NCBI GenBank assembly: GCA_017541105.1
Contig: JAFXZS010000001.1
Span: 1 to 64,000 of the forward strand
DNA: 64,000 nucleotides
Reading direction: 5' to 3'
Source: Clostridia bacterium
GTDB lineage: Bacteria > Bacillota > Clostridia > Christensenellales > Aristaeellaceae
Under the pieces are notes generated by a model. That model saw nothing but the letters and a program-made list of their open reading frames with translations. It was not told where the DNA came from and made no database searches. The stretch's first letter is position 1; every line of letters starts with the position of its first letter. Position numbers and translations under genes: made by a program. Below are positions 1-64,000 of this stretch, piece after piece.

Positions 1-385
1 ATTCCTCTTTAACCTTCAGAAAAGATTTGATCAATGCAATGTCCTTGAAATCTTTTTCCCGGCCGATCTTCTCCTTCATCTCAATCAATCCGTTCAGCGA
101 AATGACCCGGAATCCTTCCATTTTTATCGTGGAGCCGTACAGCCATGACTCAAAAATTTCGATGGATTCTCCCACTTTGAACCATCTGTTTCCGTCTTTT
201 GTCCGTCCATATAAATACCCGTCCGATTCAAGAAGGTCAGCCATTTTCACGCTGCAGCCAAGGTCGATATCACCGGCCTGTTCTTTGATTCCGTACATCA
301 CCATTGCGCTGCCTGTAATCACCCAGTATTCATCCCGGTCGTAGGGGAATGCCATTAGCCGGTTCAGTATTTCCTGCCTGTCCAT
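1..385 (-). CDS. Nucleotidyltransferase-like protein, cut by the window edge
   Basis: The gene starts at 385 with AGGAGG seven bases upstream and stays open for 128 codons to base 1, so its C-terminus is missing. Near residues 25-42 it reads VITGSAMVMYGIKEQAGDID, which resembles the GS-x-D-x-D active-site region of small MNT-type or Nucleotidyltransferase_6 proteins that move a nucleotide onto a small molecule or protein. A later stretch (GFRVISLNGLIEMKEKIGREKDFKDI) matches the helix such proteins carry near their C-terminus. Substrate is unknown. It is followed on the opposite side of a 51-base gap by the AAC(3)-like gene on the same strand. The family call is tentative; that it is a real coding region is clear from the RBS and the coherent protein. 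Confidence 0.6.
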   Translation of the reverse strand, partial: MDRQEILNRLMAFPYDRDEYWVITGSAMVMYGIKEQAGDIDLGCSVKMADLLESDGYLYGRTKDGNRWFKVGESIEIFESWLYGSTIKMEGFRVISLNGLIEMKEKIGREKDFKDIALIKSFLKVKEE

Positions 386-436
386 CGTTCCTCCTGAATC
401 AGGAATCATATATGTTTCGATTTATCCGGGATCTCA

Positions 437-1219
437 TTATGTTCTGTTATGCTGAATCCAGTCAGTTGCAAAATCCACAAGCTCTCGCTGCTTCATCAGG
501 CGAAGTTCAGCATTTCCAAGTTTACCATGTCTGACAGTGCATGCCTGTTCAAATGCCGTTCCAATCTGTTCAAAATCTTCGCCGTCAACGAAGAGCGTTT
601 CATATGCTTTCCAGACACGTTTTTCGTTTTCCATAATGGCGCTGTGTTCAACGCAGTTGTGCTTGCCGGGGTAGGCAGCGTGTGTATCAGCGAGGTGGAG
701 CGAAGTGTTCTTGTCATAACCAACGCCGAGAAGCAATACGTCGCCGTCCAATTCGTATAGTTTTCCAATGGGGGAGCCGTCTCCGAAAATGTTGGAAAAA
801 TCATGATTGGAAACAAGATACTCAGCGTGCTTTCCCCAGGCTGCTACCGATCTTGCGGGGTGATCGCTCCGAATAGCGCCGGGCCAGGAACGAAACATTT
901 CAGCTACAGATCCCATCGTATTTGTCGGTGTAATACGCTTGTTGTATGCAGGCCAATGATCTCGGATAATTTGCCAGTATTCTTCTGCAACGTCCCAATG
1001 GACTCCGTCTTCCGGGTCGAGGTTCTTCCATGACTGTGTTGGCATCATAACCGTACCCTCTTCACCGACCGTTTCAAGAAGAGCCTCAATGACAGTTTGG
1101 GCGCCGCCGCACACATATCCGAATTTCGACAATGATGCATGAACCATCAGCGTATGTCCTTTTTCCAACCCAAGAGAATGAAAAACGCGCAAAAAATCAT
1201 CCTTGATTATTGGACGCAT
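437..1219 (-). CDS. AAC(3)-family N-acetyltransferase
   Basis: A 260-residue protein of the antibiotic N-acetyltransferase (AAC(3)/YokD) fold, which moves an acetyl group from acetyl-CoA to an amine such as the 3-amino group of aminoglycosides. Seen in the sequence: the N-terminal block LMVHASLSKFG...GGAQTVIEAL, the TVMMPTQSW strand, RSDHPARSVAAWG, and the block GDGSPIGKLYELDGDVLLLG followed by the conserved histidine region. The frame is open to 1285, but the ATG at 1219 has GGAGGAAG seven bases upstream and gives the usual family length, so I start there. Chromosomal members of this family often act on unknown substrates, so resistance cannot be inferred. It stands alone. Confidence 0.85.
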   Translation of the reverse strand: MRPIIKDDFLRVFHSLGLEKGHTLMVHASLSKFGYVCGGAQTVIEALLETVGEEGTVMMPTQSWKNLDPEDGVHWDVAEEYWQIIRDHWPAYNKRITPTNTMGSVAEMFRSWPGAIRSDHPARSVAAWGKHAEYLVSNHDFSNIFGDGSPIGKLYELDGDVLLLGVGYDKNTSLHLADTHAAYPGKHNCVEHSAIMENEKRVWKAYETLFVDGEDFEQIGTAFEQACTVRHGKLGNAELRLMKQRELVDFATDWIQHNRT

Positions 1220-1423
1220 TGAAAACTTCCTCCATGACTCTTGATTGTTATAGCCGACAAAATCAAAATCTTGGCAAGATTTCATAAGTATTCCGCTTCA
1301 TATGATACCATAGCAATTGCTAATAAGGCTATACAGCTCTTTCTTTTCAATTCAACATGTTTAGGCTTTTATAGCAATCAGATGGACTGAGGACTTAGAA
1401 GAATATGACTGGTTATTGCTTTC

Positions 1424-2782
1424 TTAATTCAGGCTTTTGTTGCCACATGCTATCTTTTTCAGTCTGCGATAATACCCTATGATCAAGAAAATACCTGCGC
1501 TGATCCAGGCTGTGATTTCAGCCAGATAAACTCCCCAGTAACCGATGATTGCCGGAAGCAGCAGTGCTGAACCGATGCGAAACGCCAGTTCCACAAAACC
1601 CGAAATCATTGGAATTACTGTATCCCCAAGTCCCTGTAATGTGGATCGGTAAACAAACAGCAGGTAAAGCATCGGCAGCCCTGCAGCCATAACCCTCAGA
1701 AAGTCATAACCGAATGCCATAACCTGGTCAGAGATGCCTGCCTCTTCACGAATAAACAGAGACAGAAGCGGTTTCCCGAAGCATACCATGATCAAGCCAA
1801 CAGATACGGCCAACAAAAAACCGATCCGGGCTGAACGCCGTAATCCATCTCTCACGCGTTCCATCTTTCCTGCGCCGTAGTTCTGACCGGTAAATGTACC
1901 CGCGGCATTTCCCAATGCAGTGCCCGCAATCTCGATCAGGCCCTGGAACCGGGAAGCAGCGTTATAGCCGGCCATGAAAATAAAGCCAAACGCATTAACC
2001 ACGCCCTGCAAAACCAGGCCGCCCAGGGAGATAATCAGGTTCTGAAAGGCGATTGGGAATCCAAGCCGTACCAGTTTCCGGATGACTTTTCCGTCCAGCC
2101 GGAAATCTGCCTTTTCGGGCTTCAGTTCCGGAATTTTCAGCACTGCCGAGAAACATATCACAGCAGATACAGCCTGTGCGATCACCGTCGCCCAGGCGCC
2201 GCCGTTTGTTCCCATCCCGAGCGAACCGACAAACCACCAGTCAAGGAAAATATTGACCGCAGTAGCGCATGCCAAAGCGATCAGCGGAACCCTGCTGTTC
2301 CCCAGCGCATGCAGAAAACCGCTGAATATGTTTACGCACATGACGATAGGAAGACCGGCGTAAATAATCCTGAGATAGTTTTCAGTCATCCGGATCGTTT
2401 CGTCAGGAGAATTCATCCAGACCAGGACAGGATGCAAAAGGAACTGGCTTGCGATTTCCAGAAAGACCGTTACTGCGGCAGAGATAAGATAGCTCTGCGC
2501 CACGCTTCTCTTCAGATCCGCAAACCTTTTTCCTCCGTAACACTGTGCCGCATGAATCGAATAGCCCTGTGCAAGTCCCATGGGGACAGAGAGAACAGCC
2601 CAGTCCAGCCAGCCTGAAGCAGAAACCGCCGTCAGCGCGGTCACGCCGAGAATCCGGCCGATAATCAGCGAATCAACCAGACTGTATAATTGCTGAAGTA
2701 TATTGCCGGCAAGAATCGGAAGCGCGAAAACCAGGATCAGTTTTACCGGATTGCCGGACGTCATATTCTTTGTTCTGGCCAA
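1424..2782 (-). CDS. MATE-family multidrug/Na+ antiporter
   Basis: A 452-residue membrane protein with about twelve hydrophobic segments and the MATE signatures PILAGNILQQLYSLVDSLIIGR at the N-terminus and the repeated half near residues 230-260 (GFPIAFQNLIISLGG). MATE proteins expel cationic drugs or metabolites in exchange for Na+ or H+. The chosen start is TTG at 2782, eight bases after GAGAGG; an ATG six codons in has no comparable ribosome site. Length is normal for the family. It is monocistronic here, and substrate cannot be told from sequence. A second MATE lies at 23609-24982; the two are different subtypes. Confidence 0.9.
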   Translation of the reverse strand: MARTKNMTSGNPVKLILVFALPILAGNILQQLYSLVDSLIIGRILGVTALTAVSASGWLDWAVLSVPMGLAQGYSIHAAQCYGGKRFADLKRSVAQSYLISAAVTVFLEIASQFLLHPVLVWMNSPDETIRMTENYLRIIYAGLPIVMCVNIFSGFLHALGNSRVPLIALACATAVNIFLDWWFVGSLGMGTNGGAWATVIAQAVSAVICFSAVLKIPELKPEKADFRLDGKVIRKLVRLGFPIAFQNLIISLGGLVLQGVVNAFGFIFMAGYNAASRFQGLIEIAGTALGNAAGTFTGQNYGAGKMERVRDGLRRSARIGFLLAVSVGLIMVCFGKPLLSLFIREEAGISDQVMAFGYDFLRVMAAGLPMLYLLFVYRSTLQGLGDTVIPMISGFVELAFRIGSALLLPAIIGYWGVYLAEITAWISAGIFLIIGYYRRLKKIACGNKSLN

Positions 2783-2819
2783 AGTGATAACCTCTCATAA
2801 GCATCTTGCGGTTCGGGTA

Positions 2820-3071
2820 TCAGGTTCCGACCGGAACCGCGATGTGCCTGATAATTTCATGTACCGCCTTCAGGATCGCTGACTTGTGCAGCAGGAAAGA
2901 ACAGCAGTTATCAACAACCAGCATATCGGCGATTGAATAGATCCCTTTGGGGAAATACAGGACGCCGCCGGCGCAGTCGGCAACCGCCCGCATGATCCTT
3001 CTGTCGTCTGAATGCTCGTTTTCAAGCCGCGGATAATCCGCAACGGATTTATCCCAGATACAGATATTCAT
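2820..3071 (-). pseudogene. N-terminal fragment of a pectate-lyase-superfamily (beta-helix) protein
   Basis: Only 83 residues long with a good start (GGAGGAG eight bases before ATG at 3071). It has the pattern of the first coil of Pectate_lyase_3/GH28-type right-handed beta-helix proteins: DDRRIMRAVADCAGGVLYFPKGIYSIADMLVVD, then a short unrelated tail and a stop. Complete enzymes of this kind are 400-500 residues, so more than three quarters is missing. It lies 15 bases after the truncated hydrolase at 3087-3490, so both are probably the leftovers of one plant-polysaccharide operon. Family assignment rests on one motif. Confidence 0.5.
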
Positions 3072-3086
3072 GATGTCTCCTCCATA

Positions 3087-3490
3087 TTATCCCTGCAATG
3101 ATTCATACCATCTGACAGCCCTTTCCGGCCATCCCGCCATACACATTTCAGAGCCGTCCGCAAAGCCATGACCGACCTCTGTTCCCACTTCAAGTCTGCA
3201 GGGAATCGAAAGCTTCTCAAGCGCCGAAGCCAGCATTCTGGAATGATCGGGGCTGACCAGCTCATCATCTGCGGCGAAAAACAACGCGGTTGGCGGGAAT
3301 CCTTCCGCATGTTCCTGAACCTCGTAGGCTGTTAAGACGGCTTCGTCCGCGGCGTCACCGTACAGCCGACGGGCACGGTCCGGATCATAAGCGCGTTTCC
3401 GGAGACTGACCGGGGAGTAGATCGGGAAAGATGCCTGAGGCTTTGGCAGGCCAAAGGATGCATAGCCCTTTCCCGGCGTATTCCAGAGAC
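3087..3490 (-). pseudogene. C-terminal remnant of an alpha/beta-hydrolase (acetyl-esterase type)
   Basis: Reading the minus strand from about 3490 to the stop at 3087-3089 gives one uninterrupted frame of about 130 codons: GYASFGLPKPQASFPIYSPVSL, then PPTALFFAADDELVSPDHSRMLASAL and VGHGFADG. The last two carry the catalytic Asp (ADDELV) and His (GHGF) of BD-FAE/acetyl-esterase hydrolases. The half that should hold the nucleophile Ser is absent; upstream the sequence turns into an IS5-type transposase remnant on the other strand. The remnant is therefore probably inactive. The exact join (about 3490) is my estimate, within about 10 bases. Confidence 0.65.
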
Positions 3491-3683
3491 AGGTACTGTG
3501 ACTGGGCTCAGTACAAGGAACGGCATCTGGTAGAATGCTTCTTCAATAAGCTGAAGGAGAATCGGCGGATTGGTACCCGGTTTGATAAGCTGGATCTTGG
3601 TTCCTCGCTTTCGTCCATCTTGGTTGTATTCGCATTCAGCTTGCATAATATGCAGCTGCTTCGAATTTAGAAACACACCCTAA
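3490..3683 (+). mobile_element. IS5-family transposase C-terminal remnant
   Basis: Codons from about 3498 to the stop at 3668-3670 give YKERHLVECFFNKLKENRRI followed by TRFDKL and a hydrophobic tail, the very conserved C-terminal YKxRHxVE(R/C) block of IS5/IS427-type DDE transposases that carries the catalytic Glu. The rest of the transposase is missing. Just after the stop comes AAACACACCCTA (3672-3683), which looks like the terminal inverted repeat usual in this group, but no left end is present. The remnant sits where the alpha/beta-hydrolase reading frame breaks, so it may have caused that break. Confidence 0.7.
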
Positions 3684-3712
3684 TCTGTTCTAATCAAGGC
3701 AAGAGGATAATG

Positions 3713-4918
3713 TTAGTGGAGCAACCATTCCAAGGCGTTGATCTGCTTGATTCCATTGTGAGAAGTAAGAGGGACAAAATCCATAGTAATCAGGTATTTC
3801 GGATTGTGATCCCTGATACGCTCCAGCGGTGCGAGCTCGCGCGCAAGGGTTTTTCCATCAGCGTCATTTACAGTGTATGCCACTTGATAGTATTCTTCTC
3901 CATAGTCGCCAATTGCAATAAAATCAACCTCTGCTGAACCAACTTTTCCAATTTGTACTTCGTATCCACGGCGCAATAACTCCAAATATACTACGTTTTC
4001 AAGAATATGCCCTGTATCGACCTTCTTGCTGCCGAGCAGATAATATCGCAAACCGATGTCGGAAAGATAATACTTGCTGCCTGTCGCAAGGTGCTGTTTT
4101 CCTTTTACATCGTATCTGCCTGCCTTATAGAGAACAAAGCTTTCAACAAGCGCAGAAAGATAGTTTTCCACTGTAGGCGCTGAAATCTTGCGCCCATAGG
4201 AGGTCATGGTGTTCGCTATATTGGTTGCAGAACAAAGGTTGCCGATGTTATCAAACATATAGCGGATTACGCTGTCAAGCATCCCCGCATCGGATATACG
4301 ATGCCTTGCAACAATGTCTTTCAAGACAATAGAGGTATAGATGCCTTCCAGATATGCGTTGATGTCCCTGCAATGGGATAATTGCAATATATAGGGGAAC
4401 GAGCCATTCTGGATATAGCGTTGATACTTCATCTGCAGATCGGTCTCATCTTCCAATGCGGAAATGTATTCTTTAAAGGAAAGCGGGAACATCTTAATCT
4501 CAACATAGCGACCGGAAAGAAGAGTGGCCAGCTCACCGGAAAGCATATAGGCGTTTGATCCCGTGATATATACATCGCAGTTTGCCTTAATAAACAGGCC
4601 ATCCACTGCTTTCTGAAAGTCTGGAACTGTCTGTACCTCGTCAATGAAAATATAATTCATTTTATCAGGATTCAGTCGATCTTTAACCAAATTATAGAGC
4701 TGTAAGTAATCCTGTATATCGTGATAATCAGGATCTTCAAGATTGATCCGGATGATCTGATCTTTCTGGACGCCGTCATTTTGCAAATACTCGCAGTACA
4801 AATCAAACAGCGTTGATTTTCCACAGCGACGGATTCCCGTGACAACTTTTATGATCTGTTTTTCCCTGAAGCTGATAAGCTGTTCCATATAAATCGGGCG
4901 ATTGATAAGATCATGCAT
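3713..4918 (-). CDS. AAA-type ATPase with DUF4143 domain (ExeA/MoxR-unrelated, STAND-like)
   Basis: A 401-residue protein. Residues 20-45 hold a Walker A with arginine fingers nearby (VVTGIRRCGKSTL), residues 90-100 a Walker B (YIFIDEVQTV) and residues 115-125 a sensor-1 type strand (DVYITGSNAYML). This is the N-terminal AAA_14 domain; the C-terminal third is DUF4143, with a PD-(D/E)xK-like core (EVDFIAI). Members are common in gut anaerobes and archaea, and their cell role is not established. Start ATG at 4918 follows AAGGAGGTG by six bases. It has its own promoter with repeat elements. It is paralogous in architecture to 6330-7661 but not close in sequence. Confidence 0.9.
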   Translation of the reverse strand: MHDLINRPIYMEQLISFREKQIIKVVTGIRRCGKSTLFDLYCEYLQNDGVQKDQIIRINLEDPDYHDIQDYLQLYNLVKDRLNPDKMNYIFIDEVQTVPDFQKAVDGLFIKANCDVYITGSNAYMLSGELATLLSGRYVEIKMFPLSFKEYISALEDETDLQMKYQRYIQNGSFPYILQLSHCRDINAYLEGIYTSIVLKDIVARHRISDAGMLDSVIRYMFDNIGNLCSATNIANTMTSYGRKISAPTVENYLSALVESFVLYKAGRYDVKGKQHLATGSKYYLSDIGLRYYLLGSKKVDTGHILENVVYLELLRRGYEVQIGKVGSAEVDFIAIGDYGEEYYQVAYTVNDADGKTLARELAPLERIRDHNPKYLITMDFVPLTSHNGIKQINALEWLLH

Positions 4919-4933
4919 TGCTCACACCTCCTT

Positions 4934-4999
4934 TTTGCAAAATGAATATATCATAAATTGCTTATTTCTTCAAGTTTGCAAAGTGAATTTTGCAAACTT
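4934..4999 (-). promoter_or_regulatory. Promoter with inverted repeat upstream of the 4918 ATPase gene
   Basis: On the minus strand TTGAAG (4973-4968), a 17-base spacer and TATATT (4950-4945) form a good sigma-A promoter. An 11-base perfect inverted repeat (AAGTTTGCAAA at 4972-4982 and its complement at 4989-4999, six bases between) overlaps the upstream edge of the -35. A further copy of the half-site with its flank (TTTGCAAAATGAAT, 4934-4947) overlaps the -10. This is the geometry of a repressor operator; the binding protein is unknown. Confidence 0.6.
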
Positions 5000-5501
5000 T
5001 ATGTTTCCTGGCCTGACCATTAATCGTGTTTTGTAGATAATAGAATTTTGACTTTGAGAGTATGCGAAATGGGACAATGGTAAAAAGGTCTTGGAATATA
5101 TATCTTCAGACGCAGGAATTCTTGGGATTAACAAACCAGGAAATAGCAGAATATTTTGTATAGCGTTATCGCCCCAAAATCAGCGATTTTCCAACAGGTT
5201 TTTCGATGAATTACACAAGAGGTTCCAGAAAAAGCGGTAGACCTACTGATCATTAAAGATCATATAAGCCTTTCAGAGCATTTTAGTTTGATTTACTTGC
5301 AAACATATCCATAATGGATGCCGCATTTTTTATTTTGCTCGGTATCAGAAATGTCCGGTCTTTGCGTGGATAGATCTAAGCCTCTTGTTCCGCCACATAC
5401 GAATTCATGGTATTATTTGCATGCGGTGACGAAAGGCCATTGCGCTTTTGAAATTGTCGATTATACAGAGGCGTATAGGTACAAGGAGTGAGGTTGTCAC
5501 G
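5000..5501. other. AT-rich intergenic stretch without a supported gene
   Basis: About 500 bases between the divergently placed ATPase gene and the YczE-like gene. Short open stretches exist (for example 33 codons from the ATG near 5062), but none has a ribosome site, length or recognisable family. The base composition is clearly more AT-rich than the flanking genes. A promoter for the gene at 5502 should lie here but no convincing -35/-10 pair was found. Confidence 0.4.
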
Positions 5502-6161
5502 ATGGATCATAAACATATATCTGATTTAATCCGGCGCTACGCATTGTTCCTGGTTGGCCTGTTTATCGCTTCAATGGGCGTGGCTTTCTCGGCAAAAGCC
5601 GGTCTGGGAACGTCGCCTGTTGCCTCGGTGCCATACTCGGTCTCGCTGGTCAGTTCTTTCCTGTCCTTTGGCGGATGGCTCAATCTGCTCAGCGTGATAC
5701 AGATCGTTATCCAGGTCATCATCCTGAAGGGAAAATGCAATTATCTGGAGATCGCGATACAGACTGCACTGGCATTTGCATATGGTTATCTGACGGATTT
5801 CTCCTGCTGGTTGATCAGGAACATTTCTGTTTCCAGCTATCTGATGCAGTTTATATTCATGCTGATCGGCTGCATCATACTGGCCTTTGGCATATGGATT
5901 CAGTTTAAGGGCGGGGTTGCCATGCTGCCGGGAGAAGCAATGAACCGGGCAGTCAGCAAAGTTACCGGCAGGAAATATGAAAATGTGAAAATCTTCTTTG
6001 ATGTTTTCTATATCGCCGTCGCTGCTCTGATCTGTCTTGTGTTCCTGGGTGAACTGAAAGGTGTGCGTGAAGGCAGTATCATTGCGGCGCTGGCTGTCGG
6101 CAGTATGATAAAGCTGCTTAACCGCTGCTTCAACAAGCTCACATCAGGAACGGTATCGTGA
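5502..6161 (+). CDS. YczE/YitT-like integral membrane protein
   Basis: A 219-residue protein with five to six hydrophobic segments, resembling the YczE/YyaS family of Firmicutes (DUF6198). Diagnostic stretch near residues 25-40: SMGVAFSAKAGLGTSPVASV, an N-terminal helix followed by the GLG(T/A)SP loop; a second one is GGVAMLPGEAMNRAVS. The function of the family is unknown; a transporter or sensor role is usually guessed. The frame is open from a TTG at 5448, but the ATG at 5502 has GAGG eight bases upstream and starts the conserved part, so I use it. It stands alone. Confidence 0.8.
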   Translation: MDHKHISDLIRRYALFLVGLFIASMGVAFSAKAGLGTSPVASVPYSVSLVSSFLSFGGWLNLLSVIQIVIQVIILKGKCNYLEIAIQTALAFAYGYLTDFSCWLIRNISVSSYLMQFIFMLIGCIILAFGIWIQFKGGVAMLPGEAMNRAVSKVTGRKYENVKIFFDVFYIAVAALICLVFLGELKGVREGSIIAALAVGSMIKLLNRCFNKLTSGTVS

Positions 6162-6210
6162 CGATGTACAATGCATCTTGCAGATGGTACAATTGGTACA
6201 ATTTTAGAAT

Positions 6211-6294
6211 ATGAACTTGAATTTTATTCCATATTAGTAAATAATGAACTTGAATTTTATTCCTATTCCGCTTGATTGATACTTGAATTTTGTG
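6211..6294 (+). repeat. Three direct repeats at exact 33-base spacing (iteron-like operator)
   Basis: ACTTGAATTTT occurs at 6215, 6248 and 6281, that is, twice in a row with a period of 33 bases, about three helix turns. The first two copies share a longer 20-base core (ATGAACTTGAATTTTATTCC at 6211-6230 and 6244-6263). The third lies between the -35 and -10 of the promoter for the gene at 6330. The phasing means a protein bound at each would sit on one face of the DNA. Confidence 0.7.
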
Positions 6295-6300
6295 CATAAT
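6272..6300 (+). promoter_or_regulatory. Sigma-A promoter of the 6330 ATPase gene
   Basis: TTGATT (6272-6277), a 17-base spacer and CATAAT (6295-6300) precede the ribosome site GGAGGT. The spacer contains the third of the 33-base-period repeats, so a protein bound there would block RNA polymerase. The 5' leader would be only about 25 bases. Confidence 0.65.
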
Positions 6301-6329
6301 AGAGGCGGCGATAACTGGAGGTGATCCTG

Positions 6330-7661
6330 ATGCTCAAGCGCAAGGTGTACCGTGAGCTTCTTCAATGGAAAGAACAGCGCCGAACCGAACAGGTCAGAAA
6401 GTGCCTGCTGCTGAAAGGTGCCCGGCAGGTCGGCAAATCGTTCATCATCGAAGAGTTTGGCAAAAAGGAATATGCTTCTTTCCTCAAAATCGATTTCTTC
6501 CTCCAGCCGAACATGAAGGGGATCTTTGAAGGGGAACTTACAGCGGATGAAATTCTGAAGAGAATGACGGCATATGTGAGGGATTTTGAGCTGATCCCCG
6601 GCGATACGCTGGTTTTCCTGGATGAAATCCAGTGCTGCGGCAATGCCAGGACCGCGGTTAAATATCTTGCCATGGATTTTCGTTTTGACGTTATTTCTTC
6701 CGGATCTCTGCTTGGGTTAACATACGGTGAAGATGACGATGAAGCTGTGGAGATTCCTGAATCTGTGCCGGTAGGATATGAGACGCAGATCACCATGTAC
6801 TCACTTGACTTTGAGGAGTTTCTCTGGGCAGAAGGATATGATTCAACAGCCATTGATGCGCTGAAATCATACTATACCTCTGGCTCAACCATTCCTGCGG
6901 CCGTTCACGAAAAATATGAGAGCCTTTTCCGTGAATTCATCGTGGTTGGCGGTATGCCGGAAGTTGTAAACGATTATGTACAACATCATGATTTCAATAG
7001 GGTTGACAGGCTTCAGCAAGACATTCTGGAAGAGTATCGGGATGATATCTCAAAGCACGCAAAAGGAAAGGAAAAAGTGTTGGTTCGGATGTGCTACGAT
7101 GCGATTCCCATTCAGCTGATGAAAGAACAGAAGAAATTCCAATATTCAACTGTCGAACGTGGTCAAACCAGAAAGAAGTATGGCGGAAGCGTTCAGTGGC
7201 TGAAGGATTCTGACATGGTTCAGGTCTGCTATAATCTCAACGAACCATATTTGCCCTTAAAAGCGAATGCCAAAGGAGATCAATTCAAGCTTTACCTTAA
7301 CGACACCGGTCTGCTCTGCTGTTCCTATGGTTTTGAAACGAAGCTTGCTGTTCTGAACGACACTATCACTGGAAATGCCCGCGGAGGTATATATGAGAAT
7401 GCTATTTCGGAATGCTTGATCAAAAGGGGATATTCTCTGTATTACTACAAGCCGGACAGTGTACACGAGATTGAATTCTTTATTGAACGCAGCGGAGCGG
7501 TCATTCCGATCGAAGTTAAAGCAGGAAATCGCTCAACCCCGTCCCTCAATCAATACATTGCGCGTTACAGCCCTCCGTATGCTTATAAAGTGACGAATAC
7601 GCAAAATGGCCGGGCAGATGAAAAAATCACACTCCCACACTATATGGTCATGTTTATTTGA
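6330..7661 (+). CDS. AAA-type ATPase with DUF4143 domain, second copy
   Basis: A 443-residue protein. Residues 23-45 hold Walker A (LLKGARQVGKSF), residues 92-102 Walker B (TLVFLDEIQCC) and a sensor-1 strand FDVISSGSLLG. The C-terminal DUF4143 part contains the nuclease-like core ending IEFFIERSGAVIPIEVKAG, close to the E-x-K pattern of PD-(D/E)xK folds. Biological role in the family is unknown. The frame extends to a GTG at 6321, but the ATG at 6330 has a perfect GGAGGTGAT seven bases upstream. Its promoter carries three phased repeats. Codon use and lower GC hint at recent gain. It is monocistronic. Confidence 0.9.
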   Translation: MLKRKVYRELLQWKEQRRTEQVRKCLLLKGARQVGKSFIIEEFGKKEYASFLKIDFFLQPNMKGIFEGELTADEILKRMTAYVRDFELIPGDTLVFLDEIQCCGNARTAVKYLAMDFRFDVISSGSLLGLTYGEDDDEAVEIPESVPVGYETQITMYSLDFEEFLWAEGYDSTAIDALKSYYTSGSTIPAAVHEKYESLFREFIVVGGMPEVVNDYVQHHDFNRVDRLQQDILEEYRDDISKHAKGKEKVLVRMCYDAIPIQLMKEQKKFQYSTVERGQTRKKYGGSVQWLKDSDMVQVCYNLNEPYLPLKANAKGDQFKLYLNDTGLLCCSYGFETKLAVLNDTITGNARGGIYENAISECLIKRGYSLYYYKPDSVHEIEFFIERSGAVIPIEVKAGNRSTPSLNQYIARYSPPYAYKVTNTQNGRADEKITLPHYMVMFI

Positions 7662-7989
7662 TCTGTTTGAATCCCAGCTGCAAGCATCTGGCAGCACATG
7701 CATGACAGTGAAAAGACAGAAGCTTTTTCTGTATAAGCGTCAGTCTGGCTTTCGACAAATCTGGGATCAGATCCTGGATTTGCCATAAAGGCTTTTCCCG
7801 GGCTGCACAAGTACGCACTTTTTGTAACTGTCCGGTTATAAAAAGGAAACTGACTGATAAAAAAGTGCGCATTGTCGCTGATTCTTCTGATATGATATAG
7901 TTGGAATGCTCAAGGATCAGCGACTTCTTTGCGGACATCGGCACAGAAGCATTCTTCAAGGATCTGGTTATCACACAAGAGGAAAGCAA
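7662..7989. other. Intergenic stretch with a short coding-like tail before DUF1848
   Basis: 328 bases between the ATPase and DUF1848 genes. From about 7893 a frame reads RISDFFADIGTEAFFKDLV and ends in a TGA that overlaps the DUF1848 start (ATGA). Only a TTG start is available for it, so it is either a tiny coupled upstream ORF or the tail of a lost gene. No other feature was recognised. Confidence 0.3.
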
Positions 7990-8946
7990 ATGATCATTAA
8001 CACAGGTATGCGCACAGACATTCCTGCCTTCTACTCTGATTGGTTTGTAAACCGGCTGAGGGCTGGGTTTGTGCTGGTCCGCAATCCATACAATCCCCGT
8101 TCTGTTACCCGCTACCGGCTGTCACCGGATGTGGTGGATCTGATCGGTTTCTGCACGAAAAATCCGGCGCCGATGCTCCCGCATATGGATCTGCTCCGCC
8201 CCTATGGACAATACTGGTTTGTGACAATCACGCCATATGGGAAAGAGATCGAACCGCGTGTTCCGGACAAGCGGAGCGTGCTTGAAAACTTCAAACGCCT
8301 TTCTGATATGGTTGGCATAGACAGCATAGGATGGCGTTATGATCCGATCTTCATCAGCGAAGAGTATCCGGTTGAACGGCATATCAAAGCGTTTGAGTAT
8401 ATGGCAAAAACACTGTCGGGGTATACACGCACGGCAGTGATCAGTTTTGTTGATCTGTACGAGAAAACGAAGCGGAACTTCCCGGAGGTTCGACAGGTTA
8501 CCGCAGAGCAGCGCCTCCTGCTGGGAAAGACATTTATTGAGATAGGGAAGCAATACGGCATGACGATCCGTCCCTGCGGAGAGGGTAACGAACTTGCATC
8601 TTTCGGCGCGGACTGCAGCGGATGCATGACAATTGCCACCTATGAAAAAGCGCTGCATCATCGGCTGAAGATGCCAAAGACCGCACCGGCCCGAAAGGAA
8701 TGTGCCTGCTATCTGGGCGGAGATATCGGAGCATACAATACCTGCGGACATTTATGCCGATACTGTTACGCCAACTATAACGCGGAAACCGTAAGAAGGT
8801 ATATGACGGCACATGATCCGAAATCGCCGCTGCTTATCGGACAGTTAATGCCGGAGGATCAGGTGTATGAAGCTAAACAGGAAAGCTGGATCGATCCTCA
8901 GATTTCTATTGACAGCATAATAGTATCAGGAATCTATGAGGAGTGA
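7990..8946 (+). CDS. DUF1848 protein (putative Fe-S / radical-SAM-like)
   Basis: A 318-residue member of DUF1848. Visible signatures are MIINTGMRTDIPAFYSDWF at the start, DLIGFCTKNPAPM near residue 60, DSIGWRYDPIF near 110, and the C-terminal cysteine cluster (CACYLGGDIGAYNTC...CRYCYANY) near 240-265, whose CxxCxYCYA arrangement is like that of radical-SAM and spore-photoproduct-lyase-type enzymes. The reaction is not known. Start ATG at 7990 follows GAGGAAAG; the frame is open earlier but the conserved protein begins here. Its last bases overlap the start of the chimeric ORF downstream. Confidence 0.9.
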   Translation: MIINTGMRTDIPAFYSDWFVNRLRAGFVLVRNPYNPRSVTRYRLSPDVVDLIGFCTKNPAPMLPHMDLLRPYGQYWFVTITPYGKEIEPRVPDKRSVLENFKRLSDMVGIDSIGWRYDPIFISEEYPVERHIKAFEYMAKTLSGYTRTAVISFVDLYEKTKRNFPEVRQVTAEQRLLLGKTFIEIGKQYGMTIRPCGEGNELASFGADCSGCMTIATYEKALHHRLKMPKTAPARKECACYLGGDIGAYNTCGHLCRYCYANYNAETVRRYMTAHDPKSPLLIGQLMPEDQVYEAKQESWIDPQISIDSIIVSGIYEE

Positions 8947-9610
8947 TGGCTTCAATTGTCAAGCGCGGCAGCTGCAATTAAACGGCGGCGATATCAAGTC
9001 GGTGCAGGGAGATTCCGGGTGTGCTGAAGCAAGAATGGTGACAGATCACTTTGAATCGGCGATCTCCTCTGTCCGTGTTCCCCGGGACTATCCCATGTTT
9101 CCGCTGATCCACTGTGCAGATCTCACGCGGCGGGAAGACAGCAACGTCCCGACTGCCGGCGATATTCTCCGGCTGGGCCGGATTGATCCTGTCCCGTGCG
9201 ATGTTTTCTCCGAAAACCTGGTGTATACCTATATCGGGCGTCCTGCCTACAGGGAGTTTAAGCGGCCGGTCTGTTTTATTTTGAAGCCGCTGCCCGCTCT
9301 GCTGCAGAACCTCCCATCCGCGGTCATCGTGCTGATTATGGCGGTATTGTTCCGGCATTTCCGGCGGAGCACAAAGCTGCGTCAGGTTCTGAACACCCTC
9401 AATGCCTGCATCGTTGCCGTTCTGCTGAACTCAGCCGTTCATCTGTTCATGAACGCATCCGGAATTGCCGGAAGGATCGACTGGATCGCACTGGCGATCT
9501 TCGTTGCCGCTTTCCTGCTGCTGTTCCGGTTCAAGGTCAATCCGCTTTATGTGATGGCGGCATCGGGAATCCTTGGCCTGATTCTGTATCCGCTGGTTCC
9601 GGGAGGCTGA
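8936..9610 (+). pseudogene. Chimeric ORF: hypothetical N-terminal piece joined to half a chromate transporter
   Basis: One open frame of 224 codons made of two unrelated parts. Residues 35-117 are soluble and include CADLTRREDSNVPTAGDILR and YTYIGRPAYREF, a pattern found in uncharacterised proteins with a (F/Y)YGRPAYR motif. From about residue 122 (base 9300) the protein becomes hydrophobic and matches the C-terminal part of a ChrA/CHR chromate-transporter domain (SAVIVLIMAVLFRHFRR, then AAFLLLFRFKVNPLYVM). A normal CHR domain is about 180 residues; the first half is missing. It looks like a deletion that fused two genes. Translation would start at 8936, overlapping DUF1848, or at the ATG at 9035; no clear RBS supports either. 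Confidence 0.55.
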
Positions 9611-9823
9611 ACACGGTCCGTTCTGCCGTCCGGCTCATCAGAAAATCCGGAACCGGCAGGAGAACGCACTTCCGATCGAGCAGGAGGGAATGAAGCGGCA
9701 TCTGGTTTATGACAGACCGGACAAGTCAAAACCTGGAATGATACATGAGAAAAACAGTATATATCATGCATTATAGCCAAATCTCTCTTGCGTTTTTCGG
9801 AAATCCGTGTTACTTTTCCCATA

Positions 9824-9907
9824 CAGTTCGAAAGAACTGGATCTATGGCAAAGGTGCCGATGCCCCGAACAGTGGGCGTCGGCTTTCGTTTTACCATATT
9901 TGCCATA
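9824..9907 (+). promoter_or_regulatory. Structured purF leader: candidate riboswitch or attenuator, class unknown
   Basis: Hairpin A pairs CAGTTC (9824-9829) with GAACTG (9834-9839) around a GAAA loop. A long stem pairs TATGGCAAA (9844-9852) with TTTGCCATA (9899-9907), nine perfect pairs, and encloses hairpin B (GCCGATGCCC 9856-9865 with GGGCGTCGGC 9874-9883). The 3' strand TTTGCC (9899-9904) can instead pair with GGCAAA (9917-9922), the 5' arm of the terminator that follows. The two states exclude each other: stem closed leaves the terminator free, stem open allows an antiterminator. I could not match the cores of purine, PRPP/ykkC or ZTP riboswitches. Confidence 0.6.
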
Positions 9908-9916
9908 ACGAGACCG

Positions 9917-9959
9917 GGCAAAGGCGTCGCTGCTGTTCAGCAGCGGCGCTGCCTTTTTT
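9917..9959 (+). terminator. Intrinsic terminator in the purF leader
   Basis: CGCTGCT (9928-9934) pairs with AGCAGCG (9939-9945) around GTTC, extended by GCGT/GCGC and, past a three-base bulge, GGCA/TGCC, and followed by six T (9954-9959). It stands between the structured leader and purF, so it would stop transcription before the gene unless the antiterminator forms. Confidence 0.75.
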
Positions 9960-10014
9960 CAGAGGGGAATATGCCACACATCAGCAGACTGTCAAAGCTG
10001 AAGGAGGGGTTGCC

Positions 10015-10110
10015 ATGACGGACACAGGAAACTGGTTCAGCACACCGGCTGCCTTACTGACCAACACCGATAAACTCTTTTGTTCAGGCCATGGAGAAGT
10101 ATGCTTATGA
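10015..10110 (+). CDS. 31-codon ORF immediately upstream of and coupled to purF
   Basis: A short ORF starting MTDTGNWFSTPAALL with an unusually good ribosome site (AAGGAGGGG five bases before ATG at 10015). Its TGA at 10108-10110 overlaps the purF ATG at 10107 as ATGA, the usual geometry for translational coupling. It lies after the leader terminator, so it would be translated on read-through transcripts. No family was recognised; two cysteines and a Trp are present. It may be a leader peptide, a small protein or a chance ORF; the RBS and the overlap argue against chance. Confidence 0.45.
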   Translation: MTDTGNWFSTPAALLTNTDKLFCSGHGEVCL

Positions 10111-11585
10111 AGGAAGAATGCGGAGTATTCGGAATCTGGTCCCCTCAAAAGAAAACCATAGCGGAGGAGATCTATCTGGGGTTATACGCACTGCAGCACA
10201 GGGGACAGGAAAGCTGCGGGATTGCGGTTTCCTGCGACGGTGTGTTTCAGCATTACAAGCATGAAGGACTGGTGGGAGAAGTATTTAACCGTGAAGCCCT
10301 GGACCGGATCGGAGAAGGCAATATTGCTGTCGGCCATGTGCGGTACTCTACTACCGGCGGAAACAACCATCACAATGTCCAGCCGCTTGTTGTCCGCCAC
10401 ATGAAAGGAAACATGGCGCTGTGCCATAACGGCAATCTGGTCAATGCCCGATCCTTGCGGGAAAAGCATGAACTCAACGGTGCGATTTTTCATGGTACCG
10501 CAGACACAGAAACCATCGTTTATACCATCGTATCGGAACGGCTGAAAGCTTCGACCACCGAAGAAGCTGTATTTCAGACAATGCAGCAGCTGCAGGGGGC
10601 TTATTCCTGCGTGCTGATGACCGCCACAAAACTGATTGCTTTCCGGGACCCGTTTGGCTTCCGGCCGTTATGCTATGGCAGAATGCAGGACGGAAGCTAT
10701 GTTGTTTCCTCAGAATCCTGTGCACTTGATACAATCGGCGCCGCATTAATCCGCGATATCGATCCCGGTGAGATCGTCATCTTCGGGAAAGAAGGCATCA
10801 TTGAAGACCGCCGCCTCTGCGGCAACAGACCGGCACTGTGTGTTTTCGAATACATTTATTTTGCCCGCCCTGATTCTGTCATAGAAGGCGCTTCAGTGCA
10901 TGCTGCCCGGCTCCGGGCCGGCCGCTTCCTGGCACAGGAAAGTCCTGTGGATGCGGATGTTGTCATCGGAATACCGGACTCCGGCATCGACGCGGCCCTT
11001 GGCTATGCCCAGGAGAGCGGAATTCCTTATGGTGTCGGCTTCCTAAAAAACAAGTATATCGGACGCAGCTTTATTGCCCCGGATCAGATGACGCGGGAAT
11101 CCGCTGTGAAAATCAAACTGAATGTCATTGCAGAAACAGTACGCGGGAAACGGGTTGTCCTGATTGATGATTCTATCGTCCGCGGAACAACAAGTGAGCG
11201 AATTGTAAGGCTTCTGAGGGAATCAGGCGCAAAGGAGGTCAATATGAGAATCTCTTCCCCGCCTTTCCGGTATCCCTGTTTTTTCGGAACAGATGTGGAT
11301 TCGCAAGATAATCTGATTGCATGCCGTCTGAATACTCTGGAGGAAATCGCAGCAGATATCGGTACGGATTCCCTGGCCTATCTGTCTGTAAATGCTGTTC
11401 ACCGTCTGACCGGCAGACAACAGGGTATGTTCTGCGATGGATGTTTTACCGGGAAGTATCCCATCGATATCACGGAAAACCAGGGGAAAAACAAGTTCGA
11501 GCAGCCTCTTCCCCCATGTGAACCTGGCGTACGCTGCCCTAACTCCTCTTCTTTTCTCTGTACTCCCCGGGAGTTATGTCCGTAA
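10107..11585 (+). CDS. purF: Amidophosphoribosyltransferase
   Basis: PurF makes 5-phosphoribosylamine from PRPP and glutamine, the first step of purine synthesis. The 492-residue protein begins MKEECGVFGIW; removal of four residues would expose the N-terminal Cys nucleophile of the class-II glutaminase domain (LQHRGQES, HVRYSTTGGNN follow). The C-terminal half has the PRPP loop VVLIDDSIVRGTTS. Four cysteine sites of the B. subtilis-type [4Fe-4S] enzyme are visible (CVFEY, YPCFFG, CDGC). ATG at 10107 is preceded by GGAG; an in-frame ATG at 10101 is an alternative. After KNKFE near residue 463 the C-terminus is unusual: about 30 residues rich in Pro and Cys run 47 bases into the convergent AraC gene, suggesting a lost stop. 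Confidence 0.95.
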   Translation: MKEECGVFGIWSPQKKTIAEEIYLGLYALQHRGQESCGIAVSCDGVFQHYKHEGLVGEVFNREALDRIGEGNIAVGHVRYSTTGGNNHHNVQPLVVRHMKGNMALCHNGNLVNARSLREKHELNGAIFHGTADTETIVYTIVSERLKASTTEEAVFQTMQQLQGAYSCVLMTATKLIAFRDPFGFRPLCYGRMQDGSYVVSSESCALDTIGAALIRDIDPGEIVIFGKEGIIEDRRLCGNRPALCVFEYIYFARPDSVIEGASVHAARLRAGRFLAQESPVDADVVIGIPDSGIDAALGYAQESGIPYGVGFLKNKYIGRSFIAPDQMTRESAVKIKLNVIAETVRGKRVVLIDDSIVRGTTSERIVRLLRESGAKEVNMRISSPPFRYPCFFGTDVDSQDNLIACRLNTLEEIAADIGTDSLAYLSVNAVHRLTGRQQGMFCDGCFTGKYPIDITENQGKNKFEQPLPPCEPGVRCPNSSSFLCTPRELCP

Positions 11586-12732
11586 TTTCCTTGAACACTT
11601 TTGAAAAGTGCCCCTGGCTTGAAAATCCAAGATAAGCTGCAATGGCGGAAACGGATCTGTCTGTATAGCGAAGAAGCCGTTTGCTCTCTTCAATTTTCTC
11701 GTTTCGTATAAAAGCTGCCAGAGGAATCCCTGCTTCCTGCGTAAATCTCCGGGACAGGTGCTGACGGCTCAGAAAGAGACCGGCGGCAATCTGATCCGTC
11801 GTGATTGCTTCGGACAGATGATGCTGAACATAATTAGCGACATTTCTCACCAGATCGGAAGCGTAGTTTCCATGGCGAATTCGCTGAACCTGCTGTGTAT
11901 AAAAAAGAATCATATCATATTGCAGCCGGGTAATCTGATGTATATCCGTCATCATCTCGCATTCCTGAATATATGCATCACTGGATGTTAAAGCATCTTC
12001 TACATCCATGCCGCCGCGTATCGCCGCCCGGCTGGATTCGGCTGCTGTAACAATGAAAGTATTCTTTGCCTGACGCAGTTGTTCACGAGCCATAACTCCG
12101 GGCCGTACTGCGGGAGCTTCCTGAGCGAACGCTTCCAGCGCTGCAACATCTCCCTTCCGGATAATGTTCATAATTGTCTGTTCAATGGCCAGCGTATTGT
12201 GCAGTTCTTCCGGAGGAATTCCTTTTTCCGAGAAATGTTTCTCTGTGCGCCTTTCTTCCAGACCAAATTGATCTTCTCTGCCTCCGATTAAGTCATTCAG
12301 CGTGACTTTTTCATTATTCACCATAAAGTTAATGGCACACATCATCTGCATCATGCTTTCCAGCGGAAGGCGGATAATTTGTTTCATACCAATCAGAAAA
12401 TCAGAAATATCATCTGAGGGGAGAGCCAATTCGAAAGCCATATCCCTTAATTCCTGATCCTGTGCAGCCGTTTGCCGGCTGGGGCCGATCACAATCTGAT
12501 AATTACTGCTGGCAACAATGCCAAAGTAGAAAAAACTGGATGTAACACGGAACAGGATATGTTCATTTGGGAAAGGAATATCCTTGTGTGCTAACAAAAC
12601 AGGATCTTTGGGAAGATTGACCACGCTGTGATAAAAAAGCATCTGGTCTTTATTGTAAAGCCGGACAGGAATACCGGAAAGGTTGCCAACCATGGTGCAA
12701 AGGTAAACTAAATCATCCTTTTTCACAAACAT
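11539..12732 (-). CDS. AraC-family transcriptional regulator
   Basis: A 397-residue regulator. Residues about 295-395 hold the two helix-turn-helix AraC domain (ITTDQIAAGLFLSRQHLSRRF and SVSAIAAYLGFSSQGHFSKVFK). The N-terminal 280 residues form an uncharacterised sensor region seen in Clostridia AraC proteins. It is divergent from the MFS-GH78-GH3 operon and most likely controls it in response to a rhamnosyl-glycoside. The open frame extends upstream to 12771, but the promoter -10 lies at 12756-12751, so translation must begin at or after the ATG at 12732; GTG two codons later has better spacing from GGGGGAG and is possible. Its 3' end overlaps purF tail to tail. Confidence 0.9.
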   Translation of the reverse strand: MFVKKDDLVYLCTMVGNLSGIPVRLYNKDQMLFYHSVVNLPKDPVLLAHKDIPFPNEHILFRVTSSFFYFGIVASSNYQIVIGPSRQTAAQDQELRDMAFELALPSDDISDFLIGMKQIIRLPLESMMQMMCAINFMVNNEKVTLNDLIGGREDQFGLEERRTEKHFSEKGIPPEELHNTLAIEQTIMNIIRKGDVAALEAFAQEAPAVRPGVMAREQLRQAKNTFIVTAAESSRAAIRGGMDVEDALTSSDAYIQECEMMTDIHQITRLQYDMILFYTQQVQRIRHGNYASDLVRNVANYVQHHLSEAITTDQIAAGLFLSRQHLSRRFTQEAGIPLAAFIRNEKIEESKRLLRYTDRSVSAIAAYLGFSSQGHFSKVFKEITDITPGEYREKKRS

Positions 12733-12750
12733 CTCCCCCGTTGCGCGACA

Positions 12751-12779
12751 ATTATAAGAAATATGCGACAAATATGCAA
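12751..12779 (-). promoter_or_regulatory. Promoter of the AraC regulator gene
   Basis: On the minus strand TTGCAT (12779-12774), a 17-base spacer and TATAAT (12756-12751) make a near-ideal promoter. The sequence GCATATTT occurs twice in direct order, 11 bases apart, from the -35 through the spacer, a possible site for autoregulation. The divergent operon has only a weak -10 (TAGAAT, 12801-12806) and no clear -35, as expected for an activator-dependent promoter. Confidence 0.65.
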
Positions 12780-12853
12780 GATATTACCCTATATTTCTGG
12801 TAGAATAGTATCAGAAGAACCGGAATCATCGAAACGTGAAAGGAGCCGTCTTC

Positions 12854-14398
12854 ATGGCAAAGCTGTCTTCCCCGGTTTTTAACAGCCGCATAAAGAGCGA
12901 AAACGTAACAAAGCCTGAGAAATGGCTGGGCTATCTGTTTGGGCCTGCGGGCGCTTTGCTGCTGAATGCTGTCCTGGCGACCTATCTGAACGTATATTAT
13001 ACAGACGTTCTGAACCTGACACCCCTGTGGGGCGGCGTTTTCCTGACCGTATTCCCGATCGTTTCCAAAGTGATCGACGCCGTCACCAACGTCCTGATGG
13101 GACAGGTGATTGACCGCACGCATACAAAGCAGGGAAAAGCGCGGCCCTGGCTGCTGTTAGCGGCTTTCCTGGTGCCTCTGACAGGTATCCTGCTGTTCAC
13201 TGTTCCTGAGAACAACGATACTGTCAAAGCTCTCTGGGTGATGATTTCCTACAATCTTTTCTACTCTTTTGCTTATACCATCTTCAGCATGAGCCACAGC
13301 CTGATGGTTCCGCTGTCTACCCGCGACGGAACGGCGCGCGGCGGACTGAGCGTGTTCAACCAGATCACGACCATCATGATGAGCGGCATTCTGGTTGCGC
13401 TGGTATTTCCCATGGTCATCATGCCGATGATCGGCGTAGATAAATCCAAATGGATTACACTTATGTCCATCCTCTCGATCGTTGCTCTTCCGCTGACCCT
13501 GCTGGAATACTACTTCACCAAGGAACGGGTCACGGAAGAAAGTACAAAGGCGGAGCAGGAACAAAGCAGGCTTCCTTTCCTGAAACAGATGAAGATCCTC
13601 TTCACGGACAAATATATGATCCTGATGTATATCTATTTTTTCGTTTACACCATCGGTATGACGCTGAAAAACCTTGGACTTGTATATTACTGCAATTACG
13701 TTCTGGGAACCTACAATGACGGCATTACCCAGATGCTGGTTTCCGTAATCGGCGGCATTCCCATGGGGATCGGTATCTTCGCTGTGTGGCCGCTGGCAAA
13801 GAAATTCGGCAAACGGAATGTGACCATGTTCGGCTTTATGCTGTATGCTATCGGCAGCCTGATCTGCTGGCTGTTCCCGACAAGCCTGGTTATTGTACTG
13901 ATCGGACAGTTTATCAAGAACATCGGCGGCCTTCCCTGTGCCTATGTCTTTATGGCTCTCTTTGCTGACTGCCTGGATCATCTGGAATGGCGGAAAGACA
14001 TTCGCATGGACGGTGCAGCCATGAGTATTTATAACATTATTGCGGTAGCAATGGTCGGAATCATGACCGGCGTCTTTAACTGGCTGCTTGCAGGGACCGG
14101 TTATATTGCCCCGATTACGGCAGAAAGTGTTTCCGAAGCGGCTTCAACACTCGCGGCCAACGGCTGGACAGCCCAGGTGGCCCTGGAGAACCTGAAACTC
14201 GCGGCGGATGGTGTGCTGACCGTTGCGATGCAGCAGTCTGCAGGTGTGAACTGGGTCATTTCCTTCGCGTTTGTCGGACTGGAAGTCTTCACAGGGATTA
14301 TCCTGGTTGTGATCCTGAAGTTCCTGAATGTGGAAAAGAACATCGCCAGTGAGCAGGCAGAGATCAAGGCTCGCCATGAGGGGGGCAGCGCACAATGA
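12854..14398 (+). CDS. MFS sugar:cation symporter, GPH (MelB/XylP) type
   Basis: A 514-residue protein with twelve predicted membrane helices. The N-terminal [20 protein letters not shown] and the loop [15 protein letters not shown] are the hallmarks of the glycoside-pentoside-hexuronide:cation symporter family; the second is the conserved cytoplasmic loop between helices 2 and 3. It probably brings in an oligosaccharide or aryl-glycoside for the two glycosidases encoded after it. ATG at 12854 has AAGGAG ten bases upstream; the frame is open from a GTG at 12836. Its stop overlaps the next start (ATGA at 14395). A stretch of about 60 residues between the last helices ([18 protein letters not shown]) is longer than usual. 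Confidence 0.9.
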
Positions 14399-16923
14399 AA
14401 GCGATCCGGCTGCGAACGGATTATTTGAAGGATCCGCTTGGCATTGATATCCGTCATCCCCGCCTTCAATGGATCTGCGAAGGCGGTGCTAGGCAGACCG
14501 CGTATCAGATTGTTGCGGAGAAGTGGGACAGTGGGAAAGTCGCATCCGCCTCTATGCATGCCGACTATCCTGAAGCGCTTTCCGACCGGGAACGGGTGAA
14601 CTGGAAAGTGCGCCTGTGGGATGAGAAGGATCAGCCGGGAGAATGGAGCGAAGCGTTTTTCGAAATGGGCATTTCGGACTGGAAAGCCCGGTGGATTACA
14701 GGTGATTATTCTCCAAAAAGAAAAGAACGCTATCCCGTGGACTGTTTCCGCAAAGCCTTCTCCGCAGGGAAAGCGGGAAAAGCAAGGCTGTACATCTCGG
14801 CCTGCGGGGAGTACGAGGCCCGGATCAACGGCGAGCGCGTCGGGGATTTCATCCTGGCACCCGGATCCACGGATTATCGCAAGCGGATCCAGTACCAGAC
14901 CTATGACGTGACCGACATGCTCCGGCCCGGCGAGAATGTCCTCACTGTGGAACTCGCGGACGGCTGGTATCGCGGATCCAGCGGAGCTAAAGGCCGTACC
15001 TGCACCTATGGTACTGTTACCCGCCTGATTGCACAGCTGGAGATTATCGATCAGGCCGGAAATGAACAGGTCATCATGACCGATGGCAGCTGGCAGTGGA
15101 GCAATGACGGTCCAATCCGTTTTGCGGACAATGAAGACGGAGAGATTGTTGACGCAAACAAAGCCCCGTCTTATTCCGGAAAAGCAAGAGCGAGTACCAT
15201 CCGCGTACCCCTGACAGCGTCCAATAATGTATTTGTGACGGAACACGAGCGTTATCAGCCGGCCGAAAAGATCATCACGCCCTCCGGGAAAACCGTCCTG
15301 AAGTTCCCGCAGAACCTGTGCGGCTATCTGTCTTTCCGGCTGAATGCAAAGAAAGGGCAGACAATCCATATCCGGCTTGGGGAAATGCTGGATGATGCGG
15401 GAGAGTTTACGCAAAAAAACATCCAGTGCGTGACCAAAGGGAAAGCATCCCCGCTTCAGGAGTTCACTTATACCTGTAAAGAAGGCTTGAACGAATACAA
15501 ACCAAAGTTCTTCTACGGCGGTTTTCAATATGCCCTGATTGAGACGGATATCCCCTACGAAGTGAATGATTTTACGCAGATTGCCCTGTATTCGGACTTC
15601 CCGTTCTCATCTTCCTTCACCTGTTCCAATTTACTGGTAAATCAGTTTTATAAAGCAACAGAATGGTCTCTGAAATCCAATTCGACGGATATTCCCTCTG
15701 ATTGTCCTACCCGGGAGAGGATGGGTTGGACCGGAGACAGCCAGGTTTTCTTTGGCACAGCCAGCTATCTGGCAGACTACGCAGCTTTTGCCCGGAAGCA
15801 TCTGCGCGATGTGTTCGACCGGCAGTGGAAGAACGGCAAATTGCCGCAGATCGCGCCGTTTGCCAATGAGGACTGGTTCATGAACGTGATGAACGGATCT
15901 GTTGGCTGGGCGGATGTCGGCATCCTGATGCCATGGCGCTTCTGGAAGCAATACGGCGACAGGCGTATTCTGGAAGACAACTTCGACAACATGCTTCGCT
16001 ATGCGAAATTTATGATATCCCGCTGCGGAAAATGGGGCGGCATCTATTCCAAACCGTTGGGCATCTCCCGGAAGAGCCGGAAGTATGCTGTCAATGCCGG
16101 CCAGTCCTATGGGGAATGGGCAGAGCCAAAAGACGTAAAAGCCTTTGCCTGGACAGATTTTGCCGTACCACATCCTGAGGAGTCCACCGCATATACCGCA
16201 TGGGTTCTCGGCATTATGGCGGAAATCTGTGAGATCCTCGGAAAACGCGATCCGATTCCGATGCTCAGGGAATACTCAGATGGCGCAAAAAAGGCTTATC
16301 AGGAGATGGTTTCCACTGAAAAGTTCTCCCTGGATACCGATCGTCAGGCCAAGCTGGTACGTCCACTGTTTATGAATCTCCTGAATGAAAAGCAGACGGC
16401 ATTTGCGAAGAAACGTCTGATCCAGGCTCTGGACAACTACGGCTGGCGGTTGGGCACAGGCTTCCTGTCCACGCCGCTGATCCTCTATGTGCTTGCGGAT
16501 ATGGATATTGAGTACGCCTACCGCCTGCTGGAAAATGAGGAGATTCCCGGCTGGCTTTCCATGCCGAAGAGCGGCGCCAGAACCATCTGGGAGGGCTGGG
16601 AAGGGCCAAAGTCAGACAGCGGTATCTGCTCCCTGAATCATTATTCAAAAGGCGCTGCCTGTGAATGGCTGTTTGACACATGCTGCGGCATCCGGGTGAA
16701 GGATGAAAACAGCTTCGTCATCGCACCCCGGCCCGGGGGACACATGAGCTACGCCAGCGCCCGCTATGACAGCATCTATGGCACAGCGGAAAGCGGCTGG
16801 AAAAAGCAGGACGGAAAAAATCTGTTCACTGTTACCGTTCCGGTCAACTGTGAAGCTCTGGTGCGCCTGCCGGATGGCAGCGAATATACGCAGGGGCCGG
16901 GTACAAGAACCTACCAAATCTGA
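14395..16923 (+). CDS. Alpha-L-rhamnosidase, GH78
   Basis: An 842-residue glycoside hydrolase that removes terminal alpha-L-rhamnose from rhamnosides. Domain order matches bacterial GH78: N-terminal beta domains (Bac_rhamnosid_[21 protein letters not shown]), a Bac_rhamnosid beta domain near 280-390, the (alpha/alpha)6 catalytic barrel from about 400, and a C-terminal beta domain. The catalytic acid region [18 protein letters not shown] is at about residues 433-450, with the Asp/Glu residues expected for inverting GH78 enzymes. No signal peptide, so it acts in the cytoplasm after uptake by the upstream symporter, to which it is translationally coupled. Confidence 0.92.
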
Positions 16924-16935
16924 CAGGAGCATACC

Positions 16936-19281
16936 ATGAGAGACATCCAGGCTATTCTCAACAGCATGGCGCTGGAGGATAAGATTGCCCTCTGCTCCGG
17001 CGCGGACTTCTGGGAGACGAAAGCTTACGGGCAATACGGCATCCCGGCACTGTTCATGTGTGATGGGCCCCACGGCCTGCGGAAACAGGAAAACGCGGCG
17101 GATATGCTGGGCATCAATGAGTCCTGTCCAGCCACCTGTTTCCCTGCCGAAGCCACCACGGCGTCGAGCTGGGATCCCGCACTTCTCTCCCGCATCGGCG
17201 CGGCCATCGGAGAGGAAGCGAAAGACCAGGGCGTGGGCCTGGTGCTGGGCCCCGGGGCGAACCTGAAGCGCAATCCCCTTTGCGGGCGCAACTTTGAGTA
17301 TTTCAGCGAAGACCCGTTCTTAGCGGGCAAACTGGCCGCCGGCTTCATCCAGGGCATCGAGGGACAGGACATAAGTTCCAGCCTCAAGCATTTTGCCGCC
17401 AATTCCCAGGAAACCTGCCGCTTTCAATCCGACTCCGTGATGGACGAGCGCACCCTGCGGGAGCTGTACTTGCCTGCCTTTGAAATCGCCGTCAAAGAGG
17501 GCAAGCCAGCTACGGTGATGTGCGCTTATCCCAAGCTGAACGGCGTTCATTGCAGTGACAGTCAAGCATTGCTGACCGATATTCTGCGGAACGAATGGGG
17601 CTTTGAAGGCCTGGTGGTCACGGACTGGGGCGCCATGAACGACCGCCTTGAAGGTTTTCGGGCAGGATGCGACCTGAATATGCCGGGCGGAAGCGCTTAT
17701 ATGGAAAAGGAAGCGCTGCAGGCGGTGCGGGACGGAAGCCTTCCGGAGGCAGATGTCGACCGGTGTGCCGGGCGTGTGCTTCGGCTCGTGTTCCACGCGG
17801 CGGAGACGAAGAAACCGTTCGCCTGCGATTACGGCGCAAACCATGCCCTGGCAAAGGAAGCCGCACTGGCCGGCGCCGTGCTGCTGCAGAACCGGGACGC
17901 CATCCTGCCCCTGCGGGAGGGCGAGCATGTCGCCGTCATTGGGGCCATGGCAAAGACGATGCGGTATCAGGGCGCGGGTTCCAGCCACATCAACCCGACG
18001 CGCCTCAGCCAGCCCATGGATTATCTGCCGGGTGTTTCTTATGCCGCGGGCTGTGATGAACGGGGCGATACCACGGAGGCGCTGATTGCCGAAGCGGTCA
18101 TAGCAGCAAAAACGGCAAAGACCGCGGTCGTTTTCGCAGGCCTGCCCGGGCGGTATGAATCCGAAGGCTTCGACAGGGACAGCATGTCCATGCCCGAAGG
18201 GCATAACCGGCTGATCGAGGCTGTTTCCTGTGCGAATCCAAACACGGTGGTCGTGCTGCTCTGCGGAACGGCCGTGGAATGTCCCTGGGCGGATCAGGTC
18301 AAGGGCATCCTCTGGATGGGCCTTCCCGGTCAGGCAGGCGGCGAAGCCATTGCGGACCTGCTGTATGGCAGAGCAAATCCCTCCGGCAAGTTGGCGGAAA
18401 CCTGGCCTCTGCGGTACGGGGACTGCGTGTCCGCTCCGTACTACGGAAAGACAAAAGATGCCCTGTACATGGAAGGCATATACGTGGGCTACCGGTACTA
18501 CGACAAGGCAGGAAAAGACGTTCGCTGGCCTTTCGGCTATGGGCTGAGCTTTACGAGGTTTGGGTATACTGATCTTCGGGTGGATGGAAATACCGTTACG
18601 GTGACTGTCAGGAACATCGGGGACCGCAGCGGATCGGAAATCGTTCAGCTCTATATGGAAGCGCCTCAGAACGGCCTGCACCGTCCTGTACGGGAGCTCA
18701 GAGGCTTCCGGAAGGTGACCCTTGCCCCGGGCGAAGCGAGCACCGTGGAATTCATCCTGACAGACCGGGATTTTTCCGTCTGGCAGAACGGATGGGTAAT
18801 GCCCGGCGGCGATTATACGGTCTGCGTCGGCACGAGCAGCCGCAATCTATCCCTGCGTCAGACGATCCATAGAAACGGCACAGACCTTTCCGTGCCTGAC
18901 TGGCAGCATGGCAGTTTCTATGAAACCTGTGCGGGGACGCCCACGCAGGTCCTGCTGGAATCCGCCATGGGCAGGCCTTATACACCCAAAGCCCTGCAAA
19001 AGGGTTTCTTTACCATGGACAATTCCGTAGATGAAATGAAGGAGTTCTCCCTTGTCATGAAGATCATGTACAAAGCTGTGGAAAAGACGATCGCTAAGGG
19101 CTTTGGCGGCAAGGCTGACTATGAGAATCCGGAGTTCCGGATGATGATGGCTTCAAGCACAGGAAGCTCTCTGCGAAACCTGCAGACTTCCGGTGGACTC
19201 CGGGATGGGATCATGCAGGGCATGCTGGACATGGCGAACGGACACTTCTGCCGCGGGATTCTGAAAATGATCAAAGGATAA
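16936..19281 (+). CDS. Beta-glucosidase, GH3
   Basis: A 781-residue retaining beta-glycosidase. The N-terminal GH3 barrel begins with MALEDKIALCSGADFW and GIPALFMCDGPHGLR; the nucleophile Asp lies in GLVVTDWGAM near residue 230. The GH3 C-terminal domain (ALAKEAALAGAVLLQNRDAI) and a fibronectin III-like domain (VTVTVRNIGDRSGSEIVQLY) follow. After that there is an extra helical tail of about 130 residues (EMKEFSLVMKIMYKAVEKTI) known in cytoplasmic Clostridia GH3 enzymes. It starts 12 bases after the rhamnosidase stop with a GGAG site. With the rhamnosidase it would break rutinose- or neohesperidose-like Rha-Glc units. Confidence 0.92.
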   Translation: MRDIQAILNSMALEDKIALCSGADFWETKAYGQYGIPALFMCDGPHGLRKQENAADMLGINESCPATCFPAEATTASSWDPALLSRIGAAIGEEAKDQGVGLVLGPGANLKRNPLCGRNFEYFSEDPFLAGKLAAGFIQGIEGQDISSSLKHFAANSQETCRFQSDSVMDERTLRELYLPAFEIAVKEGKPATVMCAYPKLNGVHCSDSQALLTDILRNEWGFEGLVVTDWGAMNDRLEGFRAGCDLNMPGGSAYMEKEALQAVRDGSLPEADVDRCAGRVLRLVFHAAETKKPFACDYGANHALAKEAALAGAVLLQNRDAILPLREGEHVAVIGAMAKTMRYQGAGSSHINPTRLSQPMDYLPGVSYAAGCDERGDTTEALIAEAVIAAKTAKTAVVFAGLPGRYESEGFDRDSMSMPEGHNRLIEAVSCANPNTVVVLLCGTAVECPWADQVKGILWMGLPGQAGGEAIADLLYGRANPSGKLAETWPLRYGDCVSAPYYGKTKDALYMEGIYVGYRYYDKAGKDVRWPFGYGLSFTRFGYTDLRVDGNTVTVTVRNIGDRSGSEIVQLYMEAPQNGLHRPVRELRGFRKVTLAPGEASTVEFILTDRDFSVWQNGWVMPGGDYTVCVGTSSRNLSLRQTIHRNGTDLSVPDWQHGSFYETCAGTPTQVLLESAMGRPYTPKALQKGFFTMDNSVDEMKEFSLVMKIMYKAVEKTIAKGFGGKADYENPEFRMMMASSTGSSLRNLQTSGGLRDGIMQGMLDMANGHFCRGILKMIKG

Positions 19282-19325
19282 AAGAGCAAAAGCGCCAGTG
19301 TCTACCCCCGCAACCAGTGGGGCTG

Positions 19326-19865
19326 TTATCCCGGATACTTGGGGAACTGACCCAGCAGCTGCGGAACATACTTTTCAATGACGGCACACAGCAGCATGGA
19401 CGCGGCAAAGGAAATGCAGGCGGCAATGCAGGCTACGAGCAGCTGGGGCCCTGACAGCCAGGTATGAATCCACGGAATGATCAGGTCCAGCTGCATGTTC
19501 TTATGCAGGAGAAAGATGCCCATCGTATGCTGTCCGGTATAGGTGATGGCGAAGGTGCTGAAAGGCCTTGCGCCTTCCCTGGAAATCCGGAACACCAGCA
19601 TGGATACTCCAAGCACCAGCAGGCTGCCTGACACAGAATTCAGCAGGAACCAGAAGATAGATCCGCCACTCCCTGAATGACTTCAGCGCCTTGGGCTTGA
19701 TAGACATGCCGGCCAGAAAAAAGAAAAGCGGCATATGGAAGGAATAAATCAGACGCCTGTACATGGGTGTTTCCGGATTGCCTGTGGTATGGCCCAGAAT
19801 TACCAGAACGATCGTGATTGCTTTGGCGATATCGATGAGTTCGATCCTGGCTTTTTCTCGTTCAT
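19326..19865 (-). pseudogene. Acyltransferase family 3 gene, frameshifted and internally deleted
   Basis: The start is intact (ATG at 19865 with GGAGAG upstream), but five codons on, in a run of A, the frame slips by one; the correct frame then gives ARIELIDIAKAITIVLVILG and YSFHMPLFFFLAGM, the N-terminal signature of Acyltransferase_3 membrane O-acyltransferases. After about 65 residues (FREWRIYLL) the frame shifts again to WFLLNSVSGSLLVLG and the C-terminal helices, ending at 19326. About 150 residues of the middle are missing. The gene is dead by at least two lesions, unless the first is a sequencing error. Confidence 0.75.
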
Positions 19866-20047
19866 GGTATTTCTCTCCTTTTCATACCTGTAGGAGCAAG
19901 TCCGGTACATTGGATTGGATGATATGGTGATTGTGGAAGCATTATAACACAGATTCTGTCCTTTCCGGGGATCGTGATGTAAAGTTTTCAAGGCCGCCTG
20001 CTCCGCTTTACTGTCCAGGAAACCAAAAAGAACGATCAACCGGAAGG

Positions 20048-20230
20048 ATGACAACTGCTGAACGGATCATAGCGCGGCAAAGAATGCCGGTTCAAATGAC
20101 GCTGCAAGACGTTTTCCGAAAGCGCAAGATGCCAGCAGACTTATGAAGCACAGCCGGGGACAGAAGGCCATTTGCTTTGATGATCCGGACGGAAATCTGA
20201 ATGAAGCGGAGACACCGGCATCACATGGAA
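20048..20230 (+). pseudogene. Possible remnant of a VOC/glyoxalase-fold gene
   Basis: From 20143 one frame reads KHSRGQKAICFDDPDGNLNE, close to the last strand of vicinal-oxygen-chelate proteins (typically xxxYFxDPDGNxIE with the metal-binding Glu). Just before it, in a different frame, is a 32-codon ORF (20048-20146) with a GGAAGG site whose end (TLQDVFRKRKMPADL) could be the preceding helix. Together they suggest a frameshifted, truncated gene. Weak evidence; the stretch 19866-20287 otherwise holds nothing I can name. Confidence 0.3.
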
Positions 20231-20287
20231 GCCCTGAGAGGGTTTTGCCGCGTTTTTGCTGTCAGGGAGGAAACCGGAGAAAAGCAC

Positions 20288-20333
20288 TTGACGTGACCGA
20301 TCGTTTACATTATGATGAGAACGTTCGGTCACG
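20288..20333 (+). promoter_or_regulatory. Promoter and palindromic operator of the TetR-family gene
   Basis: TTGACG (20288-20293), a 17-base spacer and TATGAT (20311-20316). A 14-base inverted repeat with one mismatch (CGTGACCGATCGTT, 20292-20305, and AACGTTCGGTCACG, 20320-20333, 14 bases apart) brackets the -10. A repressor bound there would block its own promoter, the usual TetR autoregulation. The same geometry recurs at 49787-49834. Confidence 0.8.
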
Positions 20334-20362
20334 TTTTTGTTTCGTTACAGGAGGGTGATGTT

Positions 20363-21067
20363 GTGGCAAAGGGTACAAAAAGGAAGATCCTGGAGGCGGC
20401 ACTGGAACTGTTTTCAAAGAACGGCTATACCGGAACGAACATGCGGGAACTGATGGCTTCCATCGGATATGCCAAGTCATCGACCTACCGGCACTTTGAA
20501 AGCAAGGAAGAAATCTGGAATACCCTGCTGGATGAAATGATTGCCTATTATGGTGAGCGCTTTGGTTCACCGGAGCATATGCCTCCTGTGCCGGATTCCC
20601 TGGAGGAATTGGTTTCCATGACAATCCGGATGGTTCGTATTACCACACAGGACGAAACCATCGTGAAAACCCGGAAAGTGCTGACGCTTGAGCAGTTCAG
20701 GGATGACCGCGCCAGGGATCTGGCAACGAAACATTTCCTGACCGGCCTGACAGAGATGTTTACCGTCATCTTCACGGGCATGATGGAAAAGAAACTGCTT
20801 CGCCGGGACGATCCGGCGATGGTGGCTTTTGCCTATACCATGCCTATTTCAGCATTGATTCATCTGTGTGACCGGGAGCCGGCAAAAGCCGGGGAAGCGT
20901 TGAGACAGGTGGAAGCATTCAGCAGGCATTTTATCAAAGTGTACGGAGAGACGGAAGAAAAAACGACGAATAAAAATGCGGAGCTCGCCGGAAATGCCCG
21001 CAGGGACGGCAATACGGAACTGCCGGCAGCATTGGCCGGTGAAGCAGGAGCAAACGAAGAGACATGA
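20363..21067 (+). CDS. TetR/AcrR-family transcriptional regulator
   Basis: A 234-residue regulator. The N-terminal helix-turn-helix is plain: KGTKRKILEAALELFSKNGY, then TNMRELMASIGYAKSSTYRHF. The C-terminal ligand-binding part has no recognisable sub-family; the last 30 residues (from about 205) are low-complexity, rich in Ala, Glu and Asn. The frame is open from 20312, but that lies inside the operator; GTG at 20363 has AGGAGGGTG upstream and is taken as start. Its stop overlaps the next start by ATGA, so the regulator and the GNAT-RibD fusion are made together. It very probably represses itself through the palindrome at 20292-20333. Confidence 0.9.
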   Translation: MAKGTKRKILEAALELFSKNGYTGTNMRELMASIGYAKSSTYRHFESKEEIWNTLLDEMIAYYGERFGSPEHMPPVPDSLEELVSMTIRMVRITTQDETIVKTRKVLTLEQFRDDRARDLATKHFLTGLTEMFTVIFTGMMEKKLLRRDDPAMVAFAYTMPISALIHLCDREPAKAGEALRQVEAFSRHFIKVYGETEEKTTNKNAELAGNARRDGNTELPAALAGEAGANEET

Positions 21068-22263
21068 ATATCAAAACAGAACGCCTGATCATCAGTCCGC
21101 TCCGGGAAACGGACAAGGAAGCCTATTTCCGGAATATCTCGCATGACAGAAAGGTACTCGAAACGTTCATCTGCCGGTATGCGGAGACGCCGGAAGATTT
21201 CGATTTTTCCGTTTATCTGGCGAATCAAAGCCTGTATGCGATCCGCCTGAAAGAAACCGGCCGGCTGATCGGAATCATGGTCACCTGCGATGAAACAGAA
21301 ACCTCCTGCGAGATCGGATACGGCATCGGCTCAGACTACTGGGGCCATGGCTATGCTACGGAAGCAGTTGCGGCGTTTATCGACTGGTGCTTTGCCGAAA
21401 GAGGCTTCAAAACAGTCTGCGCTTCCTTCTTCACAGGAAATGAAGCATCCCGGCACGTTATGGAAAAATGCGGCATGGCCTTCGACCGTTTCTCAGAAAA
21501 GGAACTGACATATCTGGGGATTGAAAGAGACCTGACATATTATTCGATCAGCAGAGAAGCCTGGAAAGGAAGAAAGACGAAAATGGACAGACCGGTAACA
21601 ACGCTGTATATGCTGATGTCCGTGGACGGTAAGATCAGCACAGGCGCAAGTGACGAACTGGACGTGGACAGGGATTTTCCGATGATCAATGGCCTGAAGG
21701 AAGGCCTGCATCAGTACTATGAAATCGAGCAGACAACAGATCTGTGGTCTTTCAACACAGGCCGTGTTCAGGAGAAGATGGGAGTGAACCGGAAGGAGCT
21801 GCCGGCAAAATCCCCGGTATCTTTTGCGATTCTGGACAATCATCATCTGACAGAACAGGGCGTCCGCTATTTCTGCGCCTGGGCGAAGACCTTTGTGCTG
21901 ATCACTTCGAATCGTTCGCATCCGGCCTTTGATGTACAGGAAGAGAACCTGCATATCATCATTCAGGAGAAAACGGATCTTCCCGGCGCGCTTATGCAGT
22001 TGAAAAAGGATTTCGGCTGTGAGCGGCTGACCGTCCAGTCCGGAGGGACCGTGAATGGCCTGTTTCTCCGGGAAAAGCTGTTCGACTATGTGGACCTGGT
22101 GGTCGCGCCGGTGCTGATCGGCGGGAAGGATACCTCCTCGCTGATCGACGGACCCTCCCTGATGAGCAGGGAAGAACTGTCCGGGCTGGGCATCCTGAAG
22201 CTGGAAAGCTGTTCTGTTCTGGAAAACTCCTATATCAGACTGCGTTATCAGGTAATCAGCTGA
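21064..22263 (+). CDS. Fusion of GNAT acetyltransferase and RibD-C-type reductase
   Basis: A 399-residue protein of two domains. Residues 1-165 are a RimJ/RimL-type GNAT (MNIKTERLIISPLRETDKEA, acetyl-CoA region YWGHGYATEAVAAF, NEASRHVMEKCGM). Residues 175-399 are a RibD C-terminal/dihydrofolate-reductase-like domain (TTLYMLMSVDGKIS, then VQSGGTVNGLFLREKLFDYVDLVVAP), which in relatives reduces a pyrimidine or pterin-like ring with NADPH. I have not seen these two joined as a standard architecture; a Met at the linker (MDRPVTTLY) may be an old start, so two neighbouring genes may have fused by loss of a stop. Substrates unknown. It is coupled to the TetR gene. Confidence 0.85.
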   Translation: MNIKTERLIISPLRETDKEAYFRNISHDRKVLETFICRYAETPEDFDFSVYLANQSLYAIRLKETGRLIGIMVTCDETETSCEIGYGIGSDYWGHGYATEAVAAFIDWCFAERGFKTVCASFFTGNEASRHVMEKCGMAFDRFSEKELTYLGIERDLTYYSISREAWKGRKTKMDRPVTTLYMLMSVDGKISTGASDELDVDRDFPMINGLKEGLHQYYEIEQTTDLWSFNTGRVQEKMGVNRKELPAKSPVSFAILDNHHLTEQGVRYFCAWAKTFVLITSNRSHPAFDVQEENLHIIIQEKTDLPGALMQLKKDFGCERLTVQSGGTVNGLFLREKLFDYVDLVVAPVLIGGKDTSSLIDGPSLMSREELSGLGILKLESCSVLENSYIRLRYQVIS

Positions 22264-22455
22264 CTGCGGGGAATGCAAACGGGTTGTCAGTTCTGCGAAA
22301 GAACAAGATCAGGATCCGAGGCGAGAATGTAGAATTATACATTTGTGCACGCGATACCGGGCAGGGAATATCATACAGAAACAGAAGGGAAAGTGTCCTT
22401 TATCCGTATGCCGATGGAAACAGACTGAAAAATCAAAAACATGGAGGAAATGAAA

Positions 22456-22788
22456 ATGAAAACAATGATTGCCTATTGCGGACTGGACTGTGAAAAATGC
22501 GATGCTTACATCGCAACAATACAGAACGACCGGAACCTGCGGGAGAAAACAGCTAAGCTGTGGACTGAACTGAACGGTGTGGAGATTACGCCTGAGATGA
22601 TCCATTGTGAAGGCTGCAGGGCAAACGGCGTGAAGACACCTTATTGCGAATCCCTGTGCCCGATCCGGCAGTGCGCCATGAACAGGAATATGGAAACCTG
22701 CGGAAGCTGCGCTGAAATAAATAACTGCGGCAAGGTCGGCGCAATCATCGGCAACAACCCGGAAGCCCGAAAAAACCTGGAAGCATGA
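22456..22788 (+). CDS. DUF3795 cysteine-rich protein
   Basis: A 110-residue protein with eleven or more cysteines. YCGLDCEKCDAYIAT at the N-terminus, CEGCRANG in the middle and SLCPIRQCAMNRNMETCGSC are the pattern of DUF3795, proposed to bind metal or Fe-S; function unknown. Three in-frame ATGs lie at 22441, 22450 and 22456; GGAGG at 22443-22447 is correctly spaced only for 22456. The 190 bases before it have no gene. It may be cotranscribed with the CAT-like gene 100 bases on. Confidence 0.88.
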   Translation: MKTMIAYCGLDCEKCDAYIATIQNDRNLREKTAKLWTELNGVEITPEMIHCEGCRANGVKTPYCESLCPIRQCAMNRNMETCGSCAEINNCGKVGAIIGNNPEARKNLEA

Positions 22789-22888
22789 GGCAACGGACAG
22801 GGAACAGACCACCAACATCATTCGCTTTATACCGAAGAGGTATATGGGGGAACGGGTATGATTGATAAATATGGAAGGATGAATTCAG

Positions 22889-23539
22889 ATGGATTATAAA
22901 GTGGTCGATCAGGAACAGTATTACCGGAAAGGCGTATTCCGCCATTTTTCCGAGGACTGCAAGTGCTCTGTTTCCATAACCGCCCGGGTGGACGTGACGG
23001 ACCTGGCCGCGTGGTCGAAGAAAACGGGATCGAAGTTCTATATCAACTTTCTGTATGTGTTGTCAAAGGTGTTGAATTCCAGGGATGATTATAAAATGGC
23101 CTGGCGGTGGGAGACCAAAGAACTGATTTGCTATGACCGGATTCATCCGACCCAGTATGTGTTCCATGAGGACACGGAAACCTGCACCCCGGTCTATACC
23201 GTCTACAGCGAAGATTACGATTTGTTTTACCGGAATGCCCTGGCGGATGTGGAAAAGGCAAAACAGACCAGGGAGTACGGCCTGGACGCCGCGAACCATC
23301 CGAACTGGTTTGACGCCTCCTATATTTCCTGGATTTCCTATGACGCGATGCATATTGAACTGCCGGACGGATATTTGTACCTGCTGCCCATCGTGAACTG
23401 GGGCAAATACCGGGAGGAGAACGGCAGGCTCATGATGCCGGTCAGCGTTCGGATGAACCACGCCATTGCCGACGGGTATCTGGTCGCGAATGTGTTCCGG
23501 CTGCTGGAGGAAGAGATCAGGGCTTTCTGCAAACGCTGA
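22889..23539 (+). CDS. Chloramphenicol-acetyltransferase-fold protein
   Basis: A 216-residue protein with the CAT fold, which moves acetyl from acetyl-CoA to a hydroxyl. The catalytic block MNHAIADGYLVANVFRLLEE near residues 187-206 has the HxxxDG histidine and aspartate of CAT; N-terminal ITARVDVTDL and FYINFLYVLSKVLN match the family. Chromosomal CAT-like proteins in Clostridia often do not confer resistance, and the chloramphenicol-pocket residues cannot be judged here. ATG at 22889 is preceded by GGAAGG, at long spacing. Convergent with the MATE gene downstream. Confidence 0.85.
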   Translation: MDYKVVDQEQYYRKGVFRHFSEDCKCSVSITARVDVTDLAAWSKKTGSKFYINFLYVLSKVLNSRDDYKMAWRWETKELICYDRIHPTQYVFHEDTETCTPVYTVYSEDYDLFYRNALADVEKAKQTREYGLDAANHPNWFDASYISWISYDAMHIELPDGYLYLLPIVNWGKYREENGRLMMPVSVRMNHAIADGYLVANVFRLLEEEIRAFCKR

Positions 23540-23557
23540 TGGCGGACAGCATTTGAC

Positions 23558-23580
23558 TTCCCGGGGTAACGGGAAATTGT
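23558..23580. terminator. Small hairpin between convergent genes
   Basis: TTCCCG (23558-23563) and CGGGAA (23570-23575) form a perfect six-pair stem between the CAT-like gene and the convergent MATE gene. The T-runs on either side are poor, so its role as a bidirectional terminator is only suggested by position. Confidence 0.3.
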
Positions 23581-23608
23581 CTGTTTGATGTGGAAACAGA
23601 ATATATTT

Positions 23609-24982
23609 TCATCCTTTGGGGTGCGGCGGCAGCGTGGATGATAAGCTGCTGTCGATGCGCCTGTAAATCATAAACGCAGCAACCGCATTCAGAAAATCCG
23701 CCGCAAGCTGAGACCAGACCAGGCCGGCCAGTCCCCAGATCAGGTTCATCAGGATCATCACCGGGATGATCAGCACGATGTGCCGGAGCAGGGCGAGCAG
23801 GAAAGAGACTTTTCCCTTGTCTACCGCGTTCATATAGTTCACGATATGGTACCCGATCATCATAAAAGGAAGGGACAGGCACCTGCCCCGCAGAAACAGT
23901 ATGCCCTGCGAAACGGTCTCATCATCCGCAATGAATGCCGAAACAAGCGGCTTTGCAAATGCCCAGAACAGGATTGCGCAGGCACAGGAAAAACCAAGAA
24001 TTACGATGCGGGCCAGAGAGACAAACTGCCGCATCCGTACGCTGTTACCGGCACCGTAATTGTAAGCGACCAGGGGAACCATTCCCAGGCAGACGCCAAG
24101 TCCGACCTGGATCGGAATCCGTTCAAGCTTCAGGACAATACCCATGGCGGCAAGCGCCGTATCTCCGTAGGAAGCTGTCAGCCGGTTGATCACGATCGTA
24201 ACCAGGTCAAAGAGGAAGATCGCAAACGCAGCAGGGATCCCGACAGAATAAAGCGACCGTTTTTGCTCACTGCTGATCTTTTCGATCCTGTGAGGAATCG
24301 ACAGCACTGTCTTGTTCCGCAGTTTCCGGTACATAACGATGAAATAGAGAAGCGATACACAATTGGACAGCATTGTCGCGATTCCGGCGCCAAGGACTTC
24401 ACTGCCTTTCGGAAGCAGGACAAACATGAAGACCGGATCCAGCAGGACGTTCAGCAGACTTCCGATCCCTACGCCAAGTCCGGCTTCTTTCGAGAAGCCG
24501 GCATTGCGCAGCATTTGCGGCATGGCCATTGACAGGACGGTCGGAATGCCGCCGAATACCGTGGTTGCCAGAACATACTGCTTCGCATAGGGAAGCGTAT
24601 TGCTGCTTGCGCCCAGCAGTTTCAGCAGCGGATCCATCAGGAACAGGGTCAGCAGGGAAAAGGCCAGCGCGCTGACCGCTGCAGCAGCCACACTGTAGGA
24701 AGCAACCCGACGCGCATCCTGTTCCTTTTTTTCACCGATCAGACGGACCATCAGGCTCCCGCCGCCGACTCCGAAAACATTGGCAAGCGCGGTCACAGCC
24801 AGATAAACTGTCAGCGCCAGGGAGGAAGCGCCGACCATATACGGATTATTGGTCCTGCCGATGAACCAGGTATCCGCCAGATTGTAAACAAGGACAACGA
24901 TCTGGCTTGCAATCGTCGGCAAGGCCATCATCGCGAGTGCTTTCGGGGGCTTTGCTTTTTCAAAGAGGTCTTTTTTCTCCAT
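23609..24982 (-). CDS. MATE-family efflux transporter (NorM/VmrA-like)
   Basis: A 457-residue protein with twelve hydrophobic segments. MATE marks: PTIASQIVVLVYNLADTWFIG near residues 22-42 and GVGGGSLMVRLIGEKK near 72-87, the latter typical of the VmrA/DinF branch. It should export cationic compounds in exchange for Na+ or H+. Start ATG at 24982 has AGGTGAT upstream. Monocistronic. The neighbouring CAT-like, TetR and GNAT genes make this a cluster of detoxification-type functions, but no shared control is visible. Confidence 0.9.
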   Translation of the reverse strand: MEKKDLFEKAKPPKALAMMALPTIASQIVVLVYNLADTWFIGRTNNPYMVGASSLALTVYLAVTALANVFGVGGGSLMVRLIGEKKEQDARRVASYSVAAAAVSALAFSLLTLFLMDPLLKLLGASSNTLPYAKQYVLATTVFGGIPTVLSMAMPQMLRNAGFSKEAGLGVGIGSLLNVLLDPVFMFVLLPKGSEVLGAGIATMLSNCVSLLYFIVMYRKLRNKTVLSIPHRIEKISSEQKRSLYSVGIPAAFAIFLFDLVTIVINRLTASYGDTALAAMGIVLKLERIPIQVGLGVCLGMVPLVAYNYGAGNSVRMRQFVSLARIVILGFSCACAILFWAFAKPLVSAFIADDETVSQGILFLRGRCLSLPFMMIGYHIVNYMNAVDKGKVSFLLALLRHIVLIIPVMILMNLIWGLAGLVWSQLAADFLNAVAAFMIYRRIDSSLSSTLPPHPKG

Positions 24983-25181
24983 ATTATCACCTGCTCCGGT
25001 CCCGCTTCGTCATACAGCATTTTTCCTGCCTTCGCACAAAACGAAGTGTTTCATGCCTTTGAACAGCTGAGCAGGACTCTCTTATGATAGTATCGGATCT
25101 TTTATCACAGATCAAGACTGTTCTCATTCAGAAGGAGTCATACAAAGGCATATAAAGTCCTGCCGCCATTTTGGATATTTG

Positions 25182-25211
25182 TTGGACAGCGCAGGTGATA
25201 ATCTGTATAAT
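25182..25211 (+). promoter_or_regulatory. Promoter of the multi-lobe ABC transporter operon
   Basis: TTGGAC (25182-25187), an 18-base spacer and a perfect TATAAT (25206-25211) lie 157 bases before the start codon. The leader between holds a 13-codon ORF from 25263 without clear function. The rest of 24983-25367 shows nothing else I can name. Confidence 0.6.
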
Positions 25212-25367
25212 GATAGATCATAGAGCTTAACCATAAGATAAATGATGGAAGGATGTTCCCCATGACGCGGCACGTTTCCCGGATGCGGACGCGATCCGGC
25301 TGACGCACGGACAGGATGCGCTGTTTTTCCCTCCTGATATTAATCTGTCTTTTGAGGTGAGGAAAGT

Positions 25368-28300
25368 ATGCTGAAGAAAAAGATGCTCATAGGGCTTTCG
25401 ATTCTGGTGCTTCTGCTGTTTTTCTCCGCCTGCGGGGAACCGGCTGACGGCAATCCTGTCTGGCAGGCATACAGCGGCAAGCGCATCGGCGTGCAGGTGG
25501 GCACCACCAGCGGACAGCAGGTGGAAGCCCGGATTCCTGACGCTGTTCTTTTGTACTATAACACGCAGACTGATTTGCTGGCTGCCCTGCGGGCAAAAAA
25601 GATCGACGCTTGTGCCAGCGATGAAACCATTTTCAGATTTCTGATGATGGAGAATGATGATCTGACGATCCTGGACGGGTATCTGGACACCTTTGAATAC
25701 GCGCCGATTTTTGCCAAAAGCGAAAAGGGACGCGCCCTTCGGGATCAGTACAGCGCCTTTGTGGACAGCCTGGAGGAAAACGGTACCCTCCGGGAACTGG
25801 ATGGAATCTGGTACGGAAAGGATGAGGCAAAGCGTACGGTACTGGACTATGAATCACTCCCGGATACGAACGGCACCCTGTCTATGGCGGTGGATACGTC
25901 TCTTATCCCGTTTTCGTATGTAAAAGATAACCGCGTCGTGGGTTATGACGTTGATATCGCTGCCCGGTTCTGCCAGGAATACGGCTACAGGCTGGCGGTC
26001 AAGCCTATGGACTTTGCCGGTGTACTGGCCTCTGTGCAAAGCGGCAAGGTGGATTTTGCCGCCTGCGGCATTACCGTCACGGAAGAGCGCAAGGAAAGCG
26101 TACTGTTCGGTTCTCCCGACTACATGACAGGCGCGGTCCTGGCCGTTTTGAGCGACAATACAGCAAATACGCAGCAGAATGCAGCTGATTCCGGTGACGC
26201 GCAGACAAAATCACCAATCACTTCCTTCAGGCAGCTTGCGCAGCCCGGAATCAAAATCGCCGTGGGGCTGAACACACCGGCGGAAGAAACCCTTCATCAG
26301 GATTATCCGGAAGCACAGCTGGTGCCCTATTCTGATATCTTCCTGGCTTATATGGACGTAATTAAAGGCCGGGTCGACGCATGCGTGAACGCGCGGAAGG
26401 AAATGGAATTTGCCATTCAAAACGGCTTATCCGGCGTGCACCTGCTGAAGGAAAACTACGCTTCGAACAAAATTGCCGTGGGTATTTCTCCTGTTTCCCC
26501 GATCCCCGATCTCAAGGGAAAGCTGAATACGTTTATCGCGGAATGCAAAGCGGACGGCACACTGGATGATCTGTATGACCGCTGGGTGCTTCGCGGAGAG
26601 GAGACGATGCCTGACATTCCCGAGGCGGAAAATCCGTCCTTTACGCTGCGCGTGGGCACAACAGGCTCTGTGATGCCTTATTCTTACTACGTGGGCACAG
26701 AGCTGGCAGGATACGATATTGAGCTGGCGCACCGGTTTGCTTCCTGGCTTGGGGCGAAACTGGAACTCTGGGTATTTGACTTTGGCGGGATTGTTCCCGC
26801 GGCGGAAGCCGGGCGCATCGATTGTATTATGTCGAACCTCTTCTATTCGGAGGAAAGGGACGAAGGCATCCCATTCTCCGACGTACTGTTTGAGGTGGAG
26901 ATCACCGCGATGGTGCGGGATGAGGAGCAGAATGGCAAAAGTGCCTCGACGGACGGGATTACATCTCTTTCCCAACTGGACGGCAAACGTATCGGCGTAC
27001 AAACCGGCACGACCTTTGATGAAATCGTGCTGGAAGTGCTTCCGGACGCGCAAATCAGCTATTATAACTCTTATCCTGACCTGACTGCCGCGCTGCAAGC
27101 CAACAAGATCGACGCTTACCCGGGCGATGAGCCTGTGATTCGGCTGATCGCGACGGAAAACGACAAGCTGGCTGTTCTGGAAGAACGCATGGACCATTTT
27201 GATTTCGGAATCGCCCTGCCCAAAACGGAAACTGGGGAAAAACTGCTTGGAGAAATCAACGCATGGCTTGCGTCCATGAAGGAGAGCGGGGAGCTTGCGC
27301 TGCTGACCTCAAAATGGACTGACGGCCCGGAAGACGAGAAGACCGTACCGGATTACGCTTCCTTTCCCGCGCCGAACGGCATATTGACGCTGGCGACAGA
27401 AGGCGCTTACGCCCCCATGTGCTATTACCGGGGAGACGTTCTGGTAGGATTGGAAATCGACCTGATTGCCCGGTTCTGTGAAGCAAACGGGTACGGCCTG
27501 AAGGTAGTTCCCATGCTGTTTGACGGCATCCTGCCGGCCGTTCAGTCCGGAAAAGCAGACTTTGCCGCCGCCGGGCTGACCATCACAGAGGAACGGAAGG
27601 AAAGCGTCTGGTTTTCCGATCCCTATTATACCGGCGGCACGGTGATGGCGGTACTGAAGGGTCAAACCGCAAGCGCGCCGCAGGCCGCGGGAACCGTCCG
27701 CTGGCAGGATTACAATGGGAAACGCCTTGGCGTGCTGACCGGACCGCTGATGGAGGACGCCGCGAAAGAGAGTTTCCCCGACAGCGAATACCTGCTGTTC
27801 AACAGCTATCCGGACTGCATCGAGGCCCTGCTGGCCGGGAAGATTGACGCATACCTGGGCGATGAAGTAGGGGTGAAATCTGTTCACGCGGAGCAGCCGG
27901 ATATCGACTATATTCATGATCGCATCACCCAGAACAATTACAGCTTTGCCTTCCGGAAAAATGACCCGGACAGTGCCGCCCTGTGCGCGGAACTGAATGA
28001 GTTCCTTTCAATAAGCTGGGAAAACGGCACCATGCAGGAACTGGAGGATATCTGGTTCGGTGCGGATGAAGAGAGAAAAGTCGTGGATATGTCCGGCCTG
28101 ACCGGGGAAAACGGGACGATCCGGGTCGTGACCACCTCCACGGACATGCCGTTTTCCTACATCAAGGACGGGAAAAACGCAGGATACGATATTGATCTCG
28201 TGGTTCGCTTCTGCCGGGACAGGGGTTATGCCCTGGAGCTGGGCGACGTGGATTTTGCCGGGCGGATTCCGGCAATTCAATCCGGAAAGTATGACTTCAC

Positions 28301-29171
28301 CACGGACATGAACGTAACGCCGGAGCGGGAGGAGCAGGTGCTGTTTTCCGATCCGACCGGCTATGGCGGGATTGTCCTGGCTGTAAAGAGCAGCGACCTT
28401 GCTGCAGCGGATGCCGGCCGGGAATCTGCTGATACGGAAAGCGCGGAAGCATCGTTCTTTGATTCAATCAAAGACAGCTTCCGGAAAACGTTTATCCGCG
28501 AAGACCGCTGGAAGCTGTTCGTGGACGGCGTTCTGACCACGCTGCTCATCACTGTCCTGTCCATCCTGTTCGGTACGATGCTTGGTTTCCTTGTCTTCAT
28601 GCTTTGCCGGAACGGCAATGCCTTCGCCAACGGCGTAACGCGGTTCTGCATCTGGCTGGTGCAGGGCATGCCGATGGTGGTGCTGCTGATGGTCCTGTAT
28701 TACATCATCTTTGGTTCCGTGTCGATCAGCAGCATTGCGGTAGCAGTGATCGGCTTTACGCTCACTTTCGGCGCGGCGGTGTTCGGGCTGCTGAAAATGG
28801 GGGTTGGAACGATCGACCGGGGCCAGTATGAAGCGGCCTACGCCCTGGGCCATTCCAACCGGCACACCTTCTTCCGCATCATCCTGCCCCAGGCTGTCCC
28901 CCATATCCTGCCTGCCTATCAGGGGGAGATCGTGGGGCTGATCAAGGCCACGGCCATCGTGGGTTATATCGCGGTGCAGGACCTGACCAAGATGGGCGAC
29001 ATTGTACGCAGCCGCACCTATGAAGCCTTCTTCCCCCTGATCGCGATTACGATCATTTACTTTGTGCTGGAGGGCCTGTTCAGCCTGGCTGTCGGCCGCA
29101 TCCGCATCAGAACCGATCCCAAGAAGCGCAAGCGCGAACGTATCCTGAAAGGGGTGAAGACCCATGATTAA
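25368..29171 (+). CDS. Giant ABC transporter lipoprotein-permease with four pairs of substrate-binding lobes
   Basis: 1267 residues: a lipoprotein signal with lipobox (LFFSAC, Cys22), a chain of amino-acid-type (SBP_bac_3) half-domains, then a HisM-type permease at about 1040-1245 with the EAA loop (EAAYALGHSNRHTFFRIILP). The half-domains alternate. Lobe-2 units (GKRIGVQVGT-like start) lie at about 32-165, 285-410, 532-660 and 778-905; lobe-1 units (PFSYVKD...GYDVDIAARFC, ITVTEERKES) lie at about 168-262, 424-517, 669-765 and 914-1007. Read in normal order this gives three full binding domains flanked by an orphan lobe 2 at the start and an orphan lobe 1 next to the permease. The compact paralogue at 46575-48116 has just those two orphan lobes. 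Ligands are probably amino acids or similar. Overlaps the ATPase gene by 8 bases. Confidence 0.92.
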   Translation: MLKKKMLIGLSILVLLLFFSACGEPADGNPVWQAYSGKRIGVQVGTTSGQQVEARIPDAVLLYYNTQTDLLAALRAKKIDACASDETIFRFLMMENDDLTILDGYLDTFEYAPIFAKSEKGRALRDQYSAFVDSLEENGTLRELDGIWYGKDEAKRTVLDYESLPDTNGTLSMAVDTSLIPFSYVKDNRVVGYDVDIAARFCQEYGYRLAVKPMDFAGVLASVQSGKVDFAACGITVTEERKESVLFGSPDYMTGAVLAVLSDNTANTQQNAADSGDAQTKSPITSFRQLAQPGIKIAVGLNTPAEETLHQDYPEAQLVPYSDIFLAYMDVIKGRVDACVNARKEMEFAIQNGLSGVHLLKENYASNKIAVGISPVSPIPDLKGKLNTFIAECKADGTLDDLYDRWVLRGEETMPDIPEAENPSFTLRVGTTGSVMPYSYYVGTELAGYDIELAHRFASWLGAKLELWVFDFGGIVPAAEAGRIDCIMSNLFYSEERDEGIPFSDVLFEVEITAMVRDEEQNGKSASTDGITSLSQLDGKRIGVQTGTTFDEIVLEVLPDAQISYYNSYPDLTAALQANKIDAYPGDEPVIRLIATENDKLAVLEERMDHFDFGIALPKTETGEKLLGEINAWLASMKESGELALLTSKWTDGPEDEKTVPDYASFPAPNGILTLATEGAYAPMCYYRGDVLVGLEIDLIARFCEANGYGLKVVPMLFDGILPAVQSGKADFAAAGLTITEERKESVWFSDPYYTGGTVMAVLKGQTASAPQAAGTVRWQDYNGKRLGVLTGPLMEDAAKESFPDSEYLLFNSYPDCIEALLAGKIDAYLGDEVGVKSVHAEQPDIDYIHDRITQNNYSFAFRKNDPDSAALCAELNEFLSISWENGTMQELEDIWFGADEERKVVDMSGLTGENGTIRVVTTSTDMPFSYIKDGKNAGYDIDLVVRFCRDRGYALELGDVDFAGRIPAIQSGKYDFTTDMNVTPEREEQVLFSDPTGYGGIVLAVKSSDLAAADAGRESADTESAEASFFDSIKDSFRKTFIREDRWKLFVDGVLTTLLITVLSILFGTMLGFLVFMLCRNGNAFANGVTRFCIWLVQGMPMVVLLMVLYYIIFGSVSISSIAVAVIGFTLTFGAAVFGLLKMGVGTIDRGQYEAAYALGHSNRHTFFRIILPQAVPHILPAYQGEIVGLIKATAIVGYIAVQDLTKMGDIVRSRTYEAFFPLIAITIIYFVLEGLFSLAVGRIRIRTDPKKRKRERILKGVKTHD

Positions 29172-30258
29172 GATCGAACATCTGAAGAAGGAATATCCCA
29201 ACGTGACTCCTTTGAAGGACGTGAGCGTCGAAATTCATGACGGCGACGTCATCTCGGTCATCGGCCCCTCCGGTACGGGCAAAAGCACCCTGCTGCGCTG
29301 CATCAATCAAATGGAAAAACCCACTGCCGGCCGGGTTTGGGTGGACGGCAGGGAAATCACGGACAAAAAGTGCGATATCAACAAGGTCCGGCAGAAAATG
29401 GGCATGGTGTTCCAGAGCTTCAATCTGTTCGGGCACCTTACGGTGATCGAAAATATCATGCTGTCGCCCGTTGATCTGCTGGGCAAAAGCAGGCAGGAAG
29501 CCTATGACGAAGGTATGCGCCTGCTTCGCACGGTAGGCCTGGCGGAAAAAGCGCTGAATTACCCGGACGAGCTTTCCGGCGGCCAGAAGCAGCGCATTGC
29601 CATCGCCGGTACCCTGGCCATGGATCCGGACATTATTCTTTTCGACGAACCGACCAGCGCGCTGGACCCCACCATGGTGGGCGAGGTGCAGGCGGTGATC
29701 CGGGAGTTATCCAAAACCGGCAAGACCCTGATGATTGTGACCCATGAAATGAGTTTTGCCCGGGCTATTTCCAACCGCGTCTTCTATATGGACGAGGGCG
29801 GCATTTACGAAGAAGGCACCCCCGAGCAGATTTTTGACCATCCCCGGCGGGAAAATACCCGGCGCTTTATCCAGAAGCTGAAGGTGCTGGAACTGACTAT
29901 TGAAAGCCGGGATTACGACTTCCTGGGCATGGCAGGCGAAATCGACCGGTATTGCGGCAAAAACCAGATTCCGGCAAAAGCGGCTCATTATATCCATCTG
30001 GCCTTTGAGGAGCTGGTGCATCAGATCCTGATTCCCGCCCTGGAACATCCGAGGATTCAGGCTGTGGTTGAGTATTCGGAGGCTCTGGAAAGCGCGGTTA
30101 TGACTGTTCGCTATAACGGCCGGGCTTTTGACATAACCGCAAAGGGCGACGAGCTTTCCCTTGTGGTGCTCAGAAGCGCAGTGTCTGATATGGCCTATTC
30201 ATGGGATGAAAACGAGGGGCTTCCCAATCGGGCAATACTGCGCATCCGAACTTCGTGA
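29164..30258 (+). CDS. ABC transporter ATPase with degenerate GHKL-like C-terminal domain
   Basis: 364 residues. Residues 1-240 are a polar-amino-acid (GlnQ/HisP) ATPase: Walker A GPSGTGKST (34-42), signature LSGGQKQ (137-143), Walker B IILFDEPTSALDP, H-loop VTHEM. The Arg usual after the signature helix is Gly here (IAIAGTLA; the paralogue has IAIARTLA). Residues 250-364 form an extra domain like the histidine-kinase/anti-sigma ATPase fold: HLAFEELVHQILIPAL aligns with the N-box helix (E-x-x-x-N), with Gln in place of Asn, and VRYNGRAFDI aligns with the G1 box (DxGxG), with Tyr for Asp. It probably no longer binds ATP and may sense or regulate. It pairs with the permease just upstream. Confidence 0.88.
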   Translation: MIKIEHLKKEYPNVTPLKDVSVEIHDGDVISVIGPSGTGKSTLLRCINQMEKPTAGRVWVDGREITDKKCDINKVRQKMGMVFQSFNLFGHLTVIENIMLSPVDLLGKSRQEAYDEGMRLLRTVGLAEKALNYPDELSGGQKQRIAIAGTLAMDPDIILFDEPTSALDPTMVGEVQAVIRELSKTGKTLMIVTHEMSFARAISNRVFYMDEGGIYEEGTPEQIFDHPRRENTRRFIQKLKVLELTIESRDYDFLGMAGEIDRYCGKNQIPAKAAHYIHLAFEELVHQILIPALEHPRIQAVVEYSEALESAVMTVRYNGRAFDITAKGDELSLVVLRSAVSDMAYSWDENEGLPNRAILRIRTS

Positions 30259-30313
30259 CGGTTTTCACAGACGGATGAACAAAATACAGGAGAAAACGAC
30301 CGGAGGTATGATT

Positions 30314-32575
30314 ATGAAAAAACTGTCGGCATTACTGATGGCAATCCTGCTTGTCCTGACAGGCGCTGCAGGCCCCGCCTTCGCGGAAACGGCCGGGGAG
30401 CCGTTATCCCTGTGGAATCCGGACGCCCCGGCGCTGAATGCGCTGACCGAATACCTGGCAGCGGTCACGGACGAGGCCTCGCCCGATTACATTCCTGTGC
30501 AGGATCGCATCGCCGTGTTCGACCTGGACGGCACGCTGATGTGCGAGACCGATCCTTTCTGCTTTGAGTATATGGTGTTCGCAGATTACGCGCTGAACCA
30601 CGCGGACAAAATGCCTGAAGAAGTGCTGGCTGTGGCGCAGGAGATCCTGGACGCCGCAGGCGGCGCGAAGCCGAGCGGCATGAGTACCCGCCAGGCCGCG
30701 GCGGCAGCCGTGGCCTACAAGGGCATGACGATGGCGGAGCTTGCCGAGGTCGTGGAGGAATTCAAGTCCAGCGAGGCCTGGGGCTTCACGGGCATGACAC
30801 GGGGCGGGGCCTGGTACAAGCCCATGGTTCAGCTTGTGGAACAGCTCCGGGCGAAAGGCTTTACCGTCTATACCGTCACGGCCACTGAGCGCAACATCGT
30901 GCGCCAGGTCATTGCCGGCGTACTGGACATTCCGCCGGCGCAGGTCATCGGTACAGAGTACGGCTATACCGCCACGAACCAGGGCGACGCCGCGGACGGG
31001 GATTATACGTTCCGGAGTGATGACCAGGTTGTGTTCGACGGCAGCTATGCCGGTGAAAACGCCAACACCAGCAAGGTGGACGCGATCGTCCGCGAGATCG
31101 GCCGGCAACCGGTGCTCGCGTTCGGGAATTCCTCCGGCGACCTGGCGATGGAGGTCTATACAATTTCCAACAATCCCTACCGGAGCGCAGCCTACATGGT
31201 GCTGGCGGATGACGATGTGCGTGAGTGGGGCAAACCTGAGAACGCCGCGGAGAAGAAAGCGGCCTACGAGGCAATGGGTATCGGAACCATTTCCATGCGG
31301 GACGACTTCCTGACGATCTACGGCGACGGCGTGGCGAAGGACCCGCTGGCTCGTTACCAGCTGGAGCAGGTGGTCGTACTGAGCCGCCACAACCTGCGCG
31401 CACCACTTTCCAGCAATGGCTCTGTGCCGTCTGATCTGACGCCGCATTCCTGGATCGAATGGTCGGCGGGTTCCAGCGAGCTAACCCTGAAGGGCGGTAT
31501 TGAAGAGACGAGTATGGGCCAGTATTTCCGGAAATGGCTTGCCAAAGAGGGCTTGTTTGAAGAGAACGCCGTCCCCGGAGCCGGTGAGGTGCGCTTCAAT
31601 GCCCGCGACAAGCAGCGGTGCCGCGCTACAGCAAAGTACTTCGCGGCGGGCATGCTTCCAACAGCGGACACCGTGGTGGAGCATCCCGGCGACGACGTTG
31701 GAACACTGGACTTCATGCAGCCGGTGCTGCATCTCTATACTGAGAAATACGCTGACGACGCCACGGCGCAGGTGGCGGCCATGGGCGGCGACGCGGGTTT
31801 TGAGGGCCTGGCGGAACAGAACCGGGATGTGATCAGACTGATCATGGATACCGTCGATATGCAGGACAGCACCGTCTACCAGAGCGGTAAGTACGGAGAC
31901 CTGCTTACGGATGGCTTCAGTTATACGATGGAAGCGGATAAGGAGCCTGACCTCGCCGGCGCGATCAAGCCGGCCTACCAGGTGGCGGACGCGCTGATCC
32001 TGCAATATTACGAATCGCCCGACGCCATCGAAGCGGCATTCGGCCATGAGCTGACGGACGAGGATTGGGCGGCGCTGGGCAAATTCATGACCACCTGCCT
32101 GGAGATCAAACACGGTGCGCCGCTGGTGGCCGTGAACATCACGAACCCCCTGATCCGGGAGCTCAAAGCGGAGCTTGAAAACACGGACAGGAAGTTCAGT
32201 TTCTTCTGCGCTCATGACTGCACTGTGCTCGGTACGCTCACTGCGCTGGGCGCGGAGGACTACGCGCTGCCTGGAAGTATCGAGACCAAGACGCCCATCG
32301 GCGTAAAGGTGCTGTTCGAGCGGTGGCGCGACAGCGCGGGCCAGGCGTGGTATCGCGTGAACCTGGTCTACCGCAGTACCGAACAAATCAGAAGCGGCGA
32401 AATGCTGACGCCGGAAAATCCGCCGCTCCGCTATGACCTTTGTTTTGAGGGCGTTGAAACGAACGCGGACGGGCTGATTTCCGAAGCGGATCTGCTGGCA
32501 CTGTTCGACCGTACGCTCGACGCTTACGAAGAACTGGAAAAACAGTACGACGAAGAAATACCGGACGCGGCATAA
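30314..32575 (+). CDS. Secreted two-domain phosphatase: HAD plus histidine acid phosphatase
   Basis: 753 residues with a signal peptide (MKKLSALLMAILLVLTGAAG, AxA before residue 26). Residues 60-340 are a HAD phosphatase: nucleophile motif FDLDGT (69-74), motif IV FGNSSGDLAM (270-279). Residues 350-745 are a histidine-type (phytase/glucose-1-phosphatase, branch 2) domain: RHNLRAP (358-364) in place of RHGxRxP, and the proton-donor HD at 634-635. Both active sites look complete. It starts 55 bases after the ABC ATPase, ATG 30314 seven bases after GGAGG (an ATG at 30308 is too close). It likely frees phosphate from outside organic phosphates so that the dephosphorylated product can be taken up by the transporter; that link is inference. 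Confidence 0.9.
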   Translation: MKKLSALLMAILLVLTGAAGPAFAETAGEPLSLWNPDAPALNALTEYLAAVTDEASPDYIPVQDRIAVFDLDGTLMCETDPFCFEYMVFADYALNHADKMPEEVLAVAQEILDAAGGAKPSGMSTRQAAAAAVAYKGMTMAELAEVVEEFKSSEAWGFTGMTRGGAWYKPMVQLVEQLRAKGFTVYTVTATERNIVRQVIAGVLDIPPAQVIGTEYGYTATNQGDAADGDYTFRSDDQVVFDGSYAGENANTSKVDAIVREIGRQPVLAFGNSSGDLAMEVYTISNNPYRSAAYMVLADDDVREWGKPENAAEKKAAYEAMGIGTISMRDDFLTIYGDGVAKDPLARYQLEQVVVLSRHNLRAPLSSNGSVPSDLTPHSWIEWSAGSSELTLKGGIEETSMGQYFRKWLAKEGLFEENAVPGAGEVRFNARDKQRCRATAKYFAAGMLPTADTVVEHPGDDVGTLDFMQPVLHLYTEKYADDATAQVAAMGGDAGFEGLAEQNRDVIRLIMDTVDMQDSTVYQSGKYGDLLTDGFSYTMEADKEPDLAGAIKPAYQVADALILQYYESPDAIEAAFGHELTDEDWAALGKFMTTCLEIKHGAPLVAVNITNPLIRELKAELENTDRKFSFFCAHDCTVLGTLTALGAEDYALPGSIETKTPIGVKVLFERWRDSAGQAWYRVNLVYRSTEQIRSGEMLTPENPPLRYDLCFEGVETNADGLISEADLLALFDRTLDAYEELEKQYDEEIPDAA

Positions 32576-32833
32576 GTTTCATCAATCACAACGGGCAACG
32601 TGCGGGAAGCGGTGATCCGAAAAGGTGCGAACAGCACAGCGATGATAATGTTCAACATAACCTGCTGTGCCTGAATGTGCCAGCGGTGCGTCTGCCAGTC
32701 CGCGGCTCATCAACCAGTGAGCTTTAGCCATGTAAAAAGTAAAAAGAATCTGAGAAAGCGTATTGGAGAGAGGCGGAGATCAAATCTTTCTTCTCATTGC
32801 CTGACATGATTGATAAGAATGATTAGAATATGA
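32576..32833. other. Non-coding stretch after the phosphatase gene
   Basis: 258 bases with no ORF, promoter or terminator I can support. It ends where the truncated regulator remnant begins, so it may be debris from a deletion. Confidence 0.35.
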
Positions 32834-33433
32834 GAAGATTTCGAGGGAGTCCATAGGGTTGACCACCGGGCCTACCCGACTTCAGCGCTACGCGAAGCGC
32901 TGCTGAACGCGACTGTTCACCGGGATTATGCTTATTCAGCCAGCACGCTCATCAGCGTGTATGCTGATCGGATAGAGATCGTCTCTGTAGGCGGCCTGAT
33001 CACCGGCTTCCATCTGGATGATGTGATCACCGGCTTGTCCATTTGCAGAAATTCCAAATTGGCAAATGTTTTCTATCGCCTGAGCCTGATTGAAGCATAC
33101 GGAACAGGGCTGAAGATAATCCTGACTGCCTATTATCCCATAAGTGCAAACCAATTATTTCAGGTGACCGAAAAGGTATTCAAAGTGACGCTGCCGCGCA
33201 GGACAGGCCGTGTTTTCCAACCTCAGCACAGCTCCGCTGCACATCTCACTGCGGAGGAAATGATCCTTGAATTCCTGTTAACAAAAGAAATGATTGCACG
33301 CGCTGACGTTGAGCAGATGGTTGGGATCAGTTCGGCTACTGCCGCCAGAATCCTGAGGAAAATGGTACAGAGCGGTATGCTGAACAAAACACGGGACGGG
33401 CGGAATACGAAATACCGGCTTGTCAAAGCATAA
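32834..33433 (+). pseudogene. N-terminally truncated AlbA_2/HATPase_c_4 regulator (RecG-like helper family)
   Basis: The frame is open from just after a TGA at 32831 to 33433 but has no start codon at its head. It reads YPTSALREALLNATVHRDY, DRIEIVSVGGLITGF and NSKLANVFYRLSLIEAYGTG, the C-terminal GHKL-like half of the widespread putative transcriptional regulators annotated as AlbA_2 plus HATPase_c_4 proteins, followed by a winged helix (MIARADVEQMVGISSATAAR). The N-terminal AlbA/Schlafen domain of about 200 residues is missing. An internal ATG at 32957 could still give 158 residues. I judge it a remnant. Confidence 0.75.
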
Positions 33434-33618
33434 GTATCAGCAAGAAGAATCTGTACCGCCAAGGATGGCGACAGGACCGCAGTTCGACCTGGGCAGGGTG
33501 TGCTGAATATCCTATTGCCATAAAAAGGGTATCACATTTACAACTGCCATTGTTAGAAAACTTGAGTGTTAAAAGTCCAATATTGATGAGAAAATAATTC
33601 CCGGAAATGCGAACAGTA
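33434..33618. other. Short intergenic stretch
   Basis: 185 bases between convergent features. No convincing terminator or gene is visible. Confidence 0.35.
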
Positions 33619-35583
33619 TCATTCTGTCAGCGGATCCCAGAATTCTCCTGCCAGGCCTTCCAGAATACAGCCGCAGGCCCAGGGCATCAACGCAAACCAT
33701 GTGCTGGCCGGAGAGCCGTCCGCGTAGGTTTCCGTCAGGAGGCCTTCGCTGTGGCAGAAACGCTCACTCATCCATCCGGTTTTACCGTAGTCATACTCCC
33801 CGTCACGGGTGTTGCTGACCTGGCAGCTCCAGAGGACCGTGTCCTCCATCCTGCTCCGGATATATTCATCGCCTGTCCGGCTGACATAATACAGGAGTTC
33901 GTCAACAACGGAACTGGACATGGGATGAATATGAGGATTGCATACGGAGGTAATGCTCCCGCCGCAGCTGGACCAGCCCACTTTGCTCAGGGGCGGGACC
34001 TTGATCGGTGAATTGTAGCAGAACTTGAAGGTGAACTCATATTCCAGCGCGTCCCGCAGATGATCCAGAAGATCCTGCTCATCTGTGACCGCATGCAGCC
34101 AGCGGACAGCCCGGATATAAGCCAGGATTCCTTCAGAGTCCGTCTGCTTGTCGATATCCAGCGGGCCTCCGTAACATTCCATGCGGGAGACAAAAGCACG
34201 GTAATAATACTGCTCACTGCGGAGCAGGTTCACCAGCCAGCCGGTTTCTCCGCTCAGCGCACAGTAAAGGGAAGCGGCTGCCATACACCAGGTGCCGGAA
34301 AGGGAATCGTAACACAGCCCCGCGCCGGTTGTTTCAGAAAAGATATAGGGGTATTCCCCGTCCCCGTTCCTGCTTTGTTCCGTTACAAAAAGCACTTTCC
34401 TGGCATATTCCAGCCAGTCTTCGTGCTTTTCCCCGGAAAGCTGTTCTTCAAACATGTATGCTTTCAGGATCAGATAGACAGCCTGGCCGACCAGATAGGC
34501 GGCATGCCCCGGTACGGGCTGCGCGTCATACCACCAGCCCCGGTTGCACCATATATGGTCAATCTCAGCTGTGAAAGGCAGACCGTTTCGCGGATTGATA
34601 CTTGTCTGCACGATGTGATTGATACACTGCAGCGCCTGATCCCTGAGATCTTCGCGATGCAGGCGGATGGCGGCTTCCAGCATCGGAACGGCGGCAGCCA
34701 GCCCGTTTGTCCAGGAGATGGAGGGAATGAGGCGCACTTCCTTGCTGTCGGGTTTATCAAATACAAAACCAGCGTAAGCCTGATCCTGCGGCAGCCAGGC
34801 GGTGCTTCCGACAGCTTCCGCAATCGTGCGGACAGCAGATTCCGGCGGCTGGCACCGGCGCGGCGGCTCATGATACAGGCTGTAGACTTTCCGGATCGCG
34901 GCGTTCAGCCCTGTTTCATTCTCCGCCGGATAGGAAAACTCCGCCGCCGTGAAACAGACTTCTTCTCCCGGCTCCAGACTGAAGCAATTACCGGCCAGCG
35001 GCGCACGGGGAGAATAGTGGCGGGAATCCAGGAAAAACCAGGGGGCGTTTTCATAGCCGAGGGTATAGCTGATCAGGCTTCTGTCCAGATCGCAGCCGAA
35101 ACCGGCATACTGCAGCCAATCGCCGGACACGCCCGGCCTCCATGGAATGATCCGGCCGCCGGCCTTCAGAAAATAGGGTGACGCACAAAGCCCTGCGATC
35201 CTTTTCCCGGTAAAGGCAAAAACCGCCGGATGGGACAGTCTGTCACTCCGGGTCATCCACCAGGAAGACGCGGGAAAATCCGGATTTCCGCTTCTCAGGC
35301 GAGGGGCTTTACTGCCTGTCTGCATCGGCGCGTCTCCGCGGTTTGTTCCATACAGGAAACCCGGCATGAAGAAGCGGGGAGAGGCAGCATCAATGGACAG
35401 GTCCAGCCGGATAATACCGTTCCAGGATGTTTCTCCGCTGTTGCGAATCGTCACTTCATGCAGGAACGGGGAATCCGCAGAACCGTCCCCCTTCAGGAGC
35501 TTACAGCCGATTGCCAGATGCTGAATCTCCGGAGCAGTGTATTCGGGATTGGTTCGATCCGAACGAGCAGAAAACGTAAACAT
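33619..35583 (-). CDS. Putative (alpha/alpha)6-barrel glycoside hydrolase, family not recognised
   Basis: 654 residues, no signal peptide. The first 240 residues are beta-rich (EVTIRNSGETSWNGIIRLDL resembles an Ig-like fold); residues 260-650 are helical with repeated Trp/Tyr-rich motifs (ISWTNGLAAAVPMLEAAIRL, GWWYDAQPVPGHAAYLVGQA, LSGTWCMAAASLYCAL, HPMSSSVVDELLYYVSRTG), the look of a six-hairpin glycosidase or lyase. No catalytic signature could be tied to a CAZy family. ATG at 35583 has AAGGAG eight bases upstream and is preferred to the ATG at 35610. It follows the UlaG-like gene by about 100 bases on the same strand, so the pair may act on one carbohydrate. Confidence 0.65.
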   Translation of the reverse strand: MFTFSARSDRTNPEYTAPEIQHLAIGCKLLKGDGSADSPFLHEVTIRNSGETSWNGIIRLDLSIDAASPRFFMPGFLYGTNRGDAPMQTGSKAPRLRSGNPDFPASSWWMTRSDRLSHPAVFAFTGKRIAGLCASPYFLKAGGRIIPWRPGVSGDWLQYAGFGCDLDRSLISYTLGYENAPWFFLDSRHYSPRAPLAGNCFSLEPGEEVCFTAAEFSYPAENETGLNAAIRKVYSLYHEPPRRCQPPESAVRTIAEAVGSTAWLPQDQAYAGFVFDKPDSKEVRLIPSISWTNGLAAAVPMLEAAIRLHREDLRDQALQCINHIVQTSINPRNGLPFTAEIDHIWCNRGWWYDAQPVPGHAAYLVGQAVYLILKAYMFEEQLSGEKHEDWLEYARKVLFVTEQSRNGDGEYPYIFSETTGAGLCYDSLSGTWCMAAASLYCALSGETGWLVNLLRSEQYYYRAFVSRMECYGGPLDIDKQTDSEGILAYIRAVRWLHAVTDEQDLLDHLRDALEYEFTFKFCYNSPIKVPPLSKVGWSSCGGSITSVCNPHIHPMSSSVVDELLYYVSRTGDEYIRSRMEDTVLWSCQVSNTRDGEYDYGKTGWMSERFCHSEGLLTETYADGSPASTWFALMPWACGCILEGLAGEFWDPLTE

Positions 35584-35682
35584 AATCTGAACTCCTTGAA
35601 TCCGATTCATGCCCGGCTTTTTCCCGGGATATCCACGGTTCAGCCGTTGCAGAAGGCGTTCTGAATCACATTAAGCTGAAAC

Positions 35683-36522
35683 TTAACAAGACAACTGTGC
35701 TGGCCGGACAGGCGTATGCACGATCTTTACAGGCGCCAGCATTGAAGGCCGGACCGCCCTGATTCTGCCGCCGTATTTGACGGCCAGATAATCGACAAAA
35801 GCATCCGGATCCCCCGGATTGTCCGCAAACATGTCCCAGTGCCCCGGAATCGTCAGCCCTGGCTGCAATTCACCTGCCAGGTCTGCCGCTTCCTGGAATG
35901 TCATATTGCCGATACAGTTCCGGCGATACCGTTCCGCATCTCTTCCGTTGATGGGCAGAAGCGCCGCGTCTATCGGTCCCAAATCCTTCAGCTTCGGCAG
36001 CATGCCTTCATATCGGACCGTATCGCCCGCATGGCAGATGCGGACACCGTTTCCCTCGATCACATACTGCAGGCAGGGATACAGCCCGGAGACCGGATCG
36101 GGATCCAGAAATTCGTGGGATGCCGCGACCGCGTGAACTGTGACGCCGCCGATCCGGACACACTCGCCGTCGTTCATCCCGACGCATCGGTCCGCGGCAA
36201 TTCCGTCCGCCAGGATTTCCGTCTGATGGAGCCTGGGAAAAACAAACTTTGCATCGGGGCAGACCAAAGCCCAGGTTTGCCAGGCCGGATGGTCAATATG
36301 ATCAATATGGTTATGTGTCCCGAGGAAAATACTGACCCCCGCCATCTCCTCCGCGGGAATCGGCGGAAGGACCTGCCTTCCCGGAAGGCCGGAAGCAAAG
36401 TAATCAATGCAGAGAACCGTCTGCCCCAATTTGACCAGCAGGCCCATCTGCCCAAGCCACCAAAGAACGGCTGAACCTTCCGGAACCTCTTCATTCATGA
36501 CATCTTCCATGAACCTTTTCAT
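35683..36522 (-). CDS. UlaG-like metallo-beta-lactamase-fold lactonase
   Basis: 279 residues with the UlaG (L-ascorbate-6-phosphate lactonase) look: WWLGQMGLLVKLG at the start, the metal motif GTHNHIDHIDHPAW (HxHxDH), ICHAGDTVRYEG with the bridging Asp, and a C-terminal IPGHWDMFADNPGDP. UlaG-type enzymes open sugar lactones or act on phosphodiesters; no ula transporter genes lie near, so ascorbate is not implied. ATG at 36522 has GGAGG eight bases upstream, so the in-frame ATG at 36537 is rejected. Likely first gene of an operon with the glycosidase-like gene 33619-35583. Confidence 0.85.
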   Translation of the reverse strand: MKRFMEDVMNEEVPEGSAVLWWLGQMGLLVKLGQTVLCIDYFASGLPGRQVLPPIPAEEMAGVSIFLGTHNHIDHIDHPAWQTWALVCPDAKFVFPRLHQTEILADGIAADRCVGMNDGECVRIGGVTVHAVAASHEFLDPDPVSGLYPCLQYVIEGNGVRICHAGDTVRYEGMLPKLKDLGPIDAALLPINGRDAERYRRNCIGNMTFQEAADLAGELQPGLTIPGHWDMFADNPGDPDAFVDYLAVKYGGRIRAVRPSMLAPVKIVHTPVRPAQLSC

Positions 36523-36656
36523 CTGCCTGTCCTCCATTGAACTGTTCTGTGCGGCTGCTTTCCTGCCGGAAGCCCTGTCCCGGCAGGCTCTGTTCTTCGT
36601 TTGCCAGCATCTTAACCTTAAAAACCACTCAAAGTCAACATATACATCATAAATGC

Positions 36657-36687
36657 TTGACTTAGAGTAAACTCCAGGCTATATACA
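36657..36687 (+). promoter_or_regulatory. MerR-type promoter before azlCD
   Basis: TTGACT (36657-36662), a 19-base spacer and TATACA (36682-36687). The spacer holds the near-palindrome TAGAGTAAACTCCA. Long spacing with a central dyad is the mark of promoters that MerR-family activators untwist. A TATATA at 17-base spacing is an alternative reading. No MerR gene lies nearby. Confidence 0.5.
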
Positions 36688-36736
36688 GATCCTAACGGTG
36701 CGATACAACCGTGAGTAACTGAGCGGAGAATGACCG

Positions 36737-37429
36737 ATGAAAACTGTGAAAGCCGCTTTTGCCAAATCCCTGCCGGTCATGGCTGGGTATATCATTCTCG
36801 GAATCGGATTCGGCATTCTCGCACACAACGCCGGATATGGTTTCCTGTGGGTACTGGCCATGAGCCTGTTTATCTTCGCCGGCTCCATGCAGTATGTGGG
36901 CGTGGGAATGCTGGCGGGCGGGGCCTCCGTGCTGACGGTGATCCTTACTACCGTCATGGTGAATGCGCGGCATCTGTTCTACAGCATCTCCATGCTCCGC
37001 CATTACAGAAATGCAGGCCGTTATAAGCCTTATCTGGTCTTTTCCCTGACTGACGAGACCTATTCCCTGCTGTGCGACGGAAAGGTGCCGGACGATACGG
37101 ATCCGGACCGGTTCCGTTTCCTGGTTTCCCTGTTTAATCAGTCGTACTGGGTACTGGGCAGTATCATCGGCAGCCTGGTGAGCGGGATCCTGCCGTTCTC
37201 CACCGCCGGAATTGAGTTCTCCATGACTGCCCTGTTCATCGCTTCCTTTACGGAACAGTGGATCACTGCAAAGGATCATATCCCTGCTGCCACGGGGCTG
37301 CTGGGAACACTGTTTTGCCTGATTGCCTTCGGACCCGATCGTTTCCTGATTCCTGCCATGCTGCTGATCACACTGCTTCTGACTTTGTTCCGGAACAGAA
37401 TCAGCGCCGGAAAGAAGGTGGATGCGTGA
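36737..37429 (+). CDS. azlC: AzlC-family branched-chain amino acid exporter, large subunit
   Basis: 230 residues, about seven membrane segments. FAKSLPVMAGYIILGIGFGI and MSLFIFAGSMQYVGVGML are the AzlC/YgaZ signatures, and TVMVNARHLFYSISM near residues 73-87 is the conserved loop. With AzlD it exports branched-chain amino acids or analogues. ATG at 36737 follows GGAG by eight bases. The TGA overlaps the azlD start as GTGA. The MerR-type promoter upstream is unusual for this pair, which is more often controlled by Lrp/AsnC-type regulators. Confidence 0.93.
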   Translation: MKTVKAAFAKSLPVMAGYIILGIGFGILAHNAGYGFLWVLAMSLFIFAGSMQYVGVGMLAGGASVLTVILTTVMVNARHLFYSISMLRHYRNAGRYKPYLVFSLTDETYSLLCDGKVPDDTDPDRFRFLVSLFNQSYWVLGSIIGSLVSGILPFSTAGIEFSMTALFIASFTEQWITAKDHIPAATGLLGTLFCLIAFGPDRFLIPAMLLITLLLTLFRNRISAGKKVDA

Positions 37430-37749
37430 GTACTGCTGCTTATTCCGCGCTGCTGGTGGCTGTTATGTCCATTGTGACCATCCTGCTCAGGGCCGCGCCT
37501 TTTCTGGTATTCAAAAAGAAAGCCCCGGCATATGTCATGTATCTGGGGCAGGTCCTTCCCGCGGCAATCATTGGCATGCTGGTGGTTTATTGCCTGAAGG
37601 ATACCGAACCCCTGGCTGCACCTTTTGGCGCGCCGGAACTGATCGCAGGCCTGCTGGTCGTCGGTCTGCATGCATGGAAAAGAAAGATCCTGCTGAGCGT
37701 CCTGGCAGGAACTGCCGCCTATATGCTTCTGACCCAACTGGTCTTCTGA
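37426..37749 (+). CDS. azlD: AzlD-family branched-chain amino acid exporter, small subunit
   Basis: 107 residues with four hydrophobic segments. TILLRAAPFLVFKKK near residues 18-32 and YLGQVLPAAIIGMLVVYCL near 40-58 are the AzlD signatures. It is the partner of AzlC. The GTG start at 37426 overlaps the azlC stop by four bases, so the two are translated together. Normal family length. Confidence 0.92.
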   Translation: MSTAAYSALLVAVMSIVTILLRAAPFLVFKKKAPAYVMYLGQVLPAAIIGMLVVYCLKDTEPLAAPFGAPELIAGLLVVGLHAWKRKILLSVLAGTAAYMLLTQLVF

Positions 37750-37761
37750 CGGAATCCGGAC

Positions 37762-37808
37762 AAAAAAGCAAAAAGCGGAACAGAAGCTTTTACCGTACTC
37801 CTGTCCGC
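37762..37808 (-). terminator. Terminator of the redox operon
   Basis: On the minus strand GCGGACAG (37808-37801) pairs with CTGTTCCGC (37783-37775) with one bulged base, followed by TTTTTGCTTTTTT. It lies 43 bases after the aldo/keto-reductase stop. On the plus strand it may also slow read-through from azlD. Confidence 0.55.
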
Positions 37809-37851
37809 TGAAGTTTGTATGGCCGTACAGATCGGCCGTCATGATTCTTTC

Positions 37852-38778
37852 TTACGGCAGAAATTTGCCGGAGGCGAGGTAGAGCTGCCACCACTCATTG
37901 TGGGACATTTCCACTTTTGAGGCGGCGCAGATGTCACGCAGGTGTGCCGGGTTCATGGTGCCCGCAATAGCCTGCATCTTTGCCGGATGGCGGAGGATCC
38001 ACGCGATGGCGACGGCGGTCTTCGGCACGCCGTATTTTTCGCCCAGTTCGCCCAGGACTTTGTTCAGCTCCGGAAAGTCCGGATGGTCCACAAAGCAGCC
38101 TTTGAACATGCCGAACTGCAGCGGTGACCAGGCCTGAATCGTGATGTCATGCAGGCGGCAGTAATCCAGCAGGCCGTTGTCCCGGTTGGTGGAACGGTCC
38201 GTGGTCAGGTTGTTGACATACAGACCGTTGTCGATCAGCTGGGTCTGATCCAGGGAAAACTGGAGCTGGTTGAAAACCAGGGGCTGCTTTACATACTTCT
38301 TCAGCAGTTCCAGCTGACCCGGGCTCACGTTGCTGACGCCGAAATACTTTACCTTGCCGCTTTTTTCAAGCGTGTCAAAGGCTTCGGCCACTTCTTCCGG
38401 ATCAAACAGCAGGTCCGGCCGGTGGAGCAGCAGCACGTCCAGGTAATCCGTTTTCAGCCGCTTCAGGCTGGCTTCCGCGCTTTCGAGGATGTCTTTTTTG
38501 CTCCAGTCGAATTCCTTCCGGTCAAAGTGTAAGCCGCACTTGCTCTGGATGTACACGTCCTCCCGCTTCAGGCCGGTCAGCGGGAACGCGTCGCCGAAGC
38601 GGGTTTCCGCCTCGCCGTCGCCATAGCAGGTGGCATGATCGAAAAAGTTGACGCCCTCCTCCGCCGCGGCGCGGATCATCTCCGCCGCTTTTTCCACGGA
38701 CAGGGCGGGCATGCGCATGCAGCCCAGGATGACCGCAGAGGCGTTCTGCGGGCCGTTGACGACATTGATCATTTTCAT
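37852..38778 (-). CDS. Aldo/keto reductase (YdhF-like)
   Basis: 308 residues with the AKR TIM-barrel marks: GVNFFDHATCYGDGEAE (catalytic Asp and Tyr), LKTDYLDVLLLHRPD (catalytic His), KVKYFGVSNVSPGQL, and AIAWILRHPAKMQAIAGTMN for NADPH binding. The catalytic Lys lies in VYIQSKCG. It reduces aldehydes or ketones; substrate unknown. It is the last gene of a three-gene operon with a nitroreductase and an SDR, which suggests defence against reactive electrophiles. Start ATG 38778 has AAGGAG upstream. Confidence 0.92.
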   Translation of the reverse strand: MKMINVVNGPQNASAVILGCMRMPALSVEKAAEMIRAAAEEGVNFFDHATCYGDGEAETRFGDAFPLTGLKREDVYIQSKCGLHFDRKEFDWSKKDILESAEASLKRLKTDYLDVLLLHRPDLLFDPEEVAEAFDTLEKSGKVKYFGVSNVSPGQLELLKKYVKQPLVFNQLQFSLDQTQLIDNGLYVNNLTTDRSTNRDNGLLDYCRLHDITIQAWSPLQFGMFKGCFVDHPDFPELNKVLGELGEKYGVPKTAVAIAWILRHPAKMQAIAGTMNPAHLRDICAASKVEMSHNEWWQLYLASGKFLP

Positions 38779-38867
38779 GTTTGTTTTCTCCTTCCCTTAT
38801 CGGGTGAAATTGGTCCAGACGCGGGGGTCCTCCGGCAGGGGAGTGCCGGCCTCTTTGGGTTCCTCCT

Positions 38868-39386
38868 TCAGACGCGGTAGATCCAGTTTGCCTTGCGGGG
38901 CGCGGCGGGTTTGAGCTCAGACGCCGCGTAGCCCAGCACGCAGTGGCCGATCCCTTCATAGTCGCCCTCGATGCCCAGGGACTTCAGGATCGCCTTGCCT
39001 TCCTCACTGTCGAACTCTTCCTTCGCCCGGTGGATCCAGCAGCTGGCGACGCCCAGGGCGTGGGCAGCATTCATCAGGTTGCCCATGACCAGGCTGCCGT
39101 CATACAGGTAAGTTCCGACCTTGCGGTCCGCCAGTACGACGATGACTGCCGGCGCGCCGTAGAAGGGATCGTTGTCAGTCCCCATCACCGCGGCGTTCAT
39201 CTTTGACAGTTTGTTGCGCATGGCTTTGTCCGTGACAGCAATCATGATCGGGGACTGCCTGCCCATGCCGGTGGCGGCATAGGTACCGGCCTCCAGGATC
39301 TGGGCCAGGATCTCCGCCGGGATGGGATCGTCCCTGTAGCTGCGGCAGCTGCGGCGTTCAATGAGGGTCTTCATCGTTTCGTTCAT
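38868..39386 (-). CDS. Nitroreductase-family oxidoreductase
   Basis: 172 residues, FMN-dependent NfsB/FRP-like fold. LIERRSCRSYRDDPIPAEILAQ near residues 8-29 is the N-terminal FMN-binding signature, with TGMGRQSP and SLVMGNLMNAAHALGVASCW following, and the C-terminal VLGYA. It uses NAD(P)H to reduce nitro groups, quinones or similar. ATG 39386 follows AAGGAGG. It sits between the SDR and AKR genes, 24 and 89 bases away, in one operon. Confidence 0.92.
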   Translation of the reverse strand: MNETMKTLIERRSCRSYRDDPIPAEILAQILEAGTYAATGMGRQSPIMIAVTDKAMRNKLSKMNAAVMGTDNDPFYGAPAVIVVLADRKVGTYLYDGSLVMGNLMNAAHALGVASCWIHRAKEEFDSEEGKAILKSLGIEGDYEGIGHCVLGYAASELKPAAPRKANWIYRV

Positions 39387-39410
39387 GGGGAGTCCTCCTT
39401 TATCTTTCTG

Positions 39411-40121
39411 TTACCAGGGATAGGGTTTGCCTTCGTATGTGATGAACACCGGGCCGTCCTTGTCGCGGCGCTTTGCCTCAAAAAGGTTCCGGAGCGTCTC
39501 CGCGTGTTCATAGGGATCCAGCGGTGCCTCGCCGGGCCAGGTCCGCATCCAGCCGGGATGCAGGCAGAAGATGTTGATGTCCGGATCGTCCTTCAGCCAG
39601 TTGTGCAGCGTCATGGTGAGCATGTTCAGAGCGGCCTTCTCCGTACCATAGTCCAGGTAATACGCGCGGTAGCACTTTCCGATGCTTCCGGCCTCGGAGG
39701 AGATGTTCACAATGAGTCCGCCGATGGCGCTCTTCTTCAGCAGCGGCAGGAAGGCCTTCACCACGCGGACCGGACCGACGGCACCGACGTTTACCGCGGG
39801 GGCGATGAGGTCCAGGTCGAAATCCGGCAGCTCCTTGTTCGTATCGGCGGAGGCGGTGGTAGCGTTGTTGATGATCAGGTCCAGCCGGTCCGTCAGTTTT
39901 TCAGCTTCCCGGGCGGCGGCGTTCACCGATTCGGTGGAAGAGATATCCATCGTCAGGATGTGCAGGCGGCCGGCATAGTCCCCCCGCAGCGTTTCCAGCG
40001 CTTCGGACGGGCGGCGGACGGAGGCGAAGACCGTGTCTCCGTTCTCCAGGTAGCGCTTCACCAGGTTAAACCCCAGGCCCATGGCCCTGCCGGTGCCGGT
40101 GATCAGTACTGTCTGCGGCAT
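39411..40121 (-). CDS. Short-chain dehydrogenase/reductase
   Basis: 236 residues with the SDR fold: a nucleotide-binding TGTGRAMGLG (TGxxxGxG), NNAT near residue 90 in place of NNAG, catalytic Ser in IVNISSEAG, and YYLDYGTEKAALN. The usual YxxxK is seen as YGTEK, which keeps the catalytic Tyr and Lys. The long C-terminus holds HPGWMRT. First gene of the operon with the nitroreductase and AKR; ATG 40121 has AAAGGAGAG upstream. Confidence 0.9.
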   Translation of the reverse strand: MPQTVLITGTGRAMGLGFNLVKRYLENGDTVFASVRRPSEALETLRGDYAGRLHILTMDISSTESVNAAAREAEKLTDRLDLIINNATTASADTNKELPDFDLDLIAPAVNVGAVGPVRVVKAFLPLLKKSAIGGLIVNISSEAGSIGKCYRAYYLDYGTEKAALNMLTMTLHNWLKDDPDINIFCLHPGWMRTWPGEAPLDPYEHAETLRNLFEAKRRDKDGPVFITYEGKPYPW

Positions 40122-40146
40122 GTTCTGTTCTCTCCTTTATGGTCAT

Positions 40147-40177
40147 ATTCTGCGCCTTGGAGTGGACTTGAGGTCAA
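40147..40177 (-). promoter_or_regulatory. MerR-type promoter of the SDR-nitroreductase-AKR operon
   Basis: On the minus strand TTGACC (40177-40172), a 19-base spacer and CAGAAT (40152-40147). The spacer carries CCTCAAGTCCACTCCAAGG, a dyad with the AGT..ACT centre. This is the AdhR/NmlR-like arrangement that MerR activators use in response to aldehydes and electrophiles, which fits the enzymes encoded. Confidence 0.65.
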
Positions 40178-40523
40178 GACGCGAATACCGGAATGCTTAT
40201 AGTTTATTGCTCCCGGTGCTCCGGCGCTTCTCATTTTTTGATAAGGCCGTAACCATTTTTTGTGCAAAATAACGCAGAGCGTACCCACAACCCTGAGAGG
40301 CATCGATCTGAAGAACAAAACGGTCAGGCATCTCCGGGCGGGATGACCGCAAAACAACGATACCGACCGGAACAAATCCAGCCGGTATTTTATTGCTTTT
40401 TCTGCCTATGGGAATTGGTATCGGAAAGAAACGGTTCTCAGGGTGCTCCGAGGAGCAAAATGCTTCATTCTCTGTCCGGCGATGGCCGTCAGCCCTTAAG
40501 CTTCCGATCATCCTTCTGATATA
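40178..40523. other. Intergenic stretch between the redox operon and the XRE gene
   Basis: About 345 bases. A hairpin at 40360-40388 (ATACCG with CGGTAT, extended by GGA/TCC on the minus strand) may end transcripts of the XRE gene; a 104-codon minus-strand frame exists here but has no ribosome site or family resemblance, and I do not call it. Confidence 0.4.
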
Positions 40524-40967
40524 TTATTTCCAGTGCTTCAGCTGGGAAAGCCATCCGTCGTACTGGCTCCGCCGGTCGTCCGCAGGCAGTCCTTCCGGAT
40601 TTGGCATATGTTCAACCAGGTAATTGAGCAGCGCGTCCTTTGTCGTATACGTAAATTTCCCGTCCGCGTAACACCATTTGCAATAATCCTCATTAAAGAA
40701 TCCGTCCGGATCTTTACTGATCATCTGGTCTTCATTCAGCGGCATTCCGCAGCACTGGCAGAAAAGCTGCCTCGGAGAGCCAAGCAGGGTATTGATGGAA
40801 ACGTCATATTCACGGGATAAAAGCTTGAGCGTTTCTGTGTTCGGCTGGGTTTCTCCGGTTTCCCAACGGCTTACAGCCTGCCGGGTCACCAGCACCCGCT
40901 CAGCCAATTCTTCCTGGGTCAGATGGTGTTTTTCCCTCAAGTCCTTCAGAATCTCGCATGTTGGCAT
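40524..40967 (-). CDS. XRE-type regulator with C-terminal zinc ribbon
   Basis: 147 residues. Residues 5-60 are a Cro/CI helix-turn-helix (EKHHLTQEELAERVLVTRQA, VSRWETGETQPN). Residues 68-145 hold FCQCCGMPLNEDQM and YCKWCYADGKF, the putative zinc-ribbon domain (PF12674-like) that normally occurs alone. The fused form is common in Clostridia and suggests a metal- or redox-sensing regulator. ATG 40967 follows GGGAGG by eight bases. No target is evident. Confidence 0.88.
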   Translation of the reverse strand: MPTCEILKDLREKHHLTQEELAERVLVTRQAVSRWETGETQPNTETLKLLSREYDVSINTLLGSPRQLFCQCCGMPLNEDQMISKDPDGFFNEDYCKWCYADGKFTYTTKDALLNYLVEHMPNPEGLPADDRRSQYDGWLSQLKHWK

Positions 40968-41055
40968 TGATGAGACCTCCCTGTCGTTATTTCATCTGCA
41001 TCATAAGCTGTCCGCGGTACAGATGCAAGCAACTGCCTGTTGCTATTGAGGGAAA

Positions 41056-41370
41056 CTATCTCTTTTTCTTCGGCCCGGGCAGCTCGTCGTACATGGCGGT
41101 CAGCAGTTCCGCCAGGAAATCCCGGTTATCCACATTATCCACGAGCAGCATTTCCTTTGCTCCTTCATAGGGAATCTCCCGGTCTGCGTCCGGCATGATC
41201 TCCATCGCGGATTTCGTGGGTTTCACCAGAAAACGGTCATCGTAAATGCCGCCGATAATCTTCCCGCGGTAATAGAGTATGAATTCACCCATCATGGGCC
41301 GGTAAGTGATGTTTTCCAATCCGGAGAGCTGCTCCAGAATGAAATCCAGATACTCCCTGCCTGATGCCAT
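41056..41370 (-). CDS. TfoX N-terminal-domain protein
   Basis: 104 residues. EYLDFILEQLSGLENITYRP and MMGEFILYYRGKIIGGIYDDRFLVKPT match the TfoX/Sxy N-terminal domain, which in Gammaproteobacteria belongs to a competence regulator; the stand-alone form in Bacillota has no known job. The open frame runs back to 41490, but ATG 41370 has GGGAGG nine bases before it and starts the conserved part. Ends in a Lys-rich tail (PGPKKKR). Confidence 0.85.
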   Translation of the reverse strand: MASGREYLDFILEQLSGLENITYRPMMGEFILYYRGKIIGGIYDDRFLVKPTKSAMEIMPDADREIPYEGAKEMLLVDNVDNRDFLAELLTAMYDELPGPKKKR

Positions 41371-41474
41371 ATCGCCGGTTCCTCCCTTGCCGTATGTGAA
41401 AATCAAAATCCATGTCAGTCTGCGAACAGTTCCGGATCTGGCCGGACCTGAGCTTAACAATGACAGAGCTGTAT

Positions 41475-41942
41475 TTATTGGTTCTTCCACTTCATCAGAT
41501 GATACTTTGACACATCGTCAGCAAACCCTGCTGACCGGTATAAGGAATACCCCGCGTCCGTGGCTTTCAGTTCTATTGAACATAAGGCCATCTTCCGGGC
41601 ATCGGAAATGAGTTCTTTCATGAGGAGGCCCGCATATCCTTTCTGCCGATGGGCAGGCCGTGTATAAACATTCAAAACCATCCCGGTTTTTCCATTGATA
41701 AACGAAGGACTCATCGGTTTTTCCACGACAAGAAGGAACGCGCATGAAACGATGTCTTTCCCGTCCCGGACAATGTAGCAAAACAGGTCTTTGCCCAAAT
41801 GAGCCCGGAAGTATTCCGGCAGCTTTTCAGCGATTGTTTCTTCATCCTGAATCCCAAGCCGGCCATGATCTTCCTTCAAATACCGGATTCTCAGGTCAAC
41901 AAGTGCATCAATGTCTGAAATCTGTGCTTTCTGAACATCCAA
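41475..41942 (-). CDS. GNAT-family N-acetyltransferase
   Basis: 155 residues. NVYTRPAHRQKGYAGLLMKELISDARKM is the acetyl-CoA-binding motif A, with the R/Q-x-x-G-x-A loop written as RQKGYA; LKATDAGYSLYRSAGFAD is motif B. Acceptor unknown. The start is TTG at 41942, eight bases after GGAGG; the ATG nearby is out of frame. It lies between the TfoX-like gene and sfsA on the same strand, with 45 to 104 base gaps. Confidence 0.88.
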   Translation of the reverse strand: MDVQKAQISDIDALVDLRIRYLKEDHGRLGIQDEETIAEKLPEYFRAHLGKDLFCYIVRDGKDIVSCAFLLVVEKPMSPSFINGKTGMVLNVYTRPAHRQKGYAGLLMKELISDARKMALCSIELKATDAGYSLYRSAGFADDVSKYHLMKWKNQ

Positions 41943-41987
41943 GTTTCTTTCCTCCGGTTGTTTGTGCCGTCCTGACTGCCCTCCCGG

Positions 41988-42638
41988 TTATATGACCCAC
42001 AATCCGTCTGATTCCACGCGGCATGGCAGGAACAGAATGTTTACCCCGGCAGCTTTCGCCTCTTCAAAAGCGATTCCGAACTCCGGATGTGTCTGAATAT
42101 TCGGCCTGACTTCCGTAATTCCTTCCATCTGGATTGCAAAAGCAAGCACGGCGCGGTATCCGTCCCCGGCAGCTTTGGCCAGTTCATGAAGGTGTTTGAC
42201 TCCCCGCACGGTCGGAGCATCCGGGAAATAGCCGATCCCATCAACTTCCAGCGTACAGCCTTTCACCTCCATCAGGATCCGCTCAGGGCCGCGCTCGAGA
42301 TAAAAATCGATTCTGGAATCACCGTAAGAATATTCCGGACGAATCAGATCGTAATGTTGTTTTTCAAGCCATTCATGCACAACCGCATTCGGTGCCTGGC
42401 TGTCAATGTTGATCATCAGGCCGTTGCTTTTTCTTACGGCAATCAGATCATACTTTGTTTTTCTGCCTTCTGTCCCCGGCGCCGACAGCCATACTTCGGC
42501 TCCCGGCAGCAGCAGCTCCCGGCACCGTCCTGTGTTTTTTACATGAACTGTCTCCGTATGATTGTCCATCTCCACATGCGCGATGAAACGGTTCGGGCGA
42601 TCCAGGAAGATTCCCTTTACAGTGTTCTGATATTTCAT
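41988..42638 (-). CDS. sfsA: SfsA family protein
   Basis: 216 residues, whole-length match in pattern to SfsA (sugar fermentation stimulation protein A). Seen: RPNRFIAHVEMD, HVKNTGRCRELLLPG, DSRIDFYLE, ILMEVKGCTLEVDGIGYFPDAPTVRG and the end AGVNILFLPCRVESDG. The Glu-x-Lys in MEVKG fits the PD-(D/E)xK nuclease-like core known for the family. E. coli SfsA affects maltose genes, but the real activity is unclear. The ATG overlaps the stop of the ComB-like gene as ATGA, so they are coupled. Confidence 0.93.
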   Translation of the reverse strand: MKYQNTVKGIFLDRPNRFIAHVEMDNHTETVHVKNTGRCRELLLPGAEVWLSAPGTEGRKTKYDLIAVRKSNGLMINIDSQAPNAVVHEWLEKQHYDLIRPEYSYGDSRIDFYLERGPERILMEVKGCTLEVDGIGYFPDAPTVRGVKHLHELAKAAGDGYRAVLAFAIQMEGITEVRPNIQTHPEFGIAFEEAKAAGVNILFLPCRVESDGLWVI

Positions 42639-43327
42639 ACAACAATTTTTCTTGCGATAAATCCTTCGCTGTCTTTGTCAATCCTCAGCACAAATTCGAA
42701 CCTGTCACGGGCAACGCACATCCAAAAGTCCTGTTCCGGATAGATTTCCTGAAGCTCCGGATGAAAGAAATGGGCGCCGCCGCCGAAACGGAGATTCCTG
42801 AGTTTCAGATCAATATCCGGCATTCCGGCTCCGGTCAGCAGGCTTTTCAGATAAACCGCGCACAGCTCATCTTCTTCCGCTTCCGCCAATCCTTCTTTTC
42901 CCATGCATACCAGGGATACCTTTTCCGGATTTTTCCGGCGGATATATTCAGCAACCGGCTTTGCGTTGACAAAGCTTCCGGTCAGGATCTCATCCGCGCG
43001 GCCGGCATTCACAATTCCCTGCGTCCCCGCACTGGTGGTATGGATGACCCGCTTTCCGCGGACCAGGCCCGGATATACGGAAGACGGCGAATTGCCCAGG
43101 TCACAGCCCTCAATCTTCTTTCCGTGCCGCTCCCCGATCAGGATACAGTCCCGATCTTTCTCTCTCCAGGCAAACGTCTCTTCGATGGAACCAACCGGCC
43201 GGACTTCACCGGCTCCCAGCGCATAAAGATAACACTCCATGGAAAACGCGCGGAACACGTCAATGATAACCACCAGTCCGTCTGCCTGCTTCGCGCCTTC
43301 AATCAGATGAAAAATTCCAATGTCCAT
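42635..43327 (-). CDS. 2-phosphosulfolactate phosphatase (ComB) family protein
   Basis: 230 residues. LVVIIDVFRAFSMECYLYALGA at the start, ILIGERHGKKIEGCDLGNSP, VIHTTSAGTQG and DELCAVYLKSLL are the ComB signatures. ComB removes phosphate from 2-phosphosulfolactate in coenzyme M synthesis in methanogens; bacterial relatives without a CoM pathway act on unknown substrates. No other sulfolactate gene is near. The frame opens at a GTG (43339), but ATG 43327 is six bases after GAGG and is preferred. Coupled to sfsA. Confidence 0.85.
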   Translation of the reverse strand: MDIGIFHLIEGAKQADGLVVIIDVFRAFSMECYLYALGAGEVRPVGSIEETFAWREKDRDCILIGERHGKKIEGCDLGNSPSSVYPGLVRGKRVIHTTSAGTQGIVNAGRADEILTGSFVNAKPVAEYIRRKNPEKVSLVCMGKEGLAEAEEDELCAVYLKSLLTGAGMPDIDLKLRNLRFGGGAHFFHPELQEIYPEQDFWMCVARDRFEFVLRIDKDSEGFIARKIVV

Positions 43328-43458
43328 TCCAATCCTCACAAATCTTCTTCTGCCGGCAGGGGAACCCTCCTGTTTCAGCCGGCCGTGCCGGCAAACGGCT
43401 GCATGACTGAAACTGCCATCCGGAAATGCCGGGAAGCAGGCCTTCGGGATTCCGGGGT

Positions 43459-45396
43459 TTACACACTCCGGTGCCGCCTGTTTTTGACCTTGTACCGGTA
43501 CATCCTTTCATCCGCTTCACTCAGGGCATTGTCCAGGCTGATCTGCCGGTAATCCGGAAACACAGCGCATCCGATACTGGCGGAAACCGTATATGGTTTT
43601 GCGGCACGCTCCGAGTGTTTCGCGATTGCTTCTGAAAAATCCCCGGACCGCCCTGCTTCGTCTCCCTTGCTGTACGTTCCGATGCCGATCAGGAAGAATT
43701 CGTCCCCGCCGCTCCGGACACAGATCTCATTGCTTCTCGCGATGGACTGCAGGGCATCGCAGACGGTCCGGATACCGAAATCTCCCTCGCTGTGGCCGAA
43801 CGTATCATTCACATACTTCAGGCCGTCCATGTCCACAACGCCTACAAACAGGGCGTCTCCTTCCCGGGCTTCGGAAACCATGGACCGGTACATGGCGTAC
43901 ATGCCTCTCCGGTTATAGGCTCCGGTCATTTCATCCCGCACGGAGATGGATTGCAGGCGTTCCCTGATCCGTGACATTTCCAGCGCGTTATTCAGGTATC
44001 GGATCCAGTTCCGGTAGACCACATTGATGATCGGCTGGCTGCAAAGCTCTCTTTGAAGGACCGTATATCCCAGCAGAACGCCGTCGAAATGCACCGGGGA
44101 AAAATAGAACACGGACGGCTTTTCGCGCGCGGTGTCCAGGAAGGGCAACATCGCATCGGTACGGAACGCCACGGCGTTTTCCTTCCCGAAGAACGACCTG
44201 TCCTCCGTCATGGAACGGGCAGCACAGATCTGCATCGTTTCGGGATATCCGTCATAGCGCATATCATCCATATCCTGCCAGTTGCATTTCAGGCACAGGT
44301 AAAAAGCCTGAAAGGGCCTCAGCAGATCCGCATAATGATGTATATTCCGGAAGCATTCTTCCGCGGACCCGGACGCGGTAAAGCCTTCCATAACGTAACC
44401 TTCCATAAAGTTTCCGAATCCCACCCGGTCGTTCTGTTCCTCGTCGGCCTGGTTATAGCTGCTGATATACAGATAGTCCCGGAAATGCTTCATCGCATAA
44501 GCGGGATCCGTCATGCAGCCGCAGCTCGCGCCTGCGTGAAACTGCGCGGAAACCTCGTGCCGCAAAGGATTCAGTTCCGCTTCCGGCTCGATCAGACTCC
44601 GCAGATAATCCACCGCGTTTGCGCCCATTTCCTTATCAGAGGGCTCATAAGAGGAGATGGTTGTCTGATTGACAGCTCCTTCATCGGAGGAATCAAAGCC
44701 GATGACCAGCACATCCTCCGGAACCCGGATGCCCAGTTTGATCAGCCGGTCCACCAGACCGATCGCCATACAGTCTCCGGCACAGATTACCGCGTCGGGC
44801 CGGGGGATTTCATTGCCCGCGATCTTTTTTGCCAGCGTGTCCCCGCTGAAATAGTAGAAATCCCCATACACAATGTGTTCCGGCAGGACATCCAGCCCGT
44901 GCCTGCGGATCTCGTCAAGGTACAGCGCAAGCCTTGTTTCCGCAATTTCATTTCCCTGCGTGCCGGTAAGGATGCATATCCGTTTCCTTCCATGGACTTC
45001 AATCGCGTGCCGGCATTGCTCCCGGATCGCGTTCTCATTGTTGTTCTGTATCAGGTGAATGCCGTCCATGGGAAGTTCCAGCGCGCATTTGGGCAGCTTT
45101 TCGTATCGGGAAAGCCTGGAGAGCAGCCTTTTCTGTATTCTGTCATCAGGATCGCCCGTAAGGGTCACGCTGTCGAGGATGACGCCGTCAAGCCTGTCCA
45201 GGCTGGCAAGCTCAAAGATATTCGCTTCCCCGCGCACATAATCCTCATGCGGAAAGGAAAGATGAACGCTGGGCGCGAATACGCACAGGTCATAATCGTA
45301 TTTTTCACATTGCGTCATGATGCCTTTCAGGATTCTCCGCACATGCGTTGTTTCCGGATAGGCTGTAAAGAGTCCGATTCGCCTGCGGCTGTTCAT
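43459..45396 (-). CDS. Periplasmic-binding-like (LacI-type) sensor fused to GGDEF diguanylate cyclase
   Basis: 645 residues. Residues 1-290 are a LacI/RbsB-type sugar-sensor fold without a DNA-binding domain (RRIGLFTAYPETTHVRRILK, LDGVILDS, PDAVICAGDCMAIGLVDRL, VLVIGFDSSDEGA). Residues 300-470 are a linker domain common in Clostridia GGDEF proteins. Residues 475-640 are a GGDEF domain: VRDEMTGAYNRRGMY, then SGGDEFFLIG with the active site intact. No signal peptide or membrane segment, so it senses a ligand in the cytoplasm and makes c-di-GMP. ATG 45396 has GGAGG eight bases before it. The neighbour upstream is the compact ABC system. Confidence 0.9.
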   Translation of the reverse strand: MNSRRRIGLFTAYPETTHVRRILKGIMTQCEKYDYDLCVFAPSVHLSFPHEDYVRGEANIFELASLDRLDGVILDSVTLTGDPDDRIQKRLLSRLSRYEKLPKCALELPMDGIHLIQNNNENAIREQCRHAIEVHGRKRICILTGTQGNEIAETRLALYLDEIRRHGLDVLPEHIVYGDFYYFSGDTLAKKIAGNEIPRPDAVICAGDCMAIGLVDRLIKLGIRVPEDVLVIGFDSSDEGAVNQTTISSYEPSDKEMGANAVDYLRSLIEPEAELNPLRHEVSAQFHAGASCGCMTDPAYAMKHFRDYLYISSYNQADEEQNDRVGFGNFMEGYVMEGFTASGSAEECFRNIHHYADLLRPFQAFYLCLKCNWQDMDDMRYDGYPETMQICAARSMTEDRSFFGKENAVAFRTDAMLPFLDTAREKPSVFYFSPVHFDGVLLGYTVLQRELCSQPIINVVYRNWIRYLNNALEMSRIRERLQSISVRDEMTGAYNRRGMYAMYRSMVSEAREGDALFVGVVDMDGLKYVNDTFGHSEGDFGIRTVCDALQSIARSNEICVRSGGDEFFLIGIGTYSKGDEAGRSGDFSEAIAKHSERAAKPYTVSASIGCAVFPDYRQISLDNALSEADERMYRYKVKNRRHRSV

Positions 45397-45490
45397 TTCG
45401 GGGCCCTCCATATTCAGTCAGTATTCCCGGCAGCAGGTCCTGTTTCCGCCCGGCTGCGGGCGGTTCTCATCCGGATCCGCTGCTTCTGCT

Positions 45491-46582
45491 TCAGCTCCTG
45501 ACGGTCAGTACGACCTGGTTTGCCATGTCCCTGTCTTCCTGCGTATTGTATGTGATCTCCGCCGCGGCGCCCTTCAGCACCGCCTGTGCCAGTTCATCCC
45601 CGGACCGGGTGAGGTCTGCCTGCGGGCCGTTGTACTGAACGGTCATTTTGGTTGCCTGCTCCTCTTGCGAATACTCGATCGCGGTATGGATTATCGGGCT
45701 TTCCAGTGACGGGATCAGGGCCTGCTGGACCAGTTCCTCGAAGGCCAGCTGGATGCGGCTTGCCATTCTGGGAGGGATCTGGTTACGGTTGCAGTACGTG
45801 CTGATTTCCCCGGCCATTCCCAGGAAATCGTAATCTTTGCTGTTGATATCCAGCTCCAGCACTTTCAGCCGGTGAATGAAACGGCGCGTTTTTTCCTTTA
45901 CGGGATGGTCAAAAACCTGTTCCGGTGTGCCGTCTTCATAGATGCCGCCTTCGTCCATATAGAATACGCGGTTGCAGATGGCCCGGGCAAAATTCATTTC
46001 ATGGGTCACGATCATCATCGTTTTTCCGGTCCGCGCCAGGTCCCGGATGACGGCCTGCACTTCGCCGACCATGGTCGGATCCAGCGCACTGGTGGGCTCA
46101 TCCAGCAGAATAATATCCGGATCCATCGCCAGTGTCCGGGCGATGGCAATACGCTGCTTCTGGCCGCCGGAAAGCTCGTCCGGGTAGTTCAGCGCCTTCT
46201 CTGCCAATCCCACCATCCTCAAAAGGCGCATCGCCTCGTCATAAGCTTCCTGCCGGCTCTTCCGGAGCAGATCCACAGGGGAGAGCATGATGTTCTCGAT
46301 CACGGTCAGGTGGCCGAACAGGTTGAAGGACTGGAACACCATGCCCATTTTCTGGCGCACTTTGCAGATGTTGCATTTCGGGTCGGTGATTTCCGTACCG
46401 TTGACCCAGATCCGTCCCTCCGTAGGCTTTTCCAGCAGGTTAATACAGCGCAGCAGCGTGCTCTTTCCTGTCCCGGAAGGCCCGATGACAGAGATCACAT
46501 CCCCGTCATGGATCTCTGTATTTACATCTTGCAGCGGTGTAATGTTCGGATATGCTTTTTTCAGATGCTCGATCTTAATCAT
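45491..46582 (-). CDS. ABC transporter ATPase with degenerate GHKL-like domain, paralogue
   Basis: 363 residues, same architecture as 29164-30258 and very similar through its whole length. Walker A GPSGTGKST, signature LSGGQKQRIAIARTLA (standard Arg here), Walker B IILLDEPTSALDP. The C-terminal part from about 250 again has the N-box-like helix (IQLAFEELVQQALIPSL, Gln for Asn) and YNGPQADL where the G1 box should be, so this tail is conserved in two copies although the ATP-binding residues are lost. Its ATG overlaps the permease stop by 8 bases, exactly as in the other system. Confidence 0.9.
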   Translation of the reverse strand: MIKIEHLKKAYPNITPLQDVNTEIHDGDVISVIGPSGTGKSTLLRCINLLEKPTEGRIWVNGTEITDPKCNICKVRQKMGMVFQSFNLFGHLTVIENIMLSPVDLLRKSRQEAYDEAMRLLRMVGLAEKALNYPDELSGGQKQRIAIARTLAMDPDIILLDEPTSALDPTMVGEVQAVIRDLARTGKTMMIVTHEMNFARAICNRVFYMDEGGIYEDGTPEQVFDHPVKEKTRRFIHRLKVLELDINSKDYDFLGMAGEISTYCNRNQIPPRMASRIQLAFEELVQQALIPSLESPIIHTAIEYSQEEQATKMTVQYNGPQADLTRSGDELAQAVLKGAAAEITYNTQEDRDMANQVVLTVRS

Positions 46583-48116
46583 GGATCTTCACCCCCTTCA
46601 GGATTCGTTCACGGCTGCGCTTCTTCGGGTCGATGCTGACATTGATCCGGCTGATCAGGAATCCCAGCAATCCTTCCAGCAGGAAATAGATGATCGTGAC
46701 GGCGATCAACGGGAAGAACGCCTCATAAGTCCGGCTCCGTACGATATCTCCCATTTTGGTCAGGTCCTGGACGGCTATATAGCCGACGATCGCAGTGGAC
46801 TGGATCAGGCTGACGACCTCTCCCTTGTACTGGGGCAGGATATGGGGCAATGCCTGGGGATGAATGATTTTGTAAAAAGTGCGCCGATCGGAATGGCCCA
46901 GCGCATAGGCTGCTTCATACTGGCCCTTGTCCACTGCGCCGACACCCATCTGCAGCAGCCCGAACACGGACGCTCCGAAGGTCAGTGAGAAACCGACCAC
47001 AGATACCATCAGGCCGCTGATGGCCACATTGCCGAAAACAACATAATACAGGATCATCAGCAGCACCACCATGGGCATTCCCTTGATCAGCCAGGTGGCA
47101 AAACCGGTAACGGCATTGGCAAAACGGTTTCCCTTCCGGCACATCATAAAGAGCCCGAACCCGAGGGCTGTGCCGAAGAGCATGGACAGCGCCGTAATCA
47201 GCAGGGTGTTCAGGATTCCGTTCACGAACAGGATCCAGCGGTCTTCCCGCAGGAAGGTTTTGTTGAAGCTGCTCCTGATCCCCTCCCAGAACGAAAGACT
47301 TTCCGATTCGCCCTGAGCGCCCTTCAGCACCGCCATCATTGTGCCGCACTGAATGTACGGCTCAGAGAAAACAACGCTTTCCTGCCGCTCTTCCTCAATG
47401 ATGAAACTCGCGGCAGCAAAATCCGCCTTGCCTGCCTGAATGGCCGGCACGATCGCGTCGAAGTTCATCACTTCAATGATCAGCCCGTAGCCGCCGGCTT
47501 CGCAGAACCGGGCGGCCATATCGATCTCAAAGCCGACAAGCTCGGTGCCCCTGAAATAATTCATGGGCGTATATGCGCCTTCCGTCACCATCCGGAGTGT
47601 CCCTTTCGGCGCGGGGAAAGAAGCATAATCCGGTATGGTTTTTTCGCTTTCCGGGCCTTCAATCCACTTATAGGCGATTTCGTCCATCTCGCCGCTTTCT
47701 TTCGCGGACACGATCCAGGCGTTCAGCTCTTCGGCCAGTTTTCTGCCCGACTCAGACCTGGGCAGGACACAGGCCATCTCGACAGGGTCCATATCCTCCG
47801 GAAGTACAGCGAGCTGGCTGTCTTCCGCGGCCATGAATTTCAGTACGGGCTCGTCTCCCGGAAAACCGTCGATCTTGTTGGTTTCCAGCGCCGCGGCCAG
47901 ATCCGGATAGCTGTTGTAGAAGCTGATTTCAGCCTCCGGCAGCAGTTTTTCAACCAGCAGCTCGTAGTCCGTCCCGACCTGCACGCCGATCCGCTTGCCG
48001 TTCAGCTGCCACAGGGATGTAAAAATGCCTTCCTGAGCGCTGCTTTCCGCCGGGAGAGGCAGAGCAGCCGCAAGCGCAAGCATCAGCACCAAAGCCAGCG
48101 CGACCCATTTTCTCAT
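46575..48116 (-). CDS. ABC transporter substrate-binding/permease fusion with lobe order 2-1
   Basis: 513 residues: signal peptide (AxA near residue 23, no lipobox Cys), lobe 2 of an amino-acid-type binding domain first (GKRIGVQVGTDYELLVEK, about 38-165), then lobe 1 (YTPMNYFRGTELVGFEIDMA, EEERQESVVFSEPY, about 172-265), then a HisM-type permease (285-490) with the loop EAAYALGHSDRRTFYKIIHP. Ordinary binding domains run lobe 1 then lobe 2, so this one is circularly permuted. It is the minimal form of the large 25368-29171 protein. ATG 48116 has AAGGAGG. Transcribed with the ATPase 45491-46582. Confidence 0.9.
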   Translation of the reverse strand: MRKWVALALVLMLALAAALPLPAESSAQEGIFTSLWQLNGKRIGVQVGTDYELLVEKLLPEAEISFYNSYPDLAAALETNKIDGFPGDEPVLKFMAAEDSQLAVLPEDMDPVEMACVLPRSESGRKLAEELNAWIVSAKESGEMDEIAYKWIEGPESEKTIPDYASFPAPKGTLRMVTEGAYTPMNYFRGTELVGFEIDMAARFCEAGGYGLIIEVMNFDAIVPAIQAGKADFAAASFIIEEERQESVVFSEPYIQCGTMMAVLKGAQGESESLSFWEGIRSSFNKTFLREDRWILFVNGILNTLLITALSMLFGTALGFGLFMMCRKGNRFANAVTGFATWLIKGMPMVVLLMILYYVVFGNVAISGLMVSVVGFSLTFGASVFGLLQMGVGAVDKGQYEAAYALGHSDRRTFYKIIHPQALPHILPQYKGEVVSLIQSTAIVGYIAVQDLTKMGDIVRSRTYEAFFPLIAVTIIYFLLEGLLGFLISRINVSIDPKKRSRERILKGVKIHD

Positions 48117-48248
48117 GAGGGTATTCCTCCTTGCGGAAAGATGCTTTATTCAGGCGTCAGCAGATCAAACTGATTGCCAATTGTTCAGCGCGGATCTTCC
48201 GAAGACCTTCCGGAGACCCTCATAGAAAACACTTGGTGATTATGTATT

Positions 48249-48277
48249 ATTTTATCATGACGAAGTGAAATATGCAA
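48249..48277 (-). promoter_or_regulatory. Promoter of the compact ABC system
   Basis: On the minus strand TTGCAT (48277-48272), a 17-base spacer and TAAAAT (48254-48249), followed by a leader of about 130 bases that shows an imperfect hairpin (48195-48220) but no known riboswitch. Confidence 0.6.
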
Positions 48278-48351
48278 TATTCCGGGGCTTGCCGGACCAC
48301 GCGGCCTTATCTGAAACGAGGCCCAAAGAAAGCAGGCGGCAGCCGCATCGG

Positions 48352-49644
48352 TCAGGGCAAAAAGATGTAGCGGGCGGTCAGGACCGGCAGGAGGTAACAG
48401 GCGGAAGAAACATCCGCATAAATCCGGCAGCGGCTGCCTGTTTCCAGCTGGAAGCCGGCATGTTTGGGGCATTCAACCACGACCGGCTGTGATTTTCCGT
48501 CTTCGCCGGTATTGAGGATGACCGTCAACGGGCTCCGGGAGAGAACCTGATGGACAACTCCTTCCAGCATGTATACCTGGCCGTATCCTGCTTCCACGTT
48601 GTCCAGCAGGGCGGCATAGCTCTCAGCAGTGAGCGGCCATGCTTTTTCGGTATATTCCTCCACGGGCGGAATGGCAGCTGCGGCTGATGCTTCTTCCGCG
48701 GTAAAATTCGGAACCACCCGCGGCGCATAGGTTCCGTCCGCAAGATAATCCGGAATGGAGGCGACGGCGGAAAAACCGGAAAGCTTTCCGCTTTTTATCC
48801 TCAGGCTTTCCAGATCATCCCTGTCGATGTGTTCCTGGTATTCCTCAAATGCCGCATCCACTTCAAACGCATAGTTATACAATCCATATGACAGGTCAAC
48901 AATTGTCGGTTGACCGATCCCGCCTCCGGAGCCGTAGAGGAGGTATTCTTCCTCCACGAGCATGCCAACCGTCTTCCCGGTCTGCGCGTCCAGCTCCGCC
49001 TGGTCCTTCGGTTTCACGGTGAACTCCTCGGTATAGCTCACAGGCAGGGACCAGGCATATGCCTGAAACGCATCAAATGCTTCGCCGTTATCCTCTGCCT
49101 GCATGCCGGCCATATACATTTCCTTCGCGCGGTCGTCCAGCAGCGTGACCATGCGGATATACTTTCCGTTCTTCTCCGCCACAACCGCAAGGTAATCGAT
49201 GTCACCGCCGACAGAGGCGGATTCTCCCGCGGTATCCACCGCTTCGCGGAAGTCCGCGGGAAGGCGCGGGCTCTCCCGCAGGAAAACGGCGCCGCAAATA
49301 TTGCAGGGCTTCAGATCCCGATACTTTTCCTCTCCCAGCTGCGCGTACGTAAAGCGGCCGTTCAGGGGCAGGTATTTCGGATTGACCAGTTTGCAGTTCT
49401 GATCCAGGTGGTAATACTGCCCGCCTGACAGATTGTAATACAACACCGTATCGTTCAGCGTGCCCGCCGGATCAGCATCCGGATCCGCCGCCCCTGCGGA
49501 GAGGCCCCGGCTTTCCAGCTCTTCCGATACCTGCCGGTACAGCATCAGCAAATCCGCGTCAGACAGGGAAGCAAGCTCCTCGGCGAGCGAAACCGAAGCA
49601 AACAAAACCGCTGCAGCAAGCAGAAAAATGAAGATTTTTTTCAT
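48352..49644 (-). CDS. Secreted protein with a cysteine/histidine metal-site-like domain
   Basis: 430 residues. A clear signal peptide (MKKIFIFLLAAAVLFASVSL) is followed by a short helical repeat (LASLSDADLLMLYRQVSEEL) common in secreted Clostridia proteins. Residues 90-135 hold YYHLDQNCKLVNPKYLPLNG and DLKPCNICGA, spacing H-x4-C...C-x2-C, a small domain that looks like an Ada- or zinc-type site and recurs in secreted proteins of gut Clostridia. The rest is unassigned; the end (VYMLEGVVHQVLSRSPLTVIL) resembles an OB-type strand pattern. ATG 49644 is used because it starts the signal peptide and has GGGAG upstream; the frame is open much further. Confidence 0.75.
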   Translation of the reverse strand: MKKIFIFLLAAAVLFASVSLAEELASLSDADLLMLYRQVSEELESRGLSAGAADPDADPAGTLNDTVLYYNLSGGQYYHLDQNCKLVNPKYLPLNGRFTYAQLGEEKYRDLKPCNICGAVFLRESPRLPADFREAVDTAGESASVGGDIDYLAVVAEKNGKYIRMVTLLDDRAKEMYMAGMQAEDNGEAFDAFQAYAWSLPVSYTEEFTVKPKDQAELDAQTGKTVGMLVEEEYLLYGSGGGIGQPTIVDLSYGLYNYAFEVDAAFEEYQEHIDRDDLESLRIKSGKLSGFSAVASIPDYLADGTYAPRVVPNFTAEEASAAAAIPPVEEYTEKAWPLTAESYAALLDNVEAGYGQVYMLEGVVHQVLSRSPLTVILNTGEDGKSQPVVVECPKHAGFQLETGSRCRIYADVSSACYLLPVLTARYIFLP

Positions 49645-49786
49645 GAACCTGTTCTCCCTATAATCTGTTTTGTTCTGTTCCGCGGCCGGGCATTCCTGCC
49701 TGCAGAACGAACTCAATGATATAACGACGGACCGGGTATTTTTGTTTCCTTCCGGCGAAAGATGCAGGTCCCGGCCGGAAAAAAGC

Positions 49787-49834
49787 TTGACGCGGCCGGT
49801 CGGCCGCGATAAAATGTGAACGGTCGGTCGCGTG
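49787..49834 (+). promoter_or_regulatory. Promoter and operator of the PfkB kinase operon, matching the TetR-gene operator
   Basis: TTGACG (49787-49792), a 17-base spacer and TAAAAT (49810-49815). GAACGGTCGGTCGCGT (49818-49833) starts two bases after the -10; the TetR gene promoter has GAACGTTCGGTCACGT in the same place. The spacer here is itself a palindrome (GCGGCCG, GT, CGGCCGC). Over 47 aligned bases I count 33 identities between the two promoters, with no gaps. Confidence 0.7.
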
Positions 49835-49866
49835 TTTATTGCGGGAAGGTGAGGCGGAGCACAGCA

Positions 49867-50793
49867 ATGAATCAGCATGCGGATGTATATCTTTTCGGAC
49901 AGGTGCTGGGGACGCATTCCTTTTTACTGAAGGACGGTTTTCTCCGGCCGGATGAATACTCGGAAATCAGGGAACAGTATTTTCTTCCGGGCGGGGAGAC
50001 CGGCACTGCAGCGACGGTGCTGGATTCCCTGGGTGTTTCCGTCCGGATGGACGGAACCTGGATCGGCACGGAGGTTGCGCCGATGCTGAAGGCCTTCTAT
50101 GCGGATAAAAAAGTGGATCTGTCCCCGCTGCACTTTACGGAGTCTCCCGGTGTCATGGATTATGTGGTGATTGCCGGGCTGGTGCGCTCTCCCATGGGAC
50201 GGTTCCAGACGATGTTTGCCTCCGGTGAGCGGTGGTGGAGTATCCCGAAGGAAGAAGACCTCGCGGGATGCAGGGCGGCTGCCATTGACCCCTTTTTCCG
50301 GGAGGAATCCCTGCTGGCAGCCGCGCTTTGCGAACGGCACGGGGTGCCCTATGTGACCATCGACTGTCCGCATGATTCCCCGCTGCACCGGGGAGCCGCA
50401 GTCAATGTGGTTTCCAGGGAGTGCACCGGAGAGCACTACGCGGGGCTGGCTCCCGAAGAAGTGATGGAGAAACTGACGGAAACATCCGGCGGGCTGACGA
50501 TCCTGACCCAGGGCGGAGGCGAAATGCTCTACGGCCGGAGGGGAGGAACCCTCCGCCGGATGAAGCCGTTCGATGTCGAGGTCCGAAGCACCCTCGGCGC
50601 GGGGGACACCTTCAAGGCCGGATGCGTATACGGCCTGCTGAACGGGATGGGCGATGAGGAACTGGTGCGCTTTGCCAGCGCCTGCTCCGGCATCGCAATC
50701 TCCCGGTTTCCGCTTCCGCTGAATCCGCCGAGGCCGGAGGAAGTCGGGAAGCTGATGTCAGCGGACCGGGGAAATGGCCAAAGGAGACTGTGA
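49867..50793 (+). CDS. PfkB-family carbohydrate kinase
   Basis: 308 residues of the ribokinase/PfkB fold. Seen: PGGETGTAATVLDSLG near residues 40-55 (first PfkB signature region), LTILTQGGGEMLYGRRGG near 215, and STLGAGDTFKAGCVYGLL near 240-257, with the catalytic Asp and anion-hole GAGD. It phosphorylates a sugar or nucleoside; the substrate cannot be named. ATG 49867 has GGAG seven bases before; the longer open frame upstream overlaps the promoter and is rejected. The stop shares one base with the next start (TGATG). Confidence 0.9.
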   Translation: MNQHADVYLFGQVLGTHSFLLKDGFLRPDEYSEIREQYFLPGGETGTAATVLDSLGVSVRMDGTWIGTEVAPMLKAFYADKKVDLSPLHFTESPGVMDYVVIAGLVRSPMGRFQTMFASGERWWSIPKEEDLAGCRAAAIDPFFREESLLAAALCERHGVPYVTIDCPHDSPLHRGAAVNVVSRECTGEHYAGLAPEEVMEKLTETSGGLTILTQGGGEMLYGRRGGTLRRMKPFDVEVRSTLGAGDTFKAGCVYGLLNGMGDEELVRFASACSGIAISRFPLPLNPPRPEEVGKLMSADRGNGQRRL

Positions 50794-51767
50794 TGGAACA
50801 GAAAAAGACCGTAAACGGGAAGGAGTATACCCTTCTCCGGCTGCTGGGCAAAGGAAAGGGCGGCTTTTCATACCTGGCGGAGCGTGAGGGCGCGCAGGCC
50901 GTGCTGAAACAGATTCACCATGAGCCCTGCGACTACTATACCTTCGGGAACAAGATTGAAGCGGAGCGGAGAGATTACGGCCGGCTGCGCGGCGCAGGCA
51001 TCCGGATTCCCGGGATGCTTGCCATCGACACGGAGACGGAGTGCATTCTCAAGGAATATATTGAAGGGCCAACGGTCTTCGATCTGGTTCGGGAAAACAT
51101 TCCCGCGGAAGCATATTTGCCGCAGGTGCGGGAGATGGCGGCACAGGCGCAGGCTGCCGGGCTGAACATTGATTACTTCCCGACCAACTTTGTGGTGCGG
51201 GACGGGCTGATCTGGTATGTGGATTACGAGTGCAATGACTATATGGATGAATGGAACTTCGAAAACTGGGGCATCCGCTACTGGAGCAGAACACCGGAAT
51301 TCGAAGCGTACCTGAAGGAGCACGGCACGGATGCCCGGATCACGATCCGGGAGGAACGGATTACGGCGGAGGAATACATCTGTTTTCTGAAGCGTACAGA
51401 TCTGGGTTCACAGTATCCCCTGGAGAGGTTTGCGGAGCGGATCGCAAAACTGGTGAATACCGTTTCGATCAGCCTGGCTGCCAGGAATACGGAAGGCCTG
51501 CTGGTTGGGGTGCTTTTCGGCCTGACCGATTACGCATACTGGCTGTACGTGACTGACCTGGGCGTGGACAGGAACTATGAACGGCAGGGCATCGGCAGGC
51601 GTCTGCTGAAGAGGGCCCACGAACTGGCAGGCGGTGAAAAGGACATCGCGGTTTATCTGATCGCCAACGAAAACGCTGTTCCGTTTTATGAGAAATGCGG
51701 CATGAAAAAAGCCGATGAGGTCATGAAGTACAACCATGTGGAGTGGACGGAGTTTACGGTGGAGTAA
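50793..51767 (+). CDS. Fusion of a protein-kinase-fold domain and a GNAT acetyltransferase
   Basis: 324 residues. Residues 1-170 look like a small kinase of the RIO/Bud32 or phosphotransferase type: YTLLRLLGKGKGGFSYLAER (glycine loop), VLKQI with the Lys, catalytic-loop-like LNIDYFPTNFVV (D-x4-N) and VDYECN in place of DFG. Residues 215-324 are a GNAT domain with VTDLGVDRNYERQGIGRRLL (motif A) and ENAVPFYEKCGM. Both active sites look usable. I know of no named family with this order. ATG 50793 follows AAGGAG by six bases; it overlaps the PfkB stop, so the two proteins are coupled and may work on one substrate. Confidence 0.82.
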   Translation: MEQKKTVNGKEYTLLRLLGKGKGGFSYLAEREGAQAVLKQIHHEPCDYYTFGNKIEAERRDYGRLRGAGIRIPGMLAIDTETECILKEYIEGPTVFDLVRENIPAEAYLPQVREMAAQAQAAGLNIDYFPTNFVVRDGLIWYVDYECNDYMDEWNFENWGIRYWSRTPEFEAYLKEHGTDARITIREERITAEEYICFLKRTDLGSQYPLERFAERIAKLVNTVSISLAARNTEGLLVGVLFGLTDYAYWLYVTDLGVDRNYERQGIGRRLLKRAHELAGGEKDIAVYLIANENAVPFYEKCGMKKADEVMKYNHVEWTEFTVE

Positions 51768-51833
51768 CGGCAAAAGCGGATCACCGGGCGCCCTTTCAGA
51801 CTGAACAACAGGCAGGAGTTTCCCGATCGGGTT

Positions 51834-52526
51834 TTATATCAATTCCCTCAGGTCTCTGAGCTTCAGATAAGATGTTTCCGTATCAGGCGCCGGACGGGCG
51901 GCGATCAGAACAGGAAAGATCCCCAGGGCTGCCGCGCCGTCCAGATTGGGAACGCTGTCGTCAATGAACGCCGTATCCCCGGCGGAAACGCCGCTCTTTG
52001 CAAGCGCGTCCAGGTACATACGGGGATCGGGCTTGAACACACCCAGGAAACAGCTGTAAGTCGCAAAAGAGAAGTACTGTGAAACACCGATATATTCCAG
52101 CTGCTGTTCAATGCTGGGCCAGGTGTCGGAAATCACGCCGAGCCTGTGCCTTTCACTCAGCCTGGCCAGGACTTCCCGGATACCCGGATAAGGTACATAG
52201 TTTTCCATATTGCAGGAACGGTCACGGGCGATCAGCCTGCGCTGTGCTTCGGACAGGCCGAGATCCAGTTCATCGGAGATAATCGTATAATACAGGAAAA
52301 ACTGGTCGATTTCCGCCTCCACCGTTGTGACCAGATGATTCTCTGCCAGAAAGCGCAGGGCAGTGTCCCTCGCGCGGCGGATCTCTTCGCTTCCGCGCTT
52401 TTTCAGCGAATTCCCGGCTTCCTCCAGGAAGCGCTTCGTAAACATCCAGTCCCCGGACGCGGGCATATCAAGCGTGTATCCCACATCGAAAAACAGGACT
52501 TTCTTATCCTCCAGCTGCCTGATCAT
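51834..52526 (-). CDS. HAD-family hydrolase, subfamily IA
   Basis: 230 residues. Motif I reads FFDVGYTLDM: the nucleophile Asp is present but the second Asp of DxDxT is Gly, as in the DVG(x)TL branch of IA hydrolases. Motif II is VISDTWP, motif III Lys lies in GVFKPDPRMY, and motif IV is AFIDDSVPNLDGA. It probably removes phosphate from a small molecule. ATG 52526 with GAAAGGAA upstream is preferred to the longer frame that starts at 52646. Convergent with the kinase-GNAT gene; no operon partner. Confidence 0.88.
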   Translation of the reverse strand: MIRQLEDKKVLFFDVGYTLDMPASGDWMFTKRFLEEAGNSLKKRGSEEIRRARDTALRFLAENHLVTTVEAEIDQFFLYYTIISDELDLGLSEAQRRLIARDRSCNMENYVPYPGIREVLARLSERHRLGVISDTWPSIEQQLEYIGVSQYFSFATYSCFLGVFKPDPRMYLDALAKSGVSAGDTAFIDDSVPNLDGAAALGIFPVLIAARPAPDTETSYLKLRDLRELI

Positions 52527-52643
52527 CGCGTATTCCTTTCTTCCCGGAGAACGTGCCCCGGGACAATCCGGCGAACCGGCCGGATATGTTCGTCCCAGCC
52601 CGGGCAGGACCGGGGCCCCACCCCGCCGCAAACGCAGGCGGAT

Positions 52644-52681
52644 CAAAAAAGGAGCGGGCCGGATGCTTCCGGACCCGCTCC
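52644..52681 (-). terminator. Terminator of the ribose-type ABC operon
   Basis: On the minus strand GGAGCGGGTCCGGAA (52681-52667) pairs with its near-complement ending at 52651, followed by six T (52650-52645). It is 35 bases after the permease stop and is one of the strongest hairpins in the window. Confidence 0.85.
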
Positions 52682-52715
52682 GCGGAGAAGAGAAGGGGGG
52701 GTTCAGCCCGGTTTA

Positions 52716-53732
52716 TTACTGTTCCTTCTTTGTGGCGTAGGCCGCAACCAGCGCCAGTGCCAGAACCGCACCCTTGACGGCGGGAAGGACATAGAAGGGA
52801 ACGGCACAGATGGTCAGTCCGTTTTCCAGGGTGGAGACCAGCAGGGCACCGATCATTGTTCCCAGCGCGTTCGGCTTTTCTGCGCCGCCCACGGTCCGGC
52901 CGACGAAGACGGCAGCCAGGGACTGCATCAGGTAATTATCGCAGCACATGACCTGCGCGGAGCTGCCGCGGGAGGAGACCAGGATGCCGCCGATCGCGAT
53001 AAAGACCGCTGTGATCATACCCGCCAGATAACGGTATGCCTTGACATTGATACCGGAGAGCTTCGCGGCCTGTTTGTTGCCGCCCATGGCGTAGATAAAC
53101 CGGCCGTGCTTGGTATGCTCCAGGAAAATGTAGGCAATCAGCACGCAGGCAAGCATGATAATGATCAGCCAGGGCTCCTTGCCGATAGCCAGGAAATCCT
53201 CTCCCAGCTTGATGCGCTTCGGATCCGCGCCCGCGGGGGTGCGCATGCCGGTTGAAACCGCGCCGCCGCCGATATACCACTGGCCGAGTCCCTGATGGAC
53301 GAACATGAGGGCACAGGTGGCCAGCATGTCCGGGATCTTACAAACCAGGATCAGGAACATTGTCAGCTGATACATGAGGATCGTGACGAACGTGGCGATC
53401 AGGATGCACGCGCCCAGCGGCAGCCCGTGCCAGAGGTACATGCTGACGAATACATAGGCTGAACAGCTGGCCAGCGTGCATGCGGACATGTCAAATCCGT
53501 CCGGAGCCATCGTAACGGTGGCGGCAATGCCGAACACCGTGGTAATCGACATGGCCCGGAGAATGTTGATCATGTTGTTTGTGGACATGAACCGGTTCCC
53601 CTTAATCAGGGTAAAAGCGATTACACTGGCCACCAGAGTGAATACAGCTGCCCAGTCAATCAGGAATCTACCGACGCTTTTCTTCTGCTTCGGCATTGCA
53701 GCCCTGTTGGGCTTTGGAGTTGTTTGCGTCAT
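52716..53732 (-). CDS. Ribose-type sugar ABC transporter permease
   Basis: 338 residues with eight to ten membrane helices, BPD_transp_2 (RbsC/XylH) family. Seen: RFMSTNNMINILRAMSITTVFGIAAT, the conserved GxFDxS-like PDGFDMSACTLASCSA, KLSGINVKAYRYLAGMITAVF, and VGRTVGGAEKPNALGTMIGAL. It moves a sugar delivered by the binding protein 55405-56511 across the membrane. ATG 53732 has AGGAGG, 15 bases after the ATPase stop. Facing the mtnK-mtnA-aldolase operon, the likely cargo is a 5-modified ribose; that is inference. Confidence 0.92.
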   Translation of the reverse strand: MTQTTPKPNRAAMPKQKKSVGRFLIDWAAVFTLVASVIAFTLIKGNRFMSTNNMINILRAMSITTVFGIAATVTMAPDGFDMSACTLASCSAYVFVSMYLWHGLPLGACILIATFVTILMYQLTMFLILVCKIPDMLATCALMFVHQGLGQWYIGGGAVSTGMRTPAGADPKRIKLGEDFLAIGKEPWLIIIMLACVLIAYIFLEHTKHGRFIYAMGGNKQAAKLSGINVKAYRYLAGMITAVFIAIGGILVSSRGSSAQVMCCDNYLMQSLAAVFVGRTVGGAEKPNALGTMIGALLVSTLENGLTICAVPFYVLPAVKGAVLALALVAAYATKKEQ

Positions 53733-53747
53733 GTTCGTTCCTCCTGT

Positions 53748-55265
53748 TCAGGCATAGCGGGCGCGGTTGCCCACGGCGTAATACATGATTTCGTCTTCCG
53801 ATGTCTGTGAAGTGACCAGTTCCGCCATGACCTGACCGTCAAAGAGCACATAGATCCGGTCTGTGATGGATAGGAGCTCTGAATTTTCACACGAAGCGTA
53901 GATCACGCTGTTTCCCCGTTTCGCGATGTCACAGATCAGGTGGAAGATATCCTGCTTCGCTCCGACGTCCACCCCTTTGGTGGGTTCATCGAAAATATAC
54001 AGGTCACAGTCCGCGGCCATCCACTTTGCGACGGCGACTTTTTGCTGGTTGCCGCCGGAAAGGTTTTTGACGAACTGTTTTACGGAAGGCGTGGAGATGC
54101 CGAGCTTATCAACATATTCTTCCGCGCACCGGTCGATCTTTCTTTTGTTGATAAAGGAAGCCGTGCAGAAGTTGTCAAGGGAAGCGGCTGAAATATTGAA
54201 GCTGACCGTTTCCCCCACAAGGACGCCTTCCTTGCGGCGCTCCTCCGGCACCAGGGCGATCCTGTTTTTCAGTGCCTGGGACGGATTCCTGACCGTCAGC
54301 TCCCTGCCGCCCATGATGACTTTGCCTCCGGTTTTCTCATAGGCACCGAAGATCGTCTTGCACAGTTCGGACTTGCCGGCACCGACCAGGCCGGCAATCC
54401 CGACGATCTCTCCCTTGCGTGTGTACAGGGAAACATCGTTGACTTTTCCTTCCGCGCCGGACAGGTGTTCCAACTGGAAAGTGATATCGCCGATCTCGGC
54501 GATGTCCTTGGGGAAGTTTTCCTCAAAGGTGCGCCCGAGCATTTTTTCCACAATTTCCTTTGTGGTGGTTTGCGGCGTGATTTCCGTTGTGTCAACGACC
54601 TGCCCGTTGCGCATCACCGTGTAGCATTCGCAGATCTTTATGATTTCGTTGATCCGGTGGGAGATAAAGATAATCGCGATGTTCTCAGTGGCCTGCAGAT
54701 GCTTGACCAGCTTGAACAATTCTTCCGTTTCGGTATCGGACAGAGGCGCAGTGGGCTCGTCAAGGATCAGGAAATTGCATTCGTTGACAATTGCGCGGGC
54801 AATCAGCACCATCTGCTTCTGTGCCAGGGAAAGGTCCTGAACCAGTTTGTGCACATCGACATCAATGTGCAGCCGCTGAAGCACTTCCGCGGCGCGCTTG
54901 TAAAGGCTCCGCCATCTCATGACAAACCGCCCGTGCATCACGGTGTCGTTCAGCATCACGTTTTCCGCCACGGAAAGGGTGGGGATCAAGGCCATATCGA
55001 CTTCCTGGTACACAATTTGAATGCCGAGCTTCTTCGCGGCCAAAGTGGAGCGGAGTTCCACGGTCTGGTCATTCAGATAAACCTCCCCGGTATAGTCCGG
55101 GTTTGCGCCGGCAAGCACCTTCATCAGCGTGGATTTCCCGGCTCCGTTGGCTCCGACCAGGGCATGGATTTCACCGGTGGTGACCTCAAAATCAACATTT
55201 GTCAGAGCTTTTACGCCGGGAAACTCGATGGAGACGTTCCGGGTTCCGAGCTTGATTCTTTCCAT
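53748..55265 (-). CDS. Ribose-type sugar ABC transporter ATPase
   Basis: 505 residues, two fused ATPase cassettes of the RbsA/MglA type. First cassette: GANGAGKSTLMK, Q-loop IVYQEVD, LSLAQKQMVLIARAI, FLILDEPTAPL. Second: GLVGAGKSELCK, LSGGNQQKVAVAKWMA, LYIFDEPTKGVDVG. As in RbsA, the second Walker A is altered from the consensus. ATG 55265 has AGGGGA upstream; the longer frame runs into the terminator and is rejected. It lies after a terminator that separates it from the binding-protein gene. Confidence 0.93.
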   Translation of the reverse strand: MERIKLGTRNVSIEFPGVKALTNVDFEVTTGEIHALVGANGAGKSTLMKVLAGANPDYTGEVYLNDQTVELRSTLAAKKLGIQIVYQEVDMALIPTLSVAENVMLNDTVMHGRFVMRWRSLYKRAAEVLQRLHIDVDVHKLVQDLSLAQKQMVLIARAIVNECNFLILDEPTAPLSDTETEELFKLVKHLQATENIAIIFISHRINEIIKICECYTVMRNGQVVDTTEITPQTTTKEIVEKMLGRTFEENFPKDIAEIGDITFQLEHLSGAEGKVNDVSLYTRKGEIVGIAGLVGAGKSELCKTIFGAYEKTGGKVIMGGRELTVRNPSQALKNRIALVPEERRKEGVLVGETVSFNISAASLDNFCTASFINKRKIDRCAEEYVDKLGISTPSVKQFVKNLSGGNQQKVAVAKWMAADCDLYIFDEPTKGVDVGAKQDIFHLICDIAKRGNSVIYASCENSELLSITDRIYVLFDGQVMAELVTSQTSEDEIMYYAVGNRARYA

Positions 55266-55324
55266 GGATTCCCCTCTTCTCTGCGCTCCGGCGCGCCGGA
55301 GCGGAATCAGTGCCAGGTGTTCTG

Positions 55325-55361
55325 AAGAAAAGGAGGGCCGGAGCAAGGACTCCGACCCTCC
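55325..55361 (-). terminator. Internal terminator between binding-protein and ATPase genes
   Basis: On the minus strand GGAGGGTCGGAG (55361-55350) pairs with CTCCGGCCCTCC (55343-55332), one G-U pair, followed by TTTTCTT. Placed within the operon, it would let more binding protein than ATPase/permease be made. Confidence 0.8.
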
Positions 55362-55404
55362 CTGTCAAGAGATTGCTCTCCGATTACTGATACCGATCAC
55401 AGAA

Positions 55405-56511
55405 TTACTTGTGGATCAGGTCAGCGGGCATCCAGTCGGCCACGCTCAGGTAGCCCAGGTTGCCATAGGTTTCACCGGCGATCTCGCCCAGGTTCTCCAC
55501 GGTGGAGGTGTCCTTCAGAGAGGTTGCCAGGATGGCGGTGCCGGGAACTTCGACCACGTCCACACCGTACTCGCCGCTTGCCGGGTCATAGATCTTGTCA
55601 TATTCGCCGGCCATTTCCAGAAGCAGCAGGCGCATGGCGATCTCACCGTTCATGGTCCAGTCGGTGGTGCCGGCAGCCGTCCAGATTTCCGGATGGTTCT
55701 GCATGTTGGTCACGTCCACCTGGTCGATGTCAACGGAAGCCATGGGCAGCGCGTTGTCTCCGCTGAAGTTGGGATCTTCAACGATGGCATTGAAGACACC
55801 CTGGCCGTACAGGTCGTAGTATACCACGACGCCGTCCACATCCTCACGGTTGACGGACTGGAGGTAAGCGGCCATCACGGAGTTGGCGGAATCCAGCGTA
55901 TCCTGCAGGGGCTGCACTTCGCCGACGGTCTTGATCTTTCCGGCGGATTCATATTCCTGCCAGCCGACTTCACGGCGATCGAAGGGGCTGTTGTAGTTCG
56001 GGCCGCGCCAGACCTTGATCAGGCGGACACCCTCGCCGAACTTGTCGATCATGGAGTCGAGCAGAACGGTGACCAGGGACTTGTCCTGCTGGAACAGCTG
56101 GGTGATGCCGGGGAGCTTCTGATACTCACCGTCGGTATAGAACTGGGTGTCGAAGCAGACGATCTTCAGATCGGGATACTGCTCGGTGATGCCCTTCAGG
56201 AAGGTGTAGGAACCGTCCTGGTTGCCGTGGCTGACGAGCAGTCCGTCATAACCGGCGGCCGCGCAGGTGGAAATGGTGTCCTGCCATTTGTTGAAGTCAC
56301 CGCCGCAGAAGTGCACGTCACACTGGACATCCAGGGCGGCGCACAGATCCGTGCAGGAATTGGCCCACATCTGGAAGATGGTGGCAGAGGGCAGCAGCAT
56401 GATGTATGCGACTTTCTTGCCGGCAACGGGGTTCGCGGTTTCGGCAGTCGCGACTGACATTACGGAAAGCGCCAGTGCGAGGACCAGAACCAAAGCAATG
56501 ATCTTTTTCAT
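55405..56511 (-). CDS. Ribose-type sugar ABC transporter substrate-binding protein
   Basis: 368 residues. A signal peptide (MKKIIALVLVLALALSVMSV, then ATA-ET) without a lipobox Cys is followed by a Peripla_BP_4 fold: KVAYIMLLPSATIFQMWAN, AAAGYDGLLVSHGN, and DGVVVYYDLYGQGVFNAIVEDPN. Residues that would identify the sugar cannot be read safely. In a monoderm, lack of a lipid anchor is unusual; it may stay tethered by an uncleaved signal or the cell may keep it otherwise. Divergent from the aldolase operon, 327 bases away, which implies shared control. Confidence 0.9.
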   Translation of the reverse strand: MKKIIALVLVLALALSVMSVATAETANPVAGKKVAYIMLLPSATIFQMWANSCTDLCAALDVQCDVHFCGGDFNKWQDTISTCAAAGYDGLLVSHGNQDGSYTFLKGITEQYPDLKIVCFDTQFYTDGEYQKLPGITQLFQQDKSLVTVLLDSMIDKFGEGVRLIKVWRGPNYNSPFDRREVGWQEYESAGKIKTVGEVQPLQDTLDSANSVMAAYLQSVNREDVDGVVVYYDLYGQGVFNAIVEDPNFSGDNALPMASVDIDQVDVTNMQNHPEIWTAAGTTDWTMNGEIAMRLLLLEMAGEYDKIYDPASGEYGVDVVEVPGTAILATSLKDTSTVENLGEIAGETYGNLGYLSVADWMPADLIHK

Positions 56512-56562
56512 GGTATAACCTCCTATTAAATTGCCGCGGGCTCTCCCGCTTTATTTGATATG

Positions 56563-56595
56563 AGTATAACGTATGTCAAGTAAGTTGTCAAGTAA
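56563..56595 (-). promoter_or_regulatory. Promoter of the sugar ABC operon with direct repeat
   Basis: On the minus strand TTGACA (56591-56586), a 17-base spacer and TATACT (56568-56563), a near-perfect promoter. TTACTTGACA occurs twice, 12 bases apart (56595-56586 and 56583-56574), covering the -35 and the spacer, a possible operator. Confidence 0.7.
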
Positions 56596-56695
56596 TGTTT
56601 TATAAATTTTTTTAGTTCACCGACCGGCGGGAGAAGACGACTGATTACAAAAAAATATCAAAAATGAATCAAAAATCACCTAAAAAACACAAATT

Positions 56696-56782
56696 GTTAA
56701 CAAACAGTGTCGTTTGTTTACTAAACTAATGATAAAAATATAGGATTTGTCTATTGACAGTTCAGCTGTGTTTGTTTACAAT
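56696..56782 (+). promoter_or_regulatory. Promoter and candidate operators of the aldolase-mtnKA-pduL operon
   Basis: TTGACA (56754-56759), a 17-base spacer and TACAAT (56777-56782). Upstream an inverted repeat GTTAACAAAC (56696-56705) and GTTTGTTTAC (56712-56721), six bases apart with one mismatch, and a further copy GTTTGTTTAC at 56770-56779 that overlaps the -10. A repressor or global regulator could bind both. The rest of the 327-base divergent region is AT-rich and shows no gene. Confidence 0.65.
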
Positions 56783-56838
56783 ACAAATGCGAAAGTATGC
56801 ATTGCGGTACAATACACATATTATAAAGAGGGATGAAG

Positions 56839-57738
56839 ATGAACGAACTGAAGAAGTATCCGACGGATGCCGAGGCCCGGAAAATGATCGTGGAGATCGG
56901 CCGGCGCATGTATATGAAAAACTTTGTGGCTGCCAACGACGGCAATATCTCCTGCAAGGTGGATGATGACACGATCATGACAACGCCCACCGGCGTATCG
57001 AAGGGCTTCATGTCAGAAGATGAAATGGTGAAGATGAGGCTGGACGGGACAGTGATCAGCCAGGGGGACAGGGGCCCTTCCAGCGAAGCGAAGATGCATC
57101 TGCGTATATATAATGAAAGCAAGGACGCCATGGCCGTGTGCCACGCGCATCCGCCGATCTCCACTTCCTTTGCCATTGCGGGGATGAGCCTTGACCGTGC
57201 CATCTATCCGGAAGCGCTGGTGAACCTGGGGACCGTTCCCTGTGTTCACTATGAAGCCCCCGGATCGCAGGGAATCCCGGACTCCATTGCGCCGTATGTC
57301 CGGGACTATAACGCGCTGCTGCTGGCCAACCACGGCGCGGTGGCCTGGGGACCGTCCCTGATGGAGGCCTGGTACCGCCTGGAAGCCCTGGAGCATTACG
57401 CCATGGTCATCATGTATACGGGAAACATCATCGGAAAAGCCAACGTGCTGAGCTGCGATCAGGTCGGGGAACTGCTCCGGATCAGGGAGAGGATGGGGAT
57501 TACGACCGGAGGGATCCCCGCCTGCGCCGCCAGGCCGAGCAATACGGTGGATGTGGTGGCCGGGCACAGCCCCGTCGGGGAAAAGCCGGACGGGCTGAAA
57601 ACCTACGGGCTGAAAACCTACGGGCAGAAGGAGCCGGAGTCTCCCTGCGGATGCGCGGCGGGATCCGACTCGCTGAGTGAGGCCGAACTGAAGCAGATTA
57701 CCCAGGCGGTGATCGCCCGGCTGAGCGGGAAGAAGTGA
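56839..57738 (+). CDS. Class II (fuculose-phosphate-type) aldolase with C-terminal encapsulation-like helix
   Basis: 299 residues. Residues 1-215 are a class II aldolase/adducin domain: NDGNISCKVDDDT, TPTGVSKGF, catalytic Glu in SSEAKMHLRIY, zinc ligands CHAHPP and ANHGAVAWG. Relatives split ketose-1-phosphates into DHAP and an aldehyde. The usual length is about 215; here a linker with an in-frame 15-base duplication (57592-57621, GLKTYGLKTYG) leads to SLSEAELKQITQAVIARLSG, an amphipathic helix typical of peptides that target enzymes into microcompartments. With mtnK and mtnA in the same operon, the substrate is probably 5-methylthioribulose- or 5-deoxyribulose-1-phosphate. MtnB dehydratase, of the same superfamily, is the alternative. 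ATG 56839 has AGAGGG upstream; ATG 56833 is possible. Confidence 0.87.
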   Translation: MNELKKYPTDAEARKMIVEIGRRMYMKNFVAANDGNISCKVDDDTIMTTPTGVSKGFMSEDEMVKMRLDGTVISQGDRGPSSEAKMHLRIYNESKDAMAVCHAHPPISTSFAIAGMSLDRAIYPEALVNLGTVPCVHYEAPGSQGIPDSIAPYVRDYNALLLANHGAVAWGPSLMEAWYRLEALEHYAMVIMYTGNIIGKANVLSCDQVGELLRIRERMGITTGGIPACAARPSNTVDVVAGHSPVGEKPDGLKTYGLKTYGQKEPESPCGCAAGSDSLSEAELKQITQAVIARLSGKK

Positions 57739-57823
57739 AGGACAGCGGCGGAAACACAACGGCACGGGGAGCCGGGCAGAAAAACCTGAAACCGAAAAAT
57801 GGAACCGGGAAGGAGAACAGGCC

Positions 57824-59155
57824 GTGAAAGCGATCGTGATCGGAGGCGTGGCTGCCGGAATGTCGGCTGCCTCCAAACTGCGCAGGGTTCTGCCTGACGC
57901 GGAGATCACCGTCTATGAGAAAGGCGGATATCTGTCCTACGGGGCATGCGGTCTTCCGTACTACATCGGCGATTTCAATACGGATCCGGGCAAGCTGATT
58001 GCCAGGACAAAGGAACAGTTCCGGGAAATGAACATCGACTGCAGGCTGCATCATGAGGTGCTCCGTGTGGATACGGCCGCCAAAAAAGTCAGGGTGAAGG
58101 ACCTGTCTGCCGGGACAGAATTTGAGGATTCCTACGACAGGCTGATGATCGCCACCGGCTGCAACAGCGTGATCCCGAAGCTGCCCGGCGCGGATCTGCC
58201 GTCGGTTTTCTATCTCCGGAGCATGGAGGACGGCCTGCTGCTGCGGGAGATCGCCCATGTGGAGGCTATCCGGCATGTGGCGGTGATCGGCGGCGGATAC
58301 ATCGGCGTGGAAATGGCGGAAGCGCTGGTGCATATCGGGCGGGAGGTTACGCTGATCGAAGCCGGGGACAGAATCATGAATACCTTCGAGCCGGAGTTTT
58401 CGGAACTGGCTGCGCAGGAGCTTGAACGGAACGGTGTGCGGATCATGATTCAGAGCCCGGTCACTTCCATTGAGGAAACCGGCCGTTCCCGCCTGGTCAG
58501 AACCGCGAAGGGAGACGTTTCCTGCGATATTGTGATCATGGCCGTCGGCGTGATCCCGGCGACCGGTTTTCTGAGGGAAACGGGGATCCGCATGGCCCGA
58601 AACGGCGCCCTTCTGGTGGACCGGGAGATGCGGACATCCATCGGGGACATCTGGGCGGCGGGGGACTGCGCCGTGGTCTATCACCGGCTGATGGAAGAGG
58701 ATTATTTTATCGCACTGGGCACGGTTGCCAACAAATGCGGGCGGATTGCCGGCGAGAACATGGCCGGCGGCCATACCAAGTTTGTCGGCGCGCTCGGGAC
58801 CGCGGCCATCAAGGTTTTTGACATGGAATTCGGCAGGACGGGCATGGCGGAACGGGACGCGAAGCGCCTGGGGACGGATTACAGGATGAAGCTGGTGACC
58901 GCCTACGACCATCCGGCATATTATCCGGACCCTGAAAAGCTGGTCATTAAGCTGATCTATGACGCCCGGACGAGAAAGCTCCTGGGGGCCAACGTATGCG
59001 GCAAACGAAACGCTGTCATGCGGACGGATATGTTTGCCATCGCCATCCATGCCGGCATGACTACGGACGAGCTGGGCATGGTGGACCTGGCTTACGCTCC
59101 GCCGTTTGCATCCGTATGGGATGCGGTCCATATCGCGGCGAACGCGGCAAAATAA
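57824..59155 (+). CDS. CoA-disulfide reductase / NADH oxidase-type flavoprotein
   Basis: 443 residues of the pyridine-nucleotide-disulfide family. FAD site GGVAAGMSAASKLRR at the start, the single redox cysteine in SYGACGLPYYIGD (Cys42), NAD(P)H site VAVIGGGYIGVEMAEAL, second FAD site DIWAAGDCAVVYH. One active Cys rather than CxxxxC marks the CoA-disulfide reductase/Nox/Npr branch. In this operon it might keep CoA reduced or reoxidise NADH for the aldehyde step. GTG 57824 has AAGGAG eight bases upstream. It follows the aldolase by 85 bases. Confidence 0.9.
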   Translation: MKAIVIGGVAAGMSAASKLRRVLPDAEITVYEKGGYLSYGACGLPYYIGDFNTDPGKLIARTKEQFREMNIDCRLHHEVLRVDTAAKKVRVKDLSAGTEFEDSYDRLMIATGCNSVIPKLPGADLPSVFYLRSMEDGLLLREIAHVEAIRHVAVIGGGYIGVEMAEALVHIGREVTLIEAGDRIMNTFEPEFSELAAQELERNGVRIMIQSPVTSIEETGRSRLVRTAKGDVSCDIVIMAVGVIPATGFLRETGIRMARNGALLVDREMRTSIGDIWAAGDCAVVYHRLMEEDYFIALGTVANKCGRIAGENMAGGHTKFVGALGTAAIKVFDMEFGRTGMAERDAKRLGTDYRMKLVTAYDHPAYYPDPEKLVIKLIYDARTRKLLGANVCGKRNAVMRTDMFAIAIHAGMTTDELGMVDLAYAPPFASVWDAVHIAANAAK

Positions 59156-59180
59156 TACGGAAGGAAGGCTGGACAGCGCA

Positions 59181-59981
59181 GTGGACAAGCTTTGTTCAAT
59201 CCGGGAAGCGATCGGTTCCGTGCAGGATGGCGCCATGATCGCGCTGGGAGGAAACACCCTGAACCGTGCGCCGATGGAAGCGGTGCTGGAACTGGTCCGC
59301 CAGGGAAAGCAGCGGCTTCGCCTGGTAAAAACCGCAGGCGGGCTGGATGTCGACCTGCTCAGCCTGGGAGGCTGCCTGGACAGCGTGGACGCCGGGTTTA
59401 TCAGCATGGAGACGGAGTTCGGACTGGCCCAGCATTACCGCCGGGCGGTGCAGGCCGGGATGGTGAAAGCAAATGAGCACGCGTGCTATACGGTGATCTC
59501 CGCCCTGCGGGCCGGTGCGTACGGCATTCCGTTTATGCCGGTACGGGGGCTCCAGGTTTCCGATCTGCGCAAGGTGAACGACTATTTCGCAGACGTGAAG
59601 GATCCGTTCGGAGGGGAGACGCTGGCGGCGGTCAGGGCCCTGAAGCCGGATGTGGCCGTGATCCATGTCCAGAAGGCGGACAGCCGGGGAAACGCGCTGA
59701 TCGAAGGCCCGAAGTATGACGACATACTGATGACCCGGGCCGCCGGGCGAGTGATCCTGACGGCGGAGGAGATCGTGGCGGACAACTGGTTTGCCCGGAA
59801 CACCGCCAAGGCGGATGTGCCGCATTTCATGGTTTCCCATGTGGTCCGGGCGCGTATGGGCGCTTTCCCGGGAAGCTGCTATGGCGCTTACGAACCGGAT
59901 GAGCAGATGATCCGGAAGTATACGGCGCTGGAGAACGGCAAACAGCTCAGGGAGCTTATCGGAGAGGAGGAGAGAGCATGA
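59181..59981 (+). CDS. CoA-transferase subunit A (GctA-like)
   Basis: 266 residues of the CoA_trans family I, alpha-type. GAMIALGGNTLNRAPMEAVL near residues 18-37 is the N-terminal signature, followed by LRLVKTAGGLDVDLL and VAVIHVQKADSRGNALIEGP. It pairs with the next gene to move CoA between acyl groups. The acyl specificity cannot be read; 3-methylthio-, acetyl- or propionyl-type acids would fit the pathway. GTG 59181 is the best start, although AAGGAAGG lies 12 bases away; the frame opens at 59106 within the preceding gene. Confidence 0.85.
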   Translation: MDKLCSIREAIGSVQDGAMIALGGNTLNRAPMEAVLELVRQGKQRLRLVKTAGGLDVDLLSLGGCLDSVDAGFISMETEFGLAQHYRRAVQAGMVKANEHACYTVISALRAGAYGIPFMPVRGLQVSDLRKVNDYFADVKDPFGGETLAAVRALKPDVAVIHVQKADSRGNALIEGPKYDDILMTRAAGRVILTAEEIVADNWFARNTAKADVPHFMVSHVVRARMGAFPGSCYGAYEPDEQMIRKYTALENGKQLRELIGEEERA

Positions 59982-60694
59982 TCCGCCCCTGCGATATGAT
60001 GGCGGTCTGCCTGGCCCGCCTGATCAGGAACGGGGAGACTGTGTTCCACGGCGTTTCCTCGCATCTGCCGATGATTGCCGTGCTGCTCGCGAAAAAGCTT
60101 CATGCGCCGGACGCCGTCCATCTGAACATCCCCGGCGGCGTGGATCCGGAAGAACCGGAACTGAAGGCATATACCAGCGCGGGAGGCGAACTGTGGGAAA
60201 CGGCCTGCGCGGCTCTGCCGCTGCAGGAGGTGTTTGACCTCAGCATGCGGGGCGGGCTGGATGTCGCTTTCCTCAGCGGCGTTCAGTTCGATCAGTACGG
60301 AAACGTGAACGCGTCGGTGATCGGGGATTACCGCAAGCCCAAGGTCCGCCTGCCCGGGGGAGCCGGGAGCGCCGTGCTGATTCCGACGGCGAAAAGGGCG
60401 ATTCTCTGGAGGACCAAGCATGATCCCAGGACCTTTACGGAGAAGCTTGATTTTGTAACGGCCAAAGGGCATGTGAGTGACATCGTCACTCCGCTGTGCT
60501 GCTTTACCATGCATAACGGGGAGCTGATCCTGAAGAGCGTGCATCCGTATTCTTCCCTGGACGAAGTGGCGAAAGCCACGGGATTTCCGATCCGCTATTT
60601 TTCCGCCGATACAACGCCGGAGCCTACGGCCGAGGAGATGCGCGCGCTGAGGGAGATCGATCCGAGGGATCTGCGGAACCTGGAATTCCGCTGA
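59978..60694 (+). CDS. CoA-transferase subunit B (GctB-like)
   Basis: 238 residues, beta-type CoA-transferase. RNGETVFHGVSSHLPMIAVL, LDVAFLSGVQFDQYGNVNASVIGD and LPGGAGSAVLI are the characteristic blocks. The catalytic Glu of class I transferases could not be placed with certainty. ATG 59978 overlaps the subunit A stop (ATGA), which is normal for the pair. Presence of such a pair in a metabolosome-type operon suggests that the acyl-CoA made from the aldehyde is exchanged with acetate as well as turned into acyl-phosphate by PduL. Confidence 0.85.
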   Translation: MIRPCDMMAVCLARLIRNGETVFHGVSSHLPMIAVLLAKKLHAPDAVHLNIPGGVDPEEPELKAYTSAGGELWETACAALPLQEVFDLSMRGGLDVAFLSGVQFDQYGNVNASVIGDYRKPKVRLPGGAGSAVLIPTAKRAILWRTKHDPRTFTEKLDFVTAKGHVSDIVTPLCCFTMHNGELILKSVHPYSSLDEVAKATGFPIRYFSADTTPEPTAEEMRALREIDPRDLRNLEFR

Positions 60695-60770
60695 GAGAGG
60701 GTTTTCCGGACCGGCTGACAGGCAGGCCCGATGATACAGTGATGAAACTAAACGGAAGGGAGTTATGACC

Positions 60771-61982
60771 ATGTCCAAGTACGACACCTATTTTCTGATG
60801 AAGGAGAACGAGGTTCCCGAGTATGTGCAGACGAAATATCCCGGGTACTTTCCTCCGGACGCGAAGCTGGAAGTGAAGGAGATCGGTGACGGCAACCTGA
60901 ATTATGTTTTCCGCGTCGTGGATCCTGCCACGGGGAAGAGCATCATCGTCAAACAGGCGGGCGAGGCGCTGAGAATCTCCGCGGAGATGCACGTATCCAC
61001 CGACCGGAACCGGATCGAGAGCGAAATCCTGATCCTGCAGGACAAGTACGCCCCGGGGCTGGTGCCGAAGATTTACGGATATGACACTACCATGTGCGCC
61101 TGCACGATGGAAGACCTGTCCGATCACGCGCTGATGCGTTACGCGCTGATGCGGCATGAGACCTTCCCGCGGTTCGCCGAGGACATCGCGACGTTCATGG
61201 TCAACACACTGCTGATGACGACGGACGTGGTCATGGAGCACAAGGAGAAGAAGGCCCTGGTCAAGAGCTTTATCAATCCGGAACTGTGCGAGATCACCGA
61301 GGATCTGGTGCTGATGGAGCCCTATAACGATCTGAATCACCGGAACAACGTCTTCCCGCCGATTGCGGACTTTGTCCGGAAGGAACTGTATGAGGATGAC
61401 GCGCTGAAGCTGGAAGTGGCGAAGCTTAAGTTTGACTTCATGAATAACGCCCAGGCGCTGCTTCACGGCGACCTGCACACCGGTTCCATCTTTGTGAAGC
61501 AGGATTCCACACGGGTGTTCGATCCGGAATTCGCCTTCTTCGGCCCGATCGGGTACGACACAGGCAACGTCATTGCCAACCTGATCTTTGCCTGGGACAA
61601 CGGCCGGGCAGCCGGCGCGGAGGAGTTCTGCGACTGGTGCCTGAGAACCATCCGGGAAGTGATCGACCTGTTCCGGGTGAAATTCATGGATTGCTTCGAA
61701 AAGAACGCGAGGGAGCCCATGGCGAAGGTGCCCGGATTCGCGGAGTGGTATCTGGACTCGATCATCCGGGACACCGCCTCTTACTGCGGAACCGAACTGC
61801 ACCGCCGGACCGTCGGCATGGCCAACGTGAAGGACGTGACCACGATTGCCGATCCTGAGAAGCGGGCGCACGCGGAAAAGGTCAACATTATCAGCGGCAA
61901 GGACTTCATCATGAACGCGGCGAGCTTCCGCACCGGCGAGGACTTTGTGGCAGCGGTGCTGCGGGCGGACGGGAAAGCCTGA
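60771..61982 (+). CDS. mtnK: S-methyl-5-thioribose kinase
   Basis: 403 residues, aminoglycoside-phosphotransferase-like kinase fold. EIGDGNLNYVFRVVDPATGKSIIVKQA near residues 35-65 is the MtnK start block with the ATP-binding Lys; LLHGDLHTGSIFV near 230-242 is the catalytic loop and FDPEFAFFGPIGYDTGN the metal-binding DxE. MtnK phosphorylates C1 of 5-methylthioribose and also 5-deoxyribose. ATG 60771 lies eight bases after GGGAG, so the ATG at 60765 is rejected. Lies with mtnA, as expected, but no later methionine-salvage genes (mtnB, C, D) follow. Confidence 0.95.
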   Translation: MSKYDTYFLMKENEVPEYVQTKYPGYFPPDAKLEVKEIGDGNLNYVFRVVDPATGKSIIVKQAGEALRISAEMHVSTDRNRIESEILILQDKYAPGLVPKIYGYDTTMCACTMEDLSDHALMRYALMRHETFPRFAEDIATFMVNTLLMTTDVVMEHKEKKALVKSFINPELCEITEDLVLMEPYNDLNHRNNVFPPIADFVRKELYEDDALKLEVAKLKFDFMNNAQALLHGDLHTGSIFVKQDSTRVFDPEFAFFGPIGYDTGNVIANLIFAWDNGRAAGAEEFCDWCLRTIREVIDLFRVKFMDCFEKNAREPMAKVPGFAEWYLDSIIRDTASYCGTELHRRTVGMANVKDVTTIADPEKRAHAEKVNIISGKDFIMNAASFRTGEDFVAAVLRADGKA

Positions 61983-62003
61983 GGACAGCGGGAGGAAAAG
62001 ACC

Positions 62004-63104
62004 ATGAGTGAAAAGAGCATTATGACCTATGAAACCGTGGAACTGAACGAGCAGGAAGGTGCGCTGGTGATCCTGGACCAGACGAAGCTGCCCGGCGAGG
62101 TGAAGATCCTGCATCTGACGGACCAGAAGGACATCTGGCAGGCGATCTATCTGCTGCAGGTCCGCGGCGCGCCGGCCATCGGCGTGGCGGCGGCCTTCGG
62201 CGTGTATCTGGCCGCGAAGGATATCCGGACGGACGACTATGAGGAGTTCTTCAGGCAGTTCCATGAAGCCAAGGAATACCTGAATTCCTCCCGGCCAACG
62301 GCGGTGAACCTGTCCTGGGCGCTGAACCGGATGGAACAGGTTGTGACCGGCAACAGGGACAAGCCTGTTGCCGAGATCAAGGAACTGCTGCGCAGGGAGA
62401 GCATAGAGATCAAGGCCGAGGATGTGTGGATGTGCCGGAAGATCGGTGAGTACGGACTGACGCTGATCAAGGACGGCGACGGTATTCTGACCCACTGCAA
62501 CGCGGGCCAGCTGGCCACCTCCAAATATGGCACGGCGCTGGCGCCGATTCACCTCGGACGGGAGAAGGGCATGAATTTCCGGGTGTTCTGTGACGAGACC
62601 CGGCCGCTGCTCCAGGGCGCGCGGCTGTCCTCCTTTGAACTGTATGCCGACGGCGTGGATACTACGGTCATCTGTGACAACATGGCATCCCAGGTCATGA
62701 AAAACGGCTGGGTGAACGCCGTGTTTGTCGGCTGTGACCGGGTGGCGGCCAACGGGGACGCCTGCAACAAGATCGGCACCTCCGGCGTGGCAATTCTTGC
62801 GAAGTACTACGGGATCCCCTTCTATGTGCTGGGGCCGACATCGACCATTGATATGAGTATTGAAAAGGGCGATGATATCGTGATCGAGCAGCGGCCGCAG
62901 GAGGAAGTGACGGAGATGTGGTACAAGCAGCGCATGGCTCCGCAGGGCGTCAAAGCCTATAATCCGGCGTTTGACGTGGCCGACCATGAGCTGATTGCCG
63001 GCATTGTGACGGAGTACGGTATCGCGCGTCCGCCCTACTCGGAAAGCCTGAAGGAGATCTTCCGGAAGAAGGCGGAGGCTCAGGCGCGGGGAAAAAGGGA
63101 ATGA
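62004..63104 (+). CDS. mtnA: S-methyl-5-thioribose-1-phosphate isomerase
   Basis: 366 residues. LLQVRGAPAIGVAAAFGVYLA near residue 50, the active Cys in ILTHCNAGQLATSKYGTAL near 160, VFVGCDRVAANGDACNKIGT with the catalytic Asp near 245, and PTSTIDMSIEKGDDIVIEQR are those of MtnA (eIF2B-alpha-like aldose-ketose isomerases). It makes 5-methylthioribulose-1-phosphate, and the 5-deoxy analogue, the substrate for the aldolase at the head of the operon. ATG 62004 has GGAGG eight bases before it. Confidence 0.95.
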   Translation: MSEKSIMTYETVELNEQEGALVILDQTKLPGEVKILHLTDQKDIWQAIYLLQVRGAPAIGVAAAFGVYLAAKDIRTDDYEEFFRQFHEAKEYLNSSRPTAVNLSWALNRMEQVVTGNRDKPVAEIKELLRRESIEIKAEDVWMCRKIGEYGLTLIKDGDGILTHCNAGQLATSKYGTALAPIHLGREKGMNFRVFCDETRPLLQGARLSSFELYADGVDTTVICDNMASQVMKNGWVNAVFVGCDRVAANGDACNKIGTSGVAILAKYYGIPFYVLGPTSTIDMSIEKGDDIVIEQRPQEEVTEMWYKQRMAPQGVKAYNPAFDVADHELIAGIVTEYGIARPPYSESLKEIFRKKAEAQARGKRE

Positions 63105-63122
63105 CGGGAATGAGGATTCGGC

Positions 63123-63983
63123 ATGAATGAACAGGAACTGCGCGGAATGATCCAGCGGCTGGTGCTGGCTGAAATGGCCAGGCTCGGTTTTGCGTACGCG
63201 CCGGTCATGTCCTCCAACAGGCACTGCCATCTGAGCCAGGAGGACACCGAGCGGCTTTTCGGACCCGGATACCGGCTGACAAAGCTGCGGGACCTGGTAC
63301 AGCCCGGGCAGTTTGCGTGCAATGAAAAGGTCCTGCTCGAGACTCCAAAGGGTTCGGTATCGCTGCGGGTGGTCGGGCCGGTCCGGAAAGAGACACAGGT
63401 GGAGCTGAGCCTGACGGACTGCGCCAAACTGGGGCTGAAGCCGCCGGTGCGGATGTCCGGCCGCCTGGAGAACACACCGGGATGCATACTGAAGAACGAG
63501 GGCAGGAGCATTCAGATTCCCCGGGGTGTGATCGTCGCGGCCAGGCATCTCCACATGTCCGCGGAGGAGGGAGTTGCCTACGGCCTGAAGGACGGGGATG
63601 TGGTCTCCCTCCGCATGGACGGCATCCGGTCCGTGACGATGGAGAACGTCGTGGTCCGCTGCGGCGAGGGGCATGTGCTGGAGGCCCATATCGACAAGGA
63701 TGAAGCCAACGCGTGCGGGCTGGAGGACGGAACGCTCTGCAGGATCCTTATCCCCGGGAAACCCGGGGCCTCCGGGCTTCCGCCCCGGCAGGAACCCCCG
63801 AAGAAGGAAACCATGCTTGACCTGACCGGGGAAAAGGCAAGGCTGATTACAGAGGAGAACATCCTTGCCGCGGAACGGAACGGGTACCGGGCGATCCGCT
63901 TCGGGAAAGATGCGATCGTCACACCGCTGGCCAGGGACGCGGCGGCGGAGAGGCACATTGAGCTGATCAGGGCGATCGGGTAA
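63123..63983 (+). CDS. pduL: PduL-type phosphotransacylase with N-terminal encapsulation-like helix and C-terminal extension
   Basis: 286 residues. The first 20, NEQELRGMIQRLVLAEMARL, form an amphipathic helix like the microcompartment targeting peptide of PduL. Two PTAC domains follow: metal ligands in SNRHCHLSQEDTERLFGPGY and VAARHLHMSAEEGVAYGLKDGD, plus VVGPVRKETQVELSLTDCAKLG. PduL turns acyl-CoA and phosphate into acyl-phosphate and recycles CoA inside metabolosomes. Ordinary PduL ends near residue 220; here about 65 residues follow, ending TEENILAAERNGYRAIRFGK and DAIVTPLARDAAAERHIELI, a motif that recurs in other microcompartment-linked proteins. ATG 63123 has GAGG seven bases before it. 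The operon seems to run beyond the window. Confidence 0.92.
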   Translation: MNEQELRGMIQRLVLAEMARLGFAYAPVMSSNRHCHLSQEDTERLFGPGYRLTKLRDLVQPGQFACNEKVLLETPKGSVSLRVVGPVRKETQVELSLTDCAKLGLKPPVRMSGRLENTPGCILKNEGRSIQIPRGVIVAARHLHMSAEEGVAYGLKDGDVVSLRMDGIRSVTMENVVVRCGEGHVLEAHIDKDEANACGLEDGTLCRILIPGKPGASGLPPRQEPPKKETMLDLTGEKARLITEENILAAERNGYRAIRFGKDAIVTPLARDAAAERHIELIRAIG

Positions 63984-64000
63984 GACAGAAGACAGAGAGG

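Follow-up and report, generated by a model that had tools for sequence, protein, structure and literature searches.

It is reasonably probable, judging from sequence comparisons, that the locus at the right-hand end of the window (the whole stretch of 64,000 nucleotides analysed, from a Clostridia bacterium) and in the DNA beyond it encodes a metabolosome built around the aldolase of the DHAP shunt, a pathway of 5-deoxyribose disposal, as signature enzyme. The operon in the window holds the trio of this shunt, or drd pathway, namely an mtnK-type kinase, an mtnA-type isomerase and a class II aldolase. The metabolosome enzyme core of acylating aldehyde dehydrogenase (AldDH), phosphotransacylase and alcohol dehydrogenase is likewise complete in the locus. 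Sugars of the 5-deoxyribose type are leftovers of SAM use, and the aldehyde released from them is toxic. We infer both the choice of 5-deoxyribose over 5-methylthioribose and encapsulation itself.

Gene content of the locus

Every gene listed in the initial annotation was present in its place. The reverse strand carries a ribose-type ABC transporter permease (52716..53732; PRK09512 ribose permease, 130 bits, below the cut-off of 398), a sugar-type ATPase (53748..55265; PRK13549, 476 bits against a cut-off of 699, and PRK11288, 474 bits against 689) and a binding protein (55405..56511). The last was assigned from its position and conserved synteny; an NCBIfam search with it at an E value of 0.001 yielded no match. 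Two sigma70-like promoters were located: TTGACA-17-TATACT on the reverse strand (56563..56591), assigned to the transporter by consensus match only, and TTGACA-17-TACAAT on the forward strand (56754..56782), a consensus match assigned to the metabolosome operon, both hexamers of which are conserved in an alignment with loci L029, L030 and L031. The interval between the transporter and aldolase genes contained no conserved even-centred LacI operator. An odd-centred palindrome, GTTTACTAAAC, lies near position 56714.

The proposed signature enzyme, the class II aldolase, is encoded on the forward strand (56833..57738; PF00596, 162 bits). Its residues E85, H104, H106 and H167, which we take to be catalytic, are unchanged across 28 sequences. 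Compared with PDB entries, it matched 6voq (92 bits) and 6vop (88 bits), both named only 'Aldolase', ahead of 6btd (81 bits), presumably DrdA, and of the FucA entry 4c24 (64 bits). None of the NCBIfam equivalogs passed with the aldolase, the best being 3-oxo-tetronate 4-phosphate decarboxylase (126 bits, cut-off 250). Downstream on the same strand lie a CoA-disulfide-reductase-like flavoprotein (57824..59155; PRK09564, 552 bits, cut-off 458), with the cysteine of GACG(L/I)PY in 30 of 30 aligned sequences, and two CoA-transferase family subunits. Subunit A (59181..59981, start codon uncertain; PF01144, 84 bits) scored 160 bits with subunit A of 5mzw, which we take to be AibA. Subunit B (59978..60694; PF01144, 68 bits; 5n03 subunit B, 100 bits) has an isoleucine, found in 18 of 18 aligned sequences, at a site where the 5mzw-5n03 entries differ from one another and which presumably corresponds to the active-site cysteine of AibB; the pair would therefore be expected to lack transferase activity. 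The operon continues on the forward strand with the MtnK/DrdK kinase (60765..61982; TIGR01767, 416 bits, cut-off 275; 2olc methylthioribose kinase, 274 bits), the MtnA/DrdI isomerase (62004..63104; TIGR00512, 418 bits, cut-off 279; 2yrf isomerase, 358 bits) and the phosphotransacylase PduL (63123..63983; PF06130, 223 bits), with an N-terminal stretch of about 27 residues ahead of the PTAC domain.

The initial annotation had expected shell and AldDH genes no more than some 15 kb to the right, as well as an alcohol dehydrogenase to the right of 64000. The shell and AldDH genes were found between contig positions 64010 and 72589. The series begins with an acylating AldDH (64010-65443; PRK15398, 639 bits, cut-off 403) and two BMC-H genes (65495-65791 and 65824-66099; PF00936, over cut-off), followed by a FucU-like mutarotase (66142-66567; PRK15420, 133 bits, cut-off 141), DhaK (66580-67596), DhaL (67606-68202) and a PurR/RbsR-like LacI regulator (68269-69282). 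Four BMC-P genes come next (69279-69614, 69584-69883, 69880-70170 and 70184-70459; PF03319, over cut-off). Transcribed divergently are a ribokinase on the reverse strand (70468-71385) and the alcohol dehydrogenase, an Fe-ADH of uncertain start (71348-72589; PF00465/PF25137) that resembles lactaldehyde reductase (382 bits, cut-off 523). In the window's genome, which is 62% complete, the two BMC-H are the only PF00936 matches, and there is therefore no BMC-T. The scheme proposed below leaves the CoA-transferase-like pair, DhaK/DhaL and FucU without a clear function; DhaK/DhaL matches are absent from 5 of the 14 loci of the window's type, one of them a cut locus.

Recurrence of the cluster and encapsulation motifs

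Shell genes occur within 10 kb of mtnK in 33 of 71 named mtnK loci, in three architectures (types A to C, the window being type A). In all 33 they lie downstream on the mtnK strand, 1.9-5.8 kb away; the ribose-type permease and ATPase accompany them in 33 of 33 loci and the binding protein in 32. The trio of kinase, isomerase and aldolase is complete in each of the 31 type A and B loci. Together with the shell and AldDH genes to the right of the window, this linkage supports the earlier proposal of a microcompartment-linked mtnK-mtnA shunt. Among 200 genomes of the window's family, a sample sharing at least 10 contigs with the 71 loci, MtnK exceeded its cut-off in 21, BMC proteins were found in 24 and both in 15; in 14 of these 15, a single contig carries MtnK and BMC at a distance below 7 kb. 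When 391 genomes were drawn from the whole class, the window's own was the only one with MtnK and BMC-P close together. Acetate kinase passed its cut-off in all 15 type A genomes, as a fragment in one (G093).

Encapsulation helices had been proposed for both the aldolase and PduL. The former is borne out: the aldolase has an 86-residue tail after residue 215, ending in an encapsulation-type helix (approximately residues 281-299), and shell-linked relatives share it. Using a spacing motif with shuffle controls that, like the division into short and long tails, was defined after the tails had been inspected, we found the tail helix in 32 of 33 shell-linked class II aldolases (1.6 expected from shuffles) and, in shell-less loci, in 12 of 12 long-tailed and 0 of 8 short-tailed aldolases. 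The genomes of 10 of these 12 have BMC matches elsewhere, L080 by a single 54-bit match; BMC profiles had no match in L085 and L092, two MAGs with a long-tailed aldolase. The window's AldDH has an N-terminal motif, as do 32 of the 52 AldDHs of all loci (4.4 expected). The helix on PduL did not hold up: the motif is absent from the window's protein, and its occurrence at 6 of 30 PduL N-termini, against 4.4 expected from shuffles, is no clear enrichment. The hydrophobic moment of the termini did not distinguish tagged from untagged ends.

The initial annotation had the whole shunt packed inside the shell. This is plausible for the tagged aldolase, but probably does not apply to the kinase and isomerase, as the window's MtnK and MtnA lack the motif. 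Because the motif is on the aldolase and AldDH and not on these two enzymes, the kinase and isomerase are probably cytosolic, the shell stage beginning at aldol cleavage.

A satellite aldolase in Cytobacillus was also considered. The genomes contain a tail-bearing aldolase, yet the BMC locus examined in them (L131) holds adenine-deaminase-, amidohydrolase- and UbiD-like genes and has no AldDH match, so the idea is unsupported there.

Proposed pathway and probable identity of the sugar

In the proposed scheme, the ribose-type transporter would import a free 5-deoxypentose, most likely 5-deoxyribose. MtnK/DrdK and MtnA/DrdI, each assigned to its family by the scores above, would phosphorylate C1 and form the ketose 1-phosphate, both presumably in the cytosol. 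The ketose 1-phosphate would then enter the shell, where the tagged aldolase would yield DHAP, which would exit, and acetaldehyde. The tagged AldDH would convert acetaldehyde to acetyl-CoA, and PduL would form acetyl-phosphate and recycle CoA, allowing acetate kinase to generate ATP; the Fe-ADH could reoxidise NADH through ethanol formation. The shell would retain the volatile aldehyde and draw forward an aldol cleavage whose equilibrium, near 1e-4, strongly favours the sugar phosphate (PMC6079011, used here in excerpt). A sugar that naked-shunt E. coli respires but, according to the excerpted PMC10986504, cannot ferment would thereby become fermentable.

Family identity cannot decide the sugar, because DrdK of B. 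thuringiensis also accepts 5-methylthioribose. In the AldDH tree the three architectures form separate clades. Type A sequences make up a clade of 16 rows (support 99/92), and six Treponema BMC AldDHs are its sister group (100/99 for the joint clade), in a tree whose one named reference is E. coli EutE, a long branch, and which holds no PduP, PVM or GRM sequence; EutE and L141 are both long branches, and their joining may be false. The window's AldDH is 66-68% identical to the six Treponema proteins and 54% to EutE. DeoC-like ORFs are present at all six Treponema loci, and four of the six genomes also have a tail-bearing class II aldolase. DeoC is a producer of acetaldehyde. The sister position to AldDHs of DeoC loci therefore favours 5-deoxyribose over 5-methylthioribose. 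No DeoC match was found at an E value of 1e-10 in the type A-C stretches examined.

An organelle of the same build with 5-methylthioribose as its main substrate is considerably less likely. Its aldolase would release 2-methylthioacetaldehyde, to be oxidised to methylthioacetyl-CoA or reduced to 2-methylthioethanol in a salvage of sulfur and carbon. MtnK and MtnA do exceed the equivalog cut-offs of 5-methylthioribose enzymes, the excerpted reports describe a DHAP shunt that accepts both sugars (PMC6079011, PMC10986504), and a sulfur-bearing substrate could explain the CoA-disulfide/persulfide-reductase-like gene, which 12 of the 14 type A loci and 16 of the 17 type B loci possess. The sister AldDHs argue against it, belonging to DeoC loci where the aldehyde is acetaldehyde. 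We regard as improbable a pentose compartment in which kinase and isomerase turn ribose into ribulose 1-phosphate and the aldolase forms DHAP and glycolaldehyde. The ribose-type transporter, divergent ribokinase and PurR/RbsR-like LacI regulator would suit it, as would a weak match of the aldolase to a model for ribulose-1-phosphate aldolase (84 bits, below the cut-off of 300); however, ribose activity of B. thuringiensis DrdK is given as undetectable in the excerpted PMC6079011, and only 6 of the 14 type A loci, several of which are cut, have a ribokinase match.

If the organelle handled fucose/rhamnose, the assumption made for PVM and PVM-like compartments, the aldolase would cleave L-fuculose or L-rhamnulose 1-phosphate to lactaldehyde. 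The class II aldolase, as in PVM/GRM5, the FucU-like mutarotase and the lactaldehyde-reductase-like Fe-ADH are consistent with this, as are PF02952 matches, which 11 of the 15 type A genomes show (three at 154-164 bits, five at 89-99, three at 30-44), and RhaA in five of the 15, including the window's. Nevertheless, mtnK and mtnA occupy the place of that pathway's isomerase and kinase, none of the 15 genomes has such an isomerase within 10 kb of its shell genes, and PF02952 and RhaA are both absent from G068, G072 and G106 (95-97% complete) and from G093 (77%). FucA entries also score below 6btd against the window's aldolase. We consider this reading the most improbable of those weighed here.

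Implications and relation to known systems

More tentatively, and with somewhat less than even confidence, we suggest that disposal of SAM by-product sugars has been enclosed several times on different shell and AldDH lineages, that the PVM-like compartments described from gut Firmicutes belong here and do not serve fucose/rhamnose, and that the shell makes excreted, cross-fed 5-deoxyribose fermentable. 5-Deoxyribose has been termed a near-universal metabolite (PMC6079011, in excerpt), and E. coli without the shunt excretes it together with 5-methylthioribose (PMC10986504, in excerpt). With a dedicated organelle, if real, anaerobes could feed on such sugars, and a substrate would be at hand for PVM-like compartments, whose function has so far only been guessed. 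The system would also let the need of an aldol pathway for a shell be tested directly: the equilibrium lies near 1e-4 and the naked pathway in E. coli is non-fermenting, as those excerpts state. Our full-text literature search returned no paper linking microcompartments to 5-deoxyribose or the DHAP shunt, and methylthioribose and related terms did not occur in the texts searched.

The initial annotation knew of no named type built on mtnK-mtnA. This may not hold, since the type B relatives fit the described traits of PVM-like compartments: class II aldolase in 17 of 17 loci, a DeoR-like regulator in 13, BMC-H outnumbering BMC-P, an Fe-ADH match in three of the 17, and Firmicutes as hosts. In the type as described, most members have the DeoR regulator and the excess of BMC-H. 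Cultured carriers of type B include Lacrimispora algidixylanolytica (L058) and Mesobacillus zeae (L073), while PMC8156839 names Hungatella hathewayi, Clostridium bolteae and Faecalibacterium prausnitzii as having PVM-like genomes. The window's type A does not fit. It shares the class II aldolase but has an AldDH of another clade, a LacI regulator in place of DeoR, and two BMC-H to four BMC-P. For PVM-like compartments, Axen 2014 and Sutter 2021 infer PVM-type substrates (fucose/rhamnose). With PVM/GRM5 itself the window would share a class II aldolase supplying AldDH within a shell; by contrast, its operon has mtnK-mtnA and no fucose/rhamnose isomerase.

The SPU (sugar phosphate utilisation) metabolosome uses DeoC and RpiB (PMC8217296). 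It resembles the window in that the closest AldDHs come from Treponema DeoC loci and acetaldehyde is the presumed captured aldehyde. The window's signature aldolase is, however, class II and not DeoC, and a Pfam scan of the 20 operon proteins found neither DeoC (PF01791) nor RpiB (PF02502). As a parallel, the excerpted Sutter 2021 describes main loci in which the SPU signature enzymes are replaced by others (SPU6/EUT3). The drdK-drdI-drdA, or DHAP shunt, loci share the same trio of kinase, isomerase and class II aldolase, with a sugar transporter in some genomes and a fucose mutarotase homologue in one (PMC6079011 and PMC10986504, in excerpt). To these the window adds a shell, an acylating AldDH, PduL and an encapsulation-type tail on the aldolase.

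Gene content of the operon and its recurrence

The window forms bases 1–64,000 of contig C8, which spans 153,726 bases in a draft genome of 1.92 Mb that is 62% complete. The operon starts at 56833 with the class II aldolase gene, downstream of a promoter (TTGACA-17-TACAAT, 56754–56782) kept in three close relatives, and a ribose-type transporter is encoded divergently to its left. Inside the window, the aldolase gene is accompanied by those of a CoA-disulfide-reductase-like flavoprotein (CoADR), two CoA-transferase-family subunits, MtnK, MtnA and PduL. When C8 was read past 64000, the operon was found to continue in the same direction. An acylating aldehyde dehydrogenase (AldDH; 64010–65443; PRK15398, 639 bits) is followed on the same strand, up to 70459, by two BMC-H shell proteins, a FucU/RbsD mutarotase, DhaK, DhaL, a LacI regulator and four BMC-P shell proteins. 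Beyond 70459 lies a ribokinase gene on the opposite strand, and the run closes with an Fe-ADH gene ending at 72589. The initial annotation had proposed a metabolosome for 5-methylthioribose or 5-deoxyribose, with shell and AldDH genes to the right of 64000. These genes are present at 64010–70459, which bears out the prediction, and the metabolosome gene set is real. Elsewhere in the window, an ORF at 50790–51767 weakly matches a Bud32-like kinase in one part and, equally weakly, a GNAT-like acetyltransferase in its C-terminal part. A 1110-aa open frame on the minus strand (60624–63956), antisense to mtnK, mtnA and pduL, most probably just shadows the coding strand.

A genome-collection scan using patterns from the window's MtnK, and hence biased to its relatives, yielded 71 named mtnK loci. 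Shell genes lay within 10 kb in 33 of these, invariably downstream, on the strand of mtnK and 1.9–5.8 kb away; in the stretches covered of the other 38, many of which end at contig edges, no shell gene was seen. Three architectures were distinguished. In the 14 window-like (type A) loci, the transporter, aldolase, mtnK, mtnA, pduL, AldDH and BMC-H were each present in all; in this set, several stretches of which end early, BMC-P and LacI were counted in 13, CoADR and the CoA-transferase pair in 12, FucU in 10, DhaK and DhaL in nine, and Fe-ADH and ribokinase in six. The 17 type B loci, from Lachnospiraceae, Clostridium, Bacillaceae and uncultured Firmicutes, all possessed the transporter, mtnK, mtnA, aldolase, AldDH and BMC-H, with pduL, BMC-P and CoADR in 16 each. 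The two type C loci read mtnK-mtnA-AldDH-pduL-shell, an aldolase being found in one. Upstream of one type B locus (L071, Clostridium bovifaecis), extra mtnK (427 bits), mtnA and aldolase matches perhaps represent a second copy of the shunt.

In the window's family, 200 genomes were sampled: MtnK exceeded the cut-off in 21, BMC in 24 and both in 15. In 14 of these 15, the two shared a contig and were separated by less than 7 kb; in the fifteenth, G144, they were on separate contigs. This sample and the 71 loci share at least 10 contigs and so are not independent. In a class-wide draw of 391 genomes, 18 had MtnK above the cut-off and 107 had BMC-P; the two lay within 10 kb of each other only in the window's genome, which weighs against the linkage.

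Predicted cargo and shell composition

To compare termini with shuffled sequences, we used a motif based on helix spacing (positions 1, 4, 8 and 12 occupied by I, L, V or M); this motif and the short/long tail split were both defined only after the tails had been inspected. The shell-linked aldolases, that of the window plus those of 32 loci, all had tails of 50–112 residues past residue 215, and 32 of the 33 carried the motif versus 1.6 expected. The 20 aldolases of shell-less loci comprised eight with short tails (8–34 residues), none with the motif, and 12 with long tails (43–67 residues), all with it. For 10 of these 12, BMC matches occurred elsewhere in the genome, consisting of a single 54-bit match for L080 and lying about 33 kb off on the same contig for L040. 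Since five of the eight short-tailed genomes (L060, L062, L065, L079 and L086) also had BMC matches, the tail signals a BMC but a BMC does not signal the tail. The motif also occurred at the AldDH N-terminus (32/52 versus 4.4 expected; present in the window's AldDH) and C-terminus (8/52 versus 1.1). It was not found at the C-termini of MtnK, MtnA, CoADR or the transferase pair. The MtnK N-terminus was slightly above shuffles (8/74 versus 1.9; absent from the window's MtnK), and the N-termini of MtnA, CoADR and the transferase pair were not. DhaK C-termini (10/10) and FucU N-termini (11/11) carried the motif in stretches that overlap the domain. As judged from these termini, the shell interior would start at the aldol cleavage step.

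The nearest PDB entries to the CoA-transferase-family pair (59181–60694; equivalents in loci L029–L076) were 5mzw and 5n03. All 18 aligned subunits have Ile where these entries have Cys, Ala or Val, a position that we take to be the active-site Cys. Despite this Ile, types A and B both retain the pair together with the CoADR-like gene.

The only PF00936 matches in the window's genome are the operon's two BMC-H, and BMC-P number four. The five same-genus genomes with BMC matches have exactly two PF00936 matches each, whereas other genera in this family have two-domain BMC frames in their shell loci. In the window's genus, the shell (C8 65495–70459, corresponding to 9496–14460 of locus L003) seems to lack BMC-T.

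Candidate substrate and proposed mechanism

In a 53-row tree, the type A AldDHs (16 rows, including the window's) formed one clade (support 99/92), sister to six AldDHs of Treponema BMC loci (joint clade, 100/99). Types B (17 rows) and C (two) formed separate clades whose branching order the tree does not settle. The window's AldDH is 66–68% identical to the Treponema enzymes, 54% to E. coli EutE and 41–50% to the 17 of type B. DeoC-like ORFs occur in all six Treponema loci, most with N-termini that by eye resemble encapsulation tags. Pfam confirmed DeoC in one of them (L134) and in two other BMC loci, L141 and L142, where RpiB is present too. Acetaldehyde is described as the DeoC product (Sutter 2021). 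In the six Treponema genomes, the DeoC-bearing BMC loci (L134–L137, L139, L140) lie apart from the mtnK loci (L039, L040, L042, L048, L051, L094). A tail-bearing class II aldolase is distant from shell genes in four of these genomes (L039, L040, L051, L094) and likewise in those with L141 and L142 (L077, L082). Most simply, one acetaldehyde compartment may be served by two aldolases, and at the type A locus the class II aldolase may have replaced DeoC. The signature-enzyme swap between SPU6 and EUT3 is a comparable case (Sutter 2021). Because the window's AldDH is kin to those of DeoC loci, we favour 5-deoxyribose over 5-methylthioribose as the predicted substrate; with one named reference in the tree, this preference is not proof. 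The Cytobacillus oceanisediminis genome, whose mtnK-linked aldolase (L069) bears an encapsulation-type tail, has a BMC locus (L131) with adenine-deaminase-, amidohydrolase- and UbiD-like genes, in which no AldDH match was found.

The pathway parts are shown by family membership and synteny. In B. thuringiensis, DrdK, DrdI and DrdA convert 5-deoxyribose to DHAP and acetaldehyde and also take 5-methylthioribose; the equilibrium of such aldol cleavages is about 1e-4, towards the sugar phosphate (PMC6079011). Anaerobic E. coli with the shunt made ethanol, acetaldehyde and acetate yet did not ferment 5-deoxyribose, and E. coli without it excreted the sugars (PMC10986504). In the proposed metabolosome, the branch through AldDH, PduL and acetate kinase, together with the shell, would draw the cleavage forward and gain ATP, and ADH would keep NADH in balance. 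Acetate kinase exceeded the cut-off in all 15 type A genomes, with a fragment in G093.

Fucose or rhamnose is hardly the substrate common to type A loci. PF02952 matched in 11 of the 15 type A genomes (154–164 bits in G014, G058 and G085, 89–99 in five, and 30–44 in three including the window's) and RhaA in five, again including the window's. However, no isomerase of these pathways was found in the operon, neither matched closer than 10 kb to the shell genes in the 15 genomes, and both were missing from four, three of which are 95–97% complete. Some type A hosts may use these sugars in a separate route. Ribose is a possible substrate, compatible with the transporter and regulator types, but the characterised DrdK showed no detectable activity on it. 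The weak point of the 5-deoxyribose reading is the aldolase itself: its best NCBIfam model is 3-oxo-tetronate 4-phosphate decarboxylase (126 bits, below the cut-off of 250), and two structures titled only 'Aldolase' outscore 6btd, the DrdA aldolase.

Relation to described microcompartments

Among the matches listed from the main text of open-access papers, no paper linked microcompartments with methylthioribose, 5-deoxyribose or the DHAP shunt. In the passages matched, papers with vocabulary from both fields spoke of a kinase fold (PMC11046441), of a glycyl-radical activase that cleaves SAM (PMC5311937) or of a drug (PMC9397018); in Acetobacterium woodii, a methylthioribose kinase gene directly 3' of the pdu cluster is termed unrelated to BMC function (PMC7593272). 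The window's operon corresponds to neither the PVM-like description (Axen 2014, Sutter 2021) nor the SPU signature of DeoC and RpiB, and is therefore best set apart as its own metabolosome variant. The novel element is a metabolosome whose signature enzyme is the DHAP-shunt aldolase, seen with three separate AldDH clades. Set against the PVM-like type, type B loci have a class II aldolase in 17/17, a DeoR-like regulator in 13/17 (10 of these above 300 bits and between mtnA and the aldolase) and at least 2–4 BMC-H to one BMC-P (no BMC-P in one truncated locus); Fe-ADH was matched in 3/17. Matched by published description rather than by member genomes, type B is probably PVM-like or overlaps that type, and the present analysis offers a testable substrate proposal for this poorly understood BMC type.
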